Shown: in pieces, positions 1 to 64,000 of the stretch
How the letters are laid out: each line of letters starts with the position of its first letter
Position numbering within the stretch: position 1 is the first letter of the stretch
Source of the DNA: an uncultured Dehalococcoidia bacterium
GTDB taxonomy: Bacteria > Chloroflexota > Dehalococcoidia > Lucifugimonadales > Lucifugimonadaceae
DNA: 64,000 nucleotides
Assembly (NCBI GenBank): GCA_958295935.1
Contig: OY282385.1
Location: forward strand, 2,025,545-2,089,544
Direction of reading: 5' to 3'
Program-made: the position numbers and the translations under genes
Notes under the pieces: generated by a model
Told to the model about the DNA's origin: nothing
The model's input: the letters and a program-made list of their open reading frames with translations, nothing else
Databases searched by the model: none

Positions 1-488
1 GAGGCGGTGTCAACATCATCACGACGCAAGCCTACAATCTGCCCGCGGATGAACATTGCGATAGAGGCCCGATTCCTCCGAGAGGTCGTTTCGAGGTGAA
101 ATTTCTTTCGGACAATGGGATCAGGAATGCGTGCAACCCCTTTAGTTTTCGTGGTCCAGGCCCCCCTGCGTGCTGGCGATCGAGCAGCTGGACAAGGCTA
201 GGTGTAGGACAGATAGAGGCGGGATCGGTTCTCCTGAACGCTGGCCGCGGAGTAGACTACTGGAACAATAGCGTTGCGGGTGGTTGCATGAAATTGCACG
301 AGATGGTGGTACACGAGGTGGGGCACGCTTTCGGCATCGGGACGACTGAATATTTCCCACGGCCCAATTTCAACCTGCATCCGATAAATACGGAATACGC
401 AATCATGAGTTATAAGAACATCGGCCAGTACTGCGAACCGCAAGTATACGACATCGTTGCCGTGATGTCGCTCTATCAGTCTCGATGA
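1..488 (+). CDS. Secreted matrixin-like zinc metalloprotease, 5' end missing
   Basis: The frame is open from the first bases of the window, so the true start lies upstream and only the C-terminal ~160 residues are present. The zinc-binding motif HEVGHAFGIG is clear (HExxH plus the metzincin glycine), followed by a downstream His (NLHP) that could be the third ligand and by an AIMSY stretch resembling the Met-turn (xMxY) of matrixins. Several cysteines suggest an exported protein. It would cleave peptide bonds outside the cell. The stop overlaps the next gene's start by 4 bases, so the two are probably co-transcribed. Family assignment rests on the motif alone; the substrate is unknown. Confidence 0.7.
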   Translation, partial: GGVNIITTQAYNLPADEHCDRGPIPPRGRFEVKFLSDNGIRNACNPFSFRGPGPPACWRSSSWTRLGVGQIEAGSVLLNAGRGVDYWNNSVAGGCMKLHEMVVHEVGHAFGIGTTEYFPRPNFNLHPINTEYAIMSYKNIGQYCEPQVYDIVAVMSLYQSR

Positions 489-1351
489 GGAGAACGGCCA
501 TGTTTCGCCGCGCTATATCGATCGCGCTCTTCTTCGCCGTGCTTCCGCTCTTCGCCGCCTGCAGCTCGTCCCAAGCAACCCCGATGGAGAGTGCTACTCC
601 TACGCCTGAACCCTCGTACCTAACGGAAGAGATACCCCCTTGCACGTCAGCGCCCGGCTCATCCGTGGACCCGTGTGAACCCGGTGTGGCGCAATTTGAA
701 GAGGGCGCTGCGCTAAGTCTCCCCGACATAGGTGATGAACCTTGGAGTATACGGGAGATGCTTGGCGGTGGCGGCGCATCGGCCTACGTGATCCACCTGG
801 CGCTGCGGGGCGCGTACCTCCCTGACACGGCGCGCTGCACCGCCGGCGACCGCTTCCGCGCACCATCTTATCTACAAGAAGAGTTTTATACGGTGGCCAT
901 CAAGTGCTATATCGACGTGCGCGTAGGCGCATACATCCTCGGCGATGGACCGTCCACTTTGACGGTCTATCGTTTGGGCGCCATTTACGGGGATGACACC
1001 GAGCAGGACGTTATTGAAGAGATGAGACAGGCATTCGAAACCAGCATCGACGGCTGGTTTCCGGGCAGGGAGGAGGTACTGTTCCTCGGTCCGGCGCCCG
1101 ACCTTTCGTCCGAAGTATGGCAGGTCATGGGAGTTTGGGACGTCCAGCGCAGGGAGGACGGGATGGTGGTCGCTGTCCATCCCGACAGGGACCTGTGGAA
1201 AGACCTCAGACCGGATGAGTACCGGACGCTCAGCTCTCGAGATGGAGCTGCCCGCCTTCACGCAAGCGGTGACCGCAGCGAATCAGGCCCGAGTCGCCGC
1301 AAACGGCGGACGCATCGGCCCAGCCACCGACCTGCCCATGCTAGTCAGTAG
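485..1351 (+). CDS. Lipoprotein, N-terminal part of a frameshifted LRR protein
   Basis: The N-terminus has a signal peptide ending in a lipobox (LFAAC), then a Ser/Thr/Pro linker and an unrecognised globular region up to about residue 245. From around position 1,228 the frame becomes Arg/Ser/His-rich junk, while the +1 frame continues with a sensible sequence (SALEMELPAF). A one-base indel between about 1,225 and 1,245 therefore splits one longer gene that continues to about 2,195. Function is unknown; a surface-anchored interaction protein is the best inference. Whether the shift is real or an assembly error cannot be told from this sequence. Confidence 0.65.
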   Translation: MRRTAMFRRAISIALFFAVLPLFAACSSSQATPMESATPTPEPSYLTEEIPPCTSAPGSSVDPCEPGVAQFEEGAALSLPDIGDEPWSIREMLGGGGASAYVIHLALRGAYLPDTARCTAGDRFRAPSYLQEEFYTVAIKCYIDVRVGAYILGDGPSTLTVYRLGAIYGDDTEQDVIEEMRQAFETSIDGWFPGREEVLFLGPAPDLSSEVWQVMGVWDVQRREDGMVVAVHPDRDLWKDLRPDEYRTLSSRDGAARLHASGDRSESGPSRRKRRTHRPSHRPAHASQ

Positions 1352-2225
1352 CGCGAACCAACTGCGGCAGTACTACACCAACGTCGGCGTGTATGAGCAC
1401 GCTGACGGTCCGCCCGCGCAACCGCCGCCGCCGTGCGGCCTCGCCGTGCCAGACCAAGCCAACAACCCCGGCCTCATGCGCGATTGCATCGCATTGCTGT
1501 TGGCGAAAGACACTCTGTCCGGCTCAGCCACGCTGAATTGGGATGTGTCCAGGGCCATGTCCACTTGGGACGGGGTCACCCTCAACGCAGATTCGACGAG
1601 GGTCGCCAAGGTCGAACTGGACGATGAGGACTTGGACGGGACGCTACCGCCTGAGATTGGAGACCTGTCCGCACTGACGGAACTGGACCTGTCGGACAAC
1701 GACTTGAGCGGACAGTTGCCGAAGGAACTGGGCAAGATGTGGAAGCTGACTCACCTGGAGTTGGATCGCAACGGACTCAGCGGGGAGATACCCTTGGCGC
1801 TGGACGCCCTGACTGGCCTGAGGAAGCTGCGGCTGTTTGCGGGCAACACGTTCACCGGATGCGTGCCGCCTGCGCTTTACGGTGTCCAGGACAGCGACAC
1901 AGCGTCCTCCGGCCTTCCGGTCTGCGCGCCGCCCGTCTTCGACAAGTCGCACTATGACTTCATAGCGCTGGAAAAGACCACCGGTGTTGGAATCGTATCC
2001 TCTACCGACCCGAACGGAGACCCGCTGACCTACTCCATCCTGTCGGGCAACGAAAAGGGCAAGTTCTCCATCGTCACCTACCCGGACGCCAACGGAGCCC
2101 CTGTGGTGCAGTTGAAGGCGGTTTCTGAGTTCGACTACGATGAGGCGTCAGAGTACAGTCTGACGCTGGAGGTGCAGGACGGCAATGGAGGAAGCCGCCG
2201 TTCCCGGCGGCAACGACGCTCATAG
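1215..2225 (+). CDS. LRR and cadherin-like C-terminal part, truncated
   Basis: This is the continuation of the preceding lipoprotein in another frame. It contains leucine-rich repeats of the plant/bacterial type (LPPEIGDLSALTELDLSDN and two further copies, about residues 140-210) and then a cadherin-like domain (VFDKSHYDFIALE...YSLTLEVQDGNGG). The last residues are Arg/Ser-rich and out of character: at about 2,193 the sequence runs into a copy of the epimerase-remnant repeat, which removes the expected end of the cadherin domain. It is probably not expressed as a separate protein. LRR and cadherin folds mediate binding at the cell surface. Confidence 0.6.
   Translation: MSTGRSALEMELPAFTQAVTAANQARVAANGGRIGPATDLPMLVSSANQLRQYYTNVGVYEHADGPPAQPPPPCGLAVPDQANNPGLMRDCIALLLAKDTLSGSATLNWDVSRAMSTWDGVTLNADSTRVAKVELDDEDLDGTLPPEIGDLSALTELDLSDNDLSGQLPKELGKMWKLTHLELDRNGLSGEIPLALDALTGLRKLRLFAGNTFTGCVPPALYGVQDSDTASSGLPVCAPPVFDKSHYDFIALEKTTGVGIVSSTDPNGDPLTYSILSGNEKGKFSIVTYPDANGAPVVQLKAVSEFDYDEASEYSLTLEVQDGNGGSRRSRRQRRS
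2195..2223 (-). pseudogene. Epimerase 5' remnant, copy 1
   Basis: On the minus strand an ATG at 2,223 opens MSVVAAGNGGF, the start of a Rossmann-fold NAD-binding domain (GxxGxxG class) like those of sugar-nucleotide epimerases. After about ten codons it runs into the LRR gene. It begins 13 bases after the stop of the membrane-protein gene at 2,237, the same arrangement as in the other two copies. Confidence 0.5.
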
Positions 2226-2236
2226 CTGCCTTCGTA

Positions 2237-2722
2237 TCAACTGCCCGGCGATGGTTCGCTAAAAGTCTCGCCCTTCGCCGCCGCCGCCTCGCGACGTCGA
2301 TTCCACTCTTCCCACTCGCGCTGGATCGCAAACCTGCCCTCGGCTACTCCTTTGGCTATGCCTTCGGCTACTCCTTCCGCCCGTCCCTTGGCCCGTTCCT
2401 CGGCTCGGAGTTTTTCTTCGAGGGGCTTGAGAATTTTCCTTTCCAAGTACCTGTAGGTAACCATGATCGCACCTCCGGCGATGTCCAAGACCGTTATGAC
2501 AAAAATAGCATAAACGACTATCAGCGGTACGGCCGGCGCGCTTTCGCTGACCACTGCGCCCGCAGTGGGCGCCATGCCATCATGCTTGCCGCCGGAAACC
2601 TCGTTGACAGCGATGAATACCGTCCACCCAATGGTCAGGGCGAATATCAGGCCCAAGCACCAAGGCAGCCACCTGCGTCCAACGCTCCATATGGACTCTC
2701 GTTCGGGCATCCGGTTATTCAT
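2237..2722 (-). CDS. Two-TM membrane protein with RAEG-repeat coiled tail, copy 1
   Basis: The 161-residue protein has two predicted membrane segments (about residues 18-40 and 68-92), separated by a short Gly/Ser-rich loop, then a charged helical tail with repeats of the type AEGxAEG and a conserved end (REWEEWNRRREAAAAKG). Tails of this kind are seen in small membrane proteins of unknown function. It is nearly identical to the gene at 2,882-3,370, differing mainly in the number and order of tail repeats. The ATG at 2,722 overlaps the stop of an upstream epimerase remnant. No function is assigned. Confidence 0.6.
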   Translation of the reverse strand: MNNRMPERESIWSVGRRWLPWCLGLIFALTIGWTVFIAVNEVSGGKHDGMAPTAGAVVSESAPAVPLIVVYAIFVITVLDIAGGAIMVTYRYLERKILKPLEEKLRAEERAKGRAEGVAEGIAKGVAEGRFAIQREWEEWNRRREAAAAKGETFSEPSPGS

Positions 2723-2868
2723 TGCGCAAGTTGGCCGATTTCGTCGTCGCGGTCCTCGAACTCAGGCTGCTCGATGTCCACCGCCCGGACTCAGTGACCC
2801 TCGGCTTTCAGCCGCCTGACGAGGTTATGTCCGGTGAAGCCGCCGGACCCTGCGGCAACGATGCTCAT
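2719..2868 (-). pseudogene. Epimerase 5' remnant, copy 2, with internal stop
   Basis: The minus strand reads MSIVAAGSGGFTGHNLVRR, LKAEGH, an in-frame TGA, then VRAVDIEQPEFED and a stop. This matches the N-terminal NAD-binding region of GDP-mannose 3,5-epimerase-like SDR enzymes, where an aromatic residue would be expected at the TGA. Only about 50 codons remain before the sequence runs into the membrane-protein gene. It is the longest of three copies. Confidence 0.6.
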
Positions 2869-2881
2869 AGCTGCCTTCGTA

Positions 2882-3370
2882 TCAACTGCCCGGCGATGGT
2901 TCGCTAAAAGTCTCGCCCTTCGCCGCCGCCGCCTCGCGACGTCGGTTCCACTCTTCCCACTCGCGCTGGATCGCAGACCTGCCCTCGGCTACTCCTTCCG
3001 CCCGTCCTTCGGCTCGTCCCTCGGCTACTCCCTGGGCCCGCCCTTCGGCTCGGAGTTTTTCTTCAAGGGGCTTGAGAATTTTCCTTTCCAAGTACCTGTA
3101 GGTAACCATGATCGCACCTCCGGCGATGTCCAAGACCGTTATGACAAAAATAGCATAAATGACTATCAGCGGTACGGCCGGCGCGCTTTCGCTGACCACC
3201 GCGCCCGCAGTGGGCGCCATGCCATCATGCTTTCCGCCGGAAACCTCGTTGACAGCGATGAATACCGTCCACCCAATGGTCAGGGCGAATATCAGGCCCA
3301 AACACCAAGGCAGCCACCTGCGTCCAACGCTCCATATGGACTCTCGTTCGGGCGTCCGGCTATTCATTGG
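2882..3370 (-). CDS. Two-TM membrane protein with RAEG-repeat coiled tail, copy 2
   Basis: This is a second copy of the 2,237-2,722 gene: the membrane segments and the C-terminal motif are the same, and the tail has a different set of RAEG/VAEG repeats. The likely start is the ATG that begins MNSRTPERE, by analogy with the start of copy 1. The frame is open further upstream to 3,409, but that part is antisense to an epimerase remnant. Length variation in the tail fits slippage between short repeats. Function is unknown. Confidence 0.55.
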   Translation of the reverse strand, partial: PMNSRTPERESIWSVGRRWLPWCLGLIFALTIGWTVFIAVNEVSGGKHDGMAPTAGAVVSESAPAVPLIVIYAIFVITVLDIAGGAIMVTYRYLERKILKPLEEKLRAEGRAQGVAEGRAEGRAEGVAEGRSAIQREWEEWNRRREAAAAKGETFSEPSPGS

Positions 3371-3419
3371 GCAAGCGATGTCCGATGAAGCCGCCGTTCC
3401 CGGCGACAACGATATTCAT
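3360..3419 (-). pseudogene. Epimerase 5' remnant, copy 3
   Basis: The minus strand reads MNIVVAGNGGFIGHRLPNE and stops. It has the best-preserved Rossmann glycine motif of the three remnants, but is cut after 15 residues by fusion to the membrane-protein gene. About 40 bases upstream (3,420-3,461) match the 3' end of the membrane-protein gene again. Confidence 0.5.
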
Positions 3420-3604
3420 AACCGCCTTCGTATCAACTGCCCGGCGATGAAGGTCATCTAAGGTCGGCTTATAAGCTGGAATACCTTCCTCGTAGGCTTT
3501 AACACGGGAAACAGCAACAGCCCCAGTAAACCGTTGATCTGCCCGGTTAATTTAGTCCGCAGGTCGATGAGGTTTTCCCGGTCGATTTAAACTGCTCTCC
3601 ATGT

Positions 3605-4795
3605 CTATCTTAGTACATGTTGACTGGCGGCCGACCAGATGTCGCAGAGATGCTGAATAACGACATCATAATCATATTCTTTTAACGCCTTCCGCTTGTT
3701 GTGTTGTCCCATGCTCTGCCTTAAAGAAGGCTCGTCGCGCAGGCGCTTCAGCATCTTAACATAGGCGTCGACATCATCGGGATCGGCCAGGAATCCGCCT
3801 TCAGGAACATTGATCATCTCCGGGATTGCCCCCACCGGAGACGCCATTACCGGCAGACCGACCGCCATAGCCTCCGCCATGCTGGTGGGGAAGCCTTCAT
3901 ATTTTAGTTTGGATGGAAATATGAATACGTCGTTTTCAGCCAACCTCTTCACGACTTCACAGTTCTTGACCGGGCCCGATACCTGTACCCGGTCTTGCAG
4001 TCCGAGCTCCCGAATATGCCGCAGCAGCCTGGCCTGAGATGACTCGTCGGAACTGTCTCCTATCAGTTGAAACTGGGTATTGGGCACTCGATTGGCGATT
4101 TCTACGATCGTGTGAACACCTTTCTTCTCGATGAGCCCGCCAGTGAATATGACTCTCAGACTCTTTCGCCTATCCGTAGGCGGGACATGCTCCGGAATTG
4201 AACGGGAATTCACGAAATTTGGAATCAGCGGGGTGGTCTTGTGCGCAAAGTCGCCCAACTCCAATATAGAGCGGTAGCTCGGCTGGCCCAACGCGAGAAT
4301 ATGCGCCGCGCCTTCGAATATGGCGCGCCAAGACCGGCGGTAGAAAATCGCCGAGGGATGATTGCCTGTAGGAACATCGAACGTCCCGTGCAGGTGTGCT
4401 ACGTAGGGCACTTGGGCCCGTCTCGCAATCACCGCCGAGGCCAGATTGCGCGGCACGCCACTGGGGGTAAGCCCACAATTCAGATGCATAACTGAAAATC
4501 GCCCTGACGTCAACGCACGGCGTATTTGCCACAAGATGCTCAGGTTACGCTTTATTTCCACAAGACCCAGTCTTGGCGGCGTGAATTGACTCCGCCTAAA
4601 TACTCGAGTGTCAACGACTTCGAACTTGAAGGGAGGGGGCAATCCGAGTTCGCACAACGTTTGAGTCCAAGTCATTACTCCTCCCGGAGGTGGCGGGAGG
4701 GCCGACACCAGCAGAACCATTATCGGATGATTCGATCCAAGGTTATGCAGCGGGTAGGCGCCGCGCTCTGTATCTGCTGGCTCTGGGCTGGTCAT
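3605..4795 (-). CDS. GT4-family glycosyltransferase
   Basis: The 396-residue protein has a GT-B fold signature. The N-terminal half contains PPPPGGVMTW and a Leu-rich region, and the C-terminal half contains FTGGLIEKKGVHT and the nucleotide-sugar-binding EGFPTSMAEA motif (EX7E), which is typical of retaining GT4 enzymes. It would move a sugar from a nucleotide-sugar donor to a lipid-linked glycan at the cytoplasmic membrane. It lies in the minus-strand polysaccharide cluster downstream of a sugar aminotransferase, which fits assembly of an amino-sugar-containing surface glycan. Donor and acceptor cannot be read from the sequence. Confidence 0.85.
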   Translation of the reverse strand: MTSPEPADTERGAYPLHNLGSNHPIMVLLVSALPPPPGGVMTWTQTLCELGLPPPFKFEVVDTRVFRRSQFTPPRLGLVEIKRNLSILWQIRRALTSGRFSVMHLNCGLTPSGVPRNLASAVIARRAQVPYVAHLHGTFDVPTGNHPSAIFYRRSWRAIFEGAAHILALGQPSYRSILELGDFAHKTTPLIPNFVNSRSIPEHVPPTDRRKSLRVIFTGGLIEKKGVHTIVEIANRVPNTQFQLIGDSSDESSQARLLRHIRELGLQDRVQVSGPVKNCEVVKRLAENDVFIFPSKLKYEGFPTSMAEAMAVGLPVMASPVGAIPEMINVPEGGFLADPDDVDAYVKMLKRLRDEPSLRQSMGQHNKRKALKEYDYDVVIQHLCDIWSAASQHVLR

Positions 4796-4832
4796 GGTTG
4801 CAACTTCGGGCAGTAAACCGCGTTCCCCCCTG

Positions 4833-5348
4833 CTACGGATAGAACGCCCCGATGGTCTGAACGACCCGGTGCAACTGCGCCTCGCTCACTTCCGGATACA
4901 TCGGAATCGACAGGATGGAGGCTGCAAGCCGCTCAGAAACTGGGAAATCGCCCGCGGCGTATCCGAGGGCCCGGAACGCCGGCTGGAGGTGCAACGGGAC
5001 CGGGTAGTGTATCCCGACGCCGATCCCGCTATCCGAAAGGTGTTGCCTCAGCTCTTCCCTACGCTCGCTTCGGACGACGTAGAGATGATAGACGTGTCTG
5101 CCGCCGGGCATCTGGGCGGGCAGAGTCAACCACGGAAATTCACCCAGCGACGCGTCATACTTCGCGGCGACCGCCCTCCGCGCCTCGTTCCACTCCTCCA
5201 TATGGCTCAGCTTTGCCCCCAGAACCGCAGCCTGGAGCGTGTCCAGACGGCTGTTGACCCCGAAGTATTCATGCAGGTACTTGTCGGTCCGCTCGTGATC
5301 CCGCAACATTCGCACGGTGGCGGCCAAATCTTCGTCGTTTGCAACCAC
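4833..5348 (-). CDS. DegT/DnrJ/EryC1 sugar aminotransferase, C-terminal part
   Basis: This is the C-terminal half of the aminotransferase whose N-terminal half lies at 5,207-5,938 in another frame. It begins [19 protein letters not shown] and contains the family motifs [12 protein letters not shown] and [18 protein letters not shown], ending with the usual SIPMYPE-type segment. Joining the halves across a one-base indel near 5,350 gives a full-length enzyme of about 368 residues. Confidence 0.8.
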
Positions 5349-5938
5349 CGCCCGGCGTCGCCATAGGCCCCCAGGTTCTTGGCAGGATAGAAGCTGAAGG
5401 CCGCCGCATCGCCCCAGCTTCCCGCTCTTTTGCCATTGTACTCGGCCCCATGCCCTTGCGCCGCGTCCTCGATGACTTTGATGGATTGTCGCCTGGCAAC
5501 CTCCATTATCTCCGCCATAGGCGCCGGCTGTCCGTACAGATGGACCGGAATGACCGCCTTCGTCTTTGGCGTTATAGCCGCGCTGAGGCCCTCGGCAGTC
5601 ATGTTGAAGTGGGCAGGGTCCACGTCAACGAAGACCGGCGTTGCCCCGACTGCAACGATGGCCTCGGCGGTGGCGATGAAGGAGTTGGCGGTGGTAATTA
5701 CTTCATCGCCAGGGCCGACCTCGATGGCTTTGAGCGCCAGGGTCAGGGCATCGGTGCCGTTGCCTACGCCAACCGCGAACGCTGCACCGCAGAAGGCAGC
5801 GAACTTCTGCTCGAAATCGGACACCTCCGGGCCGTTTATGAATTGAGCGCTAGCTAATACCCCATCAATTGCGGACCGGATTTCCGGTTTGATGGCGGCA
5901 TACTGCGCTTTCAGGTCGACCAGGGGGATGGGATGCAT
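5207..5938 (-). CDS. DegT/DnrJ/EryC1 sugar aminotransferase, N-terminal part
   Basis: This PLP enzyme transfers an amino group to a keto-sugar nucleotide. It shows PLVDLKAQY at the start, [30 protein letters not shown], and the PLP-lysine segment [15 protein letters not shown]. Right after this segment the frame is lost: one base appears to be missing in the run at 5,349-5,354, and the other frame continues perfectly with [10 protein letters not shown]. The frame beyond the shift is spurious. It resembles the 3-amino-sugar (WbpE/FdtB-type) enzymes, although the exact substrate is not certain. The gene is either a recent pseudogene or carries a sequencing indel. Confidence 0.8.
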
Positions 5939-5945
5939 GGCATTC

Positions 5946-6290
5946 TTACTTAAACTTCCCGCGACCGTTCGAGGCCTTGCGGCGACAGACTAGGAGTAGA
6001 TTGCCGCGAGTGGTATTGGCGTGGATTCCCCCCGTGTTATAGCCGATGACGTACTCCCGCTCGATGATCAGTCCAGCCTCCGCGAACAAGATTCTGAATA
6101 AAGCTCTTCGAGTACCCGTGCATGAACCCTTGCCGAGGCTGCCATCCATCTGAGTGGAGTATACTTTGTCGCCAGCGTCGAGGTTGGGGTCGACAACCGA
6201 CCGGGGACACTCCCAGTGCCCTTGAATCGCAGACCCCCCCCATTGCCGCGGCCGTATTCGTACCCTGTAAAACGTCATTGTATGTTCTGG
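5946..6290 (-). pseudogene. Degraded methyltransferase-like C-terminus
   Basis: One minus-strand frame ends LIIEREYVIGYNTGG...[12 protein letters not shown] and an overlapping frame carries HGYSKSFIQNLVR. Spliced, they read like the end of a SAM-dependent methyltransferase of the kind found in glycan clusters. At least one frameshift separates them and no intact start or SAM-binding region is present. It lies 7 bases upstream of the aminotransferase start. Family assignment is tentative. Confidence 0.4.
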
Positions 6291-6429
6291 CGGTAACTAT
6301 GATAATCCTCGAAGCTCAAGTCGCTGGCGACCGACGCTGATGGACACGTCAAGGCGTTGCCTACCCGCCCGCCAGGTGATAGCATGTGGTCACGACGCTT
6401 CAAGATATGACTACATGAGGGCGTGCAAC

Positions 6430-6708
6430 ATGACTACCTACGGCATAAGAGAGTTCAAGGCCAAGGTCAGCGAGATACTCCAAAGCCTCGATGATGGCGA
6501 AGACGTGGTCATCACCCGCCGGGGGAAGCCGTGCGGCAGGCTCACGCCCGTGCAGAGCCCCACGGTGGGGAAACCGTCTCTCCGTACGCTGAGGGGCAGA
6601 CTGACCGAACTGCCCGACGCCAGATACGAGGACTTCTTGAATCTCAAGACGCTGTGGGAGCCTCGGCTCCCGGCGTCTGCCGAGAGGAAACGCAGACGTG
6701 CCGGATAG
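6430..6708 (+). CDS. Phd/YefM-type antitoxin
   Basis: MTTYGIREFKAKVSEIL is the classic start of a Phd/YefM antitoxin, followed by GEDVVITRRGKPCGRL, the DNA-binding dimer core. The C-terminal part is charged and would wrap the toxin. An ATG at 6,430 fits the family start better than the longer frame from 6,340; an ATG at 6,415 is also possible. The stop overlaps the start of the PIN toxin by 11 bases, the usual arrangement of a type II toxin-antitoxin pair. Such antitoxins normally repress their own promoter. Confidence 0.85.
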   Translation: MTTYGIREFKAKVSEILQSLDDGEDVVITRRGKPCGRLTPVQSPTVGKPSLRTLRGRLTELPDARYEDFLNLKTLWEPRLPASAERKRRRAG

Positions 6709-7102
6709 ATCCGCGCGGTTCGTAGTGGACACCCACGCTCTGTGGTGGTACTTAAGGTCGCCTGAGCGTCTCACAGCCGCAGCGTCCGCGGTCTTCCGGC
6801 TGGCTGAGACCGGCAACGCGACAATAGTCGTCCCCGCCATAGCCGTCGCCGAGTTCTACTTCCTCTCAGTCAAGCTCGGCCAACCTCTCGCCCCCTCCAG
6901 TCTGCTGGAAGCGCTGGCCGGTGTGGGTGGGATAGAACTCTCAGACCTGGGGAGAGCGCAGCTCGAGAAGCTTGACCTGTTCCCGGAAATGCCGGAAATG
7001 CACGACCGACTCATAGCCGCCGAGGCGATGGCCTTTGAGGCGCCGGTGGTGACGCGGGATGCGACCCTCTCCGCTTCACCTCAGATAGAGACCGTCTGGT
7101 AG
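6698..7102 (+). CDS. PIN-domain ribonuclease toxin (VapC-like)
   Basis: The 134-residue PIN domain has its acidic residues in place: VVDTHALWWYL at the start, AVAEFYF, MHDRLIAAEA, and TRDATL near the end. These enzymes cut RNA, often tRNA, in a Mg-dependent way and are held inactive by the paired antitoxin. The GTG start inside the antitoxin gene gives translational coupling. The Phd-PIN pairing is common in bacteria. Confidence 0.85.
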   Translation: MPDRSARFVVDTHALWWYLRSPERLTAAASAVFRLAETGNATIVVPAIAVAEFYFLSVKLGQPLAPSSLLEALAGVGGIELSDLGRAQLEKLDLFPEMPEMHDRLIAAEAMAFEAPVVTRDATLSASPQIETVW

Positions 7103-7290
7103 GCGAACGCTCGCCCCTCTTCTCCACCTCCTGGGGACCTTGGGGGCGGCGCCTTTCGGTTCAGCGGCTCCCGTATCAAGTGAGGGGCAGGGTCTAGAGG
7201 TGTGGGGCGGCCCCGAGCCGTCCGTGGCTACCTTATCGAATCGAGTCTGAATTATAAGTTTATGTTTCTAGGAACGGGCTTCGCTCATGC

Positions 7291-7690
7291 CTAGTCCTTC
7301 ATATCAGGGTGAGCGTTGATGGTTTCTCTCAACAGATCCTGTAAACGTAACTCGCGGGAATGGCTCATCCGCCTATGCACGACGCCTTCCGGATGCAGCG
7401 TCTCCATGGCAGCGTCCCCTCGCCCCAAGATTTGCCAGATCTGGTATTGCGTTAACCAGGAGTTTCGTTTCGAGTTCGAACAAACGCAGCGCCACGCTCT
7501 GGTAGTTGTCCCAATAGTGAAGCGGAACGCACTCGCACCCGATTAGCCGACCCGCATCGACGTCCGCTGATACAATGTACGAGGTTGTGCCAATAGGCTT
7601 TCTTTCATAAAATGTATCCTGAGTCTTACGATGCGAGGATCGTAGGTCAGAGCCGCTATACTCATTAAATTCTATCCGTATCTTCCCGGC
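7291..7690 (-). pseudogene. Formyltransferase-family remnant
   Basis: No plus-strand gene is credible here, but the minus strand reads GTTSYIVSADVDAGRLIGCECVP, then LRLFELETKLLVNAIPDL, which resembles the C-terminal half of a formyl_transf domain (DxGxII, then E-x-x-LL). After a one-base shift near 7,425 it continues AMETLHPEGVVHRRM to a TAG at 7,291. In a sugar cluster this would have been a sugar-nucleotide N-formyltransferase. The N-terminal catalytic part is missing, and no start is visible between it and the glycosyltransferase stop at 7,700. Confidence 0.5.
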
Positions 7691-7699
7691 GTTGGCGTA

Positions 7700-8902
7700 T
7701 CACCAAATTTTCTTGCAGGCGCTTGCTCCATTCAGAGCGTCATTGTAAATCCCCAGTGTCCTGGCGGCAACGACTTTCCAGTCGAAGACCTCTTCCGCCA
7801 GGCGGCGCGAGCGCAGTCGCATGTCAGCCAGACGGGACGGGTCGGCGAGAATCGAGTCAAGCGTTCTTGCCAGGGAGCGGGCGTTACCCCTCTCGAAAGA
7901 CGCTCCGTTTCCATACAGCGTAAAGTGCCTTCCAGCAGCCTCATACGAGTGTACCAAGGCGGTTTGGCAGGCTATCGCCTCGATCATGGCTATGCCTTGC
8001 TCTCCGGGCCACACCGCTATGTCGGCAGACGACATATAGTTGGGCAGCTCGGCGTTGGGAACAAGCCCGGTCATAATGAGCTTGTTTCGCACCTCGGGGC
8101 GGGCTGTCCTGACAAGCCCTTCGGCCATGCTATGCACGGCCGGACCCACCAGCAGTAGGTACAGATCGTACTTGCCTGCAAGCGAATTCCAGGCCTTCAC
8201 CAGCACCTCCAACTCTTTTCCGGGGTCAATCCGTCCGCCAAACAGTATCACCTTGGCGTCGTCGGGGATTCCCAGCGACCACCGAGTCTCCAGCCTGGCG
8301 GGCTCGTCGTACTTGAAGGAGCAGGTATCGGCCCCCAGGGTGGAGTGGGCCATAAGAGAGTGCGGTATTCCGAACAAATCGTGAAGCAGATTCTCGGGAT
8401 CAGGGCCCAAGGGTATGTACCGCTTGATGACCGAGCCATAGTAGGGCAGAAACCCGCGCCGGAACAACTGGTAGTAGGCCCGTCGCAACGGGCCGCGAGG
8501 ATAAGTGAGGGAGTGCCAGAGGTGGCAGTCTATGACCGCCGGCAGGCCCAGGGCCTTGGCCGCAGACAGAGCCTGAACAGTCAAGGATCCGATGGGGCTG
8601 TGGATGTGCAGAATGTCCGGCCCGATTTCCTTCAGGGTCTTTTTCAGTCCCTCCAGCAAAAATTGAGTCCCCTTTCTGGCTTGGAACTTGGTCTTCAGCC
8701 GGTGTATACCGATACCCCGTTCTTCGTAAACCCCGGGTACGGCACCGGCCTGAAAGTGGGCCATCCCCTGCCACATGGGCAAGGGTAAAGTGGTGGTTAT
8801 GATGGAAACGTCAGTGCCCAGCCGGGCTTGAAAGAAGGGAAGGTGGTTCTCCTCATATCCCAACCCCTCCTGGTAGCTGACGATGATATGCGCGACCCGC
8901 AC
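7700..8902 (-). CDS. GT4-family glycosyltransferase
   Basis: The 400-residue GT-B protein starts MRVAHIIVSYQEGLGYEEN, has ILHIHSPIGSLT in the N-terminal domain, and KVILFGGRIDPGKELEVLV plus IAMIEAIACQTALVHS in the C-terminal domain. The usual first Glu of EX7E is shifted by one residue (GEQGIAMIE), but the pattern is otherwise typical of retaining glycosyltransferases. It lies 8 bases downstream of the Gfo/Idh oxidoreductase and likely adds a sugar to the same glycan. The donor sugar is unknown. Confidence 0.85.
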   Translation of the reverse strand: MRVAHIIVSYQEGLGYEENHLPFFQARLGTDVSIITTTLPLPMWQGMAHFQAGAVPGVYEERGIGIHRLKTKFQARKGTQFLLEGLKKTLKEIGPDILHIHSPIGSLTVQALSAAKALGLPAVIDCHLWHSLTYPRGPLRRAYYQLFRRGFLPYYGSVIKRYIPLGPDPENLLHDLFGIPHSLMAHSTLGADTCSFKYDEPARLETRWSLGIPDDAKVILFGGRIDPGKELEVLVKAWNSLAGKYDLYLLLVGPAVHSMAEGLVRTARPEVRNKLIMTGLVPNAELPNYMSSADIAVWPGEQGIAMIEAIACQTALVHSYEAAGRHFTLYGNGASFERGNARSLARTLDSILADPSRLADMRLRSRRLAEEVFDWKVVAARTLGIYNDALNGASACKKIW

Positions 8903-8910
8903 GCCGCCCC

Positions 8911-9453
8911 CTATCCTGCGACGCTCAGGCCGGGCGTCGATGACGGACGTACTTTGTGGAGTTCCGCCTCTATCCGCTCGATGGTTCTGACCACCGAGAC
9001 CGCATGTTGACCGCCGCTGATAGGCTCCGAGCCGAGCCGGATGCAGTCCAGGAAATGGCCCACTTCCCGGGCCAGCGGCTCCGGGTAGGGAATCTTTGGA
9101 GTGATGCTATCGCCGTACCGGTGCGATACCAGGAACCCGCCTGGGCTGTCGCTGTCTTTCGTGCCGCTGGAAATGTCCACCCCCATGTCGTAGATCACTA
9201 CTTTGGCCTCGGTCGAGACGTCGTCCAGGACCACCATCTTCCGGCTGCCCACCACCGTCACAGTTCTCACCTTGTGCGGGTCCAGCCAACTCAGATGGAT
9301 GTTGGCGAGCTGCCCTTCGCGGAAGCTCAGCGTAGAGAATACGACATCCTCGATGGAGGGCTGAAGGTATATCCCGCCCACTGCGCTCACGGTCTCCGGT
9401 TCGGACTCGAGCAAGTACTGGATGATCGATACGTCGTGGGGGCCAGGTTCCAC
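8911..9453 (-). CDS. Gfo/Idh/MocA oxidoreductase, C-terminal part
   Basis: This is the C-terminal substrate-binding half of the dehydrogenase whose NAD-binding half is at 9,387-9,962. The first meaningful residues are PHDVSIIQYLLE, followed by the beta-sheet domain (ANIHLSWLDPHKVRTVTVVGS) and the end GGQHAVSVVRTIERIEAEL. It continues the upstream frame after a one-base loss in the G-run at 9,437-9,442. Confidence 0.8.
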   Translation of the reverse strand: MEPGPHDVSIIQYLLESEPETVSAVGGIYLQPSIEDVVFSTLSFREGQLANIHLSWLDPHKVRTVTVVGSRKMVVLDDVSTEAKVVIYDMGVDISSGTKDSDSPGGFLVSHRYGDSITPKIPYPEPLAREVGHFLDCIRLGSEPISGGQHAVSVVRTIERIEAELHKVRPSSTPGLSVAG

Positions 9454-9962
9454 AGCACGTTCACGTCGGACCGCACTATCCCCAGGTTGAGCCGGCGACT
9501 GTAGACGTAGTGTACGTTGCCAAGACTGCCGGAATCTATCATGTCCTTCAGGTAGTTGACGGCCGAGTTGAACAGGAACGTGTGTCCGGCCATCAATACC
9601 AGACCCTTTTCGCTGGCGTAATCGACTAACTCCTGGGCTTCGTCCGCCCTGGTAGCCAGAGGCTTCTCGACGAAAACGTGTTTTCCGGCGTGCAGCGCCA
9701 GCCGGGCCGCCCGGTAGTGGTCGTTGGCAGGAGTGGCGATTACCACCGCATCGATGGAATCGGAATCGAATATGTCCGACTCATTGCCGGAGACGTGCAG
9801 ACCGGGGTGACGTGCGCTTACGTATTGCTGGGCGTCGGGCGACGAGTCGACCACCCGCTCCACCTCGGAGTCGCGGGATTCCATGAGTACGCGCAACAGG
9901 TTCTTTCCCCAATACCCGCATCCCAGTAGCGCCGTTCTCACCTGGCGATTGTGTGAAGTCAT
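9387..9962 (-). CDS. Gfo/Idh/MocA oxidoreductase, N-terminal part
   Basis: The N-terminal Rossmann fold reads TALLGCGYWGKNLLRV, then IDAVVIATPANDHYRAA and the family hallmark GKHVFVEKPLA. This is an NAD(P)-dependent sugar dehydrogenase of the WlbA/WbpB type that oxidises a sugar nucleotide before transamination, which fits the DegT aminotransferase in the cluster. Frame is lost after NVLWNLAP; the correct continuation (HDVSI) is one frame over. The joined gene (8,911-9,962) would encode about 350 residues. The shift lies in a five-G run, so an assembly error is possible. Confidence 0.8.
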   Translation of the reverse strand: MTSHNRQVRTALLGCGYWGKNLLRVLMESRDSEVERVVDSSPDAQQYVSARHPGLHVSGNESDIFDSDSIDAVVIATPANDHYRAARLALHAGKHVFVEKPLATRADEAQELVDYASEKGLVLMAGHTFLFNSAVNYLKDMIDSGSLGNVHYVYSRRLNLGIVRSDVNVLWNLAPTTYRSSSTCSSPNRRP

Positions 9963-9972
9963 ACCGCCCGTC

Positions 9973-12900
9973 TCATGGTCTCGTCTTGACGTCCCTCACC
10001 GGCGCGCTGTCCCTGGCCGGCGCCAGAAACCGCAGCCTGGGCGGGAACTTCTCCCGGAGGCCCCCGCTGACCTCCCGGCCTGGCATACCCAGAAGAAGCG
10101 GCAGGTTGAGTATTATGGCGGCGAAGATGATCAGGTCCTTGTGGTGGGCCAGACTGGCGGAGAACTGCTTTTGGATGAAAAGCGCGGTCAATACGAGGAA
10201 CACCGCCGCGATAATGTGAAAGTAGGGATTTTGCTCGTCGAGCTTGACGAAGAACTTCCAGAGGTTCCTTAGCACAAAGGCAAAGAATGCCAACAGAATA
10301 GCAAGCCCTGTCAGACCTAGCTCAGCCGCGGTCTCCGCAAAGATGTTGTGGGCGTAATTGTCCATCCCCGCGGTGCCTGCGCCCAAGAGGGGATTGGCCC
10401 TGAATTTGGTCAGCGCTTCTTGAAGCAGATCAAGCCTGGCCCCTATTACGTGCTGGCGACGACGCAGCTCTGCCTCATTCTCCTCATCTACAGGGTTGAC
10501 CAGCAGGGTCAGGGTCTCGAAACGGCCCTGATTGGGCAGCCTTATACCGGTCCGCGGGAGGCTAAACCCGGTGGTCGTATAGGCAGGCGCGGGGGTGGTC
10601 TGTTGCCCCGTGGCTATAGGGCCTACGGCTATGGTCTGCGCCCGGTAAGTCTCACCCCCCTTTTCATAGTACACGTAGGCGCGCAAGAACTTGCCCTCGT
10701 CATCGTCGGTCGGAGTGTAGCGGAATGACGGCGACACGCCGATTTGGTTGGTGTATGCCCAGCTCCAGGTGGTGTTGTCGGGCAGATTGCGAGCGTCGGC
10801 CCGGGGGTCGGCGCGCTGCCAGAGCCAGCGCTGAATCTGGTCGTCGTCATCCCGGTGGACCTGATCGTGGACCAGGTAGGCGGAGACGGGCTCTCCCACC
10901 CGCTTGGATTCAGCTTCGGCTCTGATACCGGCAACCCCCGGTTGCGGAACAGGCAAGGGATTGCTCTTGGTTCGCACGTCGGTATCGGCAACCCCCGGTT
11001 GCGGAACAGGCGAGGCGCTGCTCTTGGTTCGCACGTCGGTATCGGCAGCCGGCGGTTGCGGAACAGGCAAGGCGCTGCTCTTGGTTCGCACGTCGGTATC
11101 GGCAGCCGCTGCCGTTATCGGTCCTACGGCTACGGTCTGCGCCCGGTAAGTCTCACCCCCCTTTTCGTAGTAGACGTAGGCGCGCAAGAATTTGCCCTGG
11201 TCATCGTCGGTGGGCGTGTAGCGGAATGACGGCGGCACGCCGATTTGGTTGGTGTATGCCCAGCTCCAGGTGGTGTCGTCGGGCAGATTGGGAGCGTCGC
11301 CCCGGGGGTCGGCGCGCTGCCAGAGCCAGCGCTGAATCGGGGCGTCGTCGGCCCGGTGGGGCTTATCGTGGACCAGGTAGGTGGAGATGAGTTCTCCCAC
11401 CTGCTTTGGTTCAGATCCGGATTTGATACCGGCAATCCCCGGTTGCGGAACAGACAAGGCATCGGCCGCCGCCGCTATCGGACCTATGGATATGGTCTGC
11501 GCGCGGTAAGTCGCGCCATCCTTTTCGTAGTAGACGTAGGCGCGCAAGAATTTGCCCTGGTCATCGTCGGTGGGCGTGTAGCGGAATGACGGCGGCACGC
11601 CGATTTGGTTGGTGTATGCCCAGCTCCAGGTGGTGTCGTCGGGCAGATTGGGAGCGTCGCCCCGGGGGTCGGCGCGCTGCCAGAGCCAGCGCTGAATCGG
11701 GGCGTCGTCGGCCCGGTGGAGCCTATCGTGGACCAGGTAGGCGGAGACTGGCTCCCCCACCCGCTTCGGTTCAGCTTCGTTTTTGATACCGGCAACCCCA
11801 TCGACCACCGCCGCCGCTATCGGACCTATGGATATGGTCTGCGCGCGGTAAGTCGCGCCATCCTTTTCGTAGTACATGAATGCGCGCAAGAACTTGCCCT
11901 GGTCATCGTCCGTCGGGGTGTAAGTGAATGTCTCGGGCCTGTGGACTTCGCCCGCGGTCCAGGTGGTTTCGTCGGGGAGATTGGGAGCGTCGGCCCGGGG
12001 GTCGGCACGCTGCCAGCGCCAAGGCTGAGCCGGGTCGTCGTCGCCCCGGTGGCGCCTATCGTGGACCAGGTAGGCTGAGACGGTTTCTCCCACCCGCTTC
12101 GGCTCATCTACGGGTTTGATACCGGCAACCCCCGGTTGCGGAACATACAAGGTATTGCTCTCGATTCGCTTACCGGTATCGGCATCCGCTGCCGCTATCG
12201 GGCCTATGGATATGGTCTGCGCCCAGTAAGTCTCGCCATCCTTTTCGTAGTACACGTAGGCGCGCAAGAACTTGCGCCTGTCATCGTCGGTAGGGGTGTA
12301 GGTGTATAACAGCGCTCCGTCGATGTCGGTCCAGGTGGCGTCGTCGGGCAGATAGGGAATGTCGGCATGAAAGTCGGCCCGCTGCCAGCGCCAGGGCTGA
12401 ACCGGGTCGTCGTCCACCCAGTGGAGCAAATCGTCGACCAGGTAGGCGAAGATGGGATCTCCCACCCGCTTCCGTTCAGTTTCCGGTCTGATACCGGCAA
12501 CCCCCAGTTGCGGAGTAGGCAAGGCATTGCTCTCCGCTCGCTCATCGGTATCGGCAGACGCTGTCTCCATCTGGCCTATGGCTGCCGTCTGCGCGGGGTG
12601 AGTCTCGCCCTCCTCTTCGTAGTACGCGTAGGCCCGCAAGAACTTGCCTTGGTCATCGTTGGTCGGGGTGTGACTGAATGACAGGGGCACGCCGATTTCG
12701 CTGGCGTATGCCCAGGTCCAGGTGGCGTCTTGGGGCGGATCGGGAGCCTCGGACCGGGGGTTGGCCCACTGCCAATGCCAGGGATTCACCGGGTCCTCGT
12801 CGGTCCGGTAGAGATGATCGCGGACCAGGTAGGCGGAGATGGGCTCTCCCTCCCGCTTCGGTTCAGCTTCGTGGCTGATACCGGCAGCCGCGGGTTGCGG

Positions 12901-14127
12901 AGCAGACGAGGCATTGCTCTCGGTTCGCTCATCGGTATCGGCAGCCGGAGCCCCTATCGGGCCTATGGCTACCGTCTGCGCGAGGAGAGTCTCGCCGTCC
13001 TTCTCGTAATAGACGTAGGCGCGCAAGAACTTGTCCTGGTCATCGTCGGTCGGGGTGTAATTGAATCCCCGCGCCCCTTCGATGTCGCTCCACGTGGCGT
13101 CGTCGGGGAGATTGGGAACGTCGGTCAGGGGGTCGGCGCGCTGCCAGAGCCAGGGCTGAACCGGGTCGTCGTCGGCCCGGTGGCCCTTATCGCTTACCAG
13201 GTATACGGAGACGAGCTCCCCCACCCGTTTCGGTTCATCTTCGTGTCTGATACCGGCTTCGTTGACCTCCCCGGTCGGAAAGACCAATCCACTGGCGAAA
13301 ATCGTGTAGAACAGAAAAGCCGTCGTGCCGAAAGCAATCAGCAGAACCGGGAAATTGCTGAACCTGCGTGTGATGAGAGAAATCAGGATCGCGGTCAACA
13401 ACGCTCCGAATATAGCAACCAATGCCGATCGAGTGCCGACGATCAGCATGGTGTAGACCAGCGCCCCGGTCACCGCCAGACTCGGAATGATCCATATGCG
13501 CCGCCAACCGGACATGAGACCGAGGTGAAGCATTGCTCCCACCACGAACAGCATCCCCAACGGAACCGGATTGACGTTCAGGAAAGCCAGCCGCTCGCCC
13601 CATTCGGTTATCTCATAGGGCAGAAACCTGGCCAACGGATCGGGCAGTACTGAGTATGCAAAGGCCATGACGCCGATGACCGTTACTGTCGCCAGCAGCG
13701 TAATCAGGAAGCTCTTCACCCACCTGAACTCGACCAGGATGAGACGAGCCAGGAAGTAGGGCGCCAGCACCAGACCCGCGAACCGCAGACCCTTCTCCAG
13801 ACCAGCGGCTGAACTGCTGTTGAGCAGCATCAGCAAGGCAAAGCCGATCAGTACTAGATCCGCCCAAATAAGCTGGAACCTGATCTCCCTGGCAGCCCAG
13901 AAGTGGACGCCAACGCACAGGACTGCAACCAGCAGGAACACCAGCGTCAGGTTTACGACCCCGAACAGCAGCGTTCCGCCTCGAATCGCGTAGCCGAAGG
14001 CGAACAGGGCAAGCGCGATGGAGGCGCAATACATCGACAGGACGCCCACGTCGACGCCGGAAGCCTTGGAGGGCAACGACCCAAGCGTCGAGGAGACGGA
14101 GCCGACCCAAGTTGCCGCCCTGCTCAT
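9973..14127 (-). CDS. Wzy-like O-antigen ligase/polymerase with seven inserted repeat domains
   Basis: The 1,384-residue protein has an N-terminal block of about ten hydrophobic segments (residues 25-285) and a C-terminal block with the O-antigen ligase signature NPLLGAGTAG...AHNIFAETAAELGL followed by more membrane segments. Between them, about residues 290-1,130 form seven tandem domains of 105-165 residues, each with EPKRVGE, YLVHD, WQRADP, TYTPTDDDQGKFLRAY and a closing I/V-GPI. Such domains normally occur in secreted adhesins. The insert would sit in a periplasmic/extracellular loop of an enzyme that joins or polymerises lipid-linked glycans. Ordinary family members are about 400-500 residues. 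It is co-oriented with a flippase and a sugar dehydrogenase. Confidence 0.8.
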   Translation of the reverse strand: MSRAATWVGSVSSTLGSLPSKASGVDVGVLSMYCASIALALFAFGYAIRGGTLLFGVVNLTLVFLLVAVLCVGVHFWAAREIRFQLIWADLVLIGFALLMLLNSSSAAGLEKGLRFAGLVLAPYFLARLILVEFRWVKSFLITLLATVTVIGVMAFAYSVLPDPLARFLPYEITEWGERLAFLNVNPVPLGMLFVVGAMLHLGLMSGWRRIWIIPSLAVTGALVYTMLIVGTRSALVAIFGALLTAILISLITRRFSNFPVLLIAFGTTAFLFYTIFASGLVFPTGEVNEAGIRHEDEPKRVGELVSVYLVSDKGHRADDDPVQPWLWQRADPLTDVPNLPDDATWSDIEGARGFNYTPTDDDQDKFLRAYVYYEKDGETLLAQTVAIGPIGAPAADTDERTESNASSAPQPAAAGISHEAEPKREGEPISAYLVRDHLYRTDEDPVNPWHWQWANPRSEAPDPPQDATWTWAYASEIGVPLSFSHTPTNDDQGKFLRAYAYYEEEGETHPAQTAAIGQMETASADTDERAESNALPTPQLGVAGIRPETERKRVGDPIFAYLVDDLLHWVDDDPVQPWRWQRADFHADIPYLPDDATWTDIDGALLYTYTPTDDDRRKFLRAYVYYEKDGETYWAQTISIGPIAAADADTGKRIESNTLYVPQPGVAGIKPVDEPKRVGETVSAYLVHDRRHRGDDDPAQPWRWQRADPRADAPNLPDETTWTAGEVHRPETFTYTPTDDDQGKFLRAFMYYEKDGATYRAQTISIGPIAAAVVDGVAGIKNEAEPKRVGEPVSAYLVHDRLHRADDAPIQRWLWQRADPRGDAPNLPDDTTWSWAYTNQIGVPPSFRYTPTDDDQGKFLRAYVYYEKDGATYRAQTISIGPIAAAADALSVPQPGIAGIKSGSEPKQVGELISTYLVHDKPHRADDAPIQRWLWQRADPRGDAPNLPDDTTWSWAYTNQIGVPPSFRYTPTDDDQGKFLRAYVYYEKGGETYRAQTVAVGPITAAAADTDVRTKSSALPVPQPPAADTDVRTKSSASPVPQPGVADTDVRTKSNPLPVPQPGVAGIRAEAESKRVGEPVSAYLVHDQVHRDDDDQIQRWLWQRADPRADARNLPDNTTWSWAYTNQIGVSPSFRYTPTDDDEGKFLRAYVYYEKGGETYRAQTIAVGPIATGQQTTPAPAYTTTGFSLPRTGIRLPNQGRFETLTLLVNPVDEENEAELRRRQHVIGARLDLLQEALTKFRANPLLGAGTAGMDNYAHNIFAETAAELGLTGLAILLAFFAFVLRNLWKFFVKLDEQNPYFHIIAAVFLVLTALFIQKQFSASLAHHKDLIIFAAIILNLPLLLGMPGREVSGGLREKFPPRLRFLAPARDSAPVRDVKTRP
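10930..11100. repeat. 57-bp minisatellite in the Wzy-like gene
   Basis: Three head-to-tail units of 57 bases encode a 19-residue linker (DTDVRTKS...PVPQP) between repeat domains six and seven. The period is an exact multiple of three, so the frame survives copy-number changes. Confidence 0.8.
11161..11719. repeat. 199-bp exact direct repeat in the Wzy-like gene
   Basis: Bases 11,161-11,359 recur without a mismatch at 11,521-11,719, an offset of 360 (120 codons). They encode the cores of two neighbouring domains, which shows a very recent in-frame domain duplication or gene conversion. Confidence 0.85.
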
Positions 14128-14255
14128 AGCGGCGCCCGTTCAACCGCCATGAAACCTTCCGATTTGCAACACGGTTAACCCCGCTCGTCCAGCCTTATGG
14201 ATAATCCTGATGCTCGGCATCGAGGTGTTTCGCGCCTACCCCCGCGCGTCCGGCC

Positions 14256-16028
14256 TTACGCCTCTACCGGCCGGCGCCGTTTGCCCCGGCGCAGCGTCCC
14301 GACTATGAACGGGACGAAAACCGCCGCGAAAACTATCCAGCCAATGGAGTTGGCCCACGCCGCCCCCTCCGCTCCGTACCTGGGAGCCAGTATCAACAGC
14401 GCCGTAACCATAGTCGCCAGCATTGCCAACGATGACGCCAGATGGGGAATCGCTCGCCCCGTCGCGGCAGGCAGGACGTAGAAGGGCGCAATCACCGCAA
14501 AGGCCAACGCACCCGGAAGCAGGAACAGCAACGGGAAGGCGGCTTCTTCGAAACCGGGACCCAGCATGATCCGGATAATCGGTCCGTGAATGATAGCAAG
14601 CAGGCCGTATCCGGCAACAGCGATAGCCAGCGACAATAGCCCGAAATGACGGGAAATTCGGCGAACCGCAGCCATCTCTCCGCCGTACCACTGCCGGCTG
14701 TATTCCGCCTGTACCCCGGTGGAGATCGAGCGGAAGGGGTGTTTCGTGGCGTCGACGATCTGGTGCGCCGCTCGGTATATCCCGACCTGGCTCAAACTGA
14801 CGATGTTGGCTATCAGGATTACGTCGATATGCAGGATCACCGCTTCAACCGACGCTCGCCAGAACGATCCGACCTGGAACGCGATGACGTCCCGGCTAGG
14901 TACTTTAGCCGATAACGAGCGCAGAAAACCCGGCAGACCCGCTTTCCTCTCCGAGGCCGACGCGGCAATGAACATCCCGACCCCGGTTATAACGTCCCCT
15001 GCGACATACGCCAATACCACCATCATCAGCCCGCCCCCGGTCAACCATGCCGCCAGAAGAAGAGAGACCCTCGCCGCCGCGCCGACCACCGCGACGGCAA
15101 AGCCCAACCGCAGCTGGTCGGCCAGTCTCAGCAACGCCATGCTCTCCCTGACCGTGGCCGCCGCGATGCCCCCGACGCCGTACACGAGAAGCGACGACTT
15201 GTAGGCATCCGCGCCTCCAATCAAGCCGCTCACCACGAGGGCCCCGACCGCCAGCAGAGCGTAGGAGAGCAGGGAAAGCGCCTGGGACAATACGAAGGTG
15301 AACCGCAGCGTACCGGTCGCCTCTTCCATGCGGCCCTCGGCCACGCTGCGAGTCACGAACGTCGTAATCACTTCGTTGCCCGGCAGGGACACGAACCGAT
15401 AAAGAAGCGAAGTCGAGGCTATGATGATAGCCAGAACCCCCAAGCCTTCCGGCCCCAGGATCCGGGCCGAAAACGCCACCTGAACTACGCTCGCCAGTAA
15501 CTGGACGGTCGTTATCGCGCCTATCCATAACGTCTGTCGCGCAGCACGTTGGTCGGAGGCCGGAAGCAGCCGGGCAATTAACGGATTCACCCCCTTGTCG
15601 CCGCCCGCCCAGCCCCGGTACACCGCGCCGACGGCAGAGGACCCCCGCACCAGCCCGTCGGCCAATGCCAGCCCTGCCAATGCGCCCGCGGCGTCGAGGA
15701 CCAGGTCGGCGCGGCTGGGCCAACGCCCCGGAACAAGCCACTGGTGCGCCTCGTCGGAAATGCCGTACAGCACGGCGAACCCGACGACCGCGCCCCAAAG
15801 GGCGAGGCGTGAACGAAAGCCTTTCCAGGTACGAAAGGCTCGATAGGCCAGCGCCGCCAGAATGGCGAACTCGATGATATGGGCTACGTCTAACGTGAAC
15901 GGTACACGTACAACCGCACTCAGTCTTTCTACAGAATCCGCGCTGAGACTCGTCCCCCAAAAGATGACGCCCATCCAGATCAACAGCGGCGCCCAATAGA
16001 ACGAGAACTGCCGGATGAACCGATTCAA
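14256..16028 (-). CDS. VanZ domain fused to Wzx/MATE-type polysaccharide flippase
   Basis: Residues 1-125 form a VanZ-like four-helix membrane domain with the family's end motif SDEAHQWLVPGR...ADLVLDAAGALAG. Residues from about 150 on form a twelve- to fourteen-helix lipid-linked-oligosaccharide flippase: LLASVVQVAFSARILGPEGLG is the typical first helix of the Wzx/MurJ superfamily. The flippase would turn the undecaprenyl-linked repeat unit to the outer face for the neighbouring Wzy-like enzyme. VanZ domains are associated with glycopeptide resistance and with phosphate/polyprenol-related membrane proteins. The start overlaps the stop of the upstream dehydrogenase gene by 4 bases. The fusion itself is unusual. 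Confidence 0.8.
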   Translation of the reverse strand: MNRFIRQFSFYWAPLLIWMGVIFWGTSLSADSVERLSAVVRVPFTLDVAHIIEFAILAALAYRAFRTWKGFRSRLALWGAVVGFAVLYGISDEAHQWLVPGRWPSRADLVLDAAGALAGLALADGLVRGSSAVGAVYRGWAGGDKGVNPLIARLLPASDQRAARQTLWIGAITTVQLLASVVQVAFSARILGPEGLGVLAIIIASTSLLYRFVSLPGNEVITTFVTRSVAEGRMEEATGTLRFTFVLSQALSLLSYALLAVGALVVSGLIGGADAYKSSLLVYGVGGIAAATVRESMALLRLADQLRLGFAVAVVGAAARVSLLLAAWLTGGGLMMVVLAYVAGDVITGVGMFIAASASERKAGLPGFLRSLSAKVPSRDVIAFQVGSFWRASVEAVILHIDVILIANIVSLSQVGIYRAAHQIVDATKHPFRSISTGVQAEYSRQWYGGEMAAVRRISRHFGLLSLAIAVAGYGLLAIIHGPIIRIMLGPGFEEAAFPLLFLLPGALAFAVIAPFYVLPAATGRAIPHLASSLAMLATMVTALLILAPRYGAEGAAWANSIGWIVFAAVFVPFIVGTLRRGKRRRPVEA

Positions 16029-17485
16029 TCTTCTTCCTTGTACTTCTCTACGTTCAGACTAGCTCCGGATTCCCTCTCGATGCTCCATTCGGCCCCGCCC
16101 CCGCGCCCTACGCCGAGATACTCGAAGCCCAACCCCAGCATTCGGGACTTGTTCAGAGCATTCCGGCCGTCGAACACGAACTTCGGCGGCCTCATGCCTT
16201 CGGCTATTGATTCCCAGTCGGCAGTGACTATCTCATCCCACTCGGTCAGCAGAACTGCGGCTTGCGCCTGCTTCGCGGCCTCGACCGGATCGGCGGCCAG
16301 ACGCACCGATTCCGGGAGGCGCTCCCTCGCTGCCCCGCTGGCTTGCGGGTCGTAGGCCCAGACCTCAGCCCCCTCATTGACCAGGGCATCGATCAAGTCC
16401 AGGGATGGGGCTTCGCGGACGTCGTCGGTGTTCGGCTTGAACGCCAGACCCAGGACCGCTACCCGGAGTCGGGAGACGGCTCCATTGAACCGGCGGCGCA
16501 GCGCGTAGAGCGGCAGCAGCCTTTGCCGGTTGTTGACGTTGATGACCGATCTCAGCAGCTCGACCCCCACCCCGCTGGTCAGAGCGATGTGATTCAGGGC
16601 TCGAACGTCCTTGGGAAAGCATGAGCCCCCATATCCCACGCCGGCGAATATCCTGTCGCCGGTGCGCGAGTCCATGGCCAGGGCCTCACCCACGTCGTCC
16701 ACCGAAGCGCCCAGGCTGTCGCACAGGGCGGCGATCTCGTTGATGAACGATATACGGGTCGCAAGGAACGCATTGCTGGCGTACTTGATCATCTCGGCGC
16801 TCGTCACGTCGGTAACGATGAACGGCGCTGCGATACCGGCGTGCGCCTGCTTCACGAGATCGAGCGATCTCAGGTCGTTCGGGTCGGCTCCCACGACTAC
16901 CCGCTCCGGGAAGCTCCAATCGGCCACGGCGCTGCCCTCCCGGATGAACTCCGGTACCGCGACATAGGAGACGTCCGCGCCTCTGAGATCGTCTTTTATG
17001 ATCCTCCGCCCGGTGCCTGGAGGCACGGTGCTCTTCATGACCAGCACAAGTCCACGCGGCTGTTTGGACTTGATCCAGTCCAACGCCGACCTGATCTGCC
17101 GCAAGTCGGCATTGCCGCCGCTCACCGGAGGCGTGCCCGCCGCAATGATCGCCACGTCGCCCAGGACCGCCGCGGCATCGTCGAGGTGCGCAAAGCGCAG
17201 ATTGCCCTTCCTCACCCCGGCCTGCACCATCGGTTGAAGTCCTGGCTCGTAAAGGAACAACTCGCCGCGTTGTAGAGACAGGATGCGCGACGGCTCGATG
17301 TCAACGCCCAGCACGTCGTGGCCCACGGATGCGAACCCCGCAGCGGCCATAATGCCGACGTGACCCAACCCTATGACGGTGATCTTCAGCGTTCTACTCC
17401 GGGCCTGCGCGGCGGACTCGACCGGCATCGCCCCCGCCTCCAACATTCTATATGCATCATCGCGCAGGGGGCGATTCGTGATCAC
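16025..17485 (-). CDS. UDP-glucose/GDP-mannose 6-dehydrogenase family
   Basis: The NAD-binding motif GLGHVGIMAAAGFASVGHDVLGVDI is near residue 35, the catalytic cysteine is in GYGGSCFPKDVRAL, and the C-terminal UDP-binding domain has LGLAFKPNTDDVREAPS. The enzyme oxidises C6 of a nucleotide sugar to the uronic acid in two NAD-dependent steps, giving UDP-glucuronate or a related precursor. At 486 residues it is slightly longer than usual because of N- and C-terminal extensions; a later start (for example the ATG opening MLEAGAMPVES) is possible. It is the first gene of the minus-strand glycan operon. Confidence 0.9.
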   Translation of the reverse strand: MITNRPLRDDAYRMLEAGAMPVESAAQARSRTLKITVIGLGHVGIMAAAGFASVGHDVLGVDIEPSRILSLQRGELFLYEPGLQPMVQAGVRKGNLRFAHLDDAAAVLGDVAIIAAGTPPVSGGNADLRQIRSALDWIKSKQPRGLVLVMKSTVPPGTGRRIIKDDLRGADVSYVAVPEFIREGSAVADWSFPERVVVGADPNDLRSLDLVKQAHAGIAAPFIVTDVTSAEMIKYASNAFLATRISFINEIAALCDSLGASVDDVGEALAMDSRTGDRIFAGVGYGGSCFPKDVRALNHIALTSGVGVELLRSVINVNNRQRLLPLYALRRRFNGAVSRLRVAVLGLAFKPNTDDVREAPSLDLIDALVNEGAEVWAYDPQASGAARERLPESVRLAADPVEAAKQAQAAVLLTEWDEIVTADWESIAEGMRPPKFVFDGRNALNKSRMLGLGFEYLGVGRGGGAEWSIERESGASLNVEKYKEED

Positions 17486-17907
17486 GTCGTCCGGAACCGG
17501 GCCCGCGGCCCCCCAATCCGTACCATAGGGGCGATTCGCGAATCGCCCCTACACCCCCGGCCCGGCGGCCAAAGGATTCTCGTGGTCGAACGCCCACTGC
17601 GCTAGCTTATCTCAGTGTATCGAATGGCCGCCTCGGACACACCATCGTCAGGGTTCACGTACGGTTTAACTACGTCCTTGCGCTCGCCGTCGGTCAGCTC
17701 GATATTCGCCTGGCGACGCCCAACCCCCGTTGGTCGTGGATGAAAGAACTGTGACGCTGCCCATCTTCGTGTCGTGCTCTCCAGCGCAGGGATACCGCAA
17801 CGCTCTCCCGTATCTATTGATTCACAACCCGCGCCGCACTTGACGCACCATATGGATGCGATACACTGATAGAAAGTGGACTGGTTGCCGTAGACTGTGA
17901 GGTCCCC
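17486..17907. other. Intergenic region with palindromic repeat
   Basis: This lies between the divergently arranged dehydrogenase and DUF5678 genes, so it must hold promoters for both directions; none could be assigned with confidence. It contains one copy of the dispersed palindrome at 17,526-17,551. A Cys-containing open frame on the minus strand has no start codon and was not called. Confidence 0.6.
17526..17551. repeat. Dispersed palindrome, copy 1
   Basis: A perfect 26-base palindrome centred on GCGATTCGCGAATCGC with flanking GGG/CCC and TA ends. Similar sequences recur at 18,178, 32,836 and 48,325, all between genes. It can fold into a strong hairpin. Confidence 0.8.
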
Positions 17908-18156
17908 ATGACCAAACCGCGCCTATACCAAGACTTCCTGTTCTACTTGGAAAACCAGGACGAGATGGTCCAAAAGTACGATGGCAAGGTCGTCGCCATC
18001 AAGAACCAGGAAGTACTTGGAGCCTACGACAGCGCACTCGCCGCCGTCATGGAGACTCGCAAGCTCCATAAGATGGGAACCTTCCTCGTACAAAGGGTGA
18101 GCGAGGGCGACGAGGCATACACCGCAACCTTCAACTCGCGGGTGACATTCCCATAA
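17908..18156 (+). CDS. DUF5678 family protein
   Basis: The 82-residue protein reads FLFYLENQDEMVQKYDGKV, VLGAYDSALAAVMETRK and GTFLVQRVSEGDEAYTATF, matching the DUF5678 pattern (a short alpha/beta protein with KYxGKxVxIK-like core). Members are often encoded next to retropepsin-like aspartyl proteases; none is seen here. Its function is not known. It lies between two copies of the dispersed palindrome, so the gene may be an isolated unit. Confidence 0.65.
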   Translation: MTKPRLYQDFLFYLENQDEMVQKYDGKVVAIKNQEVLGAYDSALAAVMETRKLHKMGTFLVQRVSEGDEAYTATFNSRVTFP

Positions 18157-18487
18157 CCGAGCAGGCGCCTGATAGCCGTAGGCGCAATCCGCGAATCGCC
18201 CCTACGCCCGCCGCCGTCACAGCGTGCTAGAGAGGGCGGGTGGATTGTGAATCATGAATTAACGGCAAACGCCTTTGTGCATCACAAAAAGGAATCGGTG
18301 AGCCACAAAGCGACTTGTGGTTAACGGGTGAGCGTCAAAAGACTTGCCTCCCCTCAGCGACGTTCAGAAGCTCGGTAAAGGCGAAGAACGCAGACCGGCG
18401 AATCAATCTCGGGGAGCCGCAAACCTTCGGAGCAAGCAGGACCTGCTGCATGCATCTCCAGGCCCCTTAGGGCGAAGCGGTAGTCGC
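18157..18487. other. Intergenic region with palindromic repeat
   Basis: It contains the second palindrome copy at 18,178-18,205. No further gene or RNA was recognised in it. Confidence 0.6.
18178..18205. repeat. Dispersed palindrome, copy 2
   Basis: The left arm is variant (GTAGGCGCAATCC) and the right arm is GCGAATCGCCCCTAC. It shares the variant left arm exactly with the copy at 32,836, so these two form a subfamily flanking the defence island. Confidence 0.75.
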
Positions 18488-19471
18488 CTACGGCCTCGAC
18501 AGTTCCGGGCCATCGCCAAGTTCTGCACGTATGCGAGCTCTCAGCTTTTTACGTAAATCCTCCGGGTTGCTCCAGACGACGTGATTGTAATGTGAAGTGT
18601 CAAAATGCAGTTTGCTCAGAGAATCCTTGCGGCAGGTGAAAACAACCGGCAGGCCAAGCCCGCGCGCAAACCCGGCCTCATAATACACACTGCCTCTTGT
18701 CCCACCACAGCCCTCCGTAAAATCAGCCACGAGAAATCTTGAGCGGCGGATCTCGGCGATTATCTCGTCTTCAATCTTGTTGACATGCTCCTTTTGGTCA
18801 ATTCGCATAGGCTTGTATCCAGCATCTTCAATAGCAGGCCGTATCCCTTTCTCATAGGCCTGTGTCGTACTCTTATCAAACCACATGGCAACGAAGGCTT
18901 GAGAAGAAATCACGTTAGCCGCCCGATCTGCGATTCGGCTATAGCCATCAACTGTAATTTGAACCTCAATTTCATCAGAATTAGCTGCATTTATGGGACA
19001 ATTCTCTTTCAGCGAACCTTTTTCGTCCAAATAATTAAGAAGAAAGCGAATTTCCTTTTCAGTGATCGACTCTGACCACGCGCAAGCCTCGTCACAAACT
19101 TGGGGAATTATATTAACTGTATCCCCCACCATTTTTGATTGCTTAGCTATGAACGAAAGCAACCTGTCAGCCCGTTCATGAACAGAAAGAGAACGTTTCG
19201 CCCTAACATATTTAATAACCCCTTCGGTTATTTCTGGCACCTTAACACCCTGTAATCCCTGATCGATAAGCCATGTCGTCAGACGCGCCTTTTCGTTATC
19301 ATACATTAGATTGCCAAAAGCGCATATATCGCCGGACACTTTGTATTCTAAACCGGCGCGAGGAGAATTAACGAGGCACATTCCAGTGTCAAAGTCCTCA
19401 CGTACCTCTGCCGCATATTGAGTGCCCCATATCAGGCACGGCCTGATTTTGCTCTCCGTTATCCGCGCCAT
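18488..19471 (-). CDS. Protein with nucleoside 2-deoxyribosyltransferase/TIR-like C-terminal domain
   Basis: Residues 1-185 are an unrecognised, Cys-containing domain (start MARITESKIRPCLIWG). Residues 195-325 look like the deoxyribosyltransferase-like flavodoxin fold shared with TIR-type NAD-consuming effectors: QAFVAMWFDK, IRPAIEDAGYKPMRID, IIAEIRRSRFLVADFTEG, VYYEAGFARGLGLPVVFTC. The YEAG segment carries a plausible catalytic Glu. Proteins of this shape occur as effectors in defence islands. It is encoded on the opposite strand, just before the eight-gene operon. Its AT-richer sequence differs from its neighbours, a sign of transfer. The role as effector is inference. Confidence 0.6.
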   Translation of the reverse strand: MARITESKIRPCLIWGTQYAAEVREDFDTGMCLVNSPRAGLEYKVSGDICAFGNLMYDNEKARLTTWLIDQGLQGVKVPEITEGVIKYVRAKRSLSVHERADRLLSFIAKQSKMVGDTVNIIPQVCDEACAWSESITEKEIRFLLNYLDEKGSLKENCPINAANSDEIEVQITVDGYSRIADRAANVISSQAFVAMWFDKSTTQAYEKGIRPAIEDAGYKPMRIDQKEHVNKIEDEIIAEIRRSRFLVADFTEGCGGTRGSVYYEAGFARGLGLPVVFTCRKDSLSKLHFDTSHYNHVVWSNPEDLRKKLRARIRAELGDGPELSRP

Positions 19472-19986
19472 GTCGACCTACCTATCAGGAATGGGAGACT
19501 GAGCGCCTGCTGATTTCGTTGATCATCGCCCACGCTCCTCATAAAAATTCGCACCGAATGCCCCCACCCACACCTCCCCCGACACCAACCTAGGCAACAG
19601 CGTATCACGCGACGCGCCCAAAGTGCGGGATTCTGGCGCATTGACTCCAAACTTACAGAACATCGGTGCTACGGTCAAGGCAAAGGCAGTCCAAATGTCT
19701 TCGGACGGGGAGGCTAACGGATAAGGAGCAGAGCCTCTGTTCGCGCACGTTGGCGGCCCGAGGTTCCCGTCATACTCTGGATGGCATGGGCTCGAAATCG
19801 CGGGTCGCGGGCAATAGGTATGTGTACTCCGATGGAACAGGTGGGATTGAGCGCATCGCTTTTTTAGTAGAGCGCGCTGCGTGTTTTTTTAGCGGACCAC
19901 GGGGGTCAGGGGCGGTAGGCCGGGGCCGGCAGCACATTGCGGGTTGCCAACTGTGGATTGTATCCTATCCGCTATGTCTTGAAACT
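19472..19986. other. Intergenic region upstream of the defence operon
   Basis: No convincing gene is seen. Two poly-T stretches lie at about 19,860-19,890 flanking a GC-rich segment. The region must hold the promoter of the rightward operon and of the leftward effector gene, but no promoter could be assigned. Confidence 0.5.
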
Positions 19987-20132
19987 ATGCCCCAATGGAA
20001 GTCTACGACGGCGAAGAGTACAGTCCAAGATTGCAGGTGCGAACGCTGCCTGGACGAATGGGTACCGCACCTAGAACCTGCCCAGTGCAGTGGCCTTGCT
20101 GGGACAAACCAAGGAAGGTTGCCAAGACGTGA
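19987..20132 (+). pseudogene. Small zinc-ribbon protein, frameshifted
   Basis: An ATG at 19,987 opens MPQWKSTTAKSTVQDCRCERCLDEWVP; after a shift near 20,070 another frame reads APRTCPVQWPCWDKPRK to a TGA at 20,130. Joined, this is a typical CxxC...CxxxxC zinc-ribbon small protein with the ending W-D-K-P-R. Such proteins are often small regulators or antitoxin-like partners. The second knuckle CPVQWPC is slightly irregular. Whether it is expressed is unknown. Confidence 0.45.
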
Positions 20133-20153
20133 CCGCTTTTCACGCAGGCGGCG

Positions 20154-22049
20154 GTGCGAGCAACTGCCCCACAGGTGACATCATTGACTAAGGCGACTTG
20201 GCGATTCCCCCCGAGAAATGGCGGTATTGACTACGTCAATGATCCGTCAGGCACCCATTTTAGCGACGCCCCTATCGCGAAGCTCGTTCGTGAGCTGATC
20301 CAGAACTCCCTGGACGCCAAACACAACGGCTTCGCTAAACCCGTCACCGTCACGTTCTCGGAGACCAACGTGAAGCGTGGGCTCATAGGCGGAGCCGCTC
20401 TGCGAGACCATCTTCAGTCGTGCCTGGACAGGGCACGCGACGACGGCAGGTCTGACATGGTCGAGGTATATTCCAACGCGCTGTCAGTCATCAAGAAACG
20501 CAACATCCCCTGTTTGAAGGTACATGACACTGGCACGATTGGGTTGAACGACGACCGCTGGAAGGCGCTGGTCATTCAGGAGGGGGCGGTCAGCAAGGGC
20601 AGTGGAGCTCCCGGCGGATCTTATGGGATCGGCAAGAACGCCATTCTGAACGTGTCCGACCTCCAGACGGTTTTCTACAGCACACACTTGGTGGAAGGCC
20701 GGAAGGGCCGTGTTACCAAGCTCCAGGGTAAGGCAACTCTCACCGGCCACTCCGACCCCGACGGTTCAGGCGACGACCTCCAGCACATCGGCTTCTACAG
20801 CCTCCAGGAAGACGGGCCCATCATAGGCAGGAACATCGCCAAGTTCTTCCAACTGGCTGAAACGGGAACCGGCGTGTTCATAATGGGCTTCAACCCACAC
20901 TCCTCGAACTGGGTGGAGCAGATGGCGACCGCGGCCATCGAGAACTTCTTCTACGCGATCCACCACCAGAACCTAGTCGTTAAAATCGTCCCCCAAGATG
21001 GGAGCCCAGTCGGGATAGACCACCAGACTATCGATTATCTGTTTGAGCAGTTTAAACCCATCAACCGAAATGCAGTCCACTACTACAGAGCAATCAGGGA
21101 CCCTCTAGATGACGACGTGGAAGTTACGAAGCGGTTCAGGGACTTAGGAAGCCTCAAGGCATACGTCGCCTTCGCTGAGCGCTCACCTAGAAGAGTAGCT
21201 CACATCAACCGCAACGGCATGTTGATAACCGACAGCAGGGAGCAGAAGGTCAACCCGCTAGCCCCGCGAGGAAGGAGCTTGTGGCCAGACTTCGTAGCCG
21301 TGGTTGTACCGGACACCGACGCTGGCGACCTCTGGCTGAGGAGAATGGAAAACCCGAGTCACGACTCGATCTCCTCCGGCCATCTCCGGAGCGAAGAAGA
21401 TCGGCGTGATGCGGACAAGCGACTCAAGGAGGCACGTCTTGAGCTTAGTAAGATCATTGAGCGCAGGGCCGAGACCGACAAGTACGGGGATATCTCCAAT
21501 ATCGACGAGCTCGCCGGCATGCTGCCTGACCAAGACGAAACAATGGGCGATCGGACCCTGAAGACCCAGGTCGTAGAGACCCGAGCCGCCCCCTCTGGCG
21601 TGATAGAGGTCGAAGAGGAAGTTGAAGCCGAAGGCGGGAGAGAGGGAGGAGATAGAGGAGGCGGAAGTGGTGACAATAGAAACGGTACTGAGGGGGGTGG
21701 GGGAGTGGGGAGAGACGGCAAAAGACCGGTTAGGCACAAGGATCGTAAAGCGCTGCTGCGGCGGGTGAGATACATCCCGCTCTCCTCCAGTGAAGCGATA
21801 GTAGCCTTCAACCCGACATCCGACCCGCCGCGAGAGGCGCGATTGTCACTGGCGCCCGCCGGAACCGACCGCGACCCCCGGAGGGCGCGGCCAGTTGCGA
21901 TCACAGAGGCGACGAGGATTGGACAAGTTGAGGAGCCGCTCGCGGTCAATGACGGGGAGATCGTCTTCACCCCGGATTCCAACGACAGAGTGACGATCAG
22001 GGTCATCGCCGACGGCAACCTGGATCGCCACGCTTTCAGGCTGAGATGA
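20154..22049 (+). CDS. GHKL-type ATPase, first gene of the defence operon
   Basis: The 631-residue protein has the Bergerat-fold ATP-binding motifs: N box LIQNSLDAK (about residue 47), G1 box HDTGTIG (about 123), and a glycine-rich lid GSYGIGKNAIL (about 157). This places it with Hsp90/MutL/topoisomerase-VI-like ATPases. Residues about 485-525 are a Glu/Gly-rich linker and the C-terminal ~100 residues are a separate beta-rich domain. The start is either the GTG at 20,154 or the GTG at 20,175. The stop overlaps the next start by 4 bases. GHKL ATPases occur in several anti-phage systems, where they may act as sensors or switches; the role here is inference. Confidence 0.75.
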   Translation: MRATAPQVTSLTKATWRFPPRNGGIDYVNDPSGTHFSDAPIAKLVRELIQNSLDAKHNGFAKPVTVTFSETNVKRGLIGGAALRDHLQSCLDRARDDGRSDMVEVYSNALSVIKKRNIPCLKVHDTGTIGLNDDRWKALVIQEGAVSKGSGAPGGSYGIGKNAILNVSDLQTVFYSTHLVEGRKGRVTKLQGKATLTGHSDPDGSGDDLQHIGFYSLQEDGPIIGRNIAKFFQLAETGTGVFIMGFNPHSSNWVEQMATAAIENFFYAIHHQNLVVKIVPQDGSPVGIDHQTIDYLFEQFKPINRNAVHYYRAIRDPLDDDVEVTKRFRDLGSLKAYVAFAERSPRRVAHINRNGMLITDSREQKVNPLAPRGRSLWPDFVAVVVPDTDAGDLWLRRMENPSHDSISSGHLRSEEDRRDADKRLKEARLELSKIIERRAETDKYGDISNIDELAGMLPDQDETMGDRTLKTQVVETRAAPSGVIEVEEEVEAEGGREGGDRGGGSGDNRNGTEGGGGVGRDGKRPVRHKDRKALLRRVRYIPLSSSEAIVAFNPTSDPPREARLSLAPAGTDRDPRRARPVAITEATRIGQVEEPLAVNDGEIVFTPDSNDRVTIRVIADGNLDRHAFRLR

Positions 22050-22897
22050 CCACTTGGCACCAGAGGATGCTGCCCTATCCGCTGCTGGCGCCGTGGACGG
22101 AAGACTACGAGTACTCTTCGTTCGGAGTCGATGTGCCGGAGGCCGTTCTGAACAACGGACGCCAGGTCAAAGTTGACCTTGTATTCCGTCTCTTTTCGGA
22201 CACCCTGCGTGGCTTGATCGAGAACGACAAGGCTAGGTACGCGGTGGAGGTCTCCTGCCCAAGGACGTTCGTGCGGAGTACGCATGTGACGTCTGAGCAG
22301 AGTGAACTGCTTCTGGATGCCAGTGACTACGACGAGGAGATACTGATCACACCGTATGTGGTATCTACCAGAGCCCTGGAAGGGTTCAGGTCTCCTGAAC
22401 ATGCTCAGGAATGGCGTGACCACAGGCCTGAAGGCTTCAACGTTCCGACCGCCGGAATTCTGGCTGTTGGCAATACCATGCGCATCATCCTAAAAGACTC
22501 GGGCGTGAGCTCTGTGATCGACCTGATCGCCAACCCCAATGTCTCCGAGGGCACGTTCAGCGTTCAGCTCGACGATGAGCGGATCAAGATACACGTACCG
22601 ATCAAGGATAAGAATAAGATCGAAGCCGTCAGGGCCAAACGAGGCAGCAGCGTGGAGTTCAGGGCCCTGTTTCCCGCTCTGTACCTGCACGCGGTCGCAG
22701 AGGCGCTGAGGGCCCTTTCTGAGTATGAGAATACCCGTTGGGCGTTCACTATGCGGAATGCTCTCGACAGGTCTGGCCACGGCGGCGTTGACGCTGAGCT
22801 GCTTAGGAGCGACGCGCTCAGGTACGCCCAAGATCTGATGGAACAGCCGGTCCGAGCGTTTCTCACCGCGGCAGTGAGCCCAGAGGAAGAGGACTAG
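22046..22897 (+). CDS. Unknown protein of the defence operon
   Basis: I do not recognise this 283-residue protein. It opens MTTWHQRMLPYPLLAPWTEDY, has a predicted beta-rich N-terminal half (VEVSCPRTFVRS, LITPYVVSTRALEGF) and a more helical C-terminal half (FPALYLHAVAEALRALSEYE). There is no signal peptide or membrane segment. It overlaps the GHKL gene by 4 bases and ends 6 bases before the PP-loop gene, so a complex with the ATPase is likely. Confidence 0.7.
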   Translation: MTTWHQRMLPYPLLAPWTEDYEYSSFGVDVPEAVLNNGRQVKVDLVFRLFSDTLRGLIENDKARYAVEVSCPRTFVRSTHVTSEQSELLLDASDYDEEILITPYVVSTRALEGFRSPEHAQEWRDHRPEGFNVPTAGILAVGNTMRIILKDSGVSSVIDLIANPNVSEGTFSVQLDDERIKIHVPIKDKNKIEAVRAKRGSSVEFRALFPALYLHAVAEALRALSEYENTRWAFTMRNALDRSGHGGVDAELLRSDALRYAQDLMEQPVRAFLTAAVSPEEED

Positions 22898-22903
22898 CAT
22901 CCG

Positions 22904-24535
22904 ATGACTGACGGTCACCCTGTCTGCCGGCTAACTCAGGAGGCGTACGATCAGCTCCGTCTGGTGGCGGACGAGAACCCGGGCTCATACTTGGACTCCG
23001 AGATTGACTTCAGTGAGGTCCTGCGAGCGAGCGGAGTCTCCGACCCATTTGAGGAGACGTCTATAACCACCAACAGGCCGATAGACCTCACTCCGGTTGC
23101 AGAAGGGGAAATCCCGAACCGCGCGGATCGGCAAGCACTCGACTTCTACCGGTCGTTCGACGGAATGAGCCCGAATAGGGCCACTGACGAGCGACTATGG
23201 GCCTGGATGACCCACTTCCGTCTTCATGCCTACGGTCTCAAGCGCTGGCGGCGTCCGTCCAACATCAACATGCAGAACTATGTCCAGTCTCACTGGTTCA
23301 GTTCGGCGTCCACCGATGCGTTCTGGCGGCACAACACGGCTTCCAGGACCTGGTGGATAGCCCACACCGCTGTCAAGGCGGCGCAGGGTTCTGCAGGCGC
23401 GTTCACCGCCGAAGAAGCGCTGAAGGTGTTCGCCGACACCGCGGTCTTCTATCACATTCCTATGTACTACAACTTCACACGCGATCCCATGATCCTTGCG
23501 GAAGTGGTGCGGGTAATCCTCAACGAGGCTGAGGGCATCAACGCTGAGAAGGGTATGTACGCCCTGCTCGGAGAGTTGAATCTCATTGGCGGCACACAGA
23601 TCCTTCCGCTGCTGCCTCGTGAGATGCTGCGGGAAAGGATCGTCGACAACGTGGAGCGGATCATGTCCGATCCCGACATGGTGAACGACCGCACGAAGAT
23701 CCGGAATCGGACGCCCTTCAGATCGCTCAGCCTCGGTGCTGGTGTTCAGTCGACCGTGCTGGCGCTCATGGCGGAGCGTGGAGAGTATGATTTGCCAAAG
23801 CCCGACGTGGCCATATTCGCCGACACCGGCTGGGAGCCTCCAAGCGTGTACGAACACTTGGACTGGCTTCAGGAGCAGCTTTCGTTTGAGGTCGTGCGAG
23901 TCAGTGCCGGTAACATCAAGGACAACATTCTCGAGGGGACGAGCCCCGACGGCAACAACTACCTCGGGATCCCCGCGTTTCTGATCAATCCCGACGGCAG
24001 CCCTGCGGTCGCGGCCAGACAATGTACGTCGAAATACAAGGTAAGGCCAATCAACCGCTACCTGCGAGAGCGCTTGGGCATTGCCCCCGGCCAACGCGCG
24101 CCCAAGCACGTGCATGTCGAGATATGGATGGGTATAAGCGCCGACGAAGCGCTTCGGCAGAAAGAAAGCAGGGAGGAGTGGGCGACCAACTACTACCCCT
24201 TGATCGAACTCGGTTTCAGCCGGGCCCAGCTGTTCACGTGGTTTACCGAGAACTACCCCGGTCGTTACCTACCAAGGAGCTCTTGCGTTGGCTGTCCATA
24301 CCGTACCGACGGGGAGTGGAAGTGGCTAAAGGCCAACGATCCCGACGCCTTCGGGGAAGCGGTGTTCGTGGATCGGGCACTGCGGGAGGTCCCATTGGTC
24401 AGAAATGCGATCACGCGCAAGGGCAGCGCATACCTGCATAGATCCCGTGTGCCTCTCTCAGAAGTGGGTTTTGAGGAGACCACGGACTACGACTCCTACA
24501 TGGCGGAGGAGTGCGAGGGCCTTTGTGGTATCTGA
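22904..24535 (+). CDS. PAPS-reductase/DndC-like PP-loop protein with extra N-terminal domain
   Basis: Residues 275-543 form a PP-loop ATP-pyrophosphatase of the phosphoadenosine-phosphosulfate-reductase superfamily: SLGAGVQSTVLALMAE (PP-loop), VAIFADTGWEPPSVYEHL, AARQCTSKYKVRPI, WMGISADEALRQKES, SSCVGCPYRTDGEW, and the C-terminal ECEGLCG. The conserved cysteines could hold an iron-sulfur cluster, as in DndC. Residues 1-270 are an added helical domain with DERLWAWMTHFRLHAYGLKRW and NTASRTWWIAHTA; from memory this resembles the DUF6339 family. In the context of a DndD-like ATPase, sulfur transfer to DNA is a reasonable inference, but no cysteine desulfurase is encoded nearby. Confidence 0.75.
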   Translation: MTDGHPVCRLTQEAYDQLRLVADENPGSYLDSEIDFSEVLRASGVSDPFEETSITTNRPIDLTPVAEGEIPNRADRQALDFYRSFDGMSPNRATDERLWAWMTHFRLHAYGLKRWRRPSNINMQNYVQSHWFSSASTDAFWRHNTASRTWWIAHTAVKAAQGSAGAFTAEEALKVFADTAVFYHIPMYYNFTRDPMILAEVVRVILNEAEGINAEKGMYALLGELNLIGGTQILPLLPREMLRERIVDNVERIMSDPDMVNDRTKIRNRTPFRSLSLGAGVQSTVLALMAERGEYDLPKPDVAIFADTGWEPPSVYEHLDWLQEQLSFEVVRVSAGNIKDNILEGTSPDGNNYLGIPAFLINPDGSPAVAARQCTSKYKVRPINRYLRERLGIAPGQRAPKHVHVEIWMGISADEALRQKESREEWATNYYPLIELGFSRAQLFTWFTENYPGRYLPRSSCVGCPYRTDGEWKWLKANDPDAFGEAVFVDRALREVPLVRNAITRKGSAYLHRSRVPLSEVGFEETTDYDSYMAEECEGLCGI

Positions 24536-26885
24536 AGTAGACAATAAGAAACGCTTCCTGCAGCAGCTAAGCCAGAATACGGCCCCCTCAGAGCCAGATC
24601 TCCCAATGACTGCGGTACTAGCATGGATCTCTGATGGAGGGACGGCGGCCAACGGTATCAAATACGGGTCGTCAGACCATGCCGTCACCTGGGGAAACAA
24701 GGGCTGTCCGCTACTGCCACGAGATGTACGAGAGCACCACAGGGGGGTCCAGTTACCGCACGACCTTCAAAGGGTCTTCGGCGCATCCCTTACAGTGGAC
24801 CAACTCGATTCGAGTGTTCTTGAACTCGCGATTGACGCTGTTTGGCAGCCGCCTCCACGCGAGTTTCGAGACTTCCTTTACAGCATGCCCATCCCGGCCG
24901 CTCAAGTGGCTATCCCGGCCGGCATTCCACTGGCGTGGATCGAGGACCTGCCAATTACTGGTCGCACGCGTGGTGCTGTACGGAAGGCGTTTAAGGAGAT
25001 GGGAGTAGACAGCTTCCTGAAAGTGCCTATGCTGGCGCGCCAGTTTCTAAACATACGTTCAGTTGGTGTGACGATTCTCAACGAACTCACGTGCGTCATT
25101 GAGTCCGCAGAGCTGGGGTGGACTGATGAAGATCCAACGGTTGATCTGTATGACTCAGCCACTCCTCAGATCACTGAAGGCATGTCCGAATTCAACAGTC
25201 ATTTGTACGAGTTCGCCAGGTGGGCAATGGCCGAGACTGACGCCCAGACCTTCGGGGAGGCGATTGCTGAACTCATAAGAGCGGGAGCTGCGAATGAAGT
25301 TTGGAAGTCAGTGGCTCTAGTCAGCCTAGCGGAACTAGCAGCGCGTCCCCCGCATCCATACGAAGTGTTAGACAAGTGGATGGAACAGATTGATGCTCGA
25401 TCGCGGGTCATCTTCATGGCTAGGGTCTCCGGTCACCCTCATAACGTCGTGACTCTGGAGGAGCTTGGCGCTGGATTTGCTGTTAGTCGGGAGAGGATCC
25501 GTCAGGTCGAAGTCAAGGTCCATCGTACTCTGAATAGGTTTCTCGCGTCGGATGAAGCGTTGCCAGTTCGGTGGAGAGCCTCAACCCTCCGCCGTATGTT
25601 GAGTGTTGCGGCTCCGGTACATACTGTCGAGCACTTGCTGACCTCTCCACCCGGGTGCAACGACCACCGTGGCATTCTTTTGGAGATGGCTGGTCCGTAT
25701 GATCGTGACCACGATTGGTTCACTCTTCGTTCGGCCCGGTCCGATGACCCAACATCGGCGATCCTGACTCAGGTGGATGAGGTAGGTAGTATCGATAGAG
25801 AGTTCGCTATTTCTCAGCTCACGGAGTGGGGACTGGACGTCTCCTTGCACGAAAGATGGCTAACGCGCGATGGCTCCGTGCGTCTCTTCAACGGCCAACT
25901 AGTCCAGTGGGGCAGTTCGGCCCCTAAACGCATGGCGTTCGCCCTTGCCGACATGGGTCGGCCTGCCACAGTCGATGAAATGATGACTCACGTAGGCGAG
26001 GAGCGATCGCGCAATTACATCAAAACCGCGCTGGGGGCTGATCCAAGGCTGGTAAGAGTCAGCCCTACTCACTGGGGATTGGCGTCCTGGAACCTTCCCG
26101 AGTATTCAGGAATAGCAGAATCAATGCGCGATCTTATCGAAGAGCAAGGAGGATCAATGGTCATCGACATGTTGGCGTATCGGATGAACCAGAGGTTTGG
26201 AGTGGAGGAAAACTCTACCATCGCATACTGCGGCGCTCCTATGTTTGTTGTTGAGGGAGAGTCCCTCCGGCTCCGTACGCAGCACGATGAACCATACCGC
26301 TATAACCCGGATTTGATAAGGCGTACGCCAGGCGTATTTAATCTAGGACCCATGCGATTGGGACGCCTTCTCAAGGTGGATAAGGATATACTTCGTGGTA
26401 GTGGAACCTCCCTGACGCATGCTGCGGGTTTCATACTAGGAGTCGAAGTCAAGGCCCATCTCTCATTTAGTAACCGGCATGGCGATAGAGTAACCATTAC
26501 GTTCCCTGAGACCTCGAACAGTGGACCGTCTATAAGCTCAGTTCTGCGGATTGCGGAGAGGTTGTCAGCAAAGGAGGGCGATTATCTGACGCTTGTCCTA
26601 GACAGATCTGAAATGACAGTGTCCGCATGTTTGACCGATCTCAAGGAGCAATCGCCTGGGTGGGACGTGATAGGCAGACTGACCGGGATTGCCACGACAG
26701 TTAACCTGGATGGACTGGCCAAGGCTCTGAGTTGCAGCGCAGGAGAAGTGCGCAGCGTGTTGAGGGCGAGAGGGGACGCCGACATACTGGACTTCTTGCC
26801 GTCATCTAAACCATCCGCTACTCTGGACGATGCGTTGGCGGCACTTGAAGACCACATTGAGAACACGCGCGAGATTCTTCCGTGA
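24525..26885 (+). CDS. Protein with alpha-CTD-like, sigma region-4 and HARE-like winged-helix domains
   Basis: The GTG at 24,525 is preferred: GAGGG lies 5-9 bases upstream and the gene then overlaps its neighbour by 11 bases; the frame further upstream is antisense-like. The 786-residue protein has a helix-hairpin-helix resembling the RNA polymerase alpha C-terminal domain (about residues 139-187: LPITGRTRGAVRKAF...NIRSVGVTILNEL), a sigma region-4-like helix-turn-helix (about 309-335: SRERIRQVEVKVHRTLNRF), and winged-helix segments (about 475-560) that resemble HARE-HTH domains of restriction-linked proteins. It may recruit the system to DNA or monitor transcription. The stop overlaps the helicase start. 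Confidence 0.65.
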   Translation: MVSEVDNKKRFLQQLSQNTAPSEPDLPMTAVLAWISDGGTAANGIKYGSSDHAVTWGNKGCPLLPRDVREHHRGVQLPHDLQRVFGASLTVDQLDSSVLELAIDAVWQPPPREFRDFLYSMPIPAAQVAIPAGIPLAWIEDLPITGRTRGAVRKAFKEMGVDSFLKVPMLARQFLNIRSVGVTILNELTCVIESAELGWTDEDPTVDLYDSATPQITEGMSEFNSHLYEFARWAMAETDAQTFGEAIAELIRAGAANEVWKSVALVSLAELAARPPHPYEVLDKWMEQIDARSRVIFMARVSGHPHNVVTLEELGAGFAVSRERIRQVEVKVHRTLNRFLASDEALPVRWRASTLRRMLSVAAPVHTVEHLLTSPPGCNDHRGILLEMAGPYDRDHDWFTLRSARSDDPTSAILTQVDEVGSIDREFAISQLTEWGLDVSLHERWLTRDGSVRLFNGQLVQWGSSAPKRMAFALADMGRPATVDEMMTHVGEERSRNYIKTALGADPRLVRVSPTHWGLASWNLPEYSGIAESMRDLIEEQGGSMVIDMLAYRMNQRFGVEENSTIAYCGAPMFVVEGESLRLRTQHDEPYRYNPDLIRRTPGVFNLGPMRLGRLLKVDKDILRGSGTSLTHAAGFILGVEVKAHLSFSNRHGDRVTITFPETSNSGPSISSVLRIAERLSAKEGDYLTLVLDRSEMTVSACLTDLKEQSPGWDVIGRLTGIATTVNLDGLAKALSCSAGEVRSVLRARGDADILDFLPSSKPSATLDDALAALEDHIENTREILP

Positions 26886-29047
26886 GCTTCTCCCCCCATT
26901 TCATGCAGGTTCGCCCCGCTTATGAGATACCCTCTCAGAATCTTGTGGGGGAGGTGCTCGTACCAGCCATGCGCCTGTGCGACGAACTTAGGATAGAGGC
27001 TGGTTTCTTCTCCTCTCGCTGCTTAGCGCAGATCGCCCCTGGTCTTGCCGCTTTCGTCAACGACACTAAAGGCATCTTGCAACTCATGGCCTCCCCGGAG
27101 ATCAGTGAAGAAGACCAAAATGCCATCCGAAGAGGTGTCAGTGACCCACAGACTGTCCTCCAGCAGACTATGGACAAGCTGTTCGAGAGCGCACGGCTGT
27201 CAGAGTCAGCCATAGAACGACATGCAGTAGAAACCCTCTCATTCCTTGTGGCCAGCGGACGACTAGAAATGCGCGTGGTTCTGATGGCTCGCGGGATGTA
27301 CCACAAGAAGATATGGCTATTCCGGTCCGCCGACCAGTGGCTGGCCGTCCATGGCTCAGGGAACGCGACAGAACGAGGACTACTGGTTAATGGGGAGCAG
27401 ATGTCCGTAGACCGAGCGTGGATGGACGGATCGCGCTCAGCCGAGCGTGTCGCAATGTTCCTAGATCAATGGTCTAGGCGATGGCAAAATCAAGACGTGG
27501 CCTCCCTGACGGTCGATGTAGCTCAGTCACTCCACGTTATGCGGGCGCACGCAAGACTAACTCCACCGACGGTGGACGACTTCTGGGAGGCCTGGCGACG
27601 GGACCATGATGCTGGACTTGAGCCGGACCTACCACGTGGTTACACCACTGAACCCATCTCGCACAGGCTGCGGGTGCCAGACTGGCTTGAGTGGCGGGAG
27701 GGTACGTTTGCACACCAAGGGCCGGCCGTCGATGCCGTTCTTGAACGAGGCGGAGGCATACTCTCAATCGCAACCGGTGGCGGCAAGACAAAGACCGCGC
27801 TCATCGCCTCTACGGAAATTCAACGCAACTACGATGGACATCTGTGCGTCGTGATCCTTGCTCCAAGCAGACCGCTCATACGGCAGTGGACCGCCGACGT
27901 TCGTGACTTTGACATGGAGCCCGTTGTTCTCACAGGCATGAAACCGATGCAACGCCTCGAGGAATTGGACCGACTGTCCATAGCATTCGGGACTTCTCAA
28001 CCAAGAACCGAAGCGCTGCTAATGACCAACGCAATGTTCAGTCGGAAAGATTCCAGTGTCCGCGAATGGCTGGAGGGCCTGCCCAATTCGGTCGGCCGCG
28101 TGTTGATTGCTGACGAAGTGCATAATCTGGGATCGCCAACGTTCATAAGAAACCAGCCAGACTTTTTCGAGTACAGGATCGGATTGTCGGCAACGCCCAT
28201 TCGGCAATACGACCCTGACGGCACCGATCAGCTCTTTGAATTCTTTGGTGGGGAGCCGGTGTTTGAGTTCACGCTCCGCGACGCGATTCATGCCGGTTGC
28301 TTGGTCCCTTACCGTTACTACTTACACACCGTGAAATTCTCGCAACTTGAGATGGAGCACTACGAGGACCTAACCGAACAGCTCGCGCGTGCGGGTTTCC
28401 GCATCACTGACGATGGTCGTACAGTCGGACTCACTCACAAAGTGGAGCGTCTACTTCAAGAGCGCAGGGCCCTGGTCGAGCAGGCCGACTCCAAGTTGGT
28501 GGCCCTGGAACAAGCTCTCCGTCATATGAATCCAAATTCGGTCAGGAAAACCCTTATCTACACTTCGGCGAAGCCCACTATGTTGGGCAAACCCCGTCAG
28601 ATTACGGTGGTGAATAGGCTATTGCAGGATCTCCACATCACCTCTCACCAGTACACCGCGGAAGAGACCGGTACATCCGGATCCCAGAGGATCCTAAGCA
28701 GATTCGGCGCGGGAGACTACCAGGCGCTTACTGCCATGAAGGTGCTTGACGAAGGCATCGATATCCCTCAGACTGATACGGCGTTCCTCATGGCCAGTAG
28801 CGCCGTTGAGAGAGAGTGGGTGCAGCGACGCGGCCGCATCCTCCGCAATGCGCCCGGCAAGGAGTTCGCTAATCTACATGACTTCATCGTGATTCCTCCT
28901 GACACTGGCTCTACCTCGGGCAAATCCCTGCTCAGGTCGGAATTGCGGCGAGCCTCAGCGTTCGCAGACTTGGCGGAGAACGAATACGATCCTGACGGTC
29001 CTCGGACTATAATCAGAAGCCTCGAATCCTCCATCAGAACGGTATAG
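26882..29047 (+). CDS. PLD-family nuclease fused to SF2 helicase
   Basis: The N-terminal ~200 residues carry a phospholipase-D-like HKK...GSGN motif (about residues 140-162), typical of PLD nucleases that hydrolyse DNA. An SF2 helicase follows: Walker A ATGGGKTKTA (about 297), ADEVHNLGS (about 409), LSATPIR (about 435), DEGIDIP (about 622) and QRRGRILRN (about 647). The 721-residue protein probably translocates on DNA and cuts it, serving as the restriction part. The GTG start overlaps the previous stop (GTGA). One HKK motif per chain means the nuclease would need to dimerise. Confidence 0.75.
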   Translation: MSFSPHFMQVRPAYEIPSQNLVGEVLVPAMRLCDELRIEAGFFSSRCLAQIAPGLAAFVNDTKGILQLMASPEISEEDQNAIRRGVSDPQTVLQQTMDKLFESARLSESAIERHAVETLSFLVASGRLEMRVVLMARGMYHKKIWLFRSADQWLAVHGSGNATERGLLVNGEQMSVDRAWMDGSRSAERVAMFLDQWSRRWQNQDVASLTVDVAQSLHVMRAHARLTPPTVDDFWEAWRRDHDAGLEPDLPRGYTTEPISHRLRVPDWLEWREGTFAHQGPAVDAVLERGGGILSIATGGGKTKTALIASTEIQRNYDGHLCVVILAPSRPLIRQWTADVRDFDMEPVVLTGMKPMQRLEELDRLSIAFGTSQPRTEALLMTNAMFSRKDSSVREWLEGLPNSVGRVLIADEVHNLGSPTFIRNQPDFFEYRIGLSATPIRQYDPDGTDQLFEFFGGEPVFEFTLRDAIHAGCLVPYRYYLHTVKFSQLEMEHYEDLTEQLARAGFRITDDGRTVGLTHKVERLLQERRALVEQADSKLVALEQALRHMNPNSVRKTLIYTSAKPTMLGKPRQITVVNRLLQDLHITSHQYTAEETGTSGSQRILSRFGAGDYQALTAMKVLDEGIDIPQTDTAFLMASSAVEREWVQRRGRILRNAPGKEFANLHDFIVIPPDTGSTSGKSLLRSELRRASAFADLAENEYDPDGPRTIIRSLESSIRTV

Positions 29048-29048
29048 C

Positions 29049-29267
29049 ATGGTCAATGCGGCAAGAATCTTAACTAATGCGGCCCGCGACGTCGTTCAGG
29101 ACATCGAGAAGCGGTACGAGGGGTACGACGCCGAACTGGTGATAACATTCACAAAAGTGCTTCAGATATTTCGGGATGAATCTGGTGAGATGGCGCAGCG
29201 GCGTCGCATCGAAACCCTCCTCCACGGCCTAGCATCCAATGCAAATGCGAGGTCAGACGACACATGA
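29049..29267 (+). CDS. Small helical protein of the defence operon
   Basis: A 72-residue, charged, helical protein (NAARDVVQDIEKRYEGYDAEL) starts 2 bases after the helicase stop region and overlaps the SMC-type gene by 4 bases (ATGA). No domain is recognised. Its position suggests a subunit of the ATPase. Small partner proteins are common next to DndD/Rad50-like ATPases. Confidence 0.65.
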   Translation: MVNAARILTNAARDVVQDIEKRYEGYDAELVITFTKVLQIFRDESGEMAQRRRIETLLHGLASNANARSDDT

Positions 29268-31411
29268 GACTCGACAGCGTCCACATCACCAACTTTAAGC
29301 TGCTGGAAGATATCGAGTTGCGTTTTTCCACTGACTCATCCCGTCCGCTCACGGTGATAAGGGCAGAGAACGGCTCTGGCAAGACCTCAATCCTTCAGGC
29401 GCTCCGATGGGGCATGTGGGGTGGAAAGGGTATTCCGCCAGGAATGCCTTTGACTTCTACATCAGTTCCAGCCGGCGAATCAGTCCAAGTGCAGGTGAGC
29501 ATTGACTTTAGCGAACGGGATATGTACTCAGACAAGGAGACTCGCTACAGGCTGATCCGGACCTGCACGGAAACCCGGGGCGAAGGCGACAAGAACCAGA
29601 GGGACGCCCCACGTGAGAGACTGTTGCGGTTGACGGATCAGGGGTCTGTAGACATTGAGGAGGGTAGGCAGGCGCGAATCAGCGCGATGATGCCGCTTAG
29701 CTTGGCGGATGTGTTTTTTACGGACGGTGACGCGGTTCAGAACTTCGTGTCGGGAATCGGTCCGTCCCCGAGGGATCGCCAGGAGTACGTGCACCAGGCT
29801 ATTCGACAGCTTCTGGGGTTCGAAGAGGTGGAATTGGCTAAAAAGGTCCTTGAAAAGATCTCCAGGCGCTTCAGGCACGAGTTGCGCGGCAGTGGCAGCG
29901 TGGAACTCAAGGTAGCAGAAGAAAAGCTCGAAAAGATAGAGGACAACCGTGAAGGCAAACTGGAAGAGCGAAGCCAAACACGCAGTCGCATCGAAGGAGT
30001 TGACCAGCAAATCCGGGAGGACGAACGTGAACTAGACCGAATAAGGGGTATAGGCGATCTGGACGCTATCCAGGCTCGCATAAATCAGTTGACCACTGAT
30101 ATCGAACACCTGGAGAAGGAAGAGGTCAATGTACGTCAGCAGATGAAGGATATGCTGCGATCTGAAAGTCTCTCAAGGCGGATGCTTGGAAACTGGCTCC
30201 GGTCCGGTGTGGATGTTCTCGCGGAACTAGCGGACAGGAATGTGATACCAGGTATGTCGGTTGGTCTCCTGCACGACCGTTTGGAGCTTGGAGTATGCAT
30301 TTGCGGCGTCGAGCTGGCTGAAGGAGACCCTAAACACATGCATATCCTAGAACTTATAGAACGCCAGAAGCAATCCGAGCCAGGACTCCAGCGTCTCACG
30401 GAATTGAGGCACGAGTCGAGAAACATCACGCGCGCGACCACTGAGTCTCCCGAAGACGACGGTTCTTTTGCTGAGAGACTAGAAACGTTGAGGAGGCAGT
30501 TCACCGACTACAAGGACCGACAGCGCCAGAAGGCGGGCGATCTTCGAGTTGAGAAGGACCGGCGATCCCAGATCGATGAGGAACGTGTCCGGGAACTCAC
30601 CGGGCGGCTGGAATCCAGTAGGTTAAAGAAGTCCGAATACGAGCGACAACTTGGCCAGATCGAGGGCCGCATCCAGGAGTTAGAAGAGCGATTTAAGCAA
30701 CAGAAGGAATCGGTGGACCGAGCTGAACGTGAAGAGAAGCTGAGCAGTGCTTTCCGACGGAGGTCCGAGGTTGCAAGTGATTTGCTCGGGCTGACCACGG
30801 GGATTCTCGACAGGCTCAAGTCGGACCATGTCCATAGGGTCTCTGAACGCATGGAGCAGCTCTTCCTGGACATCGTGGGGGCAGACCCTACAGCGGATTC
30901 GGGTTTGTTCTCCGGCGTTAATATCGTGAGTGGAAGCTACGATGTGATCGTCCATGCTCAGGAAGGTCGAACACTTGACGTGGTGACCGACCTCAATGGG
31001 GCCTCCAAAAGAGCCCTGACTCTTTCTCTCATCTGGGCGCTCATGGAGGTCGCAGAGAAGGAAGCGCCACGGATCATTGACACACCATTAGGAATGACGT
31101 CCGGAGCGGTCAAACACCGAATGGTCGAATTGTTGACTTCTCCTATTGATGACGGGACCGGCCTTCCTTACCAAGTGGTCCTGTTTATGACCCGGTCTGA
31201 AATCCGCGATATTGAGCAGTTGATTCAGAAGAGGGCTGGTGTTATCACAACTTTGACCTGCTCAAAGGACTATCCAGTCGATCTAGTCAACGACTGGGTC
31301 TCCAGCTACCCAGTCGTGCGAACCTGTCCCTGCGATCACACGCAGATATGTCAGCTTTGCGAGAGACGCAACGATCAGGGTAGGCTCAGATACAGAGAGG
31401 TGTCGGATTGA
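29264..31411 (+). CDS. DndD/Rad50-like SMC ATPase
   Basis: Walker A (AENGSGKTSIL) is at residues 34-44, and the Walker B region reads IIDTPLGMTSGAVKHRM (about 604), the DTPLG form seen in DndD. The middle is a long coiled coil (residues 180-510) interrupted by CICGVELAEG (about 345), which could be a zinc hook-like turn, although one Cys pair is spaced CxC. The protein ends in an extra Cys-rich tail (CPCDHTQICQLCE) that may bind zinc. It would act with the PP-loop enzyme on DNA, by analogy with DndC-DndD. The TTG start of the next gene overlaps this stop. Confidence 0.75.
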   Translation: MRLDSVHITNFKLLEDIELRFSTDSSRPLTVIRAENGSGKTSILQALRWGMWGGKGIPPGMPLTSTSVPAGESVQVQVSIDFSERDMYSDKETRYRLIRTCTETRGEGDKNQRDAPRERLLRLTDQGSVDIEEGRQARISAMMPLSLADVFFTDGDAVQNFVSGIGPSPRDRQEYVHQAIRQLLGFEEVELAKKVLEKISRRFRHELRGSGSVELKVAEEKLEKIEDNREGKLEERSQTRSRIEGVDQQIREDERELDRIRGIGDLDAIQARINQLTTDIEHLEKEEVNVRQQMKDMLRSESLSRRMLGNWLRSGVDVLAELADRNVIPGMSVGLLHDRLELGVCICGVELAEGDPKHMHILELIERQKQSEPGLQRLTELRHESRNITRATTESPEDDGSFAERLETLRRQFTDYKDRQRQKAGDLRVEKDRRSQIDEERVRELTGRLESSRLKKSEYERQLGQIEGRIQELEERFKQQKESVDRAEREEKLSSAFRRRSEVASDLLGLTTGILDRLKSDHVHRVSERMEQLFLDIVGADPTADSGLFSGVNIVSGSYDVIVHAQEGRTLDVVTDLNGASKRALTLSLIWALMEVAEKEAPRIIDTPLGMTSGAVKHRMVELLTSPIDDGTGLPYQVVLFMTRSEIRDIEQLIQKRAGVITTLTCSKDYPVDLVNDWVSSYPVVRTCPCDHTQICQLCERRNDQGRLRYREVSD

Positions 31412-31836
31412 CGACTGAGTCTTCGTACCGCTATCAAAACCTCTGGGTCCCCAGCACGTTCCGTGCGGAGTTCGTTGCCTCGAACGACTCGCTGGTCAGC
31501 CTTACCAATCCGCGTGCAGCATTTGGGCGGGTAGTTGACCTCTGGTGGCATGCGATCGAATTGGGGGTAATGGCTGGAGAGAGGACCCCTCTGGCCACTC
31601 CGCCGCGACCCACTTTAGTTAGCTTCAGTGAAGCTGATATCTTGCAGTCAGACCCCTGGCGTGTCACGCATCTCGAGCTGCTCGTCTTGGGAGAACAGGG
31701 CGTTGACGCGGCGTGCAATCCGGCCACGGTGATATTGACAGCTAATGAATACGCGATGACCGGATTTAGGCTCTTGGCGGAGGAGCTGCGCGGCCAAAGT
31801 GACCTTCAGGCGCATCTCTTCTCTCTGGTGGAGTAG
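31408..31836 (+). CDS. Small unknown protein, last gene of the defence operon
   Basis: A TTG at 31,408 overlaps the previous stop (TTGA) and opens a 142-residue protein with DLWWHAIELGVMAGERTPL and an acidic C-terminus (TANEYAMTGFRLLAEEL). In dnd operons the small dndE follows dndD, and this gene has the same place and similar size, but I do not see a convincing DndE motif. The tight overlap and lack of a gap to the operon argue that it belongs to the system. Confidence 0.6.
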   Translation: MTTESSYRYQNLWVPSTFRAEFVASNDSLVSLTNPRAAFGRVVDLWWHAIELGVMAGERTPLATPPRPTLVSFSEADILQSDPWRVTHLELLVLGEQGVDAACNPATVILTANEYAMTGFRLLAEELRGQSDLQAHLFSLVE

Positions 31837-32024
31837 AGCACGACATCTGGTTCGTCACTGTTCTATACATGACCATCTACCCCACCTGCTTGTGTTCTCC
31901 GTGTGTCTGCTCACATGGGTCGCTCCTGTCGTTGCGGGTGGCCTGACCCGTGCTTACCCAACTGAACCTCCACACGAACCAGCTGAGCGGAAGAGCTTAG
32001 CCGCGAACGTTGTTAACCAGCTGG
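31837..32024. other. Gap between convergent genes
   Basis: The end of the plus-strand operon faces the minus-strand HsdS-like gene here. No gene or clear terminator hairpin was recognised. Confidence 0.4.
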
Positions 32025-32747
32025 CTATCCACTGCCGGGTCGGGCGTCACCGGCACCCTGTTGAGAATCCCGCACCTGTCTGCCCAGAGTGGTCAGCCTG
32101 TACATTTGCATCCTGCTCCTAGGGCTGTCCGGGAGGGTCATCTCGACCAACCCCGCCTCAAGGCCGGATTGCAGGTAGGTCCTGACAAAATGCCTGCGGT
32201 CCGTCAAGCCCAGGGTGTCCATAAGTTCCGCCCGGTTCAACTCGATTTTGTCGTCCAGCGTCCCCAGCACGTGAGCAATAGCCCGCTGCTCAGCCAACGG
32301 CGGGAGTGGAACGGTCAAGTGGTCCAGCGAATCCACCGGGACCCGTTGGCGGCCAGAGGTGCCGATCATCTGACCAATGGCGTAGTTGCGGACTTCCTCC
32401 CATTGGGTCAAGTAGTAGGCAAAGTCGTTGTCGGTTACGTTTGGGCGTCCACGTAACACGATGAATTCTGTTGAACCATGTCCTAATCCGGCTGTGTCGG
32501 GAGCGCTGTAGCGGGCAATTTTCCTATTCTCAAGACACGGGGTAATACGAGCCATGAGAGTGTCGCCGTCTTGAAACCGAGAGCCACCGCCCTTGAACTC
32601 CCGTTCCTCTGCCGAGTTGACGCTTCTCGAACCTGCATCCACAGCGGCCATATCAACGAAGGGGTAAAGTTCGCTACGTTCAAGGCGAACTGGTGGGTTG
32701 ATTAGCACTGCCTCGCTGAATGGCACCTCGCGCCATTTACCCTCCAA
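32025..32747 (-). CDS. Half-HsdS target-recognition domain fused to winged helix
   Basis: Residues 1-170 are one target-recognition domain and one conserved helix of a type I restriction specificity subunit: SEAVLINPPVRLER, FQDGDTLMARITPCLENRKIA, GTSGRQRVPVDSL, VPLPPLAEQRAIAHVLGTLDDKIELNR. The expected second half is missing; the frame instead runs into a winged helix (LGLTDRRHFVRTYLQSGLEAGLVEMT...SRMQMYRLT) of the kind found at the C-terminus of AlbA_2/RecG-like regulators. No hsdM or hsdR is nearby. It may be a deletion fusion or an orphan DNA-binding protein. Confidence 0.7.
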   Translation of the reverse strand: MEGKWREVPFSEAVLINPPVRLERSELYPFVDMAAVDAGSRSVNSAEEREFKGGGSRFQDGDTLMARITPCLENRKIARYSAPDTAGLGHGSTEFIVLRGRPNVTDNDFAYYLTQWEEVRNYAIGQMIGTSGRQRVPVDSLDHLTVPLPPLAEQRAIAHVLGTLDDKIELNRAELMDTLGLTDRRHFVRTYLQSGLEAGLVEMTLPDSPRSRMQMYRLTTLGRQVRDSQQGAGDARPGSG

Positions 32748-33068
32748 ACTTCGACTCCCTTCCCATCATTGCTTGCCTGCTTATCCAGTTTAATACGCTT
32801 TGTGCTGACCGTCTTGAATGCCCCAACCCGTACCCGTAGGCGCAATCCGCGAATCGCCCCTACCGTCGCCATCGGCAACAACCCCCCTCATCGCCCCCAC
32901 CATGCCCCCAACACCCGCGCTCCCCCAAGAAACGCGGTACCATATCCGCGCACTCTTCGCCATCCTGGCCCCCCGTGATCCGCTAGAAAAAACGCACTCC
33001 CTGCCACCCCTGACCTCCCCCCAACAACCCTCGCCGTCCTGACCCCGTAGTCCGCTATAAAAAGAGAA
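32748..33068. other. Intergenic region with palindromic repeat
   Basis: It holds the palindrome copy at 32,836-32,863 followed by C-rich, low-complexity DNA. It separates the accessory region from housekeeping genes. No gene was seen. Confidence 0.5.
32836..32863. repeat. Dispersed palindrome, copy 3
   Basis: Identical in its arms to the copy at 18,178-18,205, with left arm GTAGGCGCAATCC and right arm GCGAATCGCCCCTAC. The two copies lie on either side of the 18.5-32.7 kb accessory block. Confidence 0.8.
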
Positions 33069-34352
33069 ATGGCAGAAGTAAGACCCTTTCGAGGCATTAG
33101 GTACAACCCATCCGTCGCGGGAGACCTCGGACTCAACGTTTGCCCACCCTTCGACATGATCTCGCCATCCCTGCAGCGAGACCTCTATGACCGGTCCGAG
33201 TACAACGTGGTCCGACTCGAACTCGCACGGCGGGGCCTTGACAGAGACCCATACGCAAGCGCAGTTGAAACACAGCGCGGATGGATGAACTCCCGAGTGC
33301 TGATCAGAGACCCCAAAGCCTCCATGTACGTCACCGAAGAGCGGTTCGCATTCCGAGGCCGGGAACTCGTCCGAAGGGGAGTCATAGCCGCAGTACGAAT
33401 CGAAGAATACGACCGGCAGATCGTACTCCCCCACGAAAACACCAGACAGGAATGGGTACTCGACCGGGTACGCCTCATGGACGTAGCGAAATTCAATTAC
33501 AGCCCGCTGCTCGTACTCTTCAGAGACGACCTACGATCCACCGTCGGCTCCATACTCAGAGACGTCGCCAAGCGCGAACCCACCGACCGGGCAGCCCCCT
33601 CCGACATGCCCGAACTGCACGTGTGGCGATTGAACCACCCAGAAGCCATCGAAACGCTCGCCGACGCTTTCTCAGGCAACCAGCTATTCATCGCCGACGG
33701 ACACCATAGATACGAAGCCGCACTGCGATTCCAAAGCAGAATACGAAGCCAGCGCGAAGTAAATACCGACGAGTCCCTCAACTACCGGATGATGATGCTC
33801 GTCGCCATAGACGAGCCGGGACTCCTCACCAGAGGCTACCACCGAACTATCCGAAACGCCTCACAAGAGGAACTCTCCGCGCTCAAGTCCGCGTTGCGCC
33901 AACACGCAGAACTCACGCCGGCGCACTACGACGGCCCCCGCGCAGTACAGCGCTTTGCACAGGACCTCGCACGTATGCCCCGATCCGAATTCGTGCTCGG
34001 CGTATACGGCCTCGAACCCCAAACCTTTCACCTCGCACGCATTCCCGGCCCAAAAGCCGCTGCAAACGAACTCGAAAACTCCGAGTACTTCCGACTGCAC
34101 GACCTCATCATACGACCCGTCGCATCACCGGAGCGCGAAGCCGAGATCGTCGACTTCTCCTACGAGCCGCAATGGGCGGTCGACGCCGTCGACTCACGAC
34201 GCGCCCAGATCGCTTTCATCATGCGACCGATGCCCATGGATCAGTTCACCGCCATCGTCACAAGAGGATGGAGACTGCCGCCAAAGGCAACCAACTTCCA
34301 CCCAAAACCCTCCGCAGGCTCCGTCATACAAGCCCTCGAAGGCGCCCTTTAG
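33069..34352 (+). CDS. DUF1015 family protein
   Basis: The 427-residue protein matches DUF1015 over its full length: VRPFRGIRYNP at the start, CPPFDMISP, IADGHHRYEAALRFQ in the middle and KATNFHPKPSAG near the end. The family is soluble, widespread in bacteria and archaea and without an established function in bacteria; archaeal relatives include the ParB-like serine kinase SerK. The ATG at 33,069 follows a GAGAAATGG context and starts the conserved block, so it is likely correct. Confidence 0.85.
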   Translation: MAEVRPFRGIRYNPSVAGDLGLNVCPPFDMISPSLQRDLYDRSEYNVVRLELARRGLDRDPYASAVETQRGWMNSRVLIRDPKASMYVTEERFAFRGRELVRRGVIAAVRIEEYDRQIVLPHENTRQEWVLDRVRLMDVAKFNYSPLLVLFRDDLRSTVGSILRDVAKREPTDRAAPSDMPELHVWRLNHPEAIETLADAFSGNQLFIADGHHRYEAALRFQSRIRSQREVNTDESLNYRMMMLVAIDEPGLLTRGYHRTIRNASQEELSALKSALRQHAELTPAHYDGPRAVQRFAQDLARMPRSEFVLGVYGLEPQTFHLARIPGPKAAANELENSEYFRLHDLIIRPVASPEREAEIVDFSYEPQWAVDAVDSRRAQIAFIMRPMPMDQFTAIVTRGWRLPPKATNFHPKPSAGSVIQALEGAL

Positions 34353-34697
34353 AACCACACGGAACTTATAACCCATCCCGTGATGCAAGAAGCGACCCGC
34401 CGCGCCAGCCCCTGAGCCGCATAGCAAAACCGCTTGCCCTGCGCCAACCGGCGGCCCCGCACCCGCAACGTATTCCCGCCGGGCTCCAGCCCGCACTATT
34501 CAGCCCACCCTGCGACGGTTAGAGCCATCCCCCGCCGGCATCACGATCAGGCAGATACCAGGGAAAGGCCCTGCAGCAATCCGAGGCCGCTCCTCAGCCC
34601 ACCCTGCGGCGGTTAGAGCCATCCCCCGCCGGCATCACGATCAGGCAGGTACCAGGGAAAGGCCCTGCAGCAATCCAAGGCCGCTCCCCTAAAAAGA
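34353..34697. other. Intergenic region with direct repeat
   Basis: Between the DUF1015 gene and the end of the selenoprotein gene this stretch has two copies of a 94-base sequence (34,501-34,688) and no gene. Confidence 0.5.
34501..34688. repeat. 94-bp tandem direct repeat
   Basis: Two copies starting CAGCCCACCCTGCG at 34,501 and 34,595 differ at only a few bases. They are non-coding. Function is unknown. Confidence 0.8.
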
Positions 34698-36758
34698 TCA
34701 AATCCGCTTCAGCCGCTCCACTATCCTCTCTGCCGAAACCTGGTGCGAGTAGCTGCTGCCTATGTCCTCCCAGCGCACGGCCCCGCTCTTGTCGATCACG
34801 AACACCGAGGCCGACGCCAACCCGTCCCCATGCAGATCGAACACCTCGTAACCCTCCGGCACCGAAGGATCCTTGCTCGTGTACAGCAGCGGAAAGCCAA
34901 GCCCAAAATTCGCTATCAGCGCCTCGGAACCCTGCAGATCGTCCGTGCTCACCGCCAGAACCACCGCATCCTGCTCGGCCACCGAGTCATAGTTGTCTCG
35001 CAACTCCACGAGCTGCTCACGGCAATAACCTCACCAGAACGCCCGGTAGAACACCAGCACCACGTTCTTCTCGCCCCGATAGTCGCTAAGCGTCACCTCG
35101 CCGCCCTGCGCATTCGGCAGCGTGAAATCCAACGCCAACTCCCTTGCAGGCGTGGGCGGTACCGGCGTTGCCGTTGGAACCGGCGTCGGGGTTGCTGTTG
35201 GAACCGGCGTCGGGGTTGCCGTAGGAACTGACGTCGGGGTAGGCCGAGGCGTCGGCGTTGCAGTCGGCGGTACCGGAGTCGCCGTAGCGACCGGCGCAGG
35301 CGTCGAGGTTGGCTGCGGCGCGGGCGTATCCGCGGGCGACATTGGCGTGGGCGGTACCGGAGTCGCCGTGGCGACCGGCTCCGGCGTCGCGGTGGGCTCA
35401 GGCGTCGGCGTATCCGCGGGCGGCGCTGGAGTAGGCGGTACCGGAGTCGCAGTAGCGACCGATGCCGAGCCCGAACGGCCTGCAACGGGTTCCTGCGCGG
35501 CAGCAGACGAAGAAAGACGCTCCAACTGACCCGCGATCTCCGATGCCGAAACCTGATGCGAGATGCTACGCCCCACGTCCTGCCACCGCACCGACCCGCT
35601 CTTGTCGATCACGAACACCGAGGCCGACGCCAACCCGTCTCCGTGCAAGTCGAAAACCTCGTAGCCCTGCGGCACCGAAGGATCCTCGCTCGTGTACAGC
35701 AGCGGAAAATCAAGCCCGAACCTCGATATGAGCTCCTCGGAACCCTCCAGATTGTCCGTGCTCACCGCCAGAACCACCCCATCCTGCGCCGCTATCAGGT
35801 CATAGTTGTCTCGCAACTCCACGAGCTGCTGCCGGCAAAAACCTCACCAGAACGCCCGGTAGAACACCAGCACCACGTTCTTGTCAGCTCGATAGTCGCT
35901 AAGCGTCACCTCGCCGCCGTGCGCATTCGGCAAGGTGAAGTCCAGCGCCAGATCCGAGGACTCCGCGAACGTGATGTCCGCCGCCGGCGTAGCCGTAGCC
36001 GCCGGCGCAGTCGGCGCAACGGCCGTGGGCGACTCGCTCGACCGCACCGCCGTAGCCGTCGGATCCGCCCGCATAGGCGGCGGAAGACCAGACATGAAAT
36101 GACGAGCCACCGTCAGAATGTCCTCCGCGCCCGGGCGGTCACCCGCGTGAGCGCCGACGTGCGCAGCCACCAAACGGCCCGACTCCCCGAACACGAACAT
36201 CGCAGGCGCAGCAACGCTGTCACGCAACAGATCGAAAACACCCCAGGAACGACTCACCACCGTCGTCGTGTCATACAGCACCGGATACGTCAGACGGTTC
36301 CTCTCCACTATCGACTCCGCGTCCAGACGGTTGTCGATGCTGATAGCTATCAACTCCACGTCAAGAGCCTTCAACTCCCGGTAGCGCTGCTGCAACTCCA
36401 CGAGCTGCTCATGGCAAATCCCTCAGAAATTGCCCCGGTAGAACACCACAGCCACCGGCTGCTTGCCGATGTAGTCCGCGCTGTTCAACTCGCCGCCGCC
36501 GGCCTTTGGAAGGCTGAACGCAGGAAACGATTCAGGGTTGTAGCTCTCTACAAGCTGTAAAACCTTCGGCGGCTCAGGAGTCGGAGTCGAACGAACCGAC
36601 TGCGTAGCCGAAGGCGTCTCGCCCACGCCCGCCGCAGGCGACCCTTCCCCCGAAGATCCCGAACTGCACGCCAGAACGCCGAGCGCAGCCGCCATGAGAA
36701 CGCCCAGCGCAAACGCGCCCGCAACTCGCACTCTCCGACGCACACGTCGAAACGACAT
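34698..36758 (-). CDS. Triple peroxiredoxin-domain lipoprotein with three TGA-encoded selenocysteines
   Basis: One frame runs without interruption except for three TGAs at 36,425-36,423, 35,846-35,844 and 35,033-35,031. Each TGA falls at the catalytic Cys of an AhpC/TSA-like domain: FYRGNF-U-GIC, FYRAFW-U-GFC and FYRAFW-U-GYC, with the second Cys kept. The start is the ATG at 36,758, with GAGGAG 5 bases upstream. A signal peptide ends in a lipobox (GVLAC, Cys31). The domains are joined by Pro/Thr-rich linkers, the second about 110 residues. Length is 686 residues, Sec at about 112, 305 and 576. It would reduce peroxides or disulfides outside the membrane. Conventional gene calling would split it into four. 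Confidence 0.85.
35000..35016 (-). promoter_or_regulatory. bSECIS-like hairpin after TGA 3
   Basis: GCAGCTC-GTG-GAGTTGC folds into a seven-pair stem (one G-U) with a three-base loop starting with G. It begins 15 bases after the TGA and its loop starts 22 bases after it, inside the range for bacterial SECIS elements that recruit SelB-Sec-tRNA. Confidence 0.65.
35813..35829 (-). promoter_or_regulatory. bSECIS-like hairpin after TGA 2
   Basis: The 17-base sequence and its distance from the TGA are identical to the element after TGA 3, while the codons between TGA and hairpin differ at several bases. Confidence 0.65.
36392..36408 (-). promoter_or_regulatory. bSECIS-like hairpin after TGA 1
   Basis: The same 17-base hairpin, at the same distance from the first TGA, although the surrounding domain has diverged most in protein sequence (FUGICHEQLVELQ). 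Confidence 0.65.
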
Positions 36759-36806
36759 GAAACTCCTCGCGCTACCCATGACCGCGCAGAACAACCTCAT
36801 ATAATT

Positions 36807-37904
36807 CTACGCTCCCAGCGCTTCCAGGGTTTCACCAACCGCACGCAACGCATCCTCGACGTCAGACTCGTCAACCCAACCCATGTGCCCGATGCGGAAT
36901 ATCTTCCCCGTCAACTCCTGCTGCCCTCCGCCAAGAACCACACCATGATCCGACCGCACGCGAGACACCAACTCCTTCCCGTCCACCCCCTCCGGCACCC
37001 GCACGGCCGTCACCGTCGCCGACGCGTAGCGCTCTTCGGGCAAGATCTCCAACCCCAGCGCGCGCGCCCCCCGACGCGTATTCTCCGCAACCATCTCATG
37101 ACGCGCAAACACCTCCTCAACACCCTCCTCGATCATCATCTTCAGAGTCCGATCCAGCGTATACATCGCCGGAAGGCAGGGAGTGAACGGAGGCTGACCG
37201 ATCTCCAGGTAGTCGCGGTACTGACCCACGTCGAAGTAATACCTCGGCATCCGAGCAGTCTCGTACGCGCGCCACGCCCGATCGCTGAAAGACACCATCG
37301 CTATGCCAGGCGGAGATACCCATGACTTTTGAGATGCCGTAGCCACCGCGTCGATTCCCCACGCGTCGACCGATATCGGAACCCCCCCGGCGCTGCTCAC
37401 CGCGTCGATCAGCACCAGAGCATCCGAACTACGGTGAACCGCAGACGCTATCTCCTCCAGAGGATTGGTGGTACCCGTCGAACTCTCGTTGTGAGTGAAC
37501 AAAACCGCCTTGCAACCAGGCAGCCCGGCCAACGCCTTCGACACGGCAGCCGGATCCGCAGCCTCCCCCAACGGAAACTCCAGACGAGTAACCTCCGCGC
37601 CGTAAGCCTCCGCAATCTCCGCAAACCGCTTCCCAAACACCCCGATCACCAGCGACAACACACGGTCCCCCGGAGAAAGGGTGTTGACTATCGCAGTCTC
37701 CATCGCCCCGGTGCCCGATGCGGTTACGAAGTACACGTCCCCGGCCGTCCCGAAGACCGTCTTCAAGTTCATCGTCATGCGGGAAATCATCTCCGCATAC
37801 TCAGAACCGCGATGATTGATCATCTGGGAACCGGCCAACTCCAACGCCTCAGCGGGAAGGGGAACCGGCCCAGGTATTCGCAAATTCACTCCGGCCTTAG
37901 ACAT
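36807..37904 (-). CDS. Class V aminotransferase (alanine-glyoxylate/serine-pyruvate type)
   Basis: The PLP enzyme shows MINHRGSEYAEM, a Gly-rich VTASGTGAMETAI, SVDAWGIDAVATASQKSWVSPPG with the PLP lysine, and a C-terminal RIGHMG motif characteristic of the AGT/SPT group. Members transfer an amino group between alanine or serine and glyoxylate or pyruvate; this can also be a phosphoserine or aspartate-type relative. The likely start is the ATG at 37,904 (MSKAGVN), since the upstream 19 codons lack family similarity. The gene ends 48 bases upstream of the selenoprotein start. Confidence 0.85.
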   Translation of the reverse strand: MSKAGVNLRIPGPVPLPAEALELAGSQMINHRGSEYAEMISRMTMNLKTVFGTAGDVYFVTASGTGAMETAIVNTLSPGDRVLSLVIGVFGKRFAEIAEAYGAEVTRLEFPLGEAADPAAVSKALAGLPGCKAVLFTHNESSTGTTNPLEEIASAVHRSSDALVLIDAVSSAGGVPISVDAWGIDAVATASQKSWVSPPGIAMVSFSDRAWRAYETARMPRYYFDVGQYRDYLEIGQPPFTPCLPAMYTLDRTLKMMIEEGVEEVFARHEMVAENTRRGARALGLEILPEERYASATVTAVRVPEGVDGKELVSRVRSDHGVVLGGGQQELTGKIFRIGHMGWVDESDVEDALRAVGETLEALGA

Positions 37905-37991
37905 TCTGCTCTTCTCTTCCTGTGCACACGTTGGAAGCGCCTGACCCACAGCCGCGCACATAGTCTAAACCCTGCAAGACCCGTCGCCCCA

Positions 37992-39296
37992 TCACTTCAC
38001 CCGCACCAAACGATGCTCCCTCGCGCCGCGACGCAACACAAGCGCCCGACCCCCGATCAGATCATCCACCGTCACGACGCGCCGATAGTCCTCCACCCGC
38101 ACCCCGTTCAGATACAGCCCGCCCTGATCCACCAAGCGCCTGACCTCACCCCCGGAAGAGCACAGATTCTGATCAACTGCCATCTTCTGCACCGTCTCGC
38201 CCCCGCGCTCCAGATCCTGACGCGAAATGTACCCCCCGGGAGCGTCCTCGAAAACCTCCTCGACCTCCGCAGCCGACAGACTAGCCAGCTCCCCGCCAAA
38301 AAGCGCCCGGGTCACCCGGGCCGACTGATCGAGGCCATCCTGACCATGCACCAACAGAGTCACGTCCCGGGCCAACCTCCTCTGCGCGGCCCGCTTCCCA
38401 GGCTCATGCGAAACCGCATACTCTAACTCCCCCAAATCCTCCGGGCCAACGTCCGTAAACAGCTTCAGATAGCGGATCACGTCCGCATCCGAGGTGTTCA
38501 AGAAGAACTGGTACAACCGGTAGGGAGACGTGGCGCAGGGATCCAGCGTCGGAGCGCCGGCAATGCTCTTGCCGAACTTTTCACCCGACGACGACGTGAT
38601 CAACGGATACACCACAGCATGAACCCCGCCCGCCGCCTTGCCGGCGGCCGAGTCCATCCTGCGAATCAGGTCCACACCGGCCAGAATGTTCCCCCACTGA
38701 TCGCTACCGCCCATCTGGAACGTACAACCCCGGTCTCGATACAGCCGCAGAAAATCATAGGCCTGAAGCAGCATGTAGCTGAACTCCGTATACGAAATCC
38801 CCCCTGCCCTCGTCAGCCTCGACCGCACAGACTCCTTGGCCAGCATGTAATTCACGTTGAAGCGCTTTCCGACGTCCCGGAGAAAATCCACCAATCCAAG
38901 GCCCAACAGCCAGTCAGCGTTGTTGACCAGCTTCGCAGGGTTTCCTCTAACCTCGAAATCCAGAAACCGCTCCAACTGAGAACGGATGCTATCCGTGTTC
39001 CGCTCAACCTGCTCGCGACCCAGCAGAGGACGCTCCTCATCTCTGCCGCCAGGGTCGCCGATCATCCCGGTACCGCCGCCCACCACGGCTATCGGCGAGT
39101 GACCGTGCCGCTGCATACGCATAAGCCCAAGCACAGGCACCAGACTGCCCACGTGCAGGCTCGCAGACGACGGGTCGAAGCCAACGTAGCAACTCACCTT
39201 CTCCCCGCGAAGAGCATCCTCGGCGCCCGGCGTCGAATCGTAAACCGAGCCCCGCCACTCCAGCTCCCGGAAAGCGTCCGTAAATACTGAACTCAA
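37992..39296 (-). CDS. tyrS: Tyrosyl-tRNA synthetase
   Basis: Class I synthetase with CYVGFDPSSASLHVGSLVPV (HIGH-like region), GTGMIGDPGG, the tyrosine pocket YDFLRLYRDRGCTFQMGGSDQWGN, and KFGKS as the KMSKS variant, followed by an S4 RNA-binding domain at the C-terminus (LYLNGVRVEDYRR). It charges tRNA-Tyr. At 434 residues the size is normal. Its start overlaps the stop of the upstream ribF by 4 bases. Confidence 0.95.
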   Translation of the reverse strand: MSSVFTDAFRELEWRGSVYDSTPGAEDALRGEKVSCYVGFDPSSASLHVGSLVPVLGLMRMQRHGHSPIAVVGGGTGMIGDPGGRDEERPLLGREQVERNTDSIRSQLERFLDFEVRGNPAKLVNNADWLLGLGLVDFLRDVGKRFNVNYMLAKESVRSRLTRAGGISYTEFSYMLLQAYDFLRLYRDRGCTFQMGGSDQWGNILAGVDLIRRMDSAAGKAAGGVHAVVYPLITSSSGEKFGKSIAGAPTLDPCATSPYRLYQFFLNTSDADVIRYLKLFTDVGPEDLGELEYAVSHEPGKRAAQRRLARDVTLLVHGQDGLDQSARVTRALFGGELASLSAAEVEEVFEDAPGGYISRQDLERGGETVQKMAVDQNLCSSGGEVRRLVDQGGLYLNGVRVEDYRRVVTVDDLIGGRALVLRRGAREHRLVRVK

Positions 39297-40231
39297 CCGA
39301 CTCCCCCCAGCAGCGCACGCGTCTCCTCGACGTCGCGCCCGATCTGCCGAACCAGCTCCGACGCTCCCCCAAACGCCGCCTCGTCCCGCAAACGCCGAGC
39401 AAAGCGAAGCCTCAGCCCACGGCCGTAGATGCTGCCGGCAAAATCCAGCAGAAACGCCTCCACTATTCGCTCACCGCTGCCAAACGTCGGCCGCACCCCC
39501 ACGCTCACGGCCGCCAGGAACTCCCCGCCGCCCTCGACCGACGCACGCGCAGCGTAGATGCCGTCCATCGGCAGTACTGAACCGGGAGGAACTGAAAGAT
39601 TCGCCGTCGGATAGCCCAAAGTGCGCCCCCGACGAGATCCCTCCACCACAGTGCCGGAAAGGCTGAAATCACGGCCCAGCATCGCAGAAGCGCGCCCCAT
39701 GCATCCCCTCTCGACGCTATCCCTTATCGCCGACGACGACACCGACACCCCCTCGACCGCAGCCCCCGCAGCCTGCGCCACCTCGAAGCCCATCTCCCGG
39801 CCAAGAGACACCAGCTCCTCCACGCCCAGCTGATCGCGGCCCTGACGGGCGCCAGGCCCTATGACCAGCACGGCCAGCCCCACAGGCCCCATCAGCAAGC
39901 GCAGAAACTCCGCAGCACGCAGATTCCGAACCCCCTCCGTGAAGTCCACGGGCACGACCGCGTCCACACCGGTATCCCCCAGAAGCTCCAAACGCTCGTC
40001 CAGGGGGCACAGGTACTTAGTCGGCTGATCCGGGTGGATCACGCTGCGGGGCTGCTGCCTGAACGCTATAGCCACTGAAGCCAGAGAACGAGACTCCGCG
40101 AGTCTCATAGCCTCGTTCAACAGCGCGCGATGCCCCAGGTGCACCCCGTCGAACGTGCCCACGCAAACAGCCGACCCGCGCCCAAGAAGGGAATGAGCCG
40201 AAAGCGCATCCTTCAGTTCCATTTCATCCAA
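39293..40231 (-). CDS. ribF: Bifunctional riboflavin kinase/FAD synthetase
   Basis: The N-terminal FMN adenylyltransferase domain has CVGTFDGVHLGHRAL and the C-terminal flavokinase domain has GRTLGYPTANL. The enzyme makes FMN and FAD from riboflavin. The 312-residue length is standard. It lies upstream of tyrS in the same direction with a 4-base overlap. Confidence 0.92.
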   Translation of the reverse strand: MDEMELKDALSAHSLLGRGSAVCVGTFDGVHLGHRALLNEAMRLAESRSLASVAIAFRQQPRSVIHPDQPTKYLCPLDERLELLGDTGVDAVVPVDFTEGVRNLRAAEFLRLLMGPVGLAVLVIGPGARQGRDQLGVEELVSLGREMGFEVAQAAGAAVEGVSVSSSAIRDSVERGCMGRASAMLGRDFSLSGTVVEGSRRGRTLGYPTANLSVPPGSVLPMDGIYAARASVEGGGEFLAAVSVGVRPTFGSGERIVEAFLLDFAGSIYGRGLRLRFARRLRDEAAFGGASELVRQIGRDVEETRALLGGVG

Positions 40232-40283
40232 CCCGCAGACCGAGAGACGAAACCTCCAAGTACCGGCCCGCCGCCGCGACGGC

Positions 40284-41336
40284 CTACCGGCTCAGCTCCT
40301 CGAAGCACCAGGTAACAAGCTCTTCCGTCGTCGCCCAGCCGATGCACGCATCCGTTATCGACACACCGTACCGCAGATGCGAAGGATCCCCGCCTAGAGA
40401 CTGGCTGCCCTCGAAGAGATGGCTCTCCATCATCGCACCCACGATGTGGCGATTGCCACCGGTACGTTGACGCATCACGTCCCGGAACACCACCGGCTGC
40501 ATCCTGTGATCCTTGTCGCTGTTTGCATGGGAGCAGTCCACCACCACGTTCAGGTTCTCACCAGCCTCCTCCAGCATCCCCAGAGCCCCCTTGACGGCCT
40601 CAGCCCCGTAGTTCGGCCCGGTCTTGCCCCCCCGCAACACTATGTGACCGCTGGGATTGCCCGTAGTCTTGACTATGCTACCCCGGCCGTAATCGTCCAC
40701 CGAAAGGAACACGTGCGGAGTCCTAGCCGCAACCAGAGCGTCCACCGCAATCTGGATAGACCCCCCAGTGCCGTTCTTGAACCCGATCGGCATACTCAAG
40801 CCGCTCGCAAGCTGGCGATGGGTCTGACTCTCGACCGTCCGCGCTCCGATAGCCCCCCAGCAAACGATGTCCGCAAGGTACTGCGGAGTGATCAGATCGA
40901 GCCACTCAGTCGCAGTCGGAAGGCCCAAATCCAAAACCGCCAGCATGAACTCGCGGGCGCGCCGCAAGCCAACCTCCACGTCGAAAGTGCCGTTCATGTG
41001 CGGGTCGTTGATCAAACCCTTCCACCCAATCGTGGTACGAGGCTTCTCGAAGTACGCGCGCATCACCAACAGGATGCGCTCCTTCACGCGGTCCGAAAGA
41101 TTCGCCAGACGCTGAGCGTACTCCAGACCCGCAGATTCGTCGTGTATCGAACACGGCCCGGCGATGATAACCATCCGGTCGTCCTCGCCAACCACGATAC
41201 GCCTGATCTCTTCCCTGGAACGGAAGACCGTCTCCGATATCTCAGGCGTGATGGGAAGCCGCTGGAGAAAGCCGTCCGGCGGCTCGAATGGCGTGATGTT
41301 CTTGATATTCAGGTTCGATGTCTGGCGCATTGTCAT
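40284..41336 (-). CDS. aroF: DAHP synthase, type I
   Basis: The enzyme condenses phosphoenolpyruvate and erythrose-4-phosphate in the first step of aromatic synthesis. Type I motifs are present: VIIAGPCSIHDESAGLEYA, MRAYFEKPRTTIGWKGL, GIGARTVESQTHRQLASGLSMPIGFKNGT and NVVVDCSHANSDKD. It resembles the proteobacterial AroF/G/H group at 350 residues. The assignment is secure, the choice of paralogue name is not. A chorismate mutase gene lies upstream in the same direction. Confidence 0.92.
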   Translation of the reverse strand: MTMRQTSNLNIKNITPFEPPDGFLQRLPITPEISETVFRSREEIRRIVVGEDDRMVIIAGPCSIHDESAGLEYAQRLANLSDRVKERILLVMRAYFEKPRTTIGWKGLINDPHMNGTFDVEVGLRRAREFMLAVLDLGLPTATEWLDLITPQYLADIVCWGAIGARTVESQTHRQLASGLSMPIGFKNGTGGSIQIAVDALVAARTPHVFLSVDDYGRGSIVKTTGNPSGHIVLRGGKTGPNYGAEAVKGALGMLEEAGENLNVVVDCSHANSDKDHRMQPVVFRDVMRQRTGGNRHIVGAMMESHLFEGSQSLGGDPSHLRYGVSITDACIGWATTEELVTWCFEELSR

Positions 41337-41589
41337 CGCATGGATTCCTTCACTCAGGGGGGATAGAGTGCGCTTCTGCCAGGGCGCGGCTCACAAGCCA
41401 ACTCCCGGGGCAAACGCTCTGCCGCACGTTCGGCAAACTGCGGCTTTACGTATTGAGGACGCTCCGAGCAGCCTCAGCTGCTATAGACGCGCCCGGTGAT
41501 AAACGAGAAGATCGGCCAGCCGTACGTCATAAGCGAGGCGTGCGCAGCCCCTGAGGATATGGCGGAAGACGTGTCTGAATTGTTCATTG

Positions 41590-41952
41590 CTAGGCCGGGC
41601 TGTTGCGTGAGCGCAGGTCTGCGGCTTCCCGCAAGTAGACGTGCCTGATCTCGCGCTGCGACTTGTCCGTGTTCCAGAATATCAGAATCCGGATGCACCT
41701 TTCCTGCCCATGAGGAACATCTATCTCCTGAGATGATAGCAGAGGAACGTAGATCCACCCCATACCCTCACGCGCCGCCGCCGCGGGGTACTCCGCCGAA
41801 AGATCCGGGCTGGCGGTGAACAGAACTGCCGCCACATCCTCCGGATCCACGCCATTCTCGCGCACCAACGCCTCCAGCAACTCTACCGTCGCCTCAAAAA
41901 CAGACTCGCGGCTGCGCTCGGACGCAGTTGTGGCTCCTCGTATACCTCTCAT
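41590..41952 (-). CDS. aroH: Chorismate mutase, AroH class
   Basis: The 120-residue protein starts MRGIRGATTASERSRESV and has EDVAAVLFTASPDL and ERCIRILIFWNTDKSQREIRHVYLREA, diagnostic of the monofunctional AroH trimer. It converts chorismate to prephenate. It lies between trpA and DAHP synthase genes, so it belongs to an aromatic amino-acid operon. Confidence 0.9.
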   Translation of the reverse strand: MRGIRGATTASERSRESVFEATVELLEALVRENGVDPEDVAAVLFTASPDLSAEYPAAAAREGMGWIYVPLLSSQEIDVPHGQERCIRILIFWNTDKSQREIRHVYLREAADLRSRNSPA

Positions 41953-42086
41953 AGAACCGGCCGGACGCTCCCTTCCTCAAGCCTGCTCATGCAAATCACC
42001 AGGCGCAAGTCTACCCCCCGAGGCCGTCGCGGGCCAAACCTCGCCCGCGCCGCGCACGAAACAACCAAATCAAAACCCGCTCGCCT

Positions 42087-42890
42087 TCATCGACATCCCC
42101 CCTCCAACAAACTTCGTACAAACTCGCCCGCCCGTTCCGCCGCCGAGTCCGGCGGCCCGGAAGTGATAGCGTCGATGATCGCGCTCCCAACCACCGCCCC
42201 GTCCGCGTAGCTCGAAATCTCACGCACGTGCTCCGGCGTGGAGACCCCAAAGCCCACCGCCACCGGAAGATCCGTGTAGCCGCGCACACGCTCGACCAAC
42301 CTCCGTACCCGCCCCGACACGTCCGCCCGCACACCCGTCACGCCCAGCACCGATACGCAGTACACAAACCCGCTCGCACGCCGGCAGGCCGCCTCGATGC
42401 GGCGGTCCGTTGAAGTCAACGCCACGAGCGGAGTCAAGCCCATGCCCGCACGCTCCGCAGCATCCGCCAGAGGGCCGCACTCCTCAACGGGAAGATCCGG
42501 CGTGATAAGTCCGTCAACCCCCGCAGACGCAGCCTCCTCGCAATACCGGCCCAACCCCATGGACAGAATGGGATTGTAGTAACCCATCAACACCAGAGGC
42601 GTCTCAACGCCAAGCGCGCGAACGCGTCTGGCAGCCTCGATGCAACCCGCAGGCGTCGCGCCCGCAGTCAGAGCATCGTGGCTGGACTTCTGGATCGTCG
42701 GACCCTCCGCAAGAGGATCGCTGAAAGGCACGCCCAACTCGATCACATCAGCCCCGGCCTCCGCAACCGCCTTCACTATGCCCGGAGTCAGATCCGGACG
42801 AGGGTGCCCAGCAGTAACGAAAGCCGCCAGACCGGCGCGACCCTCCGCGCGAGCAGACAAAAACGCTTTTTCGATCGAATTGCTCAACAC
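42087..42890 (-). CDS. trpA: Tryptophan synthase alpha subunit
   Basis: TIM-barrel protein of 267 residues with LGVPFSDPLAEGPTIQKSS, PLVLMGYYNPIL, GLITPDLPVEE and PVAVGFGVSTPEHV, all TrpA hallmarks. It cleaves indole-glycerol phosphate and passes indole to TrpB. The trpB gene is not in the window next to it, which is unusual. Downstream are aroH and DAHP synthase. Confidence 0.95.
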   Translation of the reverse strand: MLSNSIEKAFLSARAEGRAGLAAFVTAGHPRPDLTPGIVKAVAEAGADVIELGVPFSDPLAEGPTIQKSSHDALTAGATPAGCIEAARRVRALGVETPLVLMGYYNPILSMGLGRYCEEAASAGVDGLITPDLPVEECGPLADAAERAGMGLTPLVALTSTDRRIEAACRRASGFVYCVSVLGVTGVRADVSGRVRRLVERVRGYTDLPVAVGFGVSTPEHVREISSYADGAVVGSAIIDAITSGPPDSAAERAGEFVRSLLEGGCR

Positions 42891-42899
42891 AACGTCATC

Positions 42900-43634
42900 T
42901 TACGCCGAGGCAAGCGCCCCCGACCACTTGGCCAGCGTGACCGCCAAAGTATTGTGAACCCCGTGAACGAAGATGCAAGGCCAGATCGAACCCGTGCGAA
43001 GATACACCCAGGACAGCGTAAGACCCAGTATGAAGGTCGGCGCAAACAACGCCGGATCTATGTGGAACAACGCGAACAGCCCGGAACTGAGTATCACCGC
43101 GCCGACCCGCCCGTAACGATGCAACAGGCCCTGCAGCGCAAAGCCCCGAAAGAAAACCTCCTCCGTCACCGGCGCCCAAACGCCTACCAGAAGAAACGTA
43201 ACCGCCAGAGAGCCGCCAACCTGCTCCAGCGTCTCACGGGCATTGTCCGGCGGTATCAGCCACTCCACGTTCAACGATTCGACCGCCAAACTCCACAGGA
43301 ACACGCCGGCAAGACCCGCAAGCCACGCACCCAGGGCGAACACGTAGGGAAACCTGCCCAGCGGCCGGACAAATCCCAGATGCGATACCCCCACCCCATA
43401 CTTCGATACCGAAAAAATCAGCGCCCCAACGAGGAACGCGCCCTGAGCGACTGCGGACAGCACAAAGACCAGCGGAACCCCAAGCAACCCCTCTGAATCG
43501 GGAAAGGGATCCGCTCCGTTCGGCCCGAGTGGCTGAATGAAAACGCTCGCAACCAGCGTCACCGCGACGATCGCAACAGCGGAAAACAAAACCCCCAGAC
43601 CCACGTCCAGAGGTTTCCAGGGCGCCTTGGACAC
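42900..43634 (-). CDS. CPBP family intramembrane metalloprotease
   Basis: A 244-residue membrane protein of about eight helices with the three active-site motifs of the CPBP/Abi (Rce1-like) family: EEVFFRG, FALFHID and HGVHNT. Members are membrane-embedded glutamate proteases or serve as immunity-type proteins. Substrate unknown. It lies 9 bases upstream of trpA in the same direction. Confidence 0.85.
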   Translation of the reverse strand: MSKAPWKPLDVGLGVLFSAVAIVAVTLVASVFIQPLGPNGADPFPDSEGLLGVPLVFVLSAVAQGAFLVGALIFSVSKYGVGVSHLGFVRPLGRFPYVFALGAWLAGLAGVFLWSLAVESLNVEWLIPPDNARETLEQVGGSLAVTFLLVGVWAPVTEEVFFRGFALQGLLHRYGRVGAVILSSGLFALFHIDPALFAPTFILGLTLSWVYLRTGSIWPCIFVHGVHNTLAVTLAKWSGALASA

Positions 43635-43649
43635 GAGGGCCGCCCAGAC

Positions 43650-44321
43650 TCAGGCGCCCGACCAGGTGACGTCGCCGTACAGACCCGGCGGACGACCGCG
43701 CTCAGTGAACGCCAGGTACTCCGACTTGGAACGGCCTATCGACGTGAACTCCCCGTGACCGGGCAATACCACCGCCTCGTCCGGCAGCGAGTACAACTTA
43801 CCCGTGATCGAATCTATCAACTGCTCAAGAGCCTCAGGACTCCGGGACTTCCCAGGCCCGCCAGGAAACAGCGTATCCCCCGTGAACACGTGCGGAGTCT
43901 CTCCCTGCCCGATCTCGCCCCCCAGCACGTAGCACGTGGACCCCGGAGTGTGCCCCGGCGTCTCCAACGCCCTGATGCTGAAGTCGCAAACGTCCACGTG
44001 AGCCCCGTCCGACACGTCCAGCAGCCCAGCAAGAGCCTTGCCCTCTATCGCCGCAGCGTCTCGCGCCCCGATTCCCACAGGCGCCCGGAACGACTGCAGC
44101 GCCTCGTCGAACCCCTGCAGGTGATCCCAGTGGTTATGCGTGATGAGTATCCCCCGCACCGTCGTTTGACTGGCCGCGGCTATCAGATCGCGCGGCCGGG
44201 CCGGGGTGTCGATGATCACGCTCATACCCGTCGGAATGGAAGTGATCAGGTAGGCGTTGTTGGAGAAGCCGGAAACGAAACGTTCTATCTTCCAAGCCTT
44301 TCCCTCGTAGACTGGCGGCAT
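43650..44321 (-). CDS. Metallo-beta-lactamase fold hydrolase
   Basis: Glyoxalase II-like 223-residue enzyme with the metal motif THNHWDHLQGFD (HxHxDH), the histidine-containing segment GHTPGSTCY and TGDTLFPGGPGKS. It probably hydrolyses a thioester or similar substrate with two metal ions; no sign of a rhodanese or other partner domain. The substrate is not determined. It is preceded by ftsH, from which a gap of about 60 bases separates it. Confidence 0.85.
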   Translation of the reverse strand: MPPVYEGKAWKIERFVSGFSNNAYLITSIPTGMSVIIDTPARPRDLIAAASQTTVRGILITHNHWDHLQGFDEALQSFRAPVGIGARDAAAIEGKALAGLLDVSDGAHVDVCDFSIRALETPGHTPGSTCYVLGGEIGQGETPHVFTGDTLFPGGPGKSRSPEALEQLIDSITGKLYSLPDEAVVLPGHGEFTSIGRSKSEYLAFTERGRPPGLYGDVTWSGA

Positions 44322-44383
44322 GGCGCGTCGCTCCCTCCCGTGCAGAGGCGCAATTCAGTATGCCCGGCCATCGAGCCAGGCGA

Positions 44384-46312
44384 TCAAAGCGTCTGAGGTT
44401 CGGGGTCCGCCGCGGGAGTACGCCGCTCGCCCTCGACGCGATCCTCACCGGTCGGCTCGGGATCGGGCTCAGGCTTGCCGCCCCGTACCGCAAGCGGGTC
44501 GCCGCCCTCCAGCAACGCCCGCATCTGGTCCCCGTCTATAGTCTCGTACTCGAGCAGGAACTGAGATAGATTGTCCAGCTGCTCGACGTTCTCCTGCAAA
44601 ATCTTGTGGGCCCTGTCGCGGCCCTCGTTCAGGAGACGGTTGACCTCATTATCTATGACATTCTCCGTTCGCAGGCTGTAATCCCGCTCCTCCGAAATCT
44701 CGCGGCCCAGGAAGATAGCCTCTTGACGCCTACCGAATGACCGCATCCCAAGCTTGTCGCTCATTCCGTAGCGGGTCACCATCTGACGGGCCATCCGAGT
44801 CGCCACCTCGATGTCGTTGCTGGCCCCGGTCGTCACCTCGCCGAACTTGATCACCTCCGCCTGCCTGCCGCCCATCGCAGTCGAAATCATCGCCGTGAAC
44901 TGTTTCAGCGTCTGAAGGTAGCGGTCCTCTTCAGGAAGATAGCGCGTGTAACCGCCCATCTGCCCGCGAGACACAATCGAAATCTTCCAAACCATGTCCG
45001 CGCCAGGCATGTGATACGCCACCAACGCATGGCCGGCCTCGTGATAAGCCGTAAGCTCGCGCTCACGATCGCTTATCACACGGCTCTTACGAGCAGGACC
45101 CGCAACAACGCGGTCGATAGCCTCCGTCAACTCGTCGAAATCTATCGACTTCTTGTTACGCCGCGCAGCAAGAAGAGCCGCCTCATTGATCAGATTCGCC
45201 AAATCAGCGCCCGAAAAACCAGGCGTCTGCTTCGCTATGTTCCCAAGCTCCACGCTCTTCTCGATAGGCTTGCCCTTCGAGTGAACGTCCAGAATCGCCG
45301 TCCGACCGCGAATGTCGGGGTTGTCCAGGATCACGCGACGGTCGAAGCGGCCAGGGCGAAGCAGCGCCGGATCCAGAATGTCCGGCCGGTTAGTCGCAGC
45401 CACCACGATCACGTTCGTCGCCGTGTCGAAACCATCCATCTCCACCAGAATCTGGTTCAGGGTCTGCTCGCGCTCGTCGTGTCCGCCGCCCAGCCCGGCG
45501 CCCCGATGCCTCCCCACCGCATCGATCTCATCCACGAAGACTATGCATGGAGAATGACGCTTCGCCTGCTCGAAGAGATCGCGCACCCGTGACGCCCCAA
45601 CCCCCACGAACATCTCCACAAACTCAGAGCCGCTGATCGAGAAGAAGGGAACACCCGCCTCCCCGGCAACCGCACGAGCCAGCAGCGTCTTGCCAGTACC
45701 GGGAGGCCCCACGAGAAGAACCCCCCTGGGTATGCGTGCGCCAAGAGCCTGAAAACGCTCCGGATACTTCAGAAACTCCACAACCTCTTCCAACTCCTGC
45801 TTGGCCTCAGGCACACCCGCAACGTCGAAGAACGTCACCGTAGCCTTCGTGCCCACGAACATGCGCGCTCGGCTGCGGCCAAAACTCAAGGTCTGGTTGT
45901 TGCTGCCCTGCGCCTGGCGCATCATGAAGAGCAAGATCCCGCCGAAGAGGATCAGAGGAAGAAAACTCACCAACACGCCGAAGAAACTGCTCAGACCGCT
46001 GGATCCCTTCACGTCCACCGAGTACGCCGACGGGGGAACACCCGCCTCGTTCATCAACTCCACCAAGCTCGACCCAGACTCCTTGCGAGACCTGAACACC
46101 CGCTCGCCGTGAGTCACCTTCAGCGAATCCCCCCTCACCTCTATCGCTATTCGATCCGTGCTCGTGTTGCCGCGAGCCAACTCGATCACTGAGGTTATGT
46201 CCAGCTCCTCACCCCCGCCCAAAGGCTCCCTGAAGAAGAGCAGGAAGACCGTCACGATGGCCACCGCGATCAGCAAATATACGAGACCGTTACGCATACA
46301 ACGGTTGGTCAT
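44384..46312 (-). CDS. ftsH: ATP-dependent membrane zinc protease FtsH
   Basis: Two N-terminal membrane segments bracket a short periplasmic domain, then an AAA ATPase ([37 protein letters not shown]-type [20 protein letters not shown]) and the zinc protease motif HEAGHALVA with the later Glu/Asp ligand region (ASNDIE). The 642-residue length is typical. It degrades unneeded membrane and cytosolic proteins. The second methionine (MRNGLVYLL, 46,297) is an alternative start. Confidence 0.95.
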
Positions 46313-46757
46313 GGCTATTCATGGAACTCTGAACTATCCAAAATTGGCGCCCCTGCCGAAGGCACCGAACCCGTGATGCTCACCAAACCGGATCTCCCCG
46401 GCGCCTCAATCCTACCATAGCAGCAGATTCAATCCGCTAGAGCATGGAGCCAGACGTAATGGCGATGTCAACATTGCGCGACGCGAACAGACCCCCGGAA
46501 GAGAGTAGTGCAGCGGCAGCCGTCAAAGCCCGCCGGCAGGGGAGCGCCCTCGCGGCGCCTGAGTCCCCACAGCGCCGGCGCGTGACGTTCAGCGGTCATG
46601 AGGAGCGCCCTCGCGGCGCCTGAGTCCCCCCTCCCCGCGTCTCCCTTGCAAGCGCCGGGTCGAGCCGCAGATGCAACGCAAGACCCCCTGCTCTCTGGTA
46701 TAAATTGGCCGGACGAAAAGCGCCAACGGCAACTTCTACAGACTGCGGAGACCCGAC
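46313..46757. other. Divergent intergenic region with direct repeat
   Basis: This gap separates ftsH and the plus-strand enolase-superfamily gene and must hold promoters in both directions. It contains two copies of a sequence with GCGCCCTCGCGGCGCCTGAG, 58 bases apart. Confidence 0.5.
46540..46628. repeat. 58-bp-spaced direct repeat
   Basis: A 28-base sequence with GAGCGCCCTCGCGGCGCC recurs at about 46,542 and 46,600. Each copy contains an inverted repeat (GCGCC/GGCGC) that could fold. No known function. Confidence 0.7.
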
Positions 46758-47921
46758 ATGAAAGTAACCCAAATCAGAACGTTCCCGGTCACGGATGAAG
46801 AGGGCAGGGGATACTTCATAGTCAGAGTCGATACCGACGCCGGAATATACGGGCTCGGAGAATCCGGAATCAAGAACTGGGGAATCGCCGTAGCCAACGC
46901 CGTAGAACACCTCAGCGAACTCGTCATAGGACAAGACCCATGGGAAACCGAAAGACTATGGCAACTCATGTTCCGGGCAGGCTTCTTCCCCGCAGATAAA
47001 GTCTACTCATGCGCCATAAGCGCCATAGACATAGCCCTGTGGGACATCAAGGGGAAAGCCGCAGGACTGCCCGTCTATAAACTGCTCGGAGGCCCGGTGC
47101 GACGAAAAGTGGTCTGCTACCCCCACGCACAAGGCCCCACCACGCAGGCCCTCGTCGACAACTCGCGCCGACTCGTCGATGAAGGCTGGAAATTCGTACG
47201 CTGGGGACAACCGGAAACCTCAGGCGAATTCGAAGCCGTGGGAACCGCCGTACTGGAACCCCGCAAGTCCATGGTCATCGCAGTCGAACAGATGAGAGCC
47301 GTAAGGGAAGCCGTCGGCCCCGAAATCGAAATGTGCCTCGACGTACACACCAGACTCGACCCGCCGCACGTAATACAAATGTGCAAGTGGCTCGAAGAAT
47401 TCAGACCCTTCTTCATCGAAGACCCCATCCGATCCGAAAACCCCGGAAGCTACAGAAACCTCGCCAGACACGTATCGCTGCCCATCGCAGCAGGAGAGCA
47501 GTGGGCATCCAGATGGCCGTTCAGGGAAGTCATCGAAGAGGAACTCATCAACTACGCACGAATAGACCTATGCATAGTCGGAGGACTCACGGAAGCCCTC
47601 AAGATCACCCACTGGGCCGAAACGCACTACATCGACATCGTGCCCCACAACCCACTCGGACCGGTCAGCGCAGCCGCCTGCGTCTCACTATGCATGGCCT
47701 CCACGAACGTCGGAGTGCAGGAAATGCCCAGAAGACCGGGCTCTTTTGCAACCAGCCTCTTCCCAAAGCAAATCCAATGGAAAGACGGATACGCATTCTG
47801 CCCCGACGAACCGGGACTCGGCGTCGACTTCGACGTCGAAGCCGCCGAGCAGGCCCGATACACCCCACAGGATTGGCCCACCCGCCTCTACCGCGAGGAC
47901 GGAGCCTTCACCAACTGGTAG
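46758..47921 (+). CDS. Mandelate racemase/enolase-superfamily dehydratase
   Basis: The 387-residue protein has the capping domain and barrel of the enolase superfamily. Metal ligands are read as D in CLDVHTRLDPP, E in FFIEDPI and E in AAGEQWASRW, and the C-terminal VPHNPLGPVS is typical of the mannonate/galactonate dehydratase-like subgroup. It likely removes water from a sugar acid. The exact substrate cannot be set. Paralogues of this superfamily are characteristic of SAR202-type Chloroflexota, which supports the taxon guess. Confidence 0.85.
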   Translation: MKVTQIRTFPVTDEEGRGYFIVRVDTDAGIYGLGESGIKNWGIAVANAVEHLSELVIGQDPWETERLWQLMFRAGFFPADKVYSCAISAIDIALWDIKGKAAGLPVYKLLGGPVRRKVVCYPHAQGPTTQALVDNSRRLVDEGWKFVRWGQPETSGEFEAVGTAVLEPRKSMVIAVEQMRAVREAVGPEIEMCLDVHTRLDPPHVIQMCKWLEEFRPFFIEDPIRSENPGSYRNLARHVSLPIAAGEQWASRWPFREVIEEELINYARIDLCIVGGLTEALKITHWAETHYIDIVPHNPLGPVSAAACVSLCMASTNVGVQEMPRRPGSFATSLFPKQIQWKDGYAFCPDEPGLGVDFDVEAAEQARYTPQDWPTRLYREDGAFTNW

Positions 47922-48034
47922 AACAAACCATCGCCCTCTGAAACAGCCGCCGCACAGCCGGATCCCCCACAGCCGAAACACCCTACCCGTGAGGCCGGAT
48001 ACCTCGCCAACCGTTCAGGAGAACGAAACACCCC

Positions 48035-48289
48035 ATGGGACTCCTCTACAAACCATCCATCTTTGAAATAGTCGCAGCCGTACTCTTCCTCGCGGCCGCC
48101 CTCATAGCCCTGCGGGATCAGGAATACCTCGCCACTGCCGCATGGGCCACGCTCAGCCTCGCCTTTACCGTGAAGGTGGCGCCGAAGTTCCTGATACTCA
48201 GCGCTTGGGGTTTCTTACTGCAATGGGCCGCGCTCATAGTCGGCATCGCCCTCTTGGCCCTGCACGTGATCCCGATCGTCCAGGAATAA
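48035..48289 (+). CDS. Small membrane protein
   Basis: An 84-residue hydrophobic protein with about three predicted membrane segments (residues 10-28, 32-50 and 56-78). No family recognised. It follows the enolase-superfamily gene by about 110 bases in the same direction. Confidence 0.5.
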   Translation: MGLLYKPSIFEIVAAVLFLAAALIALRDQEYLATAAWATLSLAFTVKVAPKFLILSAWGFLLQWAALIVGIALLALHVIPIVQE

Positions 48290-48324
48290 CCAACTGCCTC
48301 CCACGCGCGAGCGGCAACACCGTG

Positions 48325-48350
48325 GTAGGGGCGATTCGCGAATCGCCCCC
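48325..48350. repeat. Dispersed palindrome, copy 4
   Basis: GTAGGGGCGATTCG with its inverted arm CGAATCGCCCC; it lies between the convergent small membrane protein and SDR genes, 8 bases from the end of the SDR gene, where it could also act as a bidirectional terminator hairpin. Confidence 0.75.
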
Positions 48351-48357
48351 GCGCAAC

Positions 48358-49122
48358 TCAGTCGATGGATGCCCCTCCGTCGATCACCACCTGAGCCCCC
48401 GTCATGAAAGACGCATCATCCGAAGCCAGGAAAAGCGCCCCGTGGGCAATCTCATCAGGCCGCCCCATACGCTTCATCAAAGAATCCTGAGCAAAATCGG
48501 AATACGCCTGCTCCGGATCCAGCCCCAGAGACGCAATGTGACGGTCCGTCGCACGAGTCCGCGTCGCCCCGGGACAAACCGCGTTCACCCGGATGTTGTC
48601 CTTCGCCAAGTCCATCGCAAGGCAGCGAGTCAACTGAGCCACGGCGCCCTTCGAAGCGTTGTACGGAACGAACTCCGGCTGAGCGATGAAGGCGCTCACA
48701 GAGGCGATGTTCACGATTGACCCTCGCCCAACAGACCTCATGTGAGGAAGCGACTCCCGCACGCAGTTGGCATAACCCACCACGTTGACACCCATAACCT
48801 TCGCCCAATCCTCGTCCGAAACATCCTCCACGCCACCAAAGACGAAGGCCGCTGCGTTGTTCACCAGCGTGTCCACAGGACCGAACCGCTGCGCAACCTT
48901 CATCACACCCTCCCGCACGCTCAACCGATCCGACGTGTCCACGTGAACGTACATCGCGCTCCCGCCAGACGAAACGATCGCATCCACCGTCGCCCGACCG
49001 GCATCGTCCTCGATGTCGGCAACCGCTACGCGAGAACCCTCACGCGAAAAAAGCTCCGCTATCGCACGGCCTATGCCGTTACCGGCCCCCGTTACTATCG
49101 ATACCCTGTTCTCAAGCCTCAT
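48358..49122 (-). CDS. Short-chain dehydrogenase/reductase
   Basis: The classical SDR (254 residues) has the NAD motif TGAGNGIGRAIAE, NNAA at VDTLVNNAAAF, and the catalytic YNASK (VPYNASKGAVAQ). It oxidises or reduces an alcohol/ketone substrate that cannot be read. The gene stands alone, divergent from the molybdoenzyme gene to its right. Confidence 0.9.
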   Translation of the reverse strand: MRLENRVSIVTGAGNGIGRAIAELFSREGSRVAVADIEDDAGRATVDAIVSSGGSAMYVHVDTSDRLSVREGVMKVAQRFGPVDTLVNNAAAFVFGGVEDVSDEDWAKVMGVNVVGYANCVRESLPHMRSVGRGSIVNIASVSAFIAQPEFVPYNASKGAVAQLTRCLAMDLAKDNIRVNAVCPGATRTRATDRHIASLGLDPEQAYSDFAQDSLMKRMGRPDEIAHGALFLASDDASFMTGAQVVIDGGASID

Positions 49123-49281
49123 GCCGCGCTCCTGCCAAGCCTTTCATCGCATACAGTCCGATTCGGGCAACACTATAACTTTCCCGAAGCCGCAAGTCAT
49201 GACGATATAATCGCGCGAACGGCGCGGGCACCCTGCGCCCATCCCAACTAAAAGCCACATAGCAAAGCCGGTGGTGACCAT

Positions 49282-49884
49282 ATGCTGACCAGAGGGTTCT
49301 TTGGACGAAAACGACCTCAACCCCACAGACCCTTGCCCCCGGGGCAGTACCTGGAAAACGGCTTCCCCGTACTCTCCGCAGGCCCAACCCCGCGCGTAGA
49401 CCTCGACAAGTGGACCTTTGCCATCGAAAACCAGGGCGCAAGACTCGCAGCCTGGACGTGGCAGGAATTCCTGGCCCTCCCGCAAACCGCCATCACAACC
49501 GACATCCACTGCGTCACCAAGTGGTCCAAACTCGACACCGAATGGAAGGGCGTCACCATAGACACCCTCTTACAGGCCGCAGGCATGGAATCCCGCGATG
49601 GATACGTCATGGCCTTCTGCGATGGCGGGTACACCACCAACCTGCCCCTCAAAGACCTCATCGACGGCAAGGCCATGGTCGCCCACCAGTACGACGGCGC
49701 CCCGCTGCGCCCGGAACACGGAGGCCCCGCGCGCCTATTGGTACCACACCTATACTTCTGGAAATCCGCCAAATGGGTCCGAGGAATAAGGCTCATGCAC
49801 GCAGACGCACCCGGATTTTGGGAAGCATACGGATACCACATGTACGGAGACCCCTGGAAAGAACAACGCTACTCATACGACTAG
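49282..49884 (+). CDS. Sulfite-oxidase-like molybdoenzyme (YedY/MsrP-type)
   Basis: The 200-residue protein fits the molybdopterin-binding domain of the sulfite oxidase family: WTWQEFLALP, TTDIHCVTKWSKLD with the molybdenum-ligating Cys, and GPARLLVPHLYFWKSAKWV. It has no obvious signal peptide and no haem domain, so it may be cytoplasmic and takes electrons from the adjacent flavin reductase. Substrate unknown. The next gene begins 37 bases downstream in the same direction. Confidence 0.8.
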   Translation: MLTRGFFGRKRPQPHRPLPPGQYLENGFPVLSAGPTPRVDLDKWTFAIENQGARLAAWTWQEFLALPQTAITTDIHCVTKWSKLDTEWKGVTIDTLLQAAGMESRDGYVMAFCDGGYTTNLPLKDLIDGKAMVAHQYDGAPLRPEHGGPARLLVPHLYFWKSAKWVRGIRLMHADAPGFWEAYGYHMYGDPWKEQRYSYD

Positions 49885-49920
49885 AACCGGAAGGCCGAAA
49901 CCACTGGCCCGACAAACCTG

Positions 49921-50673
49921 ATGCACGAGCGCGCAAACCGACCAGGACCATGGCAGACCGCGCTCGTTTCAAACGTCATCGACGAAACATACCGCGCCAA
50001 GACCCTGACCCTCGAACTACCCGCATGGCGCCCTTTCATAGCCGGGCAGCACTTCGACGTAAGGCTAACCGCCCCGGACGGCTTCCAGGCCCAACGTAGC
50101 TACTCCATAGCATCCCCGCCCGAACGTACAGGCGCCATAGACATCACCGTAGAACTCATACCCGAAGGCGAAGTCTCACCCTTCTTCCACGAAATCGTCC
50201 GACCCGGAGACCGACTCGAAGTAAGAGGCCCCATCGGAGGACCCTTTACCTGGAACTCCAACATGGGAGGGCCGCTGCTCCTGCTAGCCGCAGGCTCCGG
50301 AATAGTTCCCATCATGTCCATACTCAGACATCGCGCCATCGCCGCAAGACGAGTACGGGCAACCCTCCTGTACTCCTCCCGCTCCATGCACGACGTGATC
50401 TACAGAGCCGAACTCGACGACATGGACGCCAGCGACCCCAACGCCGCCATATGGCACACCCTCACCAGATCCCCACCCGACGGCTGGAAGGGGTATAGCA
50501 GACGCATCGACGAAACGATGCTCGAAGAAGTGACCCGAGACCTCGACGACCGCGGATGGACCTACGTATGCGGCCCCGCCTCTTTCGTGGAACTGACCGC
50601 CAACATCCTCGTCGACGCCGGACGCAGGCCGGAGTCCATCCGAACTGAACGCTTCGGCCCAACCGGACGATAG
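49921..50673 (+). CDS. Ferredoxin-reductase-like FAD/NAD oxidoreductase
   Basis: The FNR-type domain has RSYSIASPPE (FAD binding), GPIGGPFTW, LLLAAGSGIVPIMSILRH (NAD binding) and YVCGPASFVE. It carries electrons between NAD(P)H and a partner. No 2Fe-2S domain is present at the C-terminus. It sits right after the molybdoenzyme and probably reduces it. Confidence 0.85.
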   Translation: MHERANRPGPWQTALVSNVIDETYRAKTLTLELPAWRPFIAGQHFDVRLTAPDGFQAQRSYSIASPPERTGAIDITVELIPEGEVSPFFHEIVRPGDRLEVRGPIGGPFTWNSNMGGPLLLLAAGSGIVPIMSILRHRAIAARRVRATLLYSSRSMHDVIYRAELDDMDASDPNAAIWHTLTRSPPDGWKGYSRRIDETMLEEVTRDLDDRGWTYVCGPASFVELTANILVDAGRRPESIRTERFGPTGR

Positions 50674-50684
50674 CAGAGCGTCCA

Positions 50685-50804
50685 ACAACCCCCTGCGCTG
50701 GCAGGAAACAGGTCTGGCGTAGGGTCGGATCGTGATCCGCCCTGACAACCCCCTGCGCTGGCATGGAATAGGTCTGGCGTAGGGTCGGATCGTGATCCGC
50801 CCTG
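50685..50804. repeat. 60-bp tandem direct repeat
   Basis: Two copies (50,685-50,744 and 50,745-50,804) of a sequence containing GGCGTAGGGTCGGATCGTG differ at a few bases. Each includes the inverted repeat CGGATC-GT-GATCCG. It lies after the oxidoreductase stop, in the convergent gap, so a terminator-like role is possible. Confidence 0.8.
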
Positions 50805-50835
50805 GCCAACACCCCCGTCGTCAGCTAGGAAAAAG

Positions 50836-51732
50836 CTAGGAAAAACCGCGCGGCAAGAAAGGCCCGTCGCTGAGAGGCGCCCCGGTAGAAGCCGACAGCC
50901 AATCCTCCTGAGCCTTGTGATCCAGGTACCCGTAGCCGGTGTTGACGTAAACCTCCGACTCGCCGGACACGCGCCCCGCCAAAGACGCCGCCGCCTCCTT
51001 CTCCCCCGCGGTGCACGCCACCATCGTGTTCGCGCTGATGTCCCCCGCCAAAGCAGAAGGATCGAACAGACCAAGCGTCGATTTGGCCTCTTCCCACCTG
51101 TCGGGACACGTGCGCCGATAGTCGTTTATCTCTTGCAGCGGGTACGCGTCCGTAGAGCCGGCGCGTTCAGCTAGCCTGGTGAATATCAGGGGAGTCACGA
51201 CCAGCAAAGACTTCGCAGGACGCAAGGCCGCGGCCAGAGCCCCAAGGTCGTTTCCCGAGATCGCCAGGCGCTGGCCATCCACGTTATGGCGAGACAGTAG
51301 CACGTCGATCGCTCGCAGACAGTCCGCAACCACCCCTCGCCAAACATAAGACCCGGCCCCCGGAAGGCCATCCGTAAGCAGACCGGGATACGCCGCGCGG
51401 TAGAACTTGTCCGAATGGCGCTGCCCCCGGTGGCACAAAGCCATCACCGCATAGCGAGACCTGCGCTCCACCGTCGGAACACCCACCACGCTGCCGTAAC
51501 CCGGCGCATGGAACAACGGAATGAAAGGACCGCCCTCACGGGGAAGGGAATAATAGGCGAACAGCGGGTACCCGCCGATGCCCTCGAAACGAACCCCGTG
51601 AGTCACCGTGGACTCGTCCGAGTGGCGCTCCAACACCTCCGATTCAACGCCGCTCCCCGCCAGAGCGGAGACCTCATAACCAACCGTTCGCCAGTAGCTC
51701 ATAAGCTCCTGTGCATCGAGGTTGCCGCTCAT
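50836..51732 (-). CDS. Alpha/beta hydrolase paralogue with atypical nucleophile elbow
   Basis: The 298-residue protein is a diverged relative of the adjacent acetyl-xylan-esterase-type protein (shared IDVLLSRH-type spacing, DAYPLQEINDYRRTCPDRWEEAKSTLGLFD against PYEEINEYLRAYPEREHAVRN). Where the neighbour has GSSQGG, it has GNDLG, so the expected serine is an Asp. This could mean an Asp-nucleophile enzyme or a non-catalytic protein. The start overlaps the upstream stop by 1 base. Confidence 0.65.
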   Translation of the reverse strand: MSGNLDAQELMSYWRTVGYEVSALAGSGVESEVLERHSDESTVTHGVRFEGIGGYPLFAYYSLPREGGPFIPLFHAPGYGSVVGVPTVERRSRYAVMALCHRGQRHSDKFYRAAYPGLLTDGLPGAGSYVWRGVVADCLRAIDVLLSRHNVDGQRLAISGNDLGALAAALRPAKSLLVVTPLIFTRLAERAGSTDAYPLQEINDYRRTCPDRWEEAKSTLGLFDPSALAGDISANTMVACTAGEKEAAASLAGRVSGESEVYVNTGYGYLDHKAQEDWLSASTGAPLSDGPFLPRGFS

Positions 51733-52682
51733 CAGTTTCCTCCCACGCGAACCGGCGCAAGGTGACTCGCCATGAACTCGTCGATCACCCCCGCGTGACC
51801 GACGCCCGAACCCGCGTCATGCGCGCAGTTCTCATAGGCGTAAAGCTTCTTCTCAGTCCCGCCGATCTGATCGAAGACGGCGTAACCCGTCTCAGGAGGG
51901 CACACGTCATCCCGCAGCCCGATGTTCACGATGATAGGGCACACGATCCTGTCCACGAAATTGTGGATGTCGTAGTAGTTCAACGTGTTCCTCACCGCAT
52001 GCTCACGCTCCGGGTACGCACGAAGATACTCGTTGATCTCCTCGTACGGATAAGAACGCGTCAGAGACGCCGAGTCCATCATCGAGCACAGATACGGAGC
52101 GCCCGCGGACGCCGCAGCCACACGCTCAGGGCGCATCGACGACACCAGCAAAGTGAGAGCGCCGCCCTGACTCGACCCCTGCACCCCGATGCGAGTCTCG
52201 TCCACCTCATCCAGACCCGCCAGAAAATCGAACGCTCGCAGCGCGTCCAGGTAGAAACCCCGATATCCGTAAGGGTCGCGGTCATGGATGTTGTGCACCA
52301 GCAACCCAGGGTAGCCGGGATTGAACACCGAGTTGCTCCGTAGCTTGCCCCGCGGCGCAGCCGAGAACGAAGCGTACCCCTGAAGCGCCAGGTCGTTCGG
52401 CAACTTCGGCTCGCTCACGTAACCGGGAACGTACAACATCCCAGGCAACTTCCCATCGAAATCGCGCGGACGAGCGTACCAGCCCGCTATCTCAAGCCCC
52501 CTGTAACTGTTGTAGCGGGCCTCGAACACCTCTATCTCAGGCGTCGAGCGCATGGGCATCGGTTCAAGCCGAGGCCTGAGAAGAACGCTGGCAGCCCGCC
52601 CAAGCGTATCTTCCCAGAAACTGTCGAAGTCCGCCGGTTTGACAGCGCTTGATTGGAACGCCTTCGGGTCGGAAATGGTCAT
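51732..52682 (-). CDS. Acetyl-xylan-esterase-type alpha/beta hydrolase
   Basis: AXE1-family protein with the nucleophile elbow GVQGSSQGGALTL, an acid at GLRDDVCPPET and a His at NCAHDAG. The N-terminal part (FDSFWEDTLGRA, YNSYRGLEIAGWYARP) is typical of cephalosporin-C/acetyl-xylan deacetylases. It removes acetyl groups from sugars. The likely start is the ATG at 52,682 (MTISDPKAF); the frame upstream overlaps the exporter gene's end. Confidence 0.85.
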   Translation of the reverse strand: MTISDPKAFQSSAVKPADFDSFWEDTLGRAASVLLRPRLEPMPMRSTPEIEVFEARYNSYRGLEIAGWYARPRDFDGKLPGMLYVPGYVSEPKLPNDLALQGYASFSAAPRGKLRSNSVFNPGYPGLLVHNIHDRDPYGYRGFYLDALRAFDFLAGLDEVDETRIGVQGSSQGGALTLLVSSMRPERVAAASAGAPYLCSMMDSASLTRSYPYEEINEYLRAYPEREHAVRNTLNYYDIHNFVDRIVCPIIVNIGLRDDVCPPETGYAVFDQIGGTEKKLYAYENCAHDAGSGVGHAGVIDEFMASHLAPVRVGGN

Positions 52683-52705
52683 GTAGAAACTCCTGTCACG
52701 CTCTT

Positions 52706-54205
52706 TTACTCGGTACAACGCGGGCCGTCAACCTTCTCGCCCCCTCTTGGCCGCCCTGCTCCCGATTTCATCGTCATCGCCGCAGCCGGCGCAATCGCAA
52801 AAGCGCAAAGAACCGCAGCCGCGGCGAAAAAGGCCCGGAACACCGTCAACGCCGCAGCAATCGTATCCTCCGTCACCTGGCACTGCACCTCCGGATCTGT
52901 CGGAAACACGGGCAAATGCGACACCAAATCCTCGAACCGAACCGTACCCCAAGCCGTCATTGCCGCCAATCCCAACGTCATGCCAACCATGCGAGCCACC
53001 GTCACCAGCGCCGACGCAACACCCCGGTCACCCTCCTCCACGTTGTGCAGCGCTCTCTCTGCAATCGGCGCCGCCAGCAAACCGAACCCCAAACCCGTCG
53101 CCGCCAAATGCACCGTCATCCACGGATCCGCAGCCTCCGCGCTCCAACGGGACATCAGGGAAAACCCCGCCGTCGCCAGCAAGAGCCCAATAATCGCAGG
53201 AGCGCGAGCCCCCCAGCGCTGCGTAGCCGCCCCGCCAATGAGCGCCCCTGCCCCTATGGCCGCCGTCATTCGCAGCAGCAGCAGACCGCCCTCGAGCGGA
53301 GACGCCGACAGAACCGCGTTGGCAGTCAACGGCACCGTTATCATGCCGATGATCAGCGCAGACCCAATCAGCACGTGAGCCATCCCCGCGGAAGCGAAAT
53401 TCAACCGCGACAACAAGCCCCTGGGTATCAGCGGATCTACGACTCGACGGTGCCTGTAGATCAAAAGAGTGCCGGAAGCGCACGCACCGGCCAGATAGGC
53501 CCCCATCAACCCGTCCGGCTCGCCGATGCGCATCAACCCAAGCGTCGTAAGGCTCAGCAACCCCGCAAACAACGCCCCGCTCACCAGATCCACCCCGGCG
53601 CGGCGCTTGCGGCCAACCGGCATCCACCAGGAAAGCGCGGCAACCCCCATTACCGGCGGGATATTCAGCCAGAACGCCCACTCCCACGACAGCGCCTGCG
53701 TGATCGCTCCTCCCCACAGAGGCCCCATAACCCCGCCGGCCTCCGCGCTCGCTCCTATCAGTCCGTAGGCCACCGCGCGGTTGGCAGTCGCAGGAAGAAG
53801 ACCCGCACTCGCTATCGCAATCGGTATGAGCGCCCCGCCGCCGGCCGCCTGGAACACACGCGCACCCACCATCCAGGAAAATTGAGGATCCATGCCCAGC
53901 CGCTCAGGCACGACGGCGCTCAGAGCGACCGCAACCGAGCCCAGAGCGAAAACCGACAGAGCTCCAATGAACGCCGACCGGTAGCCGAAGCGGTCCGCAA
54001 TTCGACCCATCAGCGGCATCGCAGCCGTGAAGCCAATCAGGTAACCCGTAACGGCCCACGACGCCCGACCCAGTTCCGAAGACCCAAGCCTGAAGTCAGC
54101 CATTATCTCCGGCAACACCGTGACGATCACCGTCTGATCGTCCGCGGCAAGGAACACCCCGGCACAGAGCGGCAGAATCCGCGCGTATGGCCAGATGGAT
54201 CCCAA
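52706..54205 (-). CDS. MFS exporter, DHA2 (EmrB/QacA) type
   Basis: A 499-residue membrane protein with about 14 helices. The N-terminal half has the family's DDQTVIVTVLPEIMADF in place of the more usual LDxTIVNVALP, and GYLIGFTAAMPLMGRIADRFGYR (motif A). Members are drug/proton antiporters. It is upstream of the esterase genes in the same direction, with a 23-base gap to the preferred esterase start, so co-transcription is likely. Confidence 0.85.
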   Translation of the reverse strand: MGSIWPYARILPLCAGVFLAADDQTVIVTVLPEIMADFRLGSSELGRASWAVTGYLIGFTAAMPLMGRIADRFGYRSAFIGALSVFALGSVAVALSAVVPERLGMDPQFSWMVGARVFQAAGGGALIPIAIASAGLLPATANRAVAYGLIGASAEAGGVMGPLWGGAITQALSWEWAFWLNIPPVMGVAALSWWMPVGRKRRAGVDLVSGALFAGLLSLTTLGLMRIGEPDGLMGAYLAGACASGTLLIYRHRRVVDPLIPRGLLSRLNFASAGMAHVLIGSALIIGMITVPLTANAVLSASPLEGGLLLLRMTAAIGAGALIGGAATQRWGARAPAIIGLLLATAGFSLMSRWSAEAADPWMTVHLAATGLGFGLLAAPIAERALHNVEEGDRGVASALVTVARMVGMTLGLAAMTAWGTVRFEDLVSHLPVFPTDPEVQCQVTEDTIAAALTVFRAFFAAAAVLCAFAIAPAAAMTMKSGAGRPRGGEKVDGPRCTE

Positions 54206-54400
54206 CAGACCCTATATCGCGCTCAGACCGGACCGGATCATCTAATTCCCTACTCTCTAAATCCCCAAACCCGGGCGCGGAAGCAAAGAAGCCTCGCCGC
54301 CGTCGCCGTCCCGCCTATGATTCCCGCACCCTTCAATCCTGCAAATCCTGACTCCGGCAGACCAACCGCCCCGGCGATTCCTTGCGCCTGGCGCGGGACT

Positions 54401-55174
54401 CTACGTCGGAGGCTCGATCACTATCTCGGAATTGAGGTCCGTGATCTCGATTACACGGACCGCGTCCGGCCCGTCGGCTTCTTGGATCTGACCGGAAATA
54501 CGCACCCTCTTCAGCGCAAAGGTATCCGCGTCCAGCCTGATCTCCAGTTCCAGATCGTTCGTATCGACCACCTCGCCCACCAGATCGCTCAACGCATACG
54601 CGCTGATAGCCGCGTTCAAGACCACAGCTCCGCCCGCAACGGGAACGGACGCATACTCTATGTCCCGCACGAGCCCCAATATGTTTGCAACCAGGCTAGA
54701 GGGATCGAAAAATGCGAACAGGCTATCTCCTGCCGACGTATCCACCCATTCGCCGGTCAGCGGGTTCGTAACCCAGGCATCATCGCCTATCGCCACAGCC
54801 TCGACCTCTACGAACAACCGGCCCATGCTGGTATCTGCCGATATCGCCAAACTGTCCGGTGACACAAACGCGCCTCTCGCCTCGTCCAGCACAAGACCCC
54901 CCACCAGATTCGTCTCGCCCACCGGGTGGGTAAGCGCAAATCGAAACGAACTCGCCTGTCCCATGATCGCCGCCGCACGCGCTATCGCCTCCGAGGCGCC
55001 GATAGGCACAGGCGTAGGCGTGGGCGTAGGAGCAGCCTCACCGGCACAGGACGCCAGAAGAAGCGACCACAAACCCGCCGCAAGGACGCACGCCGCCTTG
55101 AAGCCCCTTGCGCAGGCAGAAGATACACCCACCGCCGGTAAGCGCTTCACCGACCCGGAAAATCGCACGTGCAC
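54401..55174 (-). CDS. LppX/LprG-like lipoprotein
   Basis: The protein has a signal peptide ending LLLASC (lipobox), a Thr/Pro spacer, and a LppX_LprAFG-type domain with SSFRFALTHPVG, LVGGLVLDEARG and a beta-rich end (VIEITDLNSEIVIEPP). Such lipoproteins bind lipids at the membrane. The start is set near 55,174 (GTG) because the frame further upstream overlaps the anti-sigma gene and reads as its antisense; another GTG at 55,168 is possible. Confidence 0.7.
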   Translation of the reverse strand: MHVRFSGSVKRLPAVGVSSACARGFKAACVLAAGLWSLLLASCAGEAAPTPTPTPVPIGASEAIARAAAIMGQASSFRFALTHPVGETNLVGGLVLDEARGAFVSPDSLAISADTSMGRLFVEVEAVAIGDDAWVTNPLTGEWVDTSAGDSLFAFFDPSSLVANILGLVRDIEYASVPVAGGAVVLNAAISAYALSDLVGEVVDTNDLELEIRLDADTFALKRVRISGQIQEADGPDAVRVIEITDLNSEIVIEPPT

Positions 55175-55299
55175 TTGCCAATCCTTGCAGCGCTGCCTGC
55201 GCCGCTCATGTCCCGCAGGATCCCGCCCCGCTACCATGCCCGCGGCCGAGGAACTTGGTAACCGCTCTGCATCGGCGGAGGAAGAAACGCCGCCGCTCG

Positions 55300-56283
55300 C
55301 TAGCGAGACTCTGTTCCCAGCACATGGTAACTGCTCGGCGCCAGAGAGTTCTGCCCCGTCTCCACGGTTACCACGGCCCCATCGTACGAAAATATGTTGC
55401 CGCTGAACGTGAATGGAACGCGCGCGGCACCGGCCTCGTTCACCTGGAAGCTGACCACAGGCGTCATCTCCTCGCCGGAAGTCAACCACAACTGGTACAC
55501 CCTCTCCGGCTGGAGTTGGGTGAGACCGGCCACCATGAGAGCCGCCTCCTGAGTGTCCTGCTTCACCACGATAGTCGCATGAGCCTTCGGCGCAGAAACG
55601 CCCCCCGTAAGCCAGTCCGCGGCCTGCCAGGAACGGTTAGCGGACACGTAAGTCAACCACATCTGATCGCGCAGGGCATTCTGCAGAGCCTCGTTGGTCT
55701 GTCGAAGATTGGAAATCTCAGCCTCACGCTGGCCGCTCTCGATCTCATTCGAAGCAAACTCACTCTGGAAACTTGCCAAACTCTGCTCGATCTCCGCCAT
55801 CAACGCCTTCTCTGTTATCAGTTCAGACCCCAGCGAATCCACCTCCCCCACCAGCCTCTCAGTTTCCTGTTGAAGGTTGGAAGTCTGGATCCCAAAGAAC
55901 CCGGCCAGAGCCGCCGCAGCGATCAACGCCGCTACCGCTGACGCCAACGCCAACCGGGCAGGTCTGAACAAGCCCCGTATTCGCTCCCACGCGTCAGGCT
56001 GAAGGCTCGGCCTCCGTTCACCCAATCCATCCACGGTATTGATCGGCCCATCGCGCCCCGCGACCGCCATGACGCGCCCCCTCATTCCGGGGGGCATTTC
56101 TACCGCGGGCAGCAACGCACCCAGAGACTCCGCGCCTTCCAACAACTCGCGCAGCTCAGACCTCGCCTCCGCGGACTCCGCGAGCAGCGCCTCGACCGCC
56201 GCGCGCTCGTCCTCGTCCAGCGCATTCAGCGCAAACGCCGCAAGGTCCTCGAAGGAGGAATCCCGGATGTCACCCGATTTCAT
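55300..56283 (-). CDS. Anti-sigma factor, RskA-like
   Basis: N-terminal anti-sigma domain (residues 1-70: DLAAFALNALDEDERAAVEAL), one membrane helix (about 112-134), a coiled coil (about 137-195) and a C-terminal RskA domain (VYQLWLTSGEEMTPVVSF...GAVVTVE). It holds the ECF sigma factor encoded just upstream and releases it on a signal received outside the membrane. The preferred start is the ATG at 56,283, which overlaps the sigma gene by 14 bases. Confidence 0.9.
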   Translation of the reverse strand: MKSGDIRDSSFEDLAAFALNALDEDERAAVEALLAESAEARSELRELLEGAESLGALLPAVEMPPGMRGRVMAVAGRDGPINTVDGLGERRPSLQPDAWERIRGLFRPARLALASAVAALIAAAALAGFFGIQTSNLQQETERLVGEVDSLGSELITEKALMAEIEQSLASFQSEFASNEIESGQREAEISNLRQTNEALQNALRDQMWLTYVSANRSWQAADWLTGGVSAPKAHATIVVKQDTQEAALMVAGLTQLQPERVYQLWLTSGEEMTPVVSFQVNEAGAARVPFTFSGNIFSYDGAVVTVETGQNSLAPSSYHVLGTESR

Positions 56284-56857
56284 GATTCGCAAGGCCTACT
56301 CGGGGCTCCAGAGCCGTCCGCAGCTTCTTCAACGCAAGGCGCATCCTCGTTTTCACAGTCCCCAGCGGCTGCTCCAGCTTCCGCGCAATCTCAACCTGCG
56401 TCAGACCATGGAAGTACGCAAGAGCAACCACCGCGCGCTGCGGAGGAGGCAGAGTATCCAGCGCGTTTCTAACCATCGCGTACTCGCTTTGCGCCACCGC
56501 CCACTCGTCCGGCGAGGAGTCGTCCGATGAAATATCGAGGTGCGCGTCTATGTCGTCGCTGTACGTACCCCCGTAGCGGCGGCGGCGGCGAAGCTCGTCG
56601 ATCGCGCGGTTATGCGCAATGCTGAACAGCCAGGTCGTAAACCGGCCCTTGCCAGGGTTGTAGCTCGCGCTCCTGCGCCAGATGCTGAGGAATACGTCCT
56701 GAGTCACCTCTTCGCACGAAATCGGATCATTTAATATCCGGGCACCCAGAGCGAAAACCCTGCGCCCATACCGGTCATATAGAGCCGACAAAGCCGCTGC
56801 GTCCCTCTCGGTAACCCGCTCCAGCAAGTCCAGGTCTGAAAGATCCTCGTAATTCAC
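56270..56857 (-). CDS. ECF sigma factor, SigK-like
   Basis: The 195-residue protein has region 2 (VTQDVFLSIWRRSASYN...RFTTWLFSIAHNRAIDELRR) and region 4 (LPPPQRAVVALAYFHGLTQVEIARKLEQ), the layout of group-4 sigma factors. It directs RNA polymerase to a stress regulon. It is cotranscribed and overlaps with its RskA-type anti-sigma factor. Confidence 0.93.
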   Translation of the reverse strand: MNYEDLSDLDLLERVTERDAAALSALYDRYGRRVFALGARILNDPISCEEVTQDVFLSIWRRSASYNPGKGRFTTWLFSIAHNRAIDELRRRRRYGGTYSDDIDAHLDISSDDSSPDEWAVAQSEYAMVRNALDTLPPPQRAVVALAYFHGLTQVEIARKLEQPLGTVKTRMRLALKKLRTALEPRVGLANHEIG

Positions 56858-57021
56858 CTGCCGCCCTTTACCCCGAATGGGCCCGCTTGTAGAGCGCCGG
56901 TCAACGACCCGCGACGCATCGCATCGCAGCCGCCAACAGCACGATCAAGCGTATCAGGCCGACCTTCCCGTATTACGCAAAAAGCCGCAGCGCGGATTTG
57001 GAAAGGGCCGGATCAGAAGGA

Positions 57022-57873
57022 TCAGACGCCCTTGTTCATAGCCCTGAGCTGGTTCAGCGCGTTCTCAGCCCGGCTAGTGTCCGCGTTCGATGGCGCACGC
57101 TCCAGGAGAGCCTCGAAAGAGTTCACCGCGTTCGAGTACTCACCAACCTCAGCCTGCAACCGCCCAAGATCGCTCAGATTGCGCCAGTCCTGAGGATCCA
57201 GCAACTGGATCCTCTCCGCACACTTCAGAGCGCGGGTGAAGTCTCTCTTCTTGCCATAAGCCAGCTTCAGGTTCGTAAGCAGACGCCGGAGAGTACTACG
57301 CTCGTCACACACCGGCAGCAGGCGCTTCGCCAGAACGTCGCGCCGCACCTTCGGCGCAGGGTTGCCGCGAAGAGCCAGTGCAAGACACTCTCGGCGAGAT
57401 AGGAGACCGCCGTTGTTGAAAGGATCTATGAAGATCTCAGAGGAACCTTGCCCGGCAGCCAGCAGATAGTGGCCCTGCATACCGATCCCCCTGAGACGGT
57501 ATCCCAACCGCTTGGCCGCCTCGGAATAGATTATCGAAAGAGTTATGGGGATGCCCTTCTTGCTGTCGATCACGTGGTTCAGAAGAGAGTTCCGGGGGTC
57601 ATAGTAGCTCTCCCCGTTGCCCCGAAAACCTTCCCTCTCATACAGCACTTCGTTGATCGAATGAATAGCGTCGTAAACGGTATGACGCCCCGGCAGCCGC
57701 TTGCGGGCACGGCGTGCAAGCAAACCTATGTGGCCCAGATAGGCCACCACGTCGAGACCAGGCTCCTCCTCCGCTGCAGCGTAGAGCGCAGCGCGAGCCA
57801 GGCTGATCTCGCCGTCAGGGGCGGAAATCGAGGATATGAACCGTTCCCGGGGCGAAAGAACTGGATCGGACAA
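57022..57873 (-). CDS. SirB1/transglutaminase-like protein with TPR repeats
   Basis: The 283-residue protein has a transglutaminase-like core (SYYDPRNSLLNHVIDSKKGIPITLSIIYSEAAKRLG and RGIGMQGHYLL) and tetratricopeptide-like repeats near the C-terminus (LKCAERIQLLDPQDWRNLSDLGRLQAEVGEY). The core Cys of true transglutaminases is not seen. The family is widespread but its function is unclear. Confidence 0.8.
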   Translation of the reverse strand: MSDPVLSPRERFISSISAPDGEISLARAALYAAAEEEPGLDVVAYLGHIGLLARRARKRLPGRHTVYDAIHSINEVLYEREGFRGNGESYYDPRNSLLNHVIDSKKGIPITLSIIYSEAAKRLGYRLRGIGMQGHYLLAAGQGSSEIFIDPFNNGGLLSRRECLALALRGNPAPKVRRDVLAKRLLPVCDERSTLRRLLTNLKLAYGKKRDFTRALKCAERIQLLDPQDWRNLSDLGRLQAEVGEYSNAVNSFEALLERAPSNADTSRAENALNQLRAMNKGV

Positions 57874-58140
57874 GGCTTTTCACCGTATGAACCAGGGCGC
57901 CGTGTGCACGGGCTCCCGCCGAAACTTGCTGGAAGTGCGGCGCATTCTATCCCCAGTCGGCGCAACCGGCAAATCGCAAGGCGCAGATCCCCGCTTGACA
58001 CCCCAACCGGCCCCTGCCAGACTCGCCCCAACTTTCGGCAACTTTGGCCGGTTACACTCACAGATCCATAGGGACTCGCCGACCCCAGACCGGGAAAGAC
58101 CGGGCTGAGCCAAAGACACGCAGCCGAGCCGCAAGTAGAG
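57874..58140. other. Divergent leader region
   Basis: Between the SirB1-like gene and the riboswitch this stretch has no recognisable gene and must contain the plus-strand thi promoter. Confidence 0.4.
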
Positions 58141-58233
58141 ACAGCGGGGGAGCCCGGAGAGCCGGGCTGAGAGGGCAGACTGCAACCCTGCCGACCCCTG
58201 AACCTGATCTGGGTAATGCCAGCGGAGGGAAAC
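58141..58233 (+). promoter_or_regulatory. TPP riboswitch (THI element)
   Basis: The hallmarks are in order: GGGGGAGCCC, GGGCTGAGAGGG, an internal variable stem, GACCCCTGAACCTGATCTGG and GTAATGCCAGCGGAGGGA. It ends 22 bases before the transporter ATG, which suits control of translation. It senses thiamin pyrophosphate and shuts the operon when TPP is plentiful. Confidence 0.93.
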
Positions 58234-58254
58234 GTTTGACCGCCGCACGTCAAC

Positions 58255-59076
58255 ATGACGGTTCGCCCCCGCGCCTGGCGCGAGAGCATGACCCCATGGA
58301 CGTCCCCCCCCCTCCTCGACGTGCGCGGACTGGCCAAGTCCTATCCACCCAGACGGCGAGGAGAAGCCCCCCTCCACGTCCTCGAAAACGTGAACTTCTC
58401 CGTCCGGGAAGGGGAATTCATAGCCGTCATAGGACCAAGCGGGTCGGGCAAGAGCACCCTGCTAAACGTCATCGCCGGCCTGGAATCCCCCTCCGCAGGC
58501 GCCGTCGCCATCGAAGGAGACCCCCAGCTCGAAAGACTCGGCCGAATTGCGTACATGCACCAGCAGGACCTGCTACTCCCCTGGCGCACAGTGCTCGAAA
58601 ACGGAAGAATCGGCCTTGAGCTACAGGGCGAGGCGAAGCAAGAGGCAAACCGAAAGACCGCCGCCCTTGCTGAACGATTCGGTCTGACCGACGTACTCGA
58701 TCAACGTCCCTGGCAGCTCTCAGGCGGAATGCGCCAACGCGCGGCCCTGCTTAGGGCCACGCTGCCGGAAAGACGAGTACTCCTGCTCGACGAACCATTC
58801 GGAGCGCTCGACGCCATCACACGCTCCGCACTTCAGGCCTGGCTAACAAGCGTGCTCGACCGACAGAAGACCGCGGTGATACTCGTAACCCACGACGTCG
58901 AAGAAGCGATCCTGCTCAGCGACAGAGTGCTTGTACTCCGCGGCCAACCCGGCGCAATCGCCGCCCAGTTCCACGTACCCCTCCCGCGCCCGCGCAGCCA
59001 GGCCGCCGCGGCCGACCCCCCCTTCATAGCCCTCAAGAGCGCCCTGATCCACTCGCTGCAAGCCCCCTGGCAATGA
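58255..59076 (+). CDS. ABC transporter ATP-binding protein for a thiamin precursor (ThiZ-like)
   Basis: The 273-residue ATPase has Walker [13 protein letters not shown], the signature [15 protein letters not shown], Walker [12 protein letters not shown] and the H-loop [10 protein letters not shown], of the nitrate/taurine/thiamin family. The TPP riboswitch in front assigns it to thiamin-pyrimidine (HMP) uptake. The ATG at 58,255 is possible, but an ATG at 58,288 starts closer to the conserved region. It overlaps the permease gene by 4 bases. Confidence 0.88.
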
Positions 59077-59879
59077 CCCCCCCCGAACTGCACGACCACA
59101 CCCGTTCGCCCAGGGTCTACCTTGGCCTCATCCGTGACTGGACGCCTCCGGCCCTGCTCGCCGCCGCGGCAATAGCGCTATGGGAAGGCCTCGTCTGGAT
59201 GCTAGACGTACAGCGCTGGCTCCTGCCCGCGCCAAGCGTCATCGTCCGAGAACTGGTCTCCTCCGGAGGATTGCTCATCGACCACGCCGCTACCACCCTG
59301 ACCGAGGTGCTGTTGGGCTTCGCTCTCGCAGCCGCAGCCGGAATCCTTCTCGCAGCCGCCGTAGCCTCATCGAGGCTCCTCGAACGCTCCATATACCCAT
59401 TCATCATAGCTTCACAAACCATCCCATACATCGCCATCGCTCCCCTCCTACTGGTATGGGTCGGGCCGGAGATAACCTCCAAGGTCATAGTCGTAGCCCT
59501 AATATCGTTCTTTCCGATAGTCGTAAACCTCGTCGACGGCCTACGCTCCACCGACCGCGAGGTCGTAGACGTGCTGCGGACGCTCGGCGCAAACCGCGCG
59601 CAACTATTCCTCAAGCTGCACGTACACGCAGCCGTACCCTACTTCATGTCCGGCCTGAAGGTCGCCGCCGTCACGTCCGTCATAGGCGCCGTGGTCGGAG
59701 AGTGGGTCGGCGCTCAGGCCGGGCTGGGATGGCTAATGAAAGTCTCCGGCCCGCAATTCCAGACCCCAAGAGTATTCGCAGCCATAGTCGTCCTCTCCGC
59801 CATCGCCATAATCCTCTTCCTCGTCATCGCAGGAATCGAAAAATGGTTGCTGCGGAGATACCGCAGAAACAGCCGATAA
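59073..59879 (+). CDS. ABC transporter permease for a thiamin precursor (ThiX-like)
   Basis: A BPD_transp_1 membrane protein of 268 residues with about six helices and the EAA-type loop (EVVDVLRTLGANRAQLFLKLHVHAAVPYFMSGLKVA). It forms the channel of the transporter with the upstream ATPase. No substrate-binding protein (ThiY) gene follows; the next gene is convergent pntB. Confidence 0.87.
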   Translation: MTPPELHDHTRSPRVYLGLIRDWTPPALLAAAAIALWEGLVWMLDVQRWLLPAPSVIVRELVSSGGLLIDHAATTLTEVLLGFALAAAAGILLAAAVASSRLLERSIYPFIIASQTIPYIAIAPLLLVWVGPEITSKVIVVALISFFPIVVNLVDGLRSTDREVVDVLRTLGANRAQLFLKLHVHAAVPYFMSGLKVAAVTSVIGAVVGEWVGAQAGLGWLMKVSGPQFQTPRVFAAIVVLSAIAIILFLVIAGIEKWLLRRYRRNSR

Positions 59880-59884
59880 GCCGC

Positions 59885-61327
59885 CTACAGCTCCTTCACC
59901 TCTCCCGTCATAGCCTGAACAGACTCCTTGGCGTCACCGAACAACATCATCGTCTTGTCCAGGTGGAAGAGATGGTTCTCAACCCCCGCGAAACCGGTCG
60001 CCATAGACCGCTTGAGCACCAGAACCGACTGCGCCCGATCTGCATTCAGAATAGGCATCCCGAATATCGGGCTCGAACTATCATTGCGAGCCGCCGGGTT
60101 CACCACGTCGTTCGCCCCCACCACCACCGCAACGTCCGCACGATCAAACTCGCTGTTTATCTCGTCCAGGTCATAAAGCTCGTCATAGGGAACGTTGGCC
60201 TCGGCAAGCAAAACGTTCATGTGACCGGGCATACGCCCCGCAACCGGATGGATCGCGTACTTAACCTCGATGTTCCTGGACTTCAGCAGATCCGCCAACT
60301 CACGCACGCTGTGCTGAGCCTGCGCCACGGCCAGCCCGTAGCCAGGTACGAAGATCACCAGGCGGGCATAGCCCAGCACAGTAGCCGCATCGTCGGCATT
60401 CACCGCGCGAACAGGCTTCTGCTCGCCATCGCCCCCGCCAGTCGCCTCCTCAGCCCCAAAACCCCCAAGCATCACGTTGGCAAGCGAGCGGTTCATAGCA
60501 CGCGTCATGATCCGGGTAAGGATCAGACCGGAAGCGCCCACCAGAGAACCCGCCACGATGAGAACCTGGTTGTCCAGCACGAAACCCGCCGCCGCCGCCG
60601 CCAGACCGGAATACGAATTGAGCAACGCAATCACCACCGGCATGTCCGCCCCGCCAATTGGTATCACCAGCAGCACGCCCAACGTCAGAGCCAGCGCCGC
60701 CATGATCAGGAAGATCCACTCCCCCTGGCTCAGACCGCTAAAGACAGCCCCCGCAGCATCCGACGTGAACTCCACCACCAGGAATCCCGCAAGACCCAGC
60801 GCGCCGCCCAGCAGGATCGCATTGATCACGTTGCGGAACGGGATCAGCGTAGGACGGGAACCCACCAGGCCCTGTAATTTGCCGAACGCGATGAAACTGC
60901 CCGTCAGCGTGACCGCCCCGATTATCGTCGAGGCCATGATCGTGACGACCGTCACCGAATCCTGCACCGGAGGCGTCCGGTTCAGATAGAACAACTCCGC
61001 AGCCGCAACGAGGGCAGACGCTCCGCCCCCAAAACCATTGAAAACCGCAACCATCTGCGGCATCGCCGTCATCTGCACTCGCCTGGCCAGATAAGCCCCG
61101 GCCAATGAGCCGACCGCAAAGCCTATGATCATCCCCTCGACGCCGATGATCTCCTCGTTGACCAGCGTAAAGACCACGGCCAGCAACATACCCAGCGCAG
61201 ATAGAACGTTGCCTGAACGAGCAGTCGCAGGGGAACGCAGCCTGATCAGACCCAGGATGAACAGAGCGCCCGAAATTATGTACACGCCTTCCGTCAGATT
61301 CGACAGAACCACGGACTCCATCATCAA
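59885..61327 (-). CDS. pntB: NAD(P) transhydrogenase beta subunit
   Basis: The 480-residue protein has about nine membrane helices (residues 1-270) and a C-terminal NADP-binding domain (VIFVPGYGLAVAQAQHSVRELADLL, DVAVVVGANDVVNPAARND). With the two alpha subunits it uses the proton gradient to reduce NADP+ with NADH. Its start overlaps the stop of the upstream small subunit gene by 4 bases. Confidence 0.95.
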   Translation of the reverse strand: MMMESVVLSNLTEGVYIISGALFILGLIRLRSPATARSGNVLSALGMLLAVVFTLVNEEIIGVEGMIIGFAVGSLAGAYLARRVQMTAMPQMVAVFNGFGGGASALVAAAELFYLNRTPPVQDSVTVVTIMASTIIGAVTLTGSFIAFGKLQGLVGSRPTLIPFRNVINAILLGGALGLAGFLVVEFTSDAAGAVFSGLSQGEWIFLIMAALALTLGVLLVIPIGGADMPVVIALLNSYSGLAAAAAGFVLDNQVLIVAGSLVGASGLILTRIMTRAMNRSLANVMLGGFGAEEATGGGDGEQKPVRAVNADDAATVLGYARLVIFVPGYGLAVAQAQHSVRELADLLKSRNIEVKYAIHPVAGRMPGHMNVLLAEANVPYDELYDLDEINSEFDRADVAVVVGANDVVNPAARNDSSSPIFGMPILNADRAQSVLVLKRSMATGFAGVENHLFHLDKTMMLFGDAKESVQAMTGEVKEL

Positions 61328-61620
61328 CCCCGGTCCTCGTCACTACGGCGGAACATACGCAGCATACGGTCCGTCACCAGATACCCCCCCACTACGTTCA
61401 TCGTTGCCAGAGCGACCGACAGCGTACCCAACACCAAACCCACCATACCCCCCTCGCGCACCGCCACTATCAGCGCCCCCACGATCACTATCCCGGAAAT
61501 GGCGTTGCTGCCAGACATCAGAGGCGTGTGAAGCGTAGGCGGCACCTTCGTAATCACCGAGTACCCCACAAACGTGGCCAGCGTGAACACCGTCAACGAT
61601 ACGAGAAGCTCTTCAATCAT
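61324..61620 (-). CDS. pntAB: NAD(P) transhydrogenase alpha subunit 2 (membrane part)
   Basis: The 98-residue protein has three membrane segments and the motif PPTLHTPLMSGSNAISGIVIVGAL, which belongs to the separate alpha-2 subunit of the three-gene Pnt type. It lies between pntA-1 and pntB in the same operon. Confidence 0.93.
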   Translation of the reverse strand: MIEELLVSLTVFTLATFVGYSVITKVPPTLHTPLMSGSNAISGIVIVGALIVAVREGGMVGLVLGTLSVALATMNVVGGYLVTDRMLRMFRRSDEDRG

Positions 61621-61698
61621 CTTCCTTGACCATTCGCCAGACCCCGACGGTCAGCCCTCCAAAGCCCTCTGAAACTCGCCGCGCCCATGATGCCGACG

Positions 61699-62808
61699 TC
61701 ATTCCAAGCCTCTCAACTCCCCGCCGTGGGTCACGCACATGGCGGCGATCACTTCATCTCCAAAATCCAGATTGAGCGACCCCTCACGGTCTATGATCAG
61801 CTCAAGCAGAGACAACACGTTGCGAGAGTACAGCGTACTCGCGTGCCACGCCATTGAACTCGGCACGTTCAGGGGACCGTGTACCGAAACGCCCCCGCGC
61901 TCCACAACCTCGCCCGGACTCGTCACCTCCACGTTACCACCCGACTCCGCCGCAAGATCCACTATCACGCTGCCCGGACGCATCGCATCCACCATGTCCG
62001 CCGTCACGATGCGAGGCGCAGGCCGACCAGGAACCGCCGCCGTAGTGATAAGCGCATCAGACGCCGAAACGTGGCCCTTCAAAAACTCACGCTGACGTTC
62101 GCGCTCCTCTTCCGACTGCTCACGCGCATACCCCCCCGCCGTCTCCGCATCCTCCTGCGCAGGCGCCTCGATGAACTCCGCACCCAAACTCTCCACCTGC
62201 TCGCGAGCCGCAGCGCGAACATCGTACGCATTCACCACCGAACCCAGCCGCCGCGCCGTTGCGATGGCCTGCAAGCCGGCCACCCCCGCGCCCAGCACCA
62301 GCACCTTGGCAGGAGGAATCGTCCCCGCCGCGGTCATCATCATAGGAAAATACTTGCCAAGAGAAGAGGCCGCGATCAGAACCGCCTTGTAGCCCGCGAT
62401 AGAAGCCTGCGATGAGAGAACGTCCATCCGCTGAGCGCGAGCAATGCGAGGAACCAGCTCCATGCTCAGCGCAGACACCTTGCGCCCCGCAAGGGACTTT
62501 ACGACTCCCGGATCGCTCCGAGCCTGCAGCAACGCGATTACGACGGTATCTTCCCGCAAAGCCGAGACCACGGCCTCCGAAGGCTTCTGCACCCCCGCAA
62601 CTATCGCGGCCTGCGCCGAGATTGCAACTCCATCGACGACGCTGCCGCCCGCCGATTCGTACGCAGCGTCCGTAAAATTCGCTCCATCGCCCGCGCCGGA
62701 CTCGATCAACACCTCGTGACCCGCTCGAACCAAGCGCTCCACGCTCTCCGGTACGAGGGCCACGCGCCGCTCACCAAGCGCCGTCTCTCTCAATATGCCA
62801 ATCTTCAA
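61699..62808 (-). CDS. pntAA: NAD(P) transhydrogenase alpha subunit 1
   Basis: The 369-residue soluble subunit has the alanine-dehydrogenase/PNT N-terminal domain (RRVALVPESVERLVRAGHEVLIESGAG) and the NAD-binding KVLVLGAGVAGLQAIATARRLG. It binds NADH for hydride transfer. Separate alpha-1, alpha-2 and beta genes are the three-subunit form. Confidence 0.95.
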   Translation of the reverse strand: MKIGILRETALGERRVALVPESVERLVRAGHEVLIESGAGDGANFTDAAYESAGGSVVDGVAISAQAAIVAGVQKPSEAVVSALREDTVVIALLQARSDPGVVKSLAGRKVSALSMELVPRIARAQRMDVLSSQASIAGYKAVLIAASSLGKYFPMMMTAAGTIPPAKVLVLGAGVAGLQAIATARRLGSVVNAYDVRAAAREQVESLGAEFIEAPAQEDAETAGGYAREQSEEERERQREFLKGHVSASDALITTAAVPGRPAPRIVTADMVDAMRPGSVIVDLAAESGGNVEVTSPGEVVERGGVSVHGPLNVPSSMAWHASTLYSRNVLSLLELIIDREGSLNLDFGDEVIAAMCVTHGGELRGLE

Positions 62809-63011
62809 GAAGCGCGTCCAGTCAACCTATTCGCCGATCGATCATGAGAATGATAGCCCCTGCCCGCGATACGTGCATCAAGGATTCGTAACAGGTAGCG
62901 CTTCGTGGAAGAGCAGGCCCCGCCCCGGAACTACTGCCGCGTCGAACCTTGAAACAGCCTCCCTCAGGTATGATGAGCGCCTGACTGAAGTGTGAAAAAC
63001 GGGGAGGAAAC

Positions 63012-63332
63012 ATGTACCTCATTCGGCGCGTATGGAAAGTGAAGCCGGGCACACCGCGCAAGGCCGCCGAGCTGCTCGCAAAGATCGCAGCGGCCTATCA
63101 GGAAGCCGGCCAGAGGGAAGAGGCCCGCATCTACTTCAACGGGGGCACCTGCCCAGGAGAGATAGATCGCGTCTACATGGAATGGACCGCGCCAAGCCTC
63201 GAATCGCCCTACAGAGCGGAAAACCGGATCCCCGACGCCGTGAGGAAGTGGGGGCGGCAGGTGAGGGAATTGGCCGAGGAAAGCCGCATCGAGTTCTACG
63301 AGCTCCTCACACCCGAAAAATACGAGGAATGA
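63012..63332 (+). CDS. Small conserved protein, dimeric alpha/beta-barrel-like
   Basis: A 106-residue protein starting MYLIRRVWKVKPGTPRKAAELLAKIAAAYQ, with a GGTCPG segment and a helix-rich end. The opening strand-helix pattern resembles NIPSNAP/dimeric alpha-beta barrel proteins, but no catalytic residue is seen. An AGGAGG-like site (GGGGAGGAAAC) precedes the ATG by 4-5 bases. It stands between convergent or divergent housekeeping genes. Confidence 0.6.
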   Translation: MYLIRRVWKVKPGTPRKAAELLAKIAAAYQEAGQREEARIYFNGGTCPGEIDRVYMEWTAPSLESPYRAENRIPDAVRKWGRQVRELAEESRIEFYELLTPEKYEE

Positions 63333-63351
63333 TCAACCGCGCATACGCGCC

Positions 63352-63552
63352 CTAACCGCCCCGCGGCGCAGGCTCGTCGCTATGGCGCTCCCGACGCTCC
63401 CGGCTGATCTCCACCAGCTTCTCCTCCACAGCCTCCACAGCCTCGTCGTCCGGCGCATCCGAAAGAGGCGCAGAGTAGGCCCGATCCAGCCACTCCGACA
63501 GACTCTCGTGCGCCGCCCGCAGCTCCTGCGCGCTCATGATCGCCGGATCCAT
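63352..63552 (-). CDS. Small acidic protein downstream of 6PGDH
   Basis: A 66-residue acidic helical protein (AQELRAAHESLSEWLDRAY, EAVEAVEEKLVEISRERRE) starts at an ATG 33 bases after the dehydrogenase stop; the longer frame upstream is antisense to that gene's coding sequence. No family recognised. Whether it is expressed is uncertain. Confidence 0.4.
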   Translation of the reverse strand: MDPAIMSAQELRAAHESLSEWLDRAYSAPLSDAPDDEAVEAVEEKLVEISRERRERHSDEPAPRGG

Positions 63553-63584
63553 GGCCGACAGATCTGGCGGATCGCTCAACTTCC

Positions 63585-64000
63585 TCAAGGCCCTTTGCCG
63601 CTCCCGTCCGCCAGCCTCACCGAATGCCCCCCGAACTGGTTCCTCAGAGCCGACAAGATGCGACCGCTCAGAGGGTTCTCCTGACGAGACCGGAACCTGG
63701 CCTGTAGCGCCGCAGTGATCGCAGGCGCAGGAACCCCCAACTCCACGGACGCATCCACGGTCCACCGACCCCCGCCCGAGTCCTCAACGTAACCGCTCAA
63801 CGACGAAAGCTCCCCGTCGTCCGACAGCGCCGAGGCGCAAAGATCCAGCAGCCAGGAACGAATCACGCTGCCGCTCCGCCAGTTCTCCGCAATCAAGCCC
63901 AGATCCAGACCGAACTCCTCCTTGGCAGACAACAACTCGAAACCCTCCGCATAAGCCTGCATCAACCCGTACTCGATCCCGTTGTGCACCATCTTGACGA
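63585..64000 (-). CDS. gnd: 6-phosphogluconate dehydrogenase, C-terminal part, runs off the window
   Basis: The frame is open to the last base, which encodes [20 protein letters not shown]; the Lys and the His-Asn are active-site residues of decarboxylating 6-phosphogluconate dehydrogenases. The rest is the all-helical C-terminal domain ending [14 protein letters not shown]. It oxidises 6-phosphogluconate to ribulose-5-phosphate and CO2. About 140 residues are visible. Confidence 0.9.

What the first reader, a model, noticed from the sequence alone, without database searches (positions are those of the whole stretch)
9973..14127. O-antigen ligase with about 840 residues of adhesin-like repeats inside the membrane protein
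Seven similar domains sit between two membrane blocks of a Wzy_C protein, so the enzyme is also a surface display scaffold. The repeats may bind glycans or neighbours. The usual loop of these enzymes is a few dozen residues, so this layout is very unusual, and the last four repeats are nearly identical.
Basis: seen in the sequence. Interest (0 to 1): 0.75.

Follow-up and report, generated by a model that had tools for sequence, protein, structure and literature searches.

The report
Glycan ligase with seven Ig-like domains
A bacterial membrane enzyme of the kind that builds surface sugar chains carries a string of seven antibody-like protein domains inside its active-site loop; its relatives carry one or three there, so the string is a real, growing add-on and not two genes joined by mistake.

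Summary
ORF 9973-14127(-) encodes 1384 aa: nine predicted membrane helices, seven Ig-like repeats (aa 291-1171), then the Wzy_C catalytic segment and three more helices. Three statements need correcting: the repeat region is about 881 residues; only the last three repeats are near-identical (81-87%); and one such domain in this loop is normal in this bacterium's relatives. The seven-fold array is the extreme case. All 8 orthologues found have the domain at this point (1,1,1,1,1,3,3,7 copies), so it is not an assembly join. In 250 genomes of the order, the close form of the domain occurs in 11. There it sits only on surface-glycan enzymes: 24 Wzy_C-type proteins of three unlike groups, in the same loop, and 9 PMT-like proteins, after the last helix. 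Extra copies arose within single proteins. The genome lacks LpxC and Omp85, so 'O-antigen ligase' cannot be literal and the loop probably faces outwards. Best reading: a WaaL/Wzy-like glycan ligase or polymerase whose Ig modules handle the acceptor or nascent glycan beside the active site, as the carbohydrate-binding module of EmbC does. Adhesion/display and passive spacing remain open. It is a new variant of a known kind; function is inferred.

The parts
9973..14127 (-). Wzy_C/WaaL-like membrane protein, 1384 aa, with a seven-domain Ig-like array in the loop between helices 9 and 10
13273..14127 (-). N-terminal membrane block, aa 1-285, nine predicted helices
   Evidence: hydropathy; 62-72% identical to 7 orthologues
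13429..13431 (-). Arg233 (GTR motif), aligned by phmmer with an Arg of WaaL structure 7tpg (sub-threshold stretch); invariant in 7 of 7 aligned orthologues
12955..13257 (-). Ig-like repeat 1 (aa 291-391)
12568..12885 (-). Ig-like repeat 2 (aa 415-520)
12196..12498 (-). Ig-like repeat 3 (aa 544-644)
11818..12126 (-). Ig-like repeat 4 (aa 668-770)
11476..11793 (-). Ig-like repeat 5 (aa 779-884)
   Evidence: structure model of this repeat
11116..11433 (-). Ig-like repeat 6 (aa 899-1004)
10933..11115 (-). 61-residue linker of three near-identical Ser/Thr/Pro/Ala-rich units (ADTDVRTKSS..PVPQP)
   Evidence: (57-base tandem repeat)
10615..10932 (-). Ig-like repeat 7 (aa 1066-1171)
10291..10464 (-). 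Wzy_C C-terminal half (profile 75-149), aa 1222-1279, holding Arg1231 and His1260
10348..10350 (-). His1260 (HNIFAETAAELG), aligned with His313 of WaaL structure 7tpg; invariant in 7 of 7 aligned orthologues
10072..10344 (-). C-terminal membrane block, three predicted helices
14256..16028 (-). VanZ-like domain fused to a Wzx-type flippase (Polysacc_synt), next door; a flippase is also next to the orthologue in L053, L030 and L031
16025..17485 (-). UDP-glucose/GDP-mannose dehydrogenase
7700..8902 (-). group 1 glycosyltransferase

Best explanation
A WaaL/Wzy-type (Wzy_C) glycan ligase or polymerase of a Chloroflexota (Dehalococcoidia) bacterium without detectable LPS machinery. SHOWN by sequence: twelve predicted helices; the catalytic Arg/Arg/His set conserved in orthologues; a tandem array of seven Ig-like domains inserted in the extracytoplasmic loop, directly before the catalytic segment; the same insertion with 1 or 3 copies in all other orthologues found; growth of the array by duplication inside single proteins; the gene in a surface-polysaccharide cluster beside a flippase. 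INFERRED: the flippase brings lipid-linked glycan to the outer face, this enzyme passes it to an acceptor, and the Ig modules are accessory domains that bind or position the acceptor or the growing chain beside the active site, as the carbohydrate-binding module of EmbC does for a GT-C enzyme. More copies would mean more binding sites or longer reach through the envelope.
For: Orthologues: 8 of 8 carry the domain at the same point, with copy numbers 1,1,1,1,1,3,3,7. Context: the 47 close copies found in 11 of 250 genomes of the order lie in 33 ORFs, all with predicted membrane helices, forming four homology groups. Three (8, 13 and 3 members) are Wzy_C-type with the domain in the same loop; one (9) is PMT-like with the domain after the last helix. 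On the domain tree host-group labels change 8 times for 33 first copies against a shuffled mean of 16.9, minimum 12: domains diverged with their own enzyme type, as expected of a working part of it. Catalytic residues R233, R1231 and H1260 are invariant in 7 of 7; H1260 aligns with His313 of WaaL 7tpg. Pathway neighbours: flippase, glycosyltransferase, UDP-sugar dehydrogenase, aminotransferase. Precedent: EmbC's C-terminal carbohydrate-binding module is needed for chain extension (abstract of PMC3044687).
Against: No glycan-binding signature was found: the repeats match no Pfam family (0 families for the first row; at best E 0.051 in 1 of 20 members), and the fold matches are generic Ig/Fn3 domains at Z 7-8, not carbohydrate-binding modules in particular. 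Pairwise dN/dS of 0.38-1.23 is not strong purifying selection. Another domain (D2) of the same proteins also sits on secreted dehydrogenases, so extracytoplasmic add-on domains here are not confined to glycan enzymes. The protein alone scores below the Pfam Wzy_C cut-off (23.2 against 31.7 bits; 31.7 with its neighbours in the frame). A full-length model of an orthologue failed (mean pLDDT 37.9), so the position of the domains relative to the active site is not modelled.
Confidence: 0.45

Rival explanations
1. Surface display or adhesion: the enzyme is a carrier, and the array reaches through the wall to bind host or neighbour surfaces.
For: The weakly related Ig-like superfamily occurs in giant proteins of the order, one of them with SCAB-Ig (180 bits) and cadherin domains. 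No LpxC or Omp85, so the loop may be directly exposed. A 7-domain array could be some tens of nanometres long (my estimate from Ig domain size).
Against: 28 of 33 carrier ORFs have only one copy, too short to reach outwards. All 47 close copies are on glycan enzymes; none is on an adhesin or a cell-wall-anchored protein. Catalytic residues are kept, so the enzyme part is not a mere anchor.
Confidence: 0.25
2. Passive spacer: the domain was fixed in the loop long ago, and extra copies come from slippage or recombination in a permissive loop, with little functional consequence.
For: Within-protein clustering of copies (5 label changes among 19 rows of multi-copy proteins; shuffled mean 11.0, minimum 8). 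dN/dS near 1 for several repeat pairs. A paralogue has, besides one Ig-like domain, a long acidic low-complexity stretch in the same loop (L105:1997-4378).
Against: Every orthologue keeps at least one copy (8 of 8). Core positions (WxWQRA, DDxGKFLRAYxxYE) are conserved across copies that differ at 13-47% of residues. The array is not interrupted by a stop or frameshift although two neighbouring genes are.
Confidence: 0.22
3. Assembly or joining artefact: two genes or repeat copies wrongly joined.
For: Two genes close by, an oxidoreductase and an aminotransferase, are split by frame changes that a relative lacks, so the assembly may hold small errors.
Against: The same architecture occurs in 7 other orthologues from separate assemblies, six of them named records, with 1 or 3 copies. 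The 4155-base frame is unbroken, and the repeats are diverged enough (73-93% DNA identity) to be told apart by reads.
Confidence: 0.03
4. Self-acceptor: the enzyme, like PglL O-oligosaccharyltransferases, transfers glycan to Ser/Thr of flexible low-complexity stretches, and the Ser/Thr/Pro/Ala-rich linkers of its own array are the acceptor, so that the array becomes a glycan-bearing brush in cis.
For: Linkers total 152 residues, 52% S/T/P/A, with a three-fold repeated unit before repeat 7. [quoted passage not shown] No lipid A pathway marker was found, so an acceptor other than lipid A is needed.
Against: Linkers are variable or short in single-copy orthologues. PglL-specific motifs were not tested. 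No glycoproteomic data.
Confidence: 0.05

Closest known systems
WaaL O-antigen ligase / Wzy_C family (PF04932, structure 7tpg)
   Same: Twelve-helix plan, catalytic Arg and His, long extracytoplasmic loop between helices 9 and 10, polysaccharide gene cluster
   Different: About 880 residues of Ig-like domains in the catalytic loop; no LpxC or Omp85 match in the genome, so no lipid A acceptor is expected
EmbC-type GT-C arabinosyltransferases with C-terminal carbohydrate-binding module
   Same: Polytopic surface-glycan enzyme with an extracytoplasmic beta-domain, proposed here to hold the acceptor; the 9 PMT-like carriers have the domain after the last helix, as in EmbC
   Different: Different enzyme family; the domain sits in the loop of the active site, is Ig-like and is tandemly repeated
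SCAB-Ig / AIR9 A9-type Ig-like domains (PF16709, PF23197) in giant bacterial adhesin-like proteins
   Same: A relative of the repeat in L113 passes the SCAB-Ig cut-off (34.0 against 27.6 bits); the repeat profile also finds weak matches in giant proteins
   Different: The window's repeats themselves match no Pfam family and sit in an enzyme, not in an adhesin
WadA (GT121 ligase fused to a GT25 domain)
   Same: A known precedent of an O-antigen ligase with an added domain (passage of PMC10920833)
   Different: There a glycosyltransferase domain is appended; here non-catalytic repeats are inserted in the loop

Membership tests
Wzy_C / O-antigen ligase superfamily (PF04932) | Pfam profile above the curated cut-off | tested here: inconclusive
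   23.2 bits for the protein against 31.7; 31.7 counting neighbours in the frame. Same-plan paralogues pass clearly (40.5 and 46.6 bits).
Wzy_C / O-antigen ligase superfamily (PF04932) | Conserved Arg, Arg and His of the active site | tested here: met
   R233, R1231 and H1260 invariant in 7 of 7; H1260 aligned with His313 of 7tpg, R233 with an Arg of 7tpg in a sub-threshold stretch. R1231 as second Arg is my assignment.
Wzy_C / O-antigen ligase superfamily (PF04932) | Twelve membrane helices with the large loop between helices 9 and 10 | tested here: met
   Hydropathy: 9 + 3 segments around the loop. A prediction, not an experiment.
WaaL in the strict sense (ligation of O-antigen to lipid A-core) | Cell makes lipid A / has an outer membrane | tested here: not met
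   No LpxC and no Omp85 in the single-contig genome; controls ring in E. coli and others.
WaaL in the strict sense (ligation of O-antigen to lipid A-core) | Ligase activity | not testable with these tools
   Needs biochemistry.
[quoted passage not shown] protein acceptor | not tested
   The motif models were not at hand.
Ig-like fold | Beta-sandwich of seven or so strands matching Ig structures | tested here: met
   One repeat modelled at mean pLDDT 72.3 (other four models 47-48), seven strands; the rows listed by VIA-align 2 are Ig or Fn3 domains, best Z 7.9, a level common among unrelated models too.
SCAB-Ig (PF16709) | Pfam match over 27.6 bits | tested here: inconclusive
   No match for the 20 members of A3 at E up to 1; the four-copy relative L113 matches at 34.0 bits.
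EmbC-like carbohydrate-binding module | Demonstrated glycan binding by the extracytoplasmic domain | not testable with these tools
   Functional analogy only.

The most novel reading that the evidence does not exclude
One lineage of Dehalococcoidia has fitted its surface-glycan ligases and polymerases with a private Ig-like module at the active site, and copy number in the loop works as a ruler: each added domain lengthens the reach of the enzyme to its acceptor, or adds a glycan-holding site, and so sets chain length or attachment distance. Strain-to-strain change in copy number would then retune the coat.
Probability: 0.12. Interest if true: 0.8.

Novelty: new variant of a known kind. Interest (0 to 1): 0.5.

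Why it matters
How Wzy- and WaaL-type enzymes choose acceptors and chain length is poorly understood outside model Gram-negative bacteria (my judgement). A natural series of orthologues with 1, 3 and 7 inserted domains, plus paralogues with 1, 2 and 4, gives a ready-made test of what an extracytoplasmic accessory domain does to a glycan ligase. It also shows that a loop holding the active site tolerates some 900 extra residues, and that automatic names such as 'O-antigen ligase' hide a different envelope. In two full-text searches of the held library I found no report of Ig-like domains in such a loop.

Tried and rejected
Gene fusion or assembly join: rejected because separate genomes have the same plan. 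Mobile element or phage origin: the only PHROGs match below E 0.001 was one unknown-function family (E 5.4e-5, no stretch passing on its own); not pursued. Chance repeat: excluded. Full-length structure of a single-Ig orthologue: model too poor to use. Foldseek against PDB with the single-repeat model: no match at E 0.001 or better. Profile of the repeats or of the orthologues against PDB sequences: nothing convincing. CDR-like variability: loops are more variable than strands, but against circular shifts this is weak (fraction 0.10 for the seven window repeats, 0.03 for 15 domains), so I make no claim. Sponge origin of the carrier genomes: suspected from the record style, but no paper holding the record prefix was found, and PMC12586988 does not mention it; I leave it open. 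Carbohydrate-binding module families were absent from the fold table rows shown; this excludes nothing.
Full report
WHAT IS THERE. Window 9973-14127(-) is one open frame of 1384 codons. Hydropathy gives nine segments before residue 285 and three after residue 1262. Between them lie seven repeats of 101-106 residues at aa 291-391, 415-520, 544-644, 668-770, 779-884, 899-1004 and 1066-1171. Identity between repeats is 53-87% in protein and 73-93% in DNA; repeats 5-7 form the close set (81-87%). Repeat 4 is further off, so 'the last four nearly identical' should read three. First to last repeat is 881 residues. The linkers (152 residues in all) are 52% Ser/Thr/Pro/Ala, and one holds a 57-base unit three times. 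No repeat contains cysteine.

THE ENZYME PART. Pfam gives Wzy_C at aa 1222-1279, 23.2 bits against a cut-off of 31.7, 31.7 when neighbouring pieces in the frame are counted. The best match to a solved structure is WaaL 7tpg (E 0.16), with H1260 opposite His313 and, in a sub-threshold stretch, R233 opposite an Arg. R233, R1231 and H1260 are invariant in 7 of 7 aligned orthologues. E. coli WaaL R215, R288 and H338 and PglL R224, R298 and H349 are the functional set reported (passage of PMC3643930); that R1231 is the second Arg is my assignment. The array therefore sits between the first Arg and the rest of the active site, in the loop where the catalytic residues of this enzyme class lie.

NEIGHBOURS. 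Upstream is a VanZ-like domain fused to a Wzx-type flippase, then a UDP-sugar dehydrogenase; downstream are an oxidoreductase, a group 1 glycosyltransferase and a DegT aminotransferase. The orthologous locus L053 keeps the flippase, oxidoreductase, glycosyltransferase and aminotransferase, and a flippase is next to the orthologue in L030 and L031 too. This is a surface-polysaccharide cluster.

RELATIVES. A search of 100 relatives found matches in 9; five of them (G065, G070, G074, G082, G092) hold full orthologues. With G201 there are 8 orthologues including the window's. All 8 have the Ig-like domain at the same point: 1 copy in five, 3 in L053 and in L105:14105-16600, 7 in the window. Their N-terminal blocks are 62-72% identical to the window's.

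HOW WIDESPREAD. A profile of 20 domains (A3) was run over 250 genomes of the order: 34 match at E 0.001 or better, but strong matches (98 bits or more) occur in only 11, all assemblies of one to six contigs (the list of weak rows was cut by the tool and at most 19 candidates a genome were scored). Over 400 genomes of the phylum 6 match, only the window's own strongly. The strong rows are 47 distinct domains after leaving out two rows of G201 that repeat the scores of two others on a second contig. They lie in 33 ORFs. A further weak hit (20 bits) in L034 was left out. The 33 fall into four groups by the sequence before the first domain: 8 (the window's), 13, 3 and 9 members. The first three are Wzy_C-type. 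Pfam was run on 18 of these 24: 17 and the window's own; every one has a Wzy_C match at E 0.001 or better, several below the cut-off. The other six rest on homology. The fourth group is PMT-like: 5 of 9 were scanned, 3 with PMT matches of 20-24 bits around the cut-off of 22.7 and 2 without a match. All 33 have predicted helices. In 28 the domain is single; the others have 2, 3, 3, 4 and 7.

CONTROL. In 121 Chloroflexota genomes, every Wzy_C row listed covers the profile from position 7 or earlier to 146 or later within 573 bases, that is, without a large insert. That list is cut and favours uninterrupted domains, so it is an indication, not a rate.

EVOLUTION. On a tree of the 47 domains, repeats 5-7 of the window, repeats 2-3 of L053 and repeats 1-2 of L113 form supported groups. 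Labels of the five multi-copy proteins change 5 times among 19 rows (shuffled mean 11.0, minimum 8), and host-group labels 8 times among 33 first copies (shuffled mean 16.9, minimum 12). So the domain has mostly diverged with its enzyme type and multiplied inside single proteins more than once. The deeper forks are weak. Pairwise dN/dS (Nei-Gojobori, no test of significance) runs from 0.38 to 1.23.

FOLD. One repeat was modelled at mean pLDDT 72.3 with seven strands; the other four models of the run were near 47-48. VIA-align 2 lists Ig and Fn3 domains, best Z 7.9, which the tool warns is a common level. The repeats match no Pfam family, but the four-copy relative L113 passes SCAB-Ig (34.0 bits), and a 3610-aa protein of G063 that holds weakly related domains matches SCAB-Ig (180 bits) beside cadherin domains. 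The repeat is best called Ig-like, of the SCAB-Ig/A9 sort. The single-copy orthologue as a whole could not be modelled (mean pLDDT 37.9).

ENVELOPE. No LpxC and no Omp85 match in the single-contig genome (95% complete), with positive controls ringing. 'O-antigen ligase' therefore cannot mean ligation to lipid A here, and the loop probably faces outwards from a single membrane.

MECHANISM. Best supported: lipid-linked glycan is flipped by the neighbouring flippase; this enzyme transfers or polymerises it; the Ig modules hold the acceptor or chain near the active site or extend the enzyme's reach. The enzyme part and the topology rest on homology and prediction. The role of the modules is inferred from their exclusive association with glycan enzymes and from EmbC, where Trp changes in its carbohydrate-binding domain inhibit chain extension (abstract of PMC3044687). 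Display or adhesion, passive spacing and self-glycosylation are kept as rivals.

PRINT. 'O-antigen ligase' with 'Ig-like domain' gave 2 papers whose titles and abstracts concern other matters; a wider search gave 4, of which I read passages of PMC5898192 only. WadA shows that O-antigen ligases can carry an appended domain (passage of PMC10920833).

VERDICT. The finding is real and better than an oddity, because it is the end of a graded series; it is a new variant of a known enzyme kind, with function still to be tested.

Noticed in passing
L006:6930-12485(+) (own genome, contig position about 2262929-2268484): A second giant Wzy_C protein, 1851 aa, ends in ten copies of an unrelated domain, D2 (W/FDVYLS...C...GKC...LPDYP...TGQ), with two conserved cysteines and no convincing Pfam family.
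   Followed up: partly
order-wide; own genome 43 matches: D2 is found in 12 of 250 genomes of the order: the same 11 that carry the strong Ig-like domain, plus G105. It sits C-terminally on PMT-like membrane proteins and on secreted-looking glucose/sorbosone dehydrogenase-cytochrome c proteins. It looks like a private extracytoplasmic sorting or binding domain of this lineage.
   Followed up: partly
window 8911-9962 and 4833-5938 (-): An oxidoreductase gene (frame change near 9438-9444) and a DegT aminotransferase gene (frame change near 5351-5438) are split here but whole in L053, at 72-84% identity on both sides: recent pseudogenes or assembly errors.
   Followed up: partly
L105:1997-4378(+): A paralogue has one Ig-like domain followed, in the same loop, by a long acidic low-complexity stretch, another way of lengthening this loop.
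   Followed up: no
L042:3090-13922(-): A 3610-aa protein with SCAB-Ig and cadherin domains in a related genome, a likely giant adhesin.
   Followed up: partly
60 genomes of the window's own family: Of 60 same-family genomes only one has even a marginal match to the protein (E 7e-4), whereas genomes of other families of the order hold 60-70% identical orthologues: a patchy spread that suggests transfer, habitat-linked keeping, or fragmented assemblies.
   Followed up: no

Follow-up and report, generated by a model that had tools for sequence, protein, structure and literature searches.

Organization of the operon

Eight open reading frames, all on the forward strand, form a tight operon at positions 20154-31836 of the window, which is the whole 64,000-nt stretch of DNA analysed here. 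The first-pass annotation had linked the eight genes by overlaps of 4 to 11 bases throughout; the reading frames and their order hold, and five of the seven junctions do overlap (by 4, 11, 4, 4, and 4 bases), whereas the remaining two are gaps of 6 and 1 base. Gene 1 (20154..22049) encodes M33A, a paraMORC2-like GHKL ATPase (PADLOC PDC-M33A, E 1.6e-76), and overlaps by 4 bp (22046-22049) gene 2 (22046..22897), which encodes M33B (PDC-M33B, E 1.3e-32), a protein without assigned role that invariably lies between M33A and M33C. After a 6-bp gap (22898-22903), gene 3 begins with the M33C domain (residues 1-262; 22904..23689), matched by Pfam DUF6339 (E 6.4e-24) and by PADLOC PDC-M33C, and continues in a fused orphan SspD/DndC-like PP-loop domain (23690..24535; PADLOC SspD, E 6.6e-15), here called the PAPS domain, a candidate DNA sulfur-modification enzyme. 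Gene 4 encodes a Sigma4/HARE-like DNA-binding protein and probable regulator (Sigma70_r4 match); its longest reading frame runs from 24405, and if the likely GTG start at 24525 is used (24525..26885), it overlaps gene 3 by 11 bp. A 4-bp overlap (26882-26885) leads into gene 5 (26882..29047), encoding the PLD nuclease-SF2 helicase PbeA, and 1 bp (29048) separates it from gene 6 (29049..29267), encoding the 72-aa PbeB. Further 4-bp overlaps join gene 6 to gene 7 (29264..31411; overlap 29264-29267), encoding the CxC-hook ABC ATPase PbeC, and gene 7 to gene 8 (31408..31836; overlap 31408-31411), encoding PbeD, a DndE-family partner of PbeC.

This order is not a chance arrangement, because a relative (L010=L021) keeps it as far as its contig runs, that is, to the contig end inside gene 5 (pbeA), with 80% identity to the window in gene 1 and 89% in gene 3. 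The domain calls of the first-pass annotation (GHKL, PAPS/SspD-like, sigma-70 region 4, PLD/SF2 helicase, and DndD-like ATPase) were confirmed by motif or profile matches, with amendments: the HARE part of gene 4 has no profile confirmation, in contrast to its sigma-70 region 4, and gene 3, read as a PAPS-reductase/DndC-like enzyme, does carry the SspD-like domain, but its fusion with DUF6339 had been overlooked. Homologues of gene 4 are long, standalone proteins on mycobacterial plasmids and gave no functional lead.

The flanking genes lie on the reverse strand. Just upstream, the product of 18488-19471 weakly matches TIR effectors and nucleoside deoxyribosyltransferases; just downstream, 32025-32747 encodes a short protein similar to a Type I specificity subunit, whose C-terminal domain is Fic-like and which resembles an hsdS remnant. 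At 35031-36401, also on the reverse strand, neighbouring reading frames each match AhpC/TSA peroxiredoxin, which suggests a frameshift or a tandem duplication.

Genes 5 to 8 correspond to pbeABCD

Genes 5 to 8 were assigned to pbeABCD, a known phage-defence module associated with phosphorothioate (PT), because of the PADLOC matches to PbeA (E 1.9e-170) and PbeC (E 1.3e-56) and the NCBIfam matches of gene 5 to dnd_restrict_1 (TIGR04095, E 8.7e-102), gene 7 to DndD, and gene 8 to dnd_assoc_4 (TIGR04062, E 7.8e-4), all three of them below the curated cut-offs, read together with the descriptions of PbeABCD (PMC6459918) and of the CxC/DndE system (PMC10853773). The expected components, a PLD-SF2 helicase, the small PbeB, a CxC ABC ATPase, and a DndE-family PbeD, occur in this order, PbeB being identified by size and position only. 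PbeB, 66 aa long in PMC6459918, had no sequence match, which fits a fast-evolving protein. Gene 8 overturns the earlier statement that no DndE was recognisable in the operon.

On a Sphingomonadaceae plasmid (L215), a cysteine desulfurase gene is followed by SspB, SspC, SspD, and PbeA to PbeD, i.e., SspABCD-PbeABCD, where SspB, SspC, and SspD were named from annotated products and position. Identity between the window and this plasmid is 37% for PbeA, 28% for PbeC, and 38% for PbeD (E 1e-11); PbeB measures 72 aa in the window versus 74 aa on the plasmid, and both PbeC proteins carry a CIC hook (residues 345-347 in the window).

The PAPS domain belongs to an orphan SspD-like clade

The PAPS domain aligned with SspD by hhalign (probability 99.2%, E 1.2e-19) and contains the five SspD cysteines, namely C374 (RxCTx3K), C461/C464 (SxCx2C), and the C-terminal pair C537/C541. 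These five residues and the RxCT...K / SxCxxC / C-terminal Cys signature were present in 32 of 32 orphan proteins and in 8 of 8 PT-linked enzymes. The domain thus has the features of SspD, a PP-loop enzyme with five conserved cysteines, yet its clade is separate: a long branch with 100/100 support lies between it and the SspD/DndC-type rows. A CysH-type metabolic role was rejected, as the CysH-like protein encoded in this genome has other cysteine motifs, namely CCGVRK and ECGLH.

Profile searches of the genome found no DndC (TIGR03183) and no second DndD; the DndD-like gene of the operon is PbeC, and the DndC with adjacent DndD-DndE that defines Dnd systems was not seen. SspB and SspC had no match in the operon or in the genome profile searches, which were silent in control genomes too, so that their absence is unproven. 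Aminotransferase-V proteins, which could include cysteine desulfurases, are present in the genome.

Members of the orphan clade are mainly lone genes on plasmids and phages, with 218 plasmid and 57 phage records (counted at the search threshold and including weak matches to true SspD) and hundreds of viral contigs. Plasmid copies directly follow ArdC/zincin-type genes on pTi C58 and in Roseibium, overlap a C5 methyltransferase gene in Streptomyces SNU607, and lie near an adenine methylase gene in Laceyella. These plasmid neighbours are consistent with an antirestriction role; lone phage PAPS genes are without a shown function (PMC11437467). The position directly 3' of an ArdC/zincin antirestriction-type gene was recorded at 5024-6864 of L124 (Agrobacterium fabrum C58 pTi) and at 3018-4813 of plasmid locus L213. 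On a Mesorhizobium phage-like plasmid (L122:5491-6810), a truncated C5 methyltransferase N terminus is continued in frame by an orphan PAPS domain, possibly a trace of gene displacement.

The same genome carries a second operon (L115:5446-10256; G000:C1 about 468.9-473.8 kb), in which an orphan PAPS gene comes first and is followed by genes for an SF2 helicase, a MORC GHKL ATPase, and a PLD nuclease; this operon type also occurs in two other genomes (L116 and L117), whereas the orphan PAPS copies in L219 and L220 have no helicase-MORC-PLD alongside. On plasmids, helicase-MORC-PLD was accompanied by PT-modification genes in 7 of the 8 records inspected, either SspBCD-type genes or, in two cyanobacteria, a PAPS gene together with a cysteine desulfurase gene and one annotated as DndB. 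PADLOC confirmed the adjacent SspB, SspC, and SspD where it was run, and the two cyanobacterial "DndB" genes had no PADLOC match. Identification of helicase-MORC-PLD with SspFGH was rejected, since SspF has a Walker A motif and SspH is FtsK-like (PMC8092258). Taken together, the pairings in the window and in the second operon show a single orphan PAPS clade in the company of two distinct restriction modules, each of which is found elsewhere with fuller PT genes.

In one M33ABC lineage the PAPS domain stands in place of a C5 methyltransferase

Genes 1 to 3 encode M33A, M33B, and M33C consecutively, as in PADLOC's PDC-M33. A scan with the GHKL protein yielded 80 loci from many phyla; with earlier loci added, M33B was present in 88 of 91 loci and M33C in 86, in A-B-C order. 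M33A keeps all GHKL motifs, and its ExxxH motif (E399xxxH403, residues 399-403) is 100% conserved among 86 relatives. According to PMC2292703, ExxxH is the mark of paraMORC2 and lies in the S5 domain; by sequence, M33A is a paraMORC2-like protein, having both the GHKL motifs and ExxxH. No nuclease signature was seen in M33B or M33C. M33C was modelled separately because mixed M33C/PAPS alignments misplaced its last third; a model of the whole gene 3 product, built on four sequences, reached a pLDDT of only 45. The predicted structure of M33C alone (pLDDT 94, pTM 0.90) had no Foldseek match in the PDB (best E 0.91) or among viral models, and VIA-align gave only Z below 5. Neither M33C, M33A, nor the PAPS domain convincingly matched PDB sequences.

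For 66 non-redundant loci, flanking sequence was available; a C5 methyltransferase gene lay within 4 kb of M33ABC in 42 of the 58 PAPS-less loci versus 0 of the 8 PAPS loci. This comparison is not independent evidence, and its Fisher p of 1.3e-4 overstates the contrast, because the tree shows one replacement event. In the concatenated M33 tree (FastTree), all PAPS loci cluster together with 0.986 support, and the lineages around them are mostly C5-linked; on this phylogeny, PAPS replaced the C5 methyltransferase once. One of the neighbouring C5 methyltransferases was confirmed as PF00145 (E 3e-60).

A candidate restriction-modification system with a single sulfur-marking enzyme

From sequence and gene context, we propose, with a chance that we put at about even, that the operon of this Dehalococcoidia-like Chloroflexota is a PT-type restriction-modification (anti-phage) system, of which the modification half is one SspD-like enzyme. 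The PAPS domain, acting without SspB or SspC, would mark host DNA with sulfur from a housekeeping cysteine desulfurase, the sulfur probably replacing an oxygen of the backbone. PbeC and the DndE-like PbeD would scan DNA, PbeA would attack DNA that is unmarked, and PbeB would have a regulatory role. M33ABC would be a second mark-dependent module, whose ancestors were paired with a cytosine-5 methyltransferase; M33A may remodel or loop DNA, the fused M33C may tie the marking enzyme to the M33ABC module, and the sigma4/HARE protein probably regulates expression.

This reading is supported by the PbeA and PbeC profiles and the colinearity of PbeABCD with the Sphingomonadaceae plasmid, by the five retained SspD cysteines and the second orphan PAPS that heads a PT-linked module, by the lack of DndC, SspB, SspC, and second DndD matches in genome profile searches (those for SspB and SspC with silent controls), and by the nesting of the M33ABC-PAPS lineage among C5-linked lineages. 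Two suggestions of the first-pass annotation, that DndC-like plus DndD-like parts point to sulfur chemistry on DNA and that the PLD-helicase could be the restriction part, are likewise well supported by sequence and gene linkage. However, every known PT system requires several proteins (DndCDE or SspBCD), and, to our knowledge, no SspD acting by itself is known to modify DNA. The one-enzyme reading is also weakened because PAPS displaced the C5 methyltransferase in a single event of the M33 tree, because PP-loop enzymes act on tRNA and metabolites as well, because M33ABC-PAPS occurs elsewhere without an evident restriction module, and because M33B and M33C have no nuclease motif.

What lies downstream of the M33ABC-PAPS block varies: sigma/HARE-PbeABCD in the window and L021, helicase-MORC-PLD in L011, a GHKL/HEF_HK gene in L022, GmrSD in L025, a protein without assigned role in L012, and no evident module in L014, L015, L016, and L024. 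A block that occurs alone or with such varied modules, and in which M33C and PAPS are fused in seven loci, could instead be a joint modification complex, with M33A in the SspC/DndD role (energy or DNA remodelling), M33B and M33C picking the target, and PbeABCD alone restricting. Known PT enzymes do require an ATPase partner; nevertheless, the usual partner of M33ABC is a C5 methyltransferase, an enzyme that works without such help, and orphan PAPS also accompanies helicase-MORC-PLD and, on plasmids and phages, occurs by itself in the absence of M33. We regard the joint complex as unlikely, though less so than the two alternatives that follow. The recurrence of M33ABC-PAPS with other downstream genes (L011, L022, and L025) or none, together with the hsdS-like fragment and TIR-like gene in the flanks, would also suit two independent systems, M33ABC-PAPS and sigma/HARE-PbeABCD, that are merely neighbours in a defence island. 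This is improbable in our judgement: translational overlaps join the two blocks in the window, the order in L021 continues into pbeA, and the split would leave PbeABCD without a modification partner, whereas in the nearest plasmid relative inspected it directly follows SspABCD. Finally, PP-loop enzymes have diverse substrates, tRNA and metabolites among them, and the lone phage genes are without shown function, but action of the PAPS domain on a nucleotide, tRNA, or protein in signalling or immunity, rather than on DNA, is hard to reconcile with the retention of all five SspD cysteines, its presence in a single genome beside two PT-linked modules that are unrelated to each other, and plasmid copies adjoining antirestriction or methylase genes, and seems just as improbable.

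If the one-enzyme reading is correct, DNA could be sulfur-marked without any of the machines described to date, which comprise four or five genes, many phage and plasmid "PAPS reductases" without assigned role would become candidate antirestriction enzymes, and such one-gene thio-modification would exceed a mere variant of known PT systems. More tentatively, and with somewhat less than an even chance, the orphan SspD-like clade as a whole may consist of one-gene DNA PT (or other sulfur) modifiers, equivalent in sulfur chemistry to orphan DNA methyltransferases, that serve plasmids and phages for antirestriction, with ArdC or methylases as neighbours, and were captured by Chloroflexota as the modification half of M33ABC/PbeABCD and of helicase-MORC-PLD. 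The operon also offers a testable context for PDC-M33 and a concrete partner candidate, a single SspD-like enzyme, for those PbeAC pairs (320 of 553) that lack PT genes nearby and whose partner was left open by Xiong et al. (PMC6459918).

Comparison with known systems

The operon had first been taken for an undescribed system. PbeABCD, PDC-M33, and the replacement of a methyltransferase by PAPS are each known separately, the last from type 4 BREX (PMC12839542), and in the profile search against the PADLOC catalogue PDC-M33A/B/C, SspD, PbeA, and PbeC all matched; one half of the operon, genes 5 to 8, already bears a name. Neither M33ABC with a lone SspD-like domain and PbeABCD, nor a lone SspD-like modification half, was found in the literature searched, which included few subscription papers, and to this extent the combination appears new.

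Type 4 BREX resembles the window in having a PAPS-reductase-type enzyme where a methyltransferase would be; its PAPS enzyme is of another clade, however, and PADLOC detected no BrxC/SspC-like ATPase, PglZ, or DUF4007 among the operon proteins, which also include no cysteine desulfurase. The presence of GHKL ATPases in restriction-modification operons was recognized as early as 2008, and the MORC/paraMORC operons, as presented in part of PMC2292703, likewise place a GHKL ATPase with ExxxH beside modification and helicase-PLD genes; the window has a sulfur-type enzyme instead of a methylase, and M33B and M33C go unmentioned in that part. PDC-M33, a phage-defence candidate, shares M33A, M33B, and M33C in the same order, whereas in the window M33C is fused to an SspD-like domain rather than accompanied by a neighbouring DNA methyltransferase, and PbeABCD is attached. 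Compared with DndCDEA-PbeABCD and SspABCD-PbeABCD, the window has one SspD-like domain, M33ABC, and a sigma/HARE gene in place of the multi-gene PT set, but the Pbe gene order and sizes, the CxC hook, and the DndE-family partner are common to both (PMC6459918 and PMC10853773), and, as in those systems, PbeABCD lies directly 3' of the modification genes.
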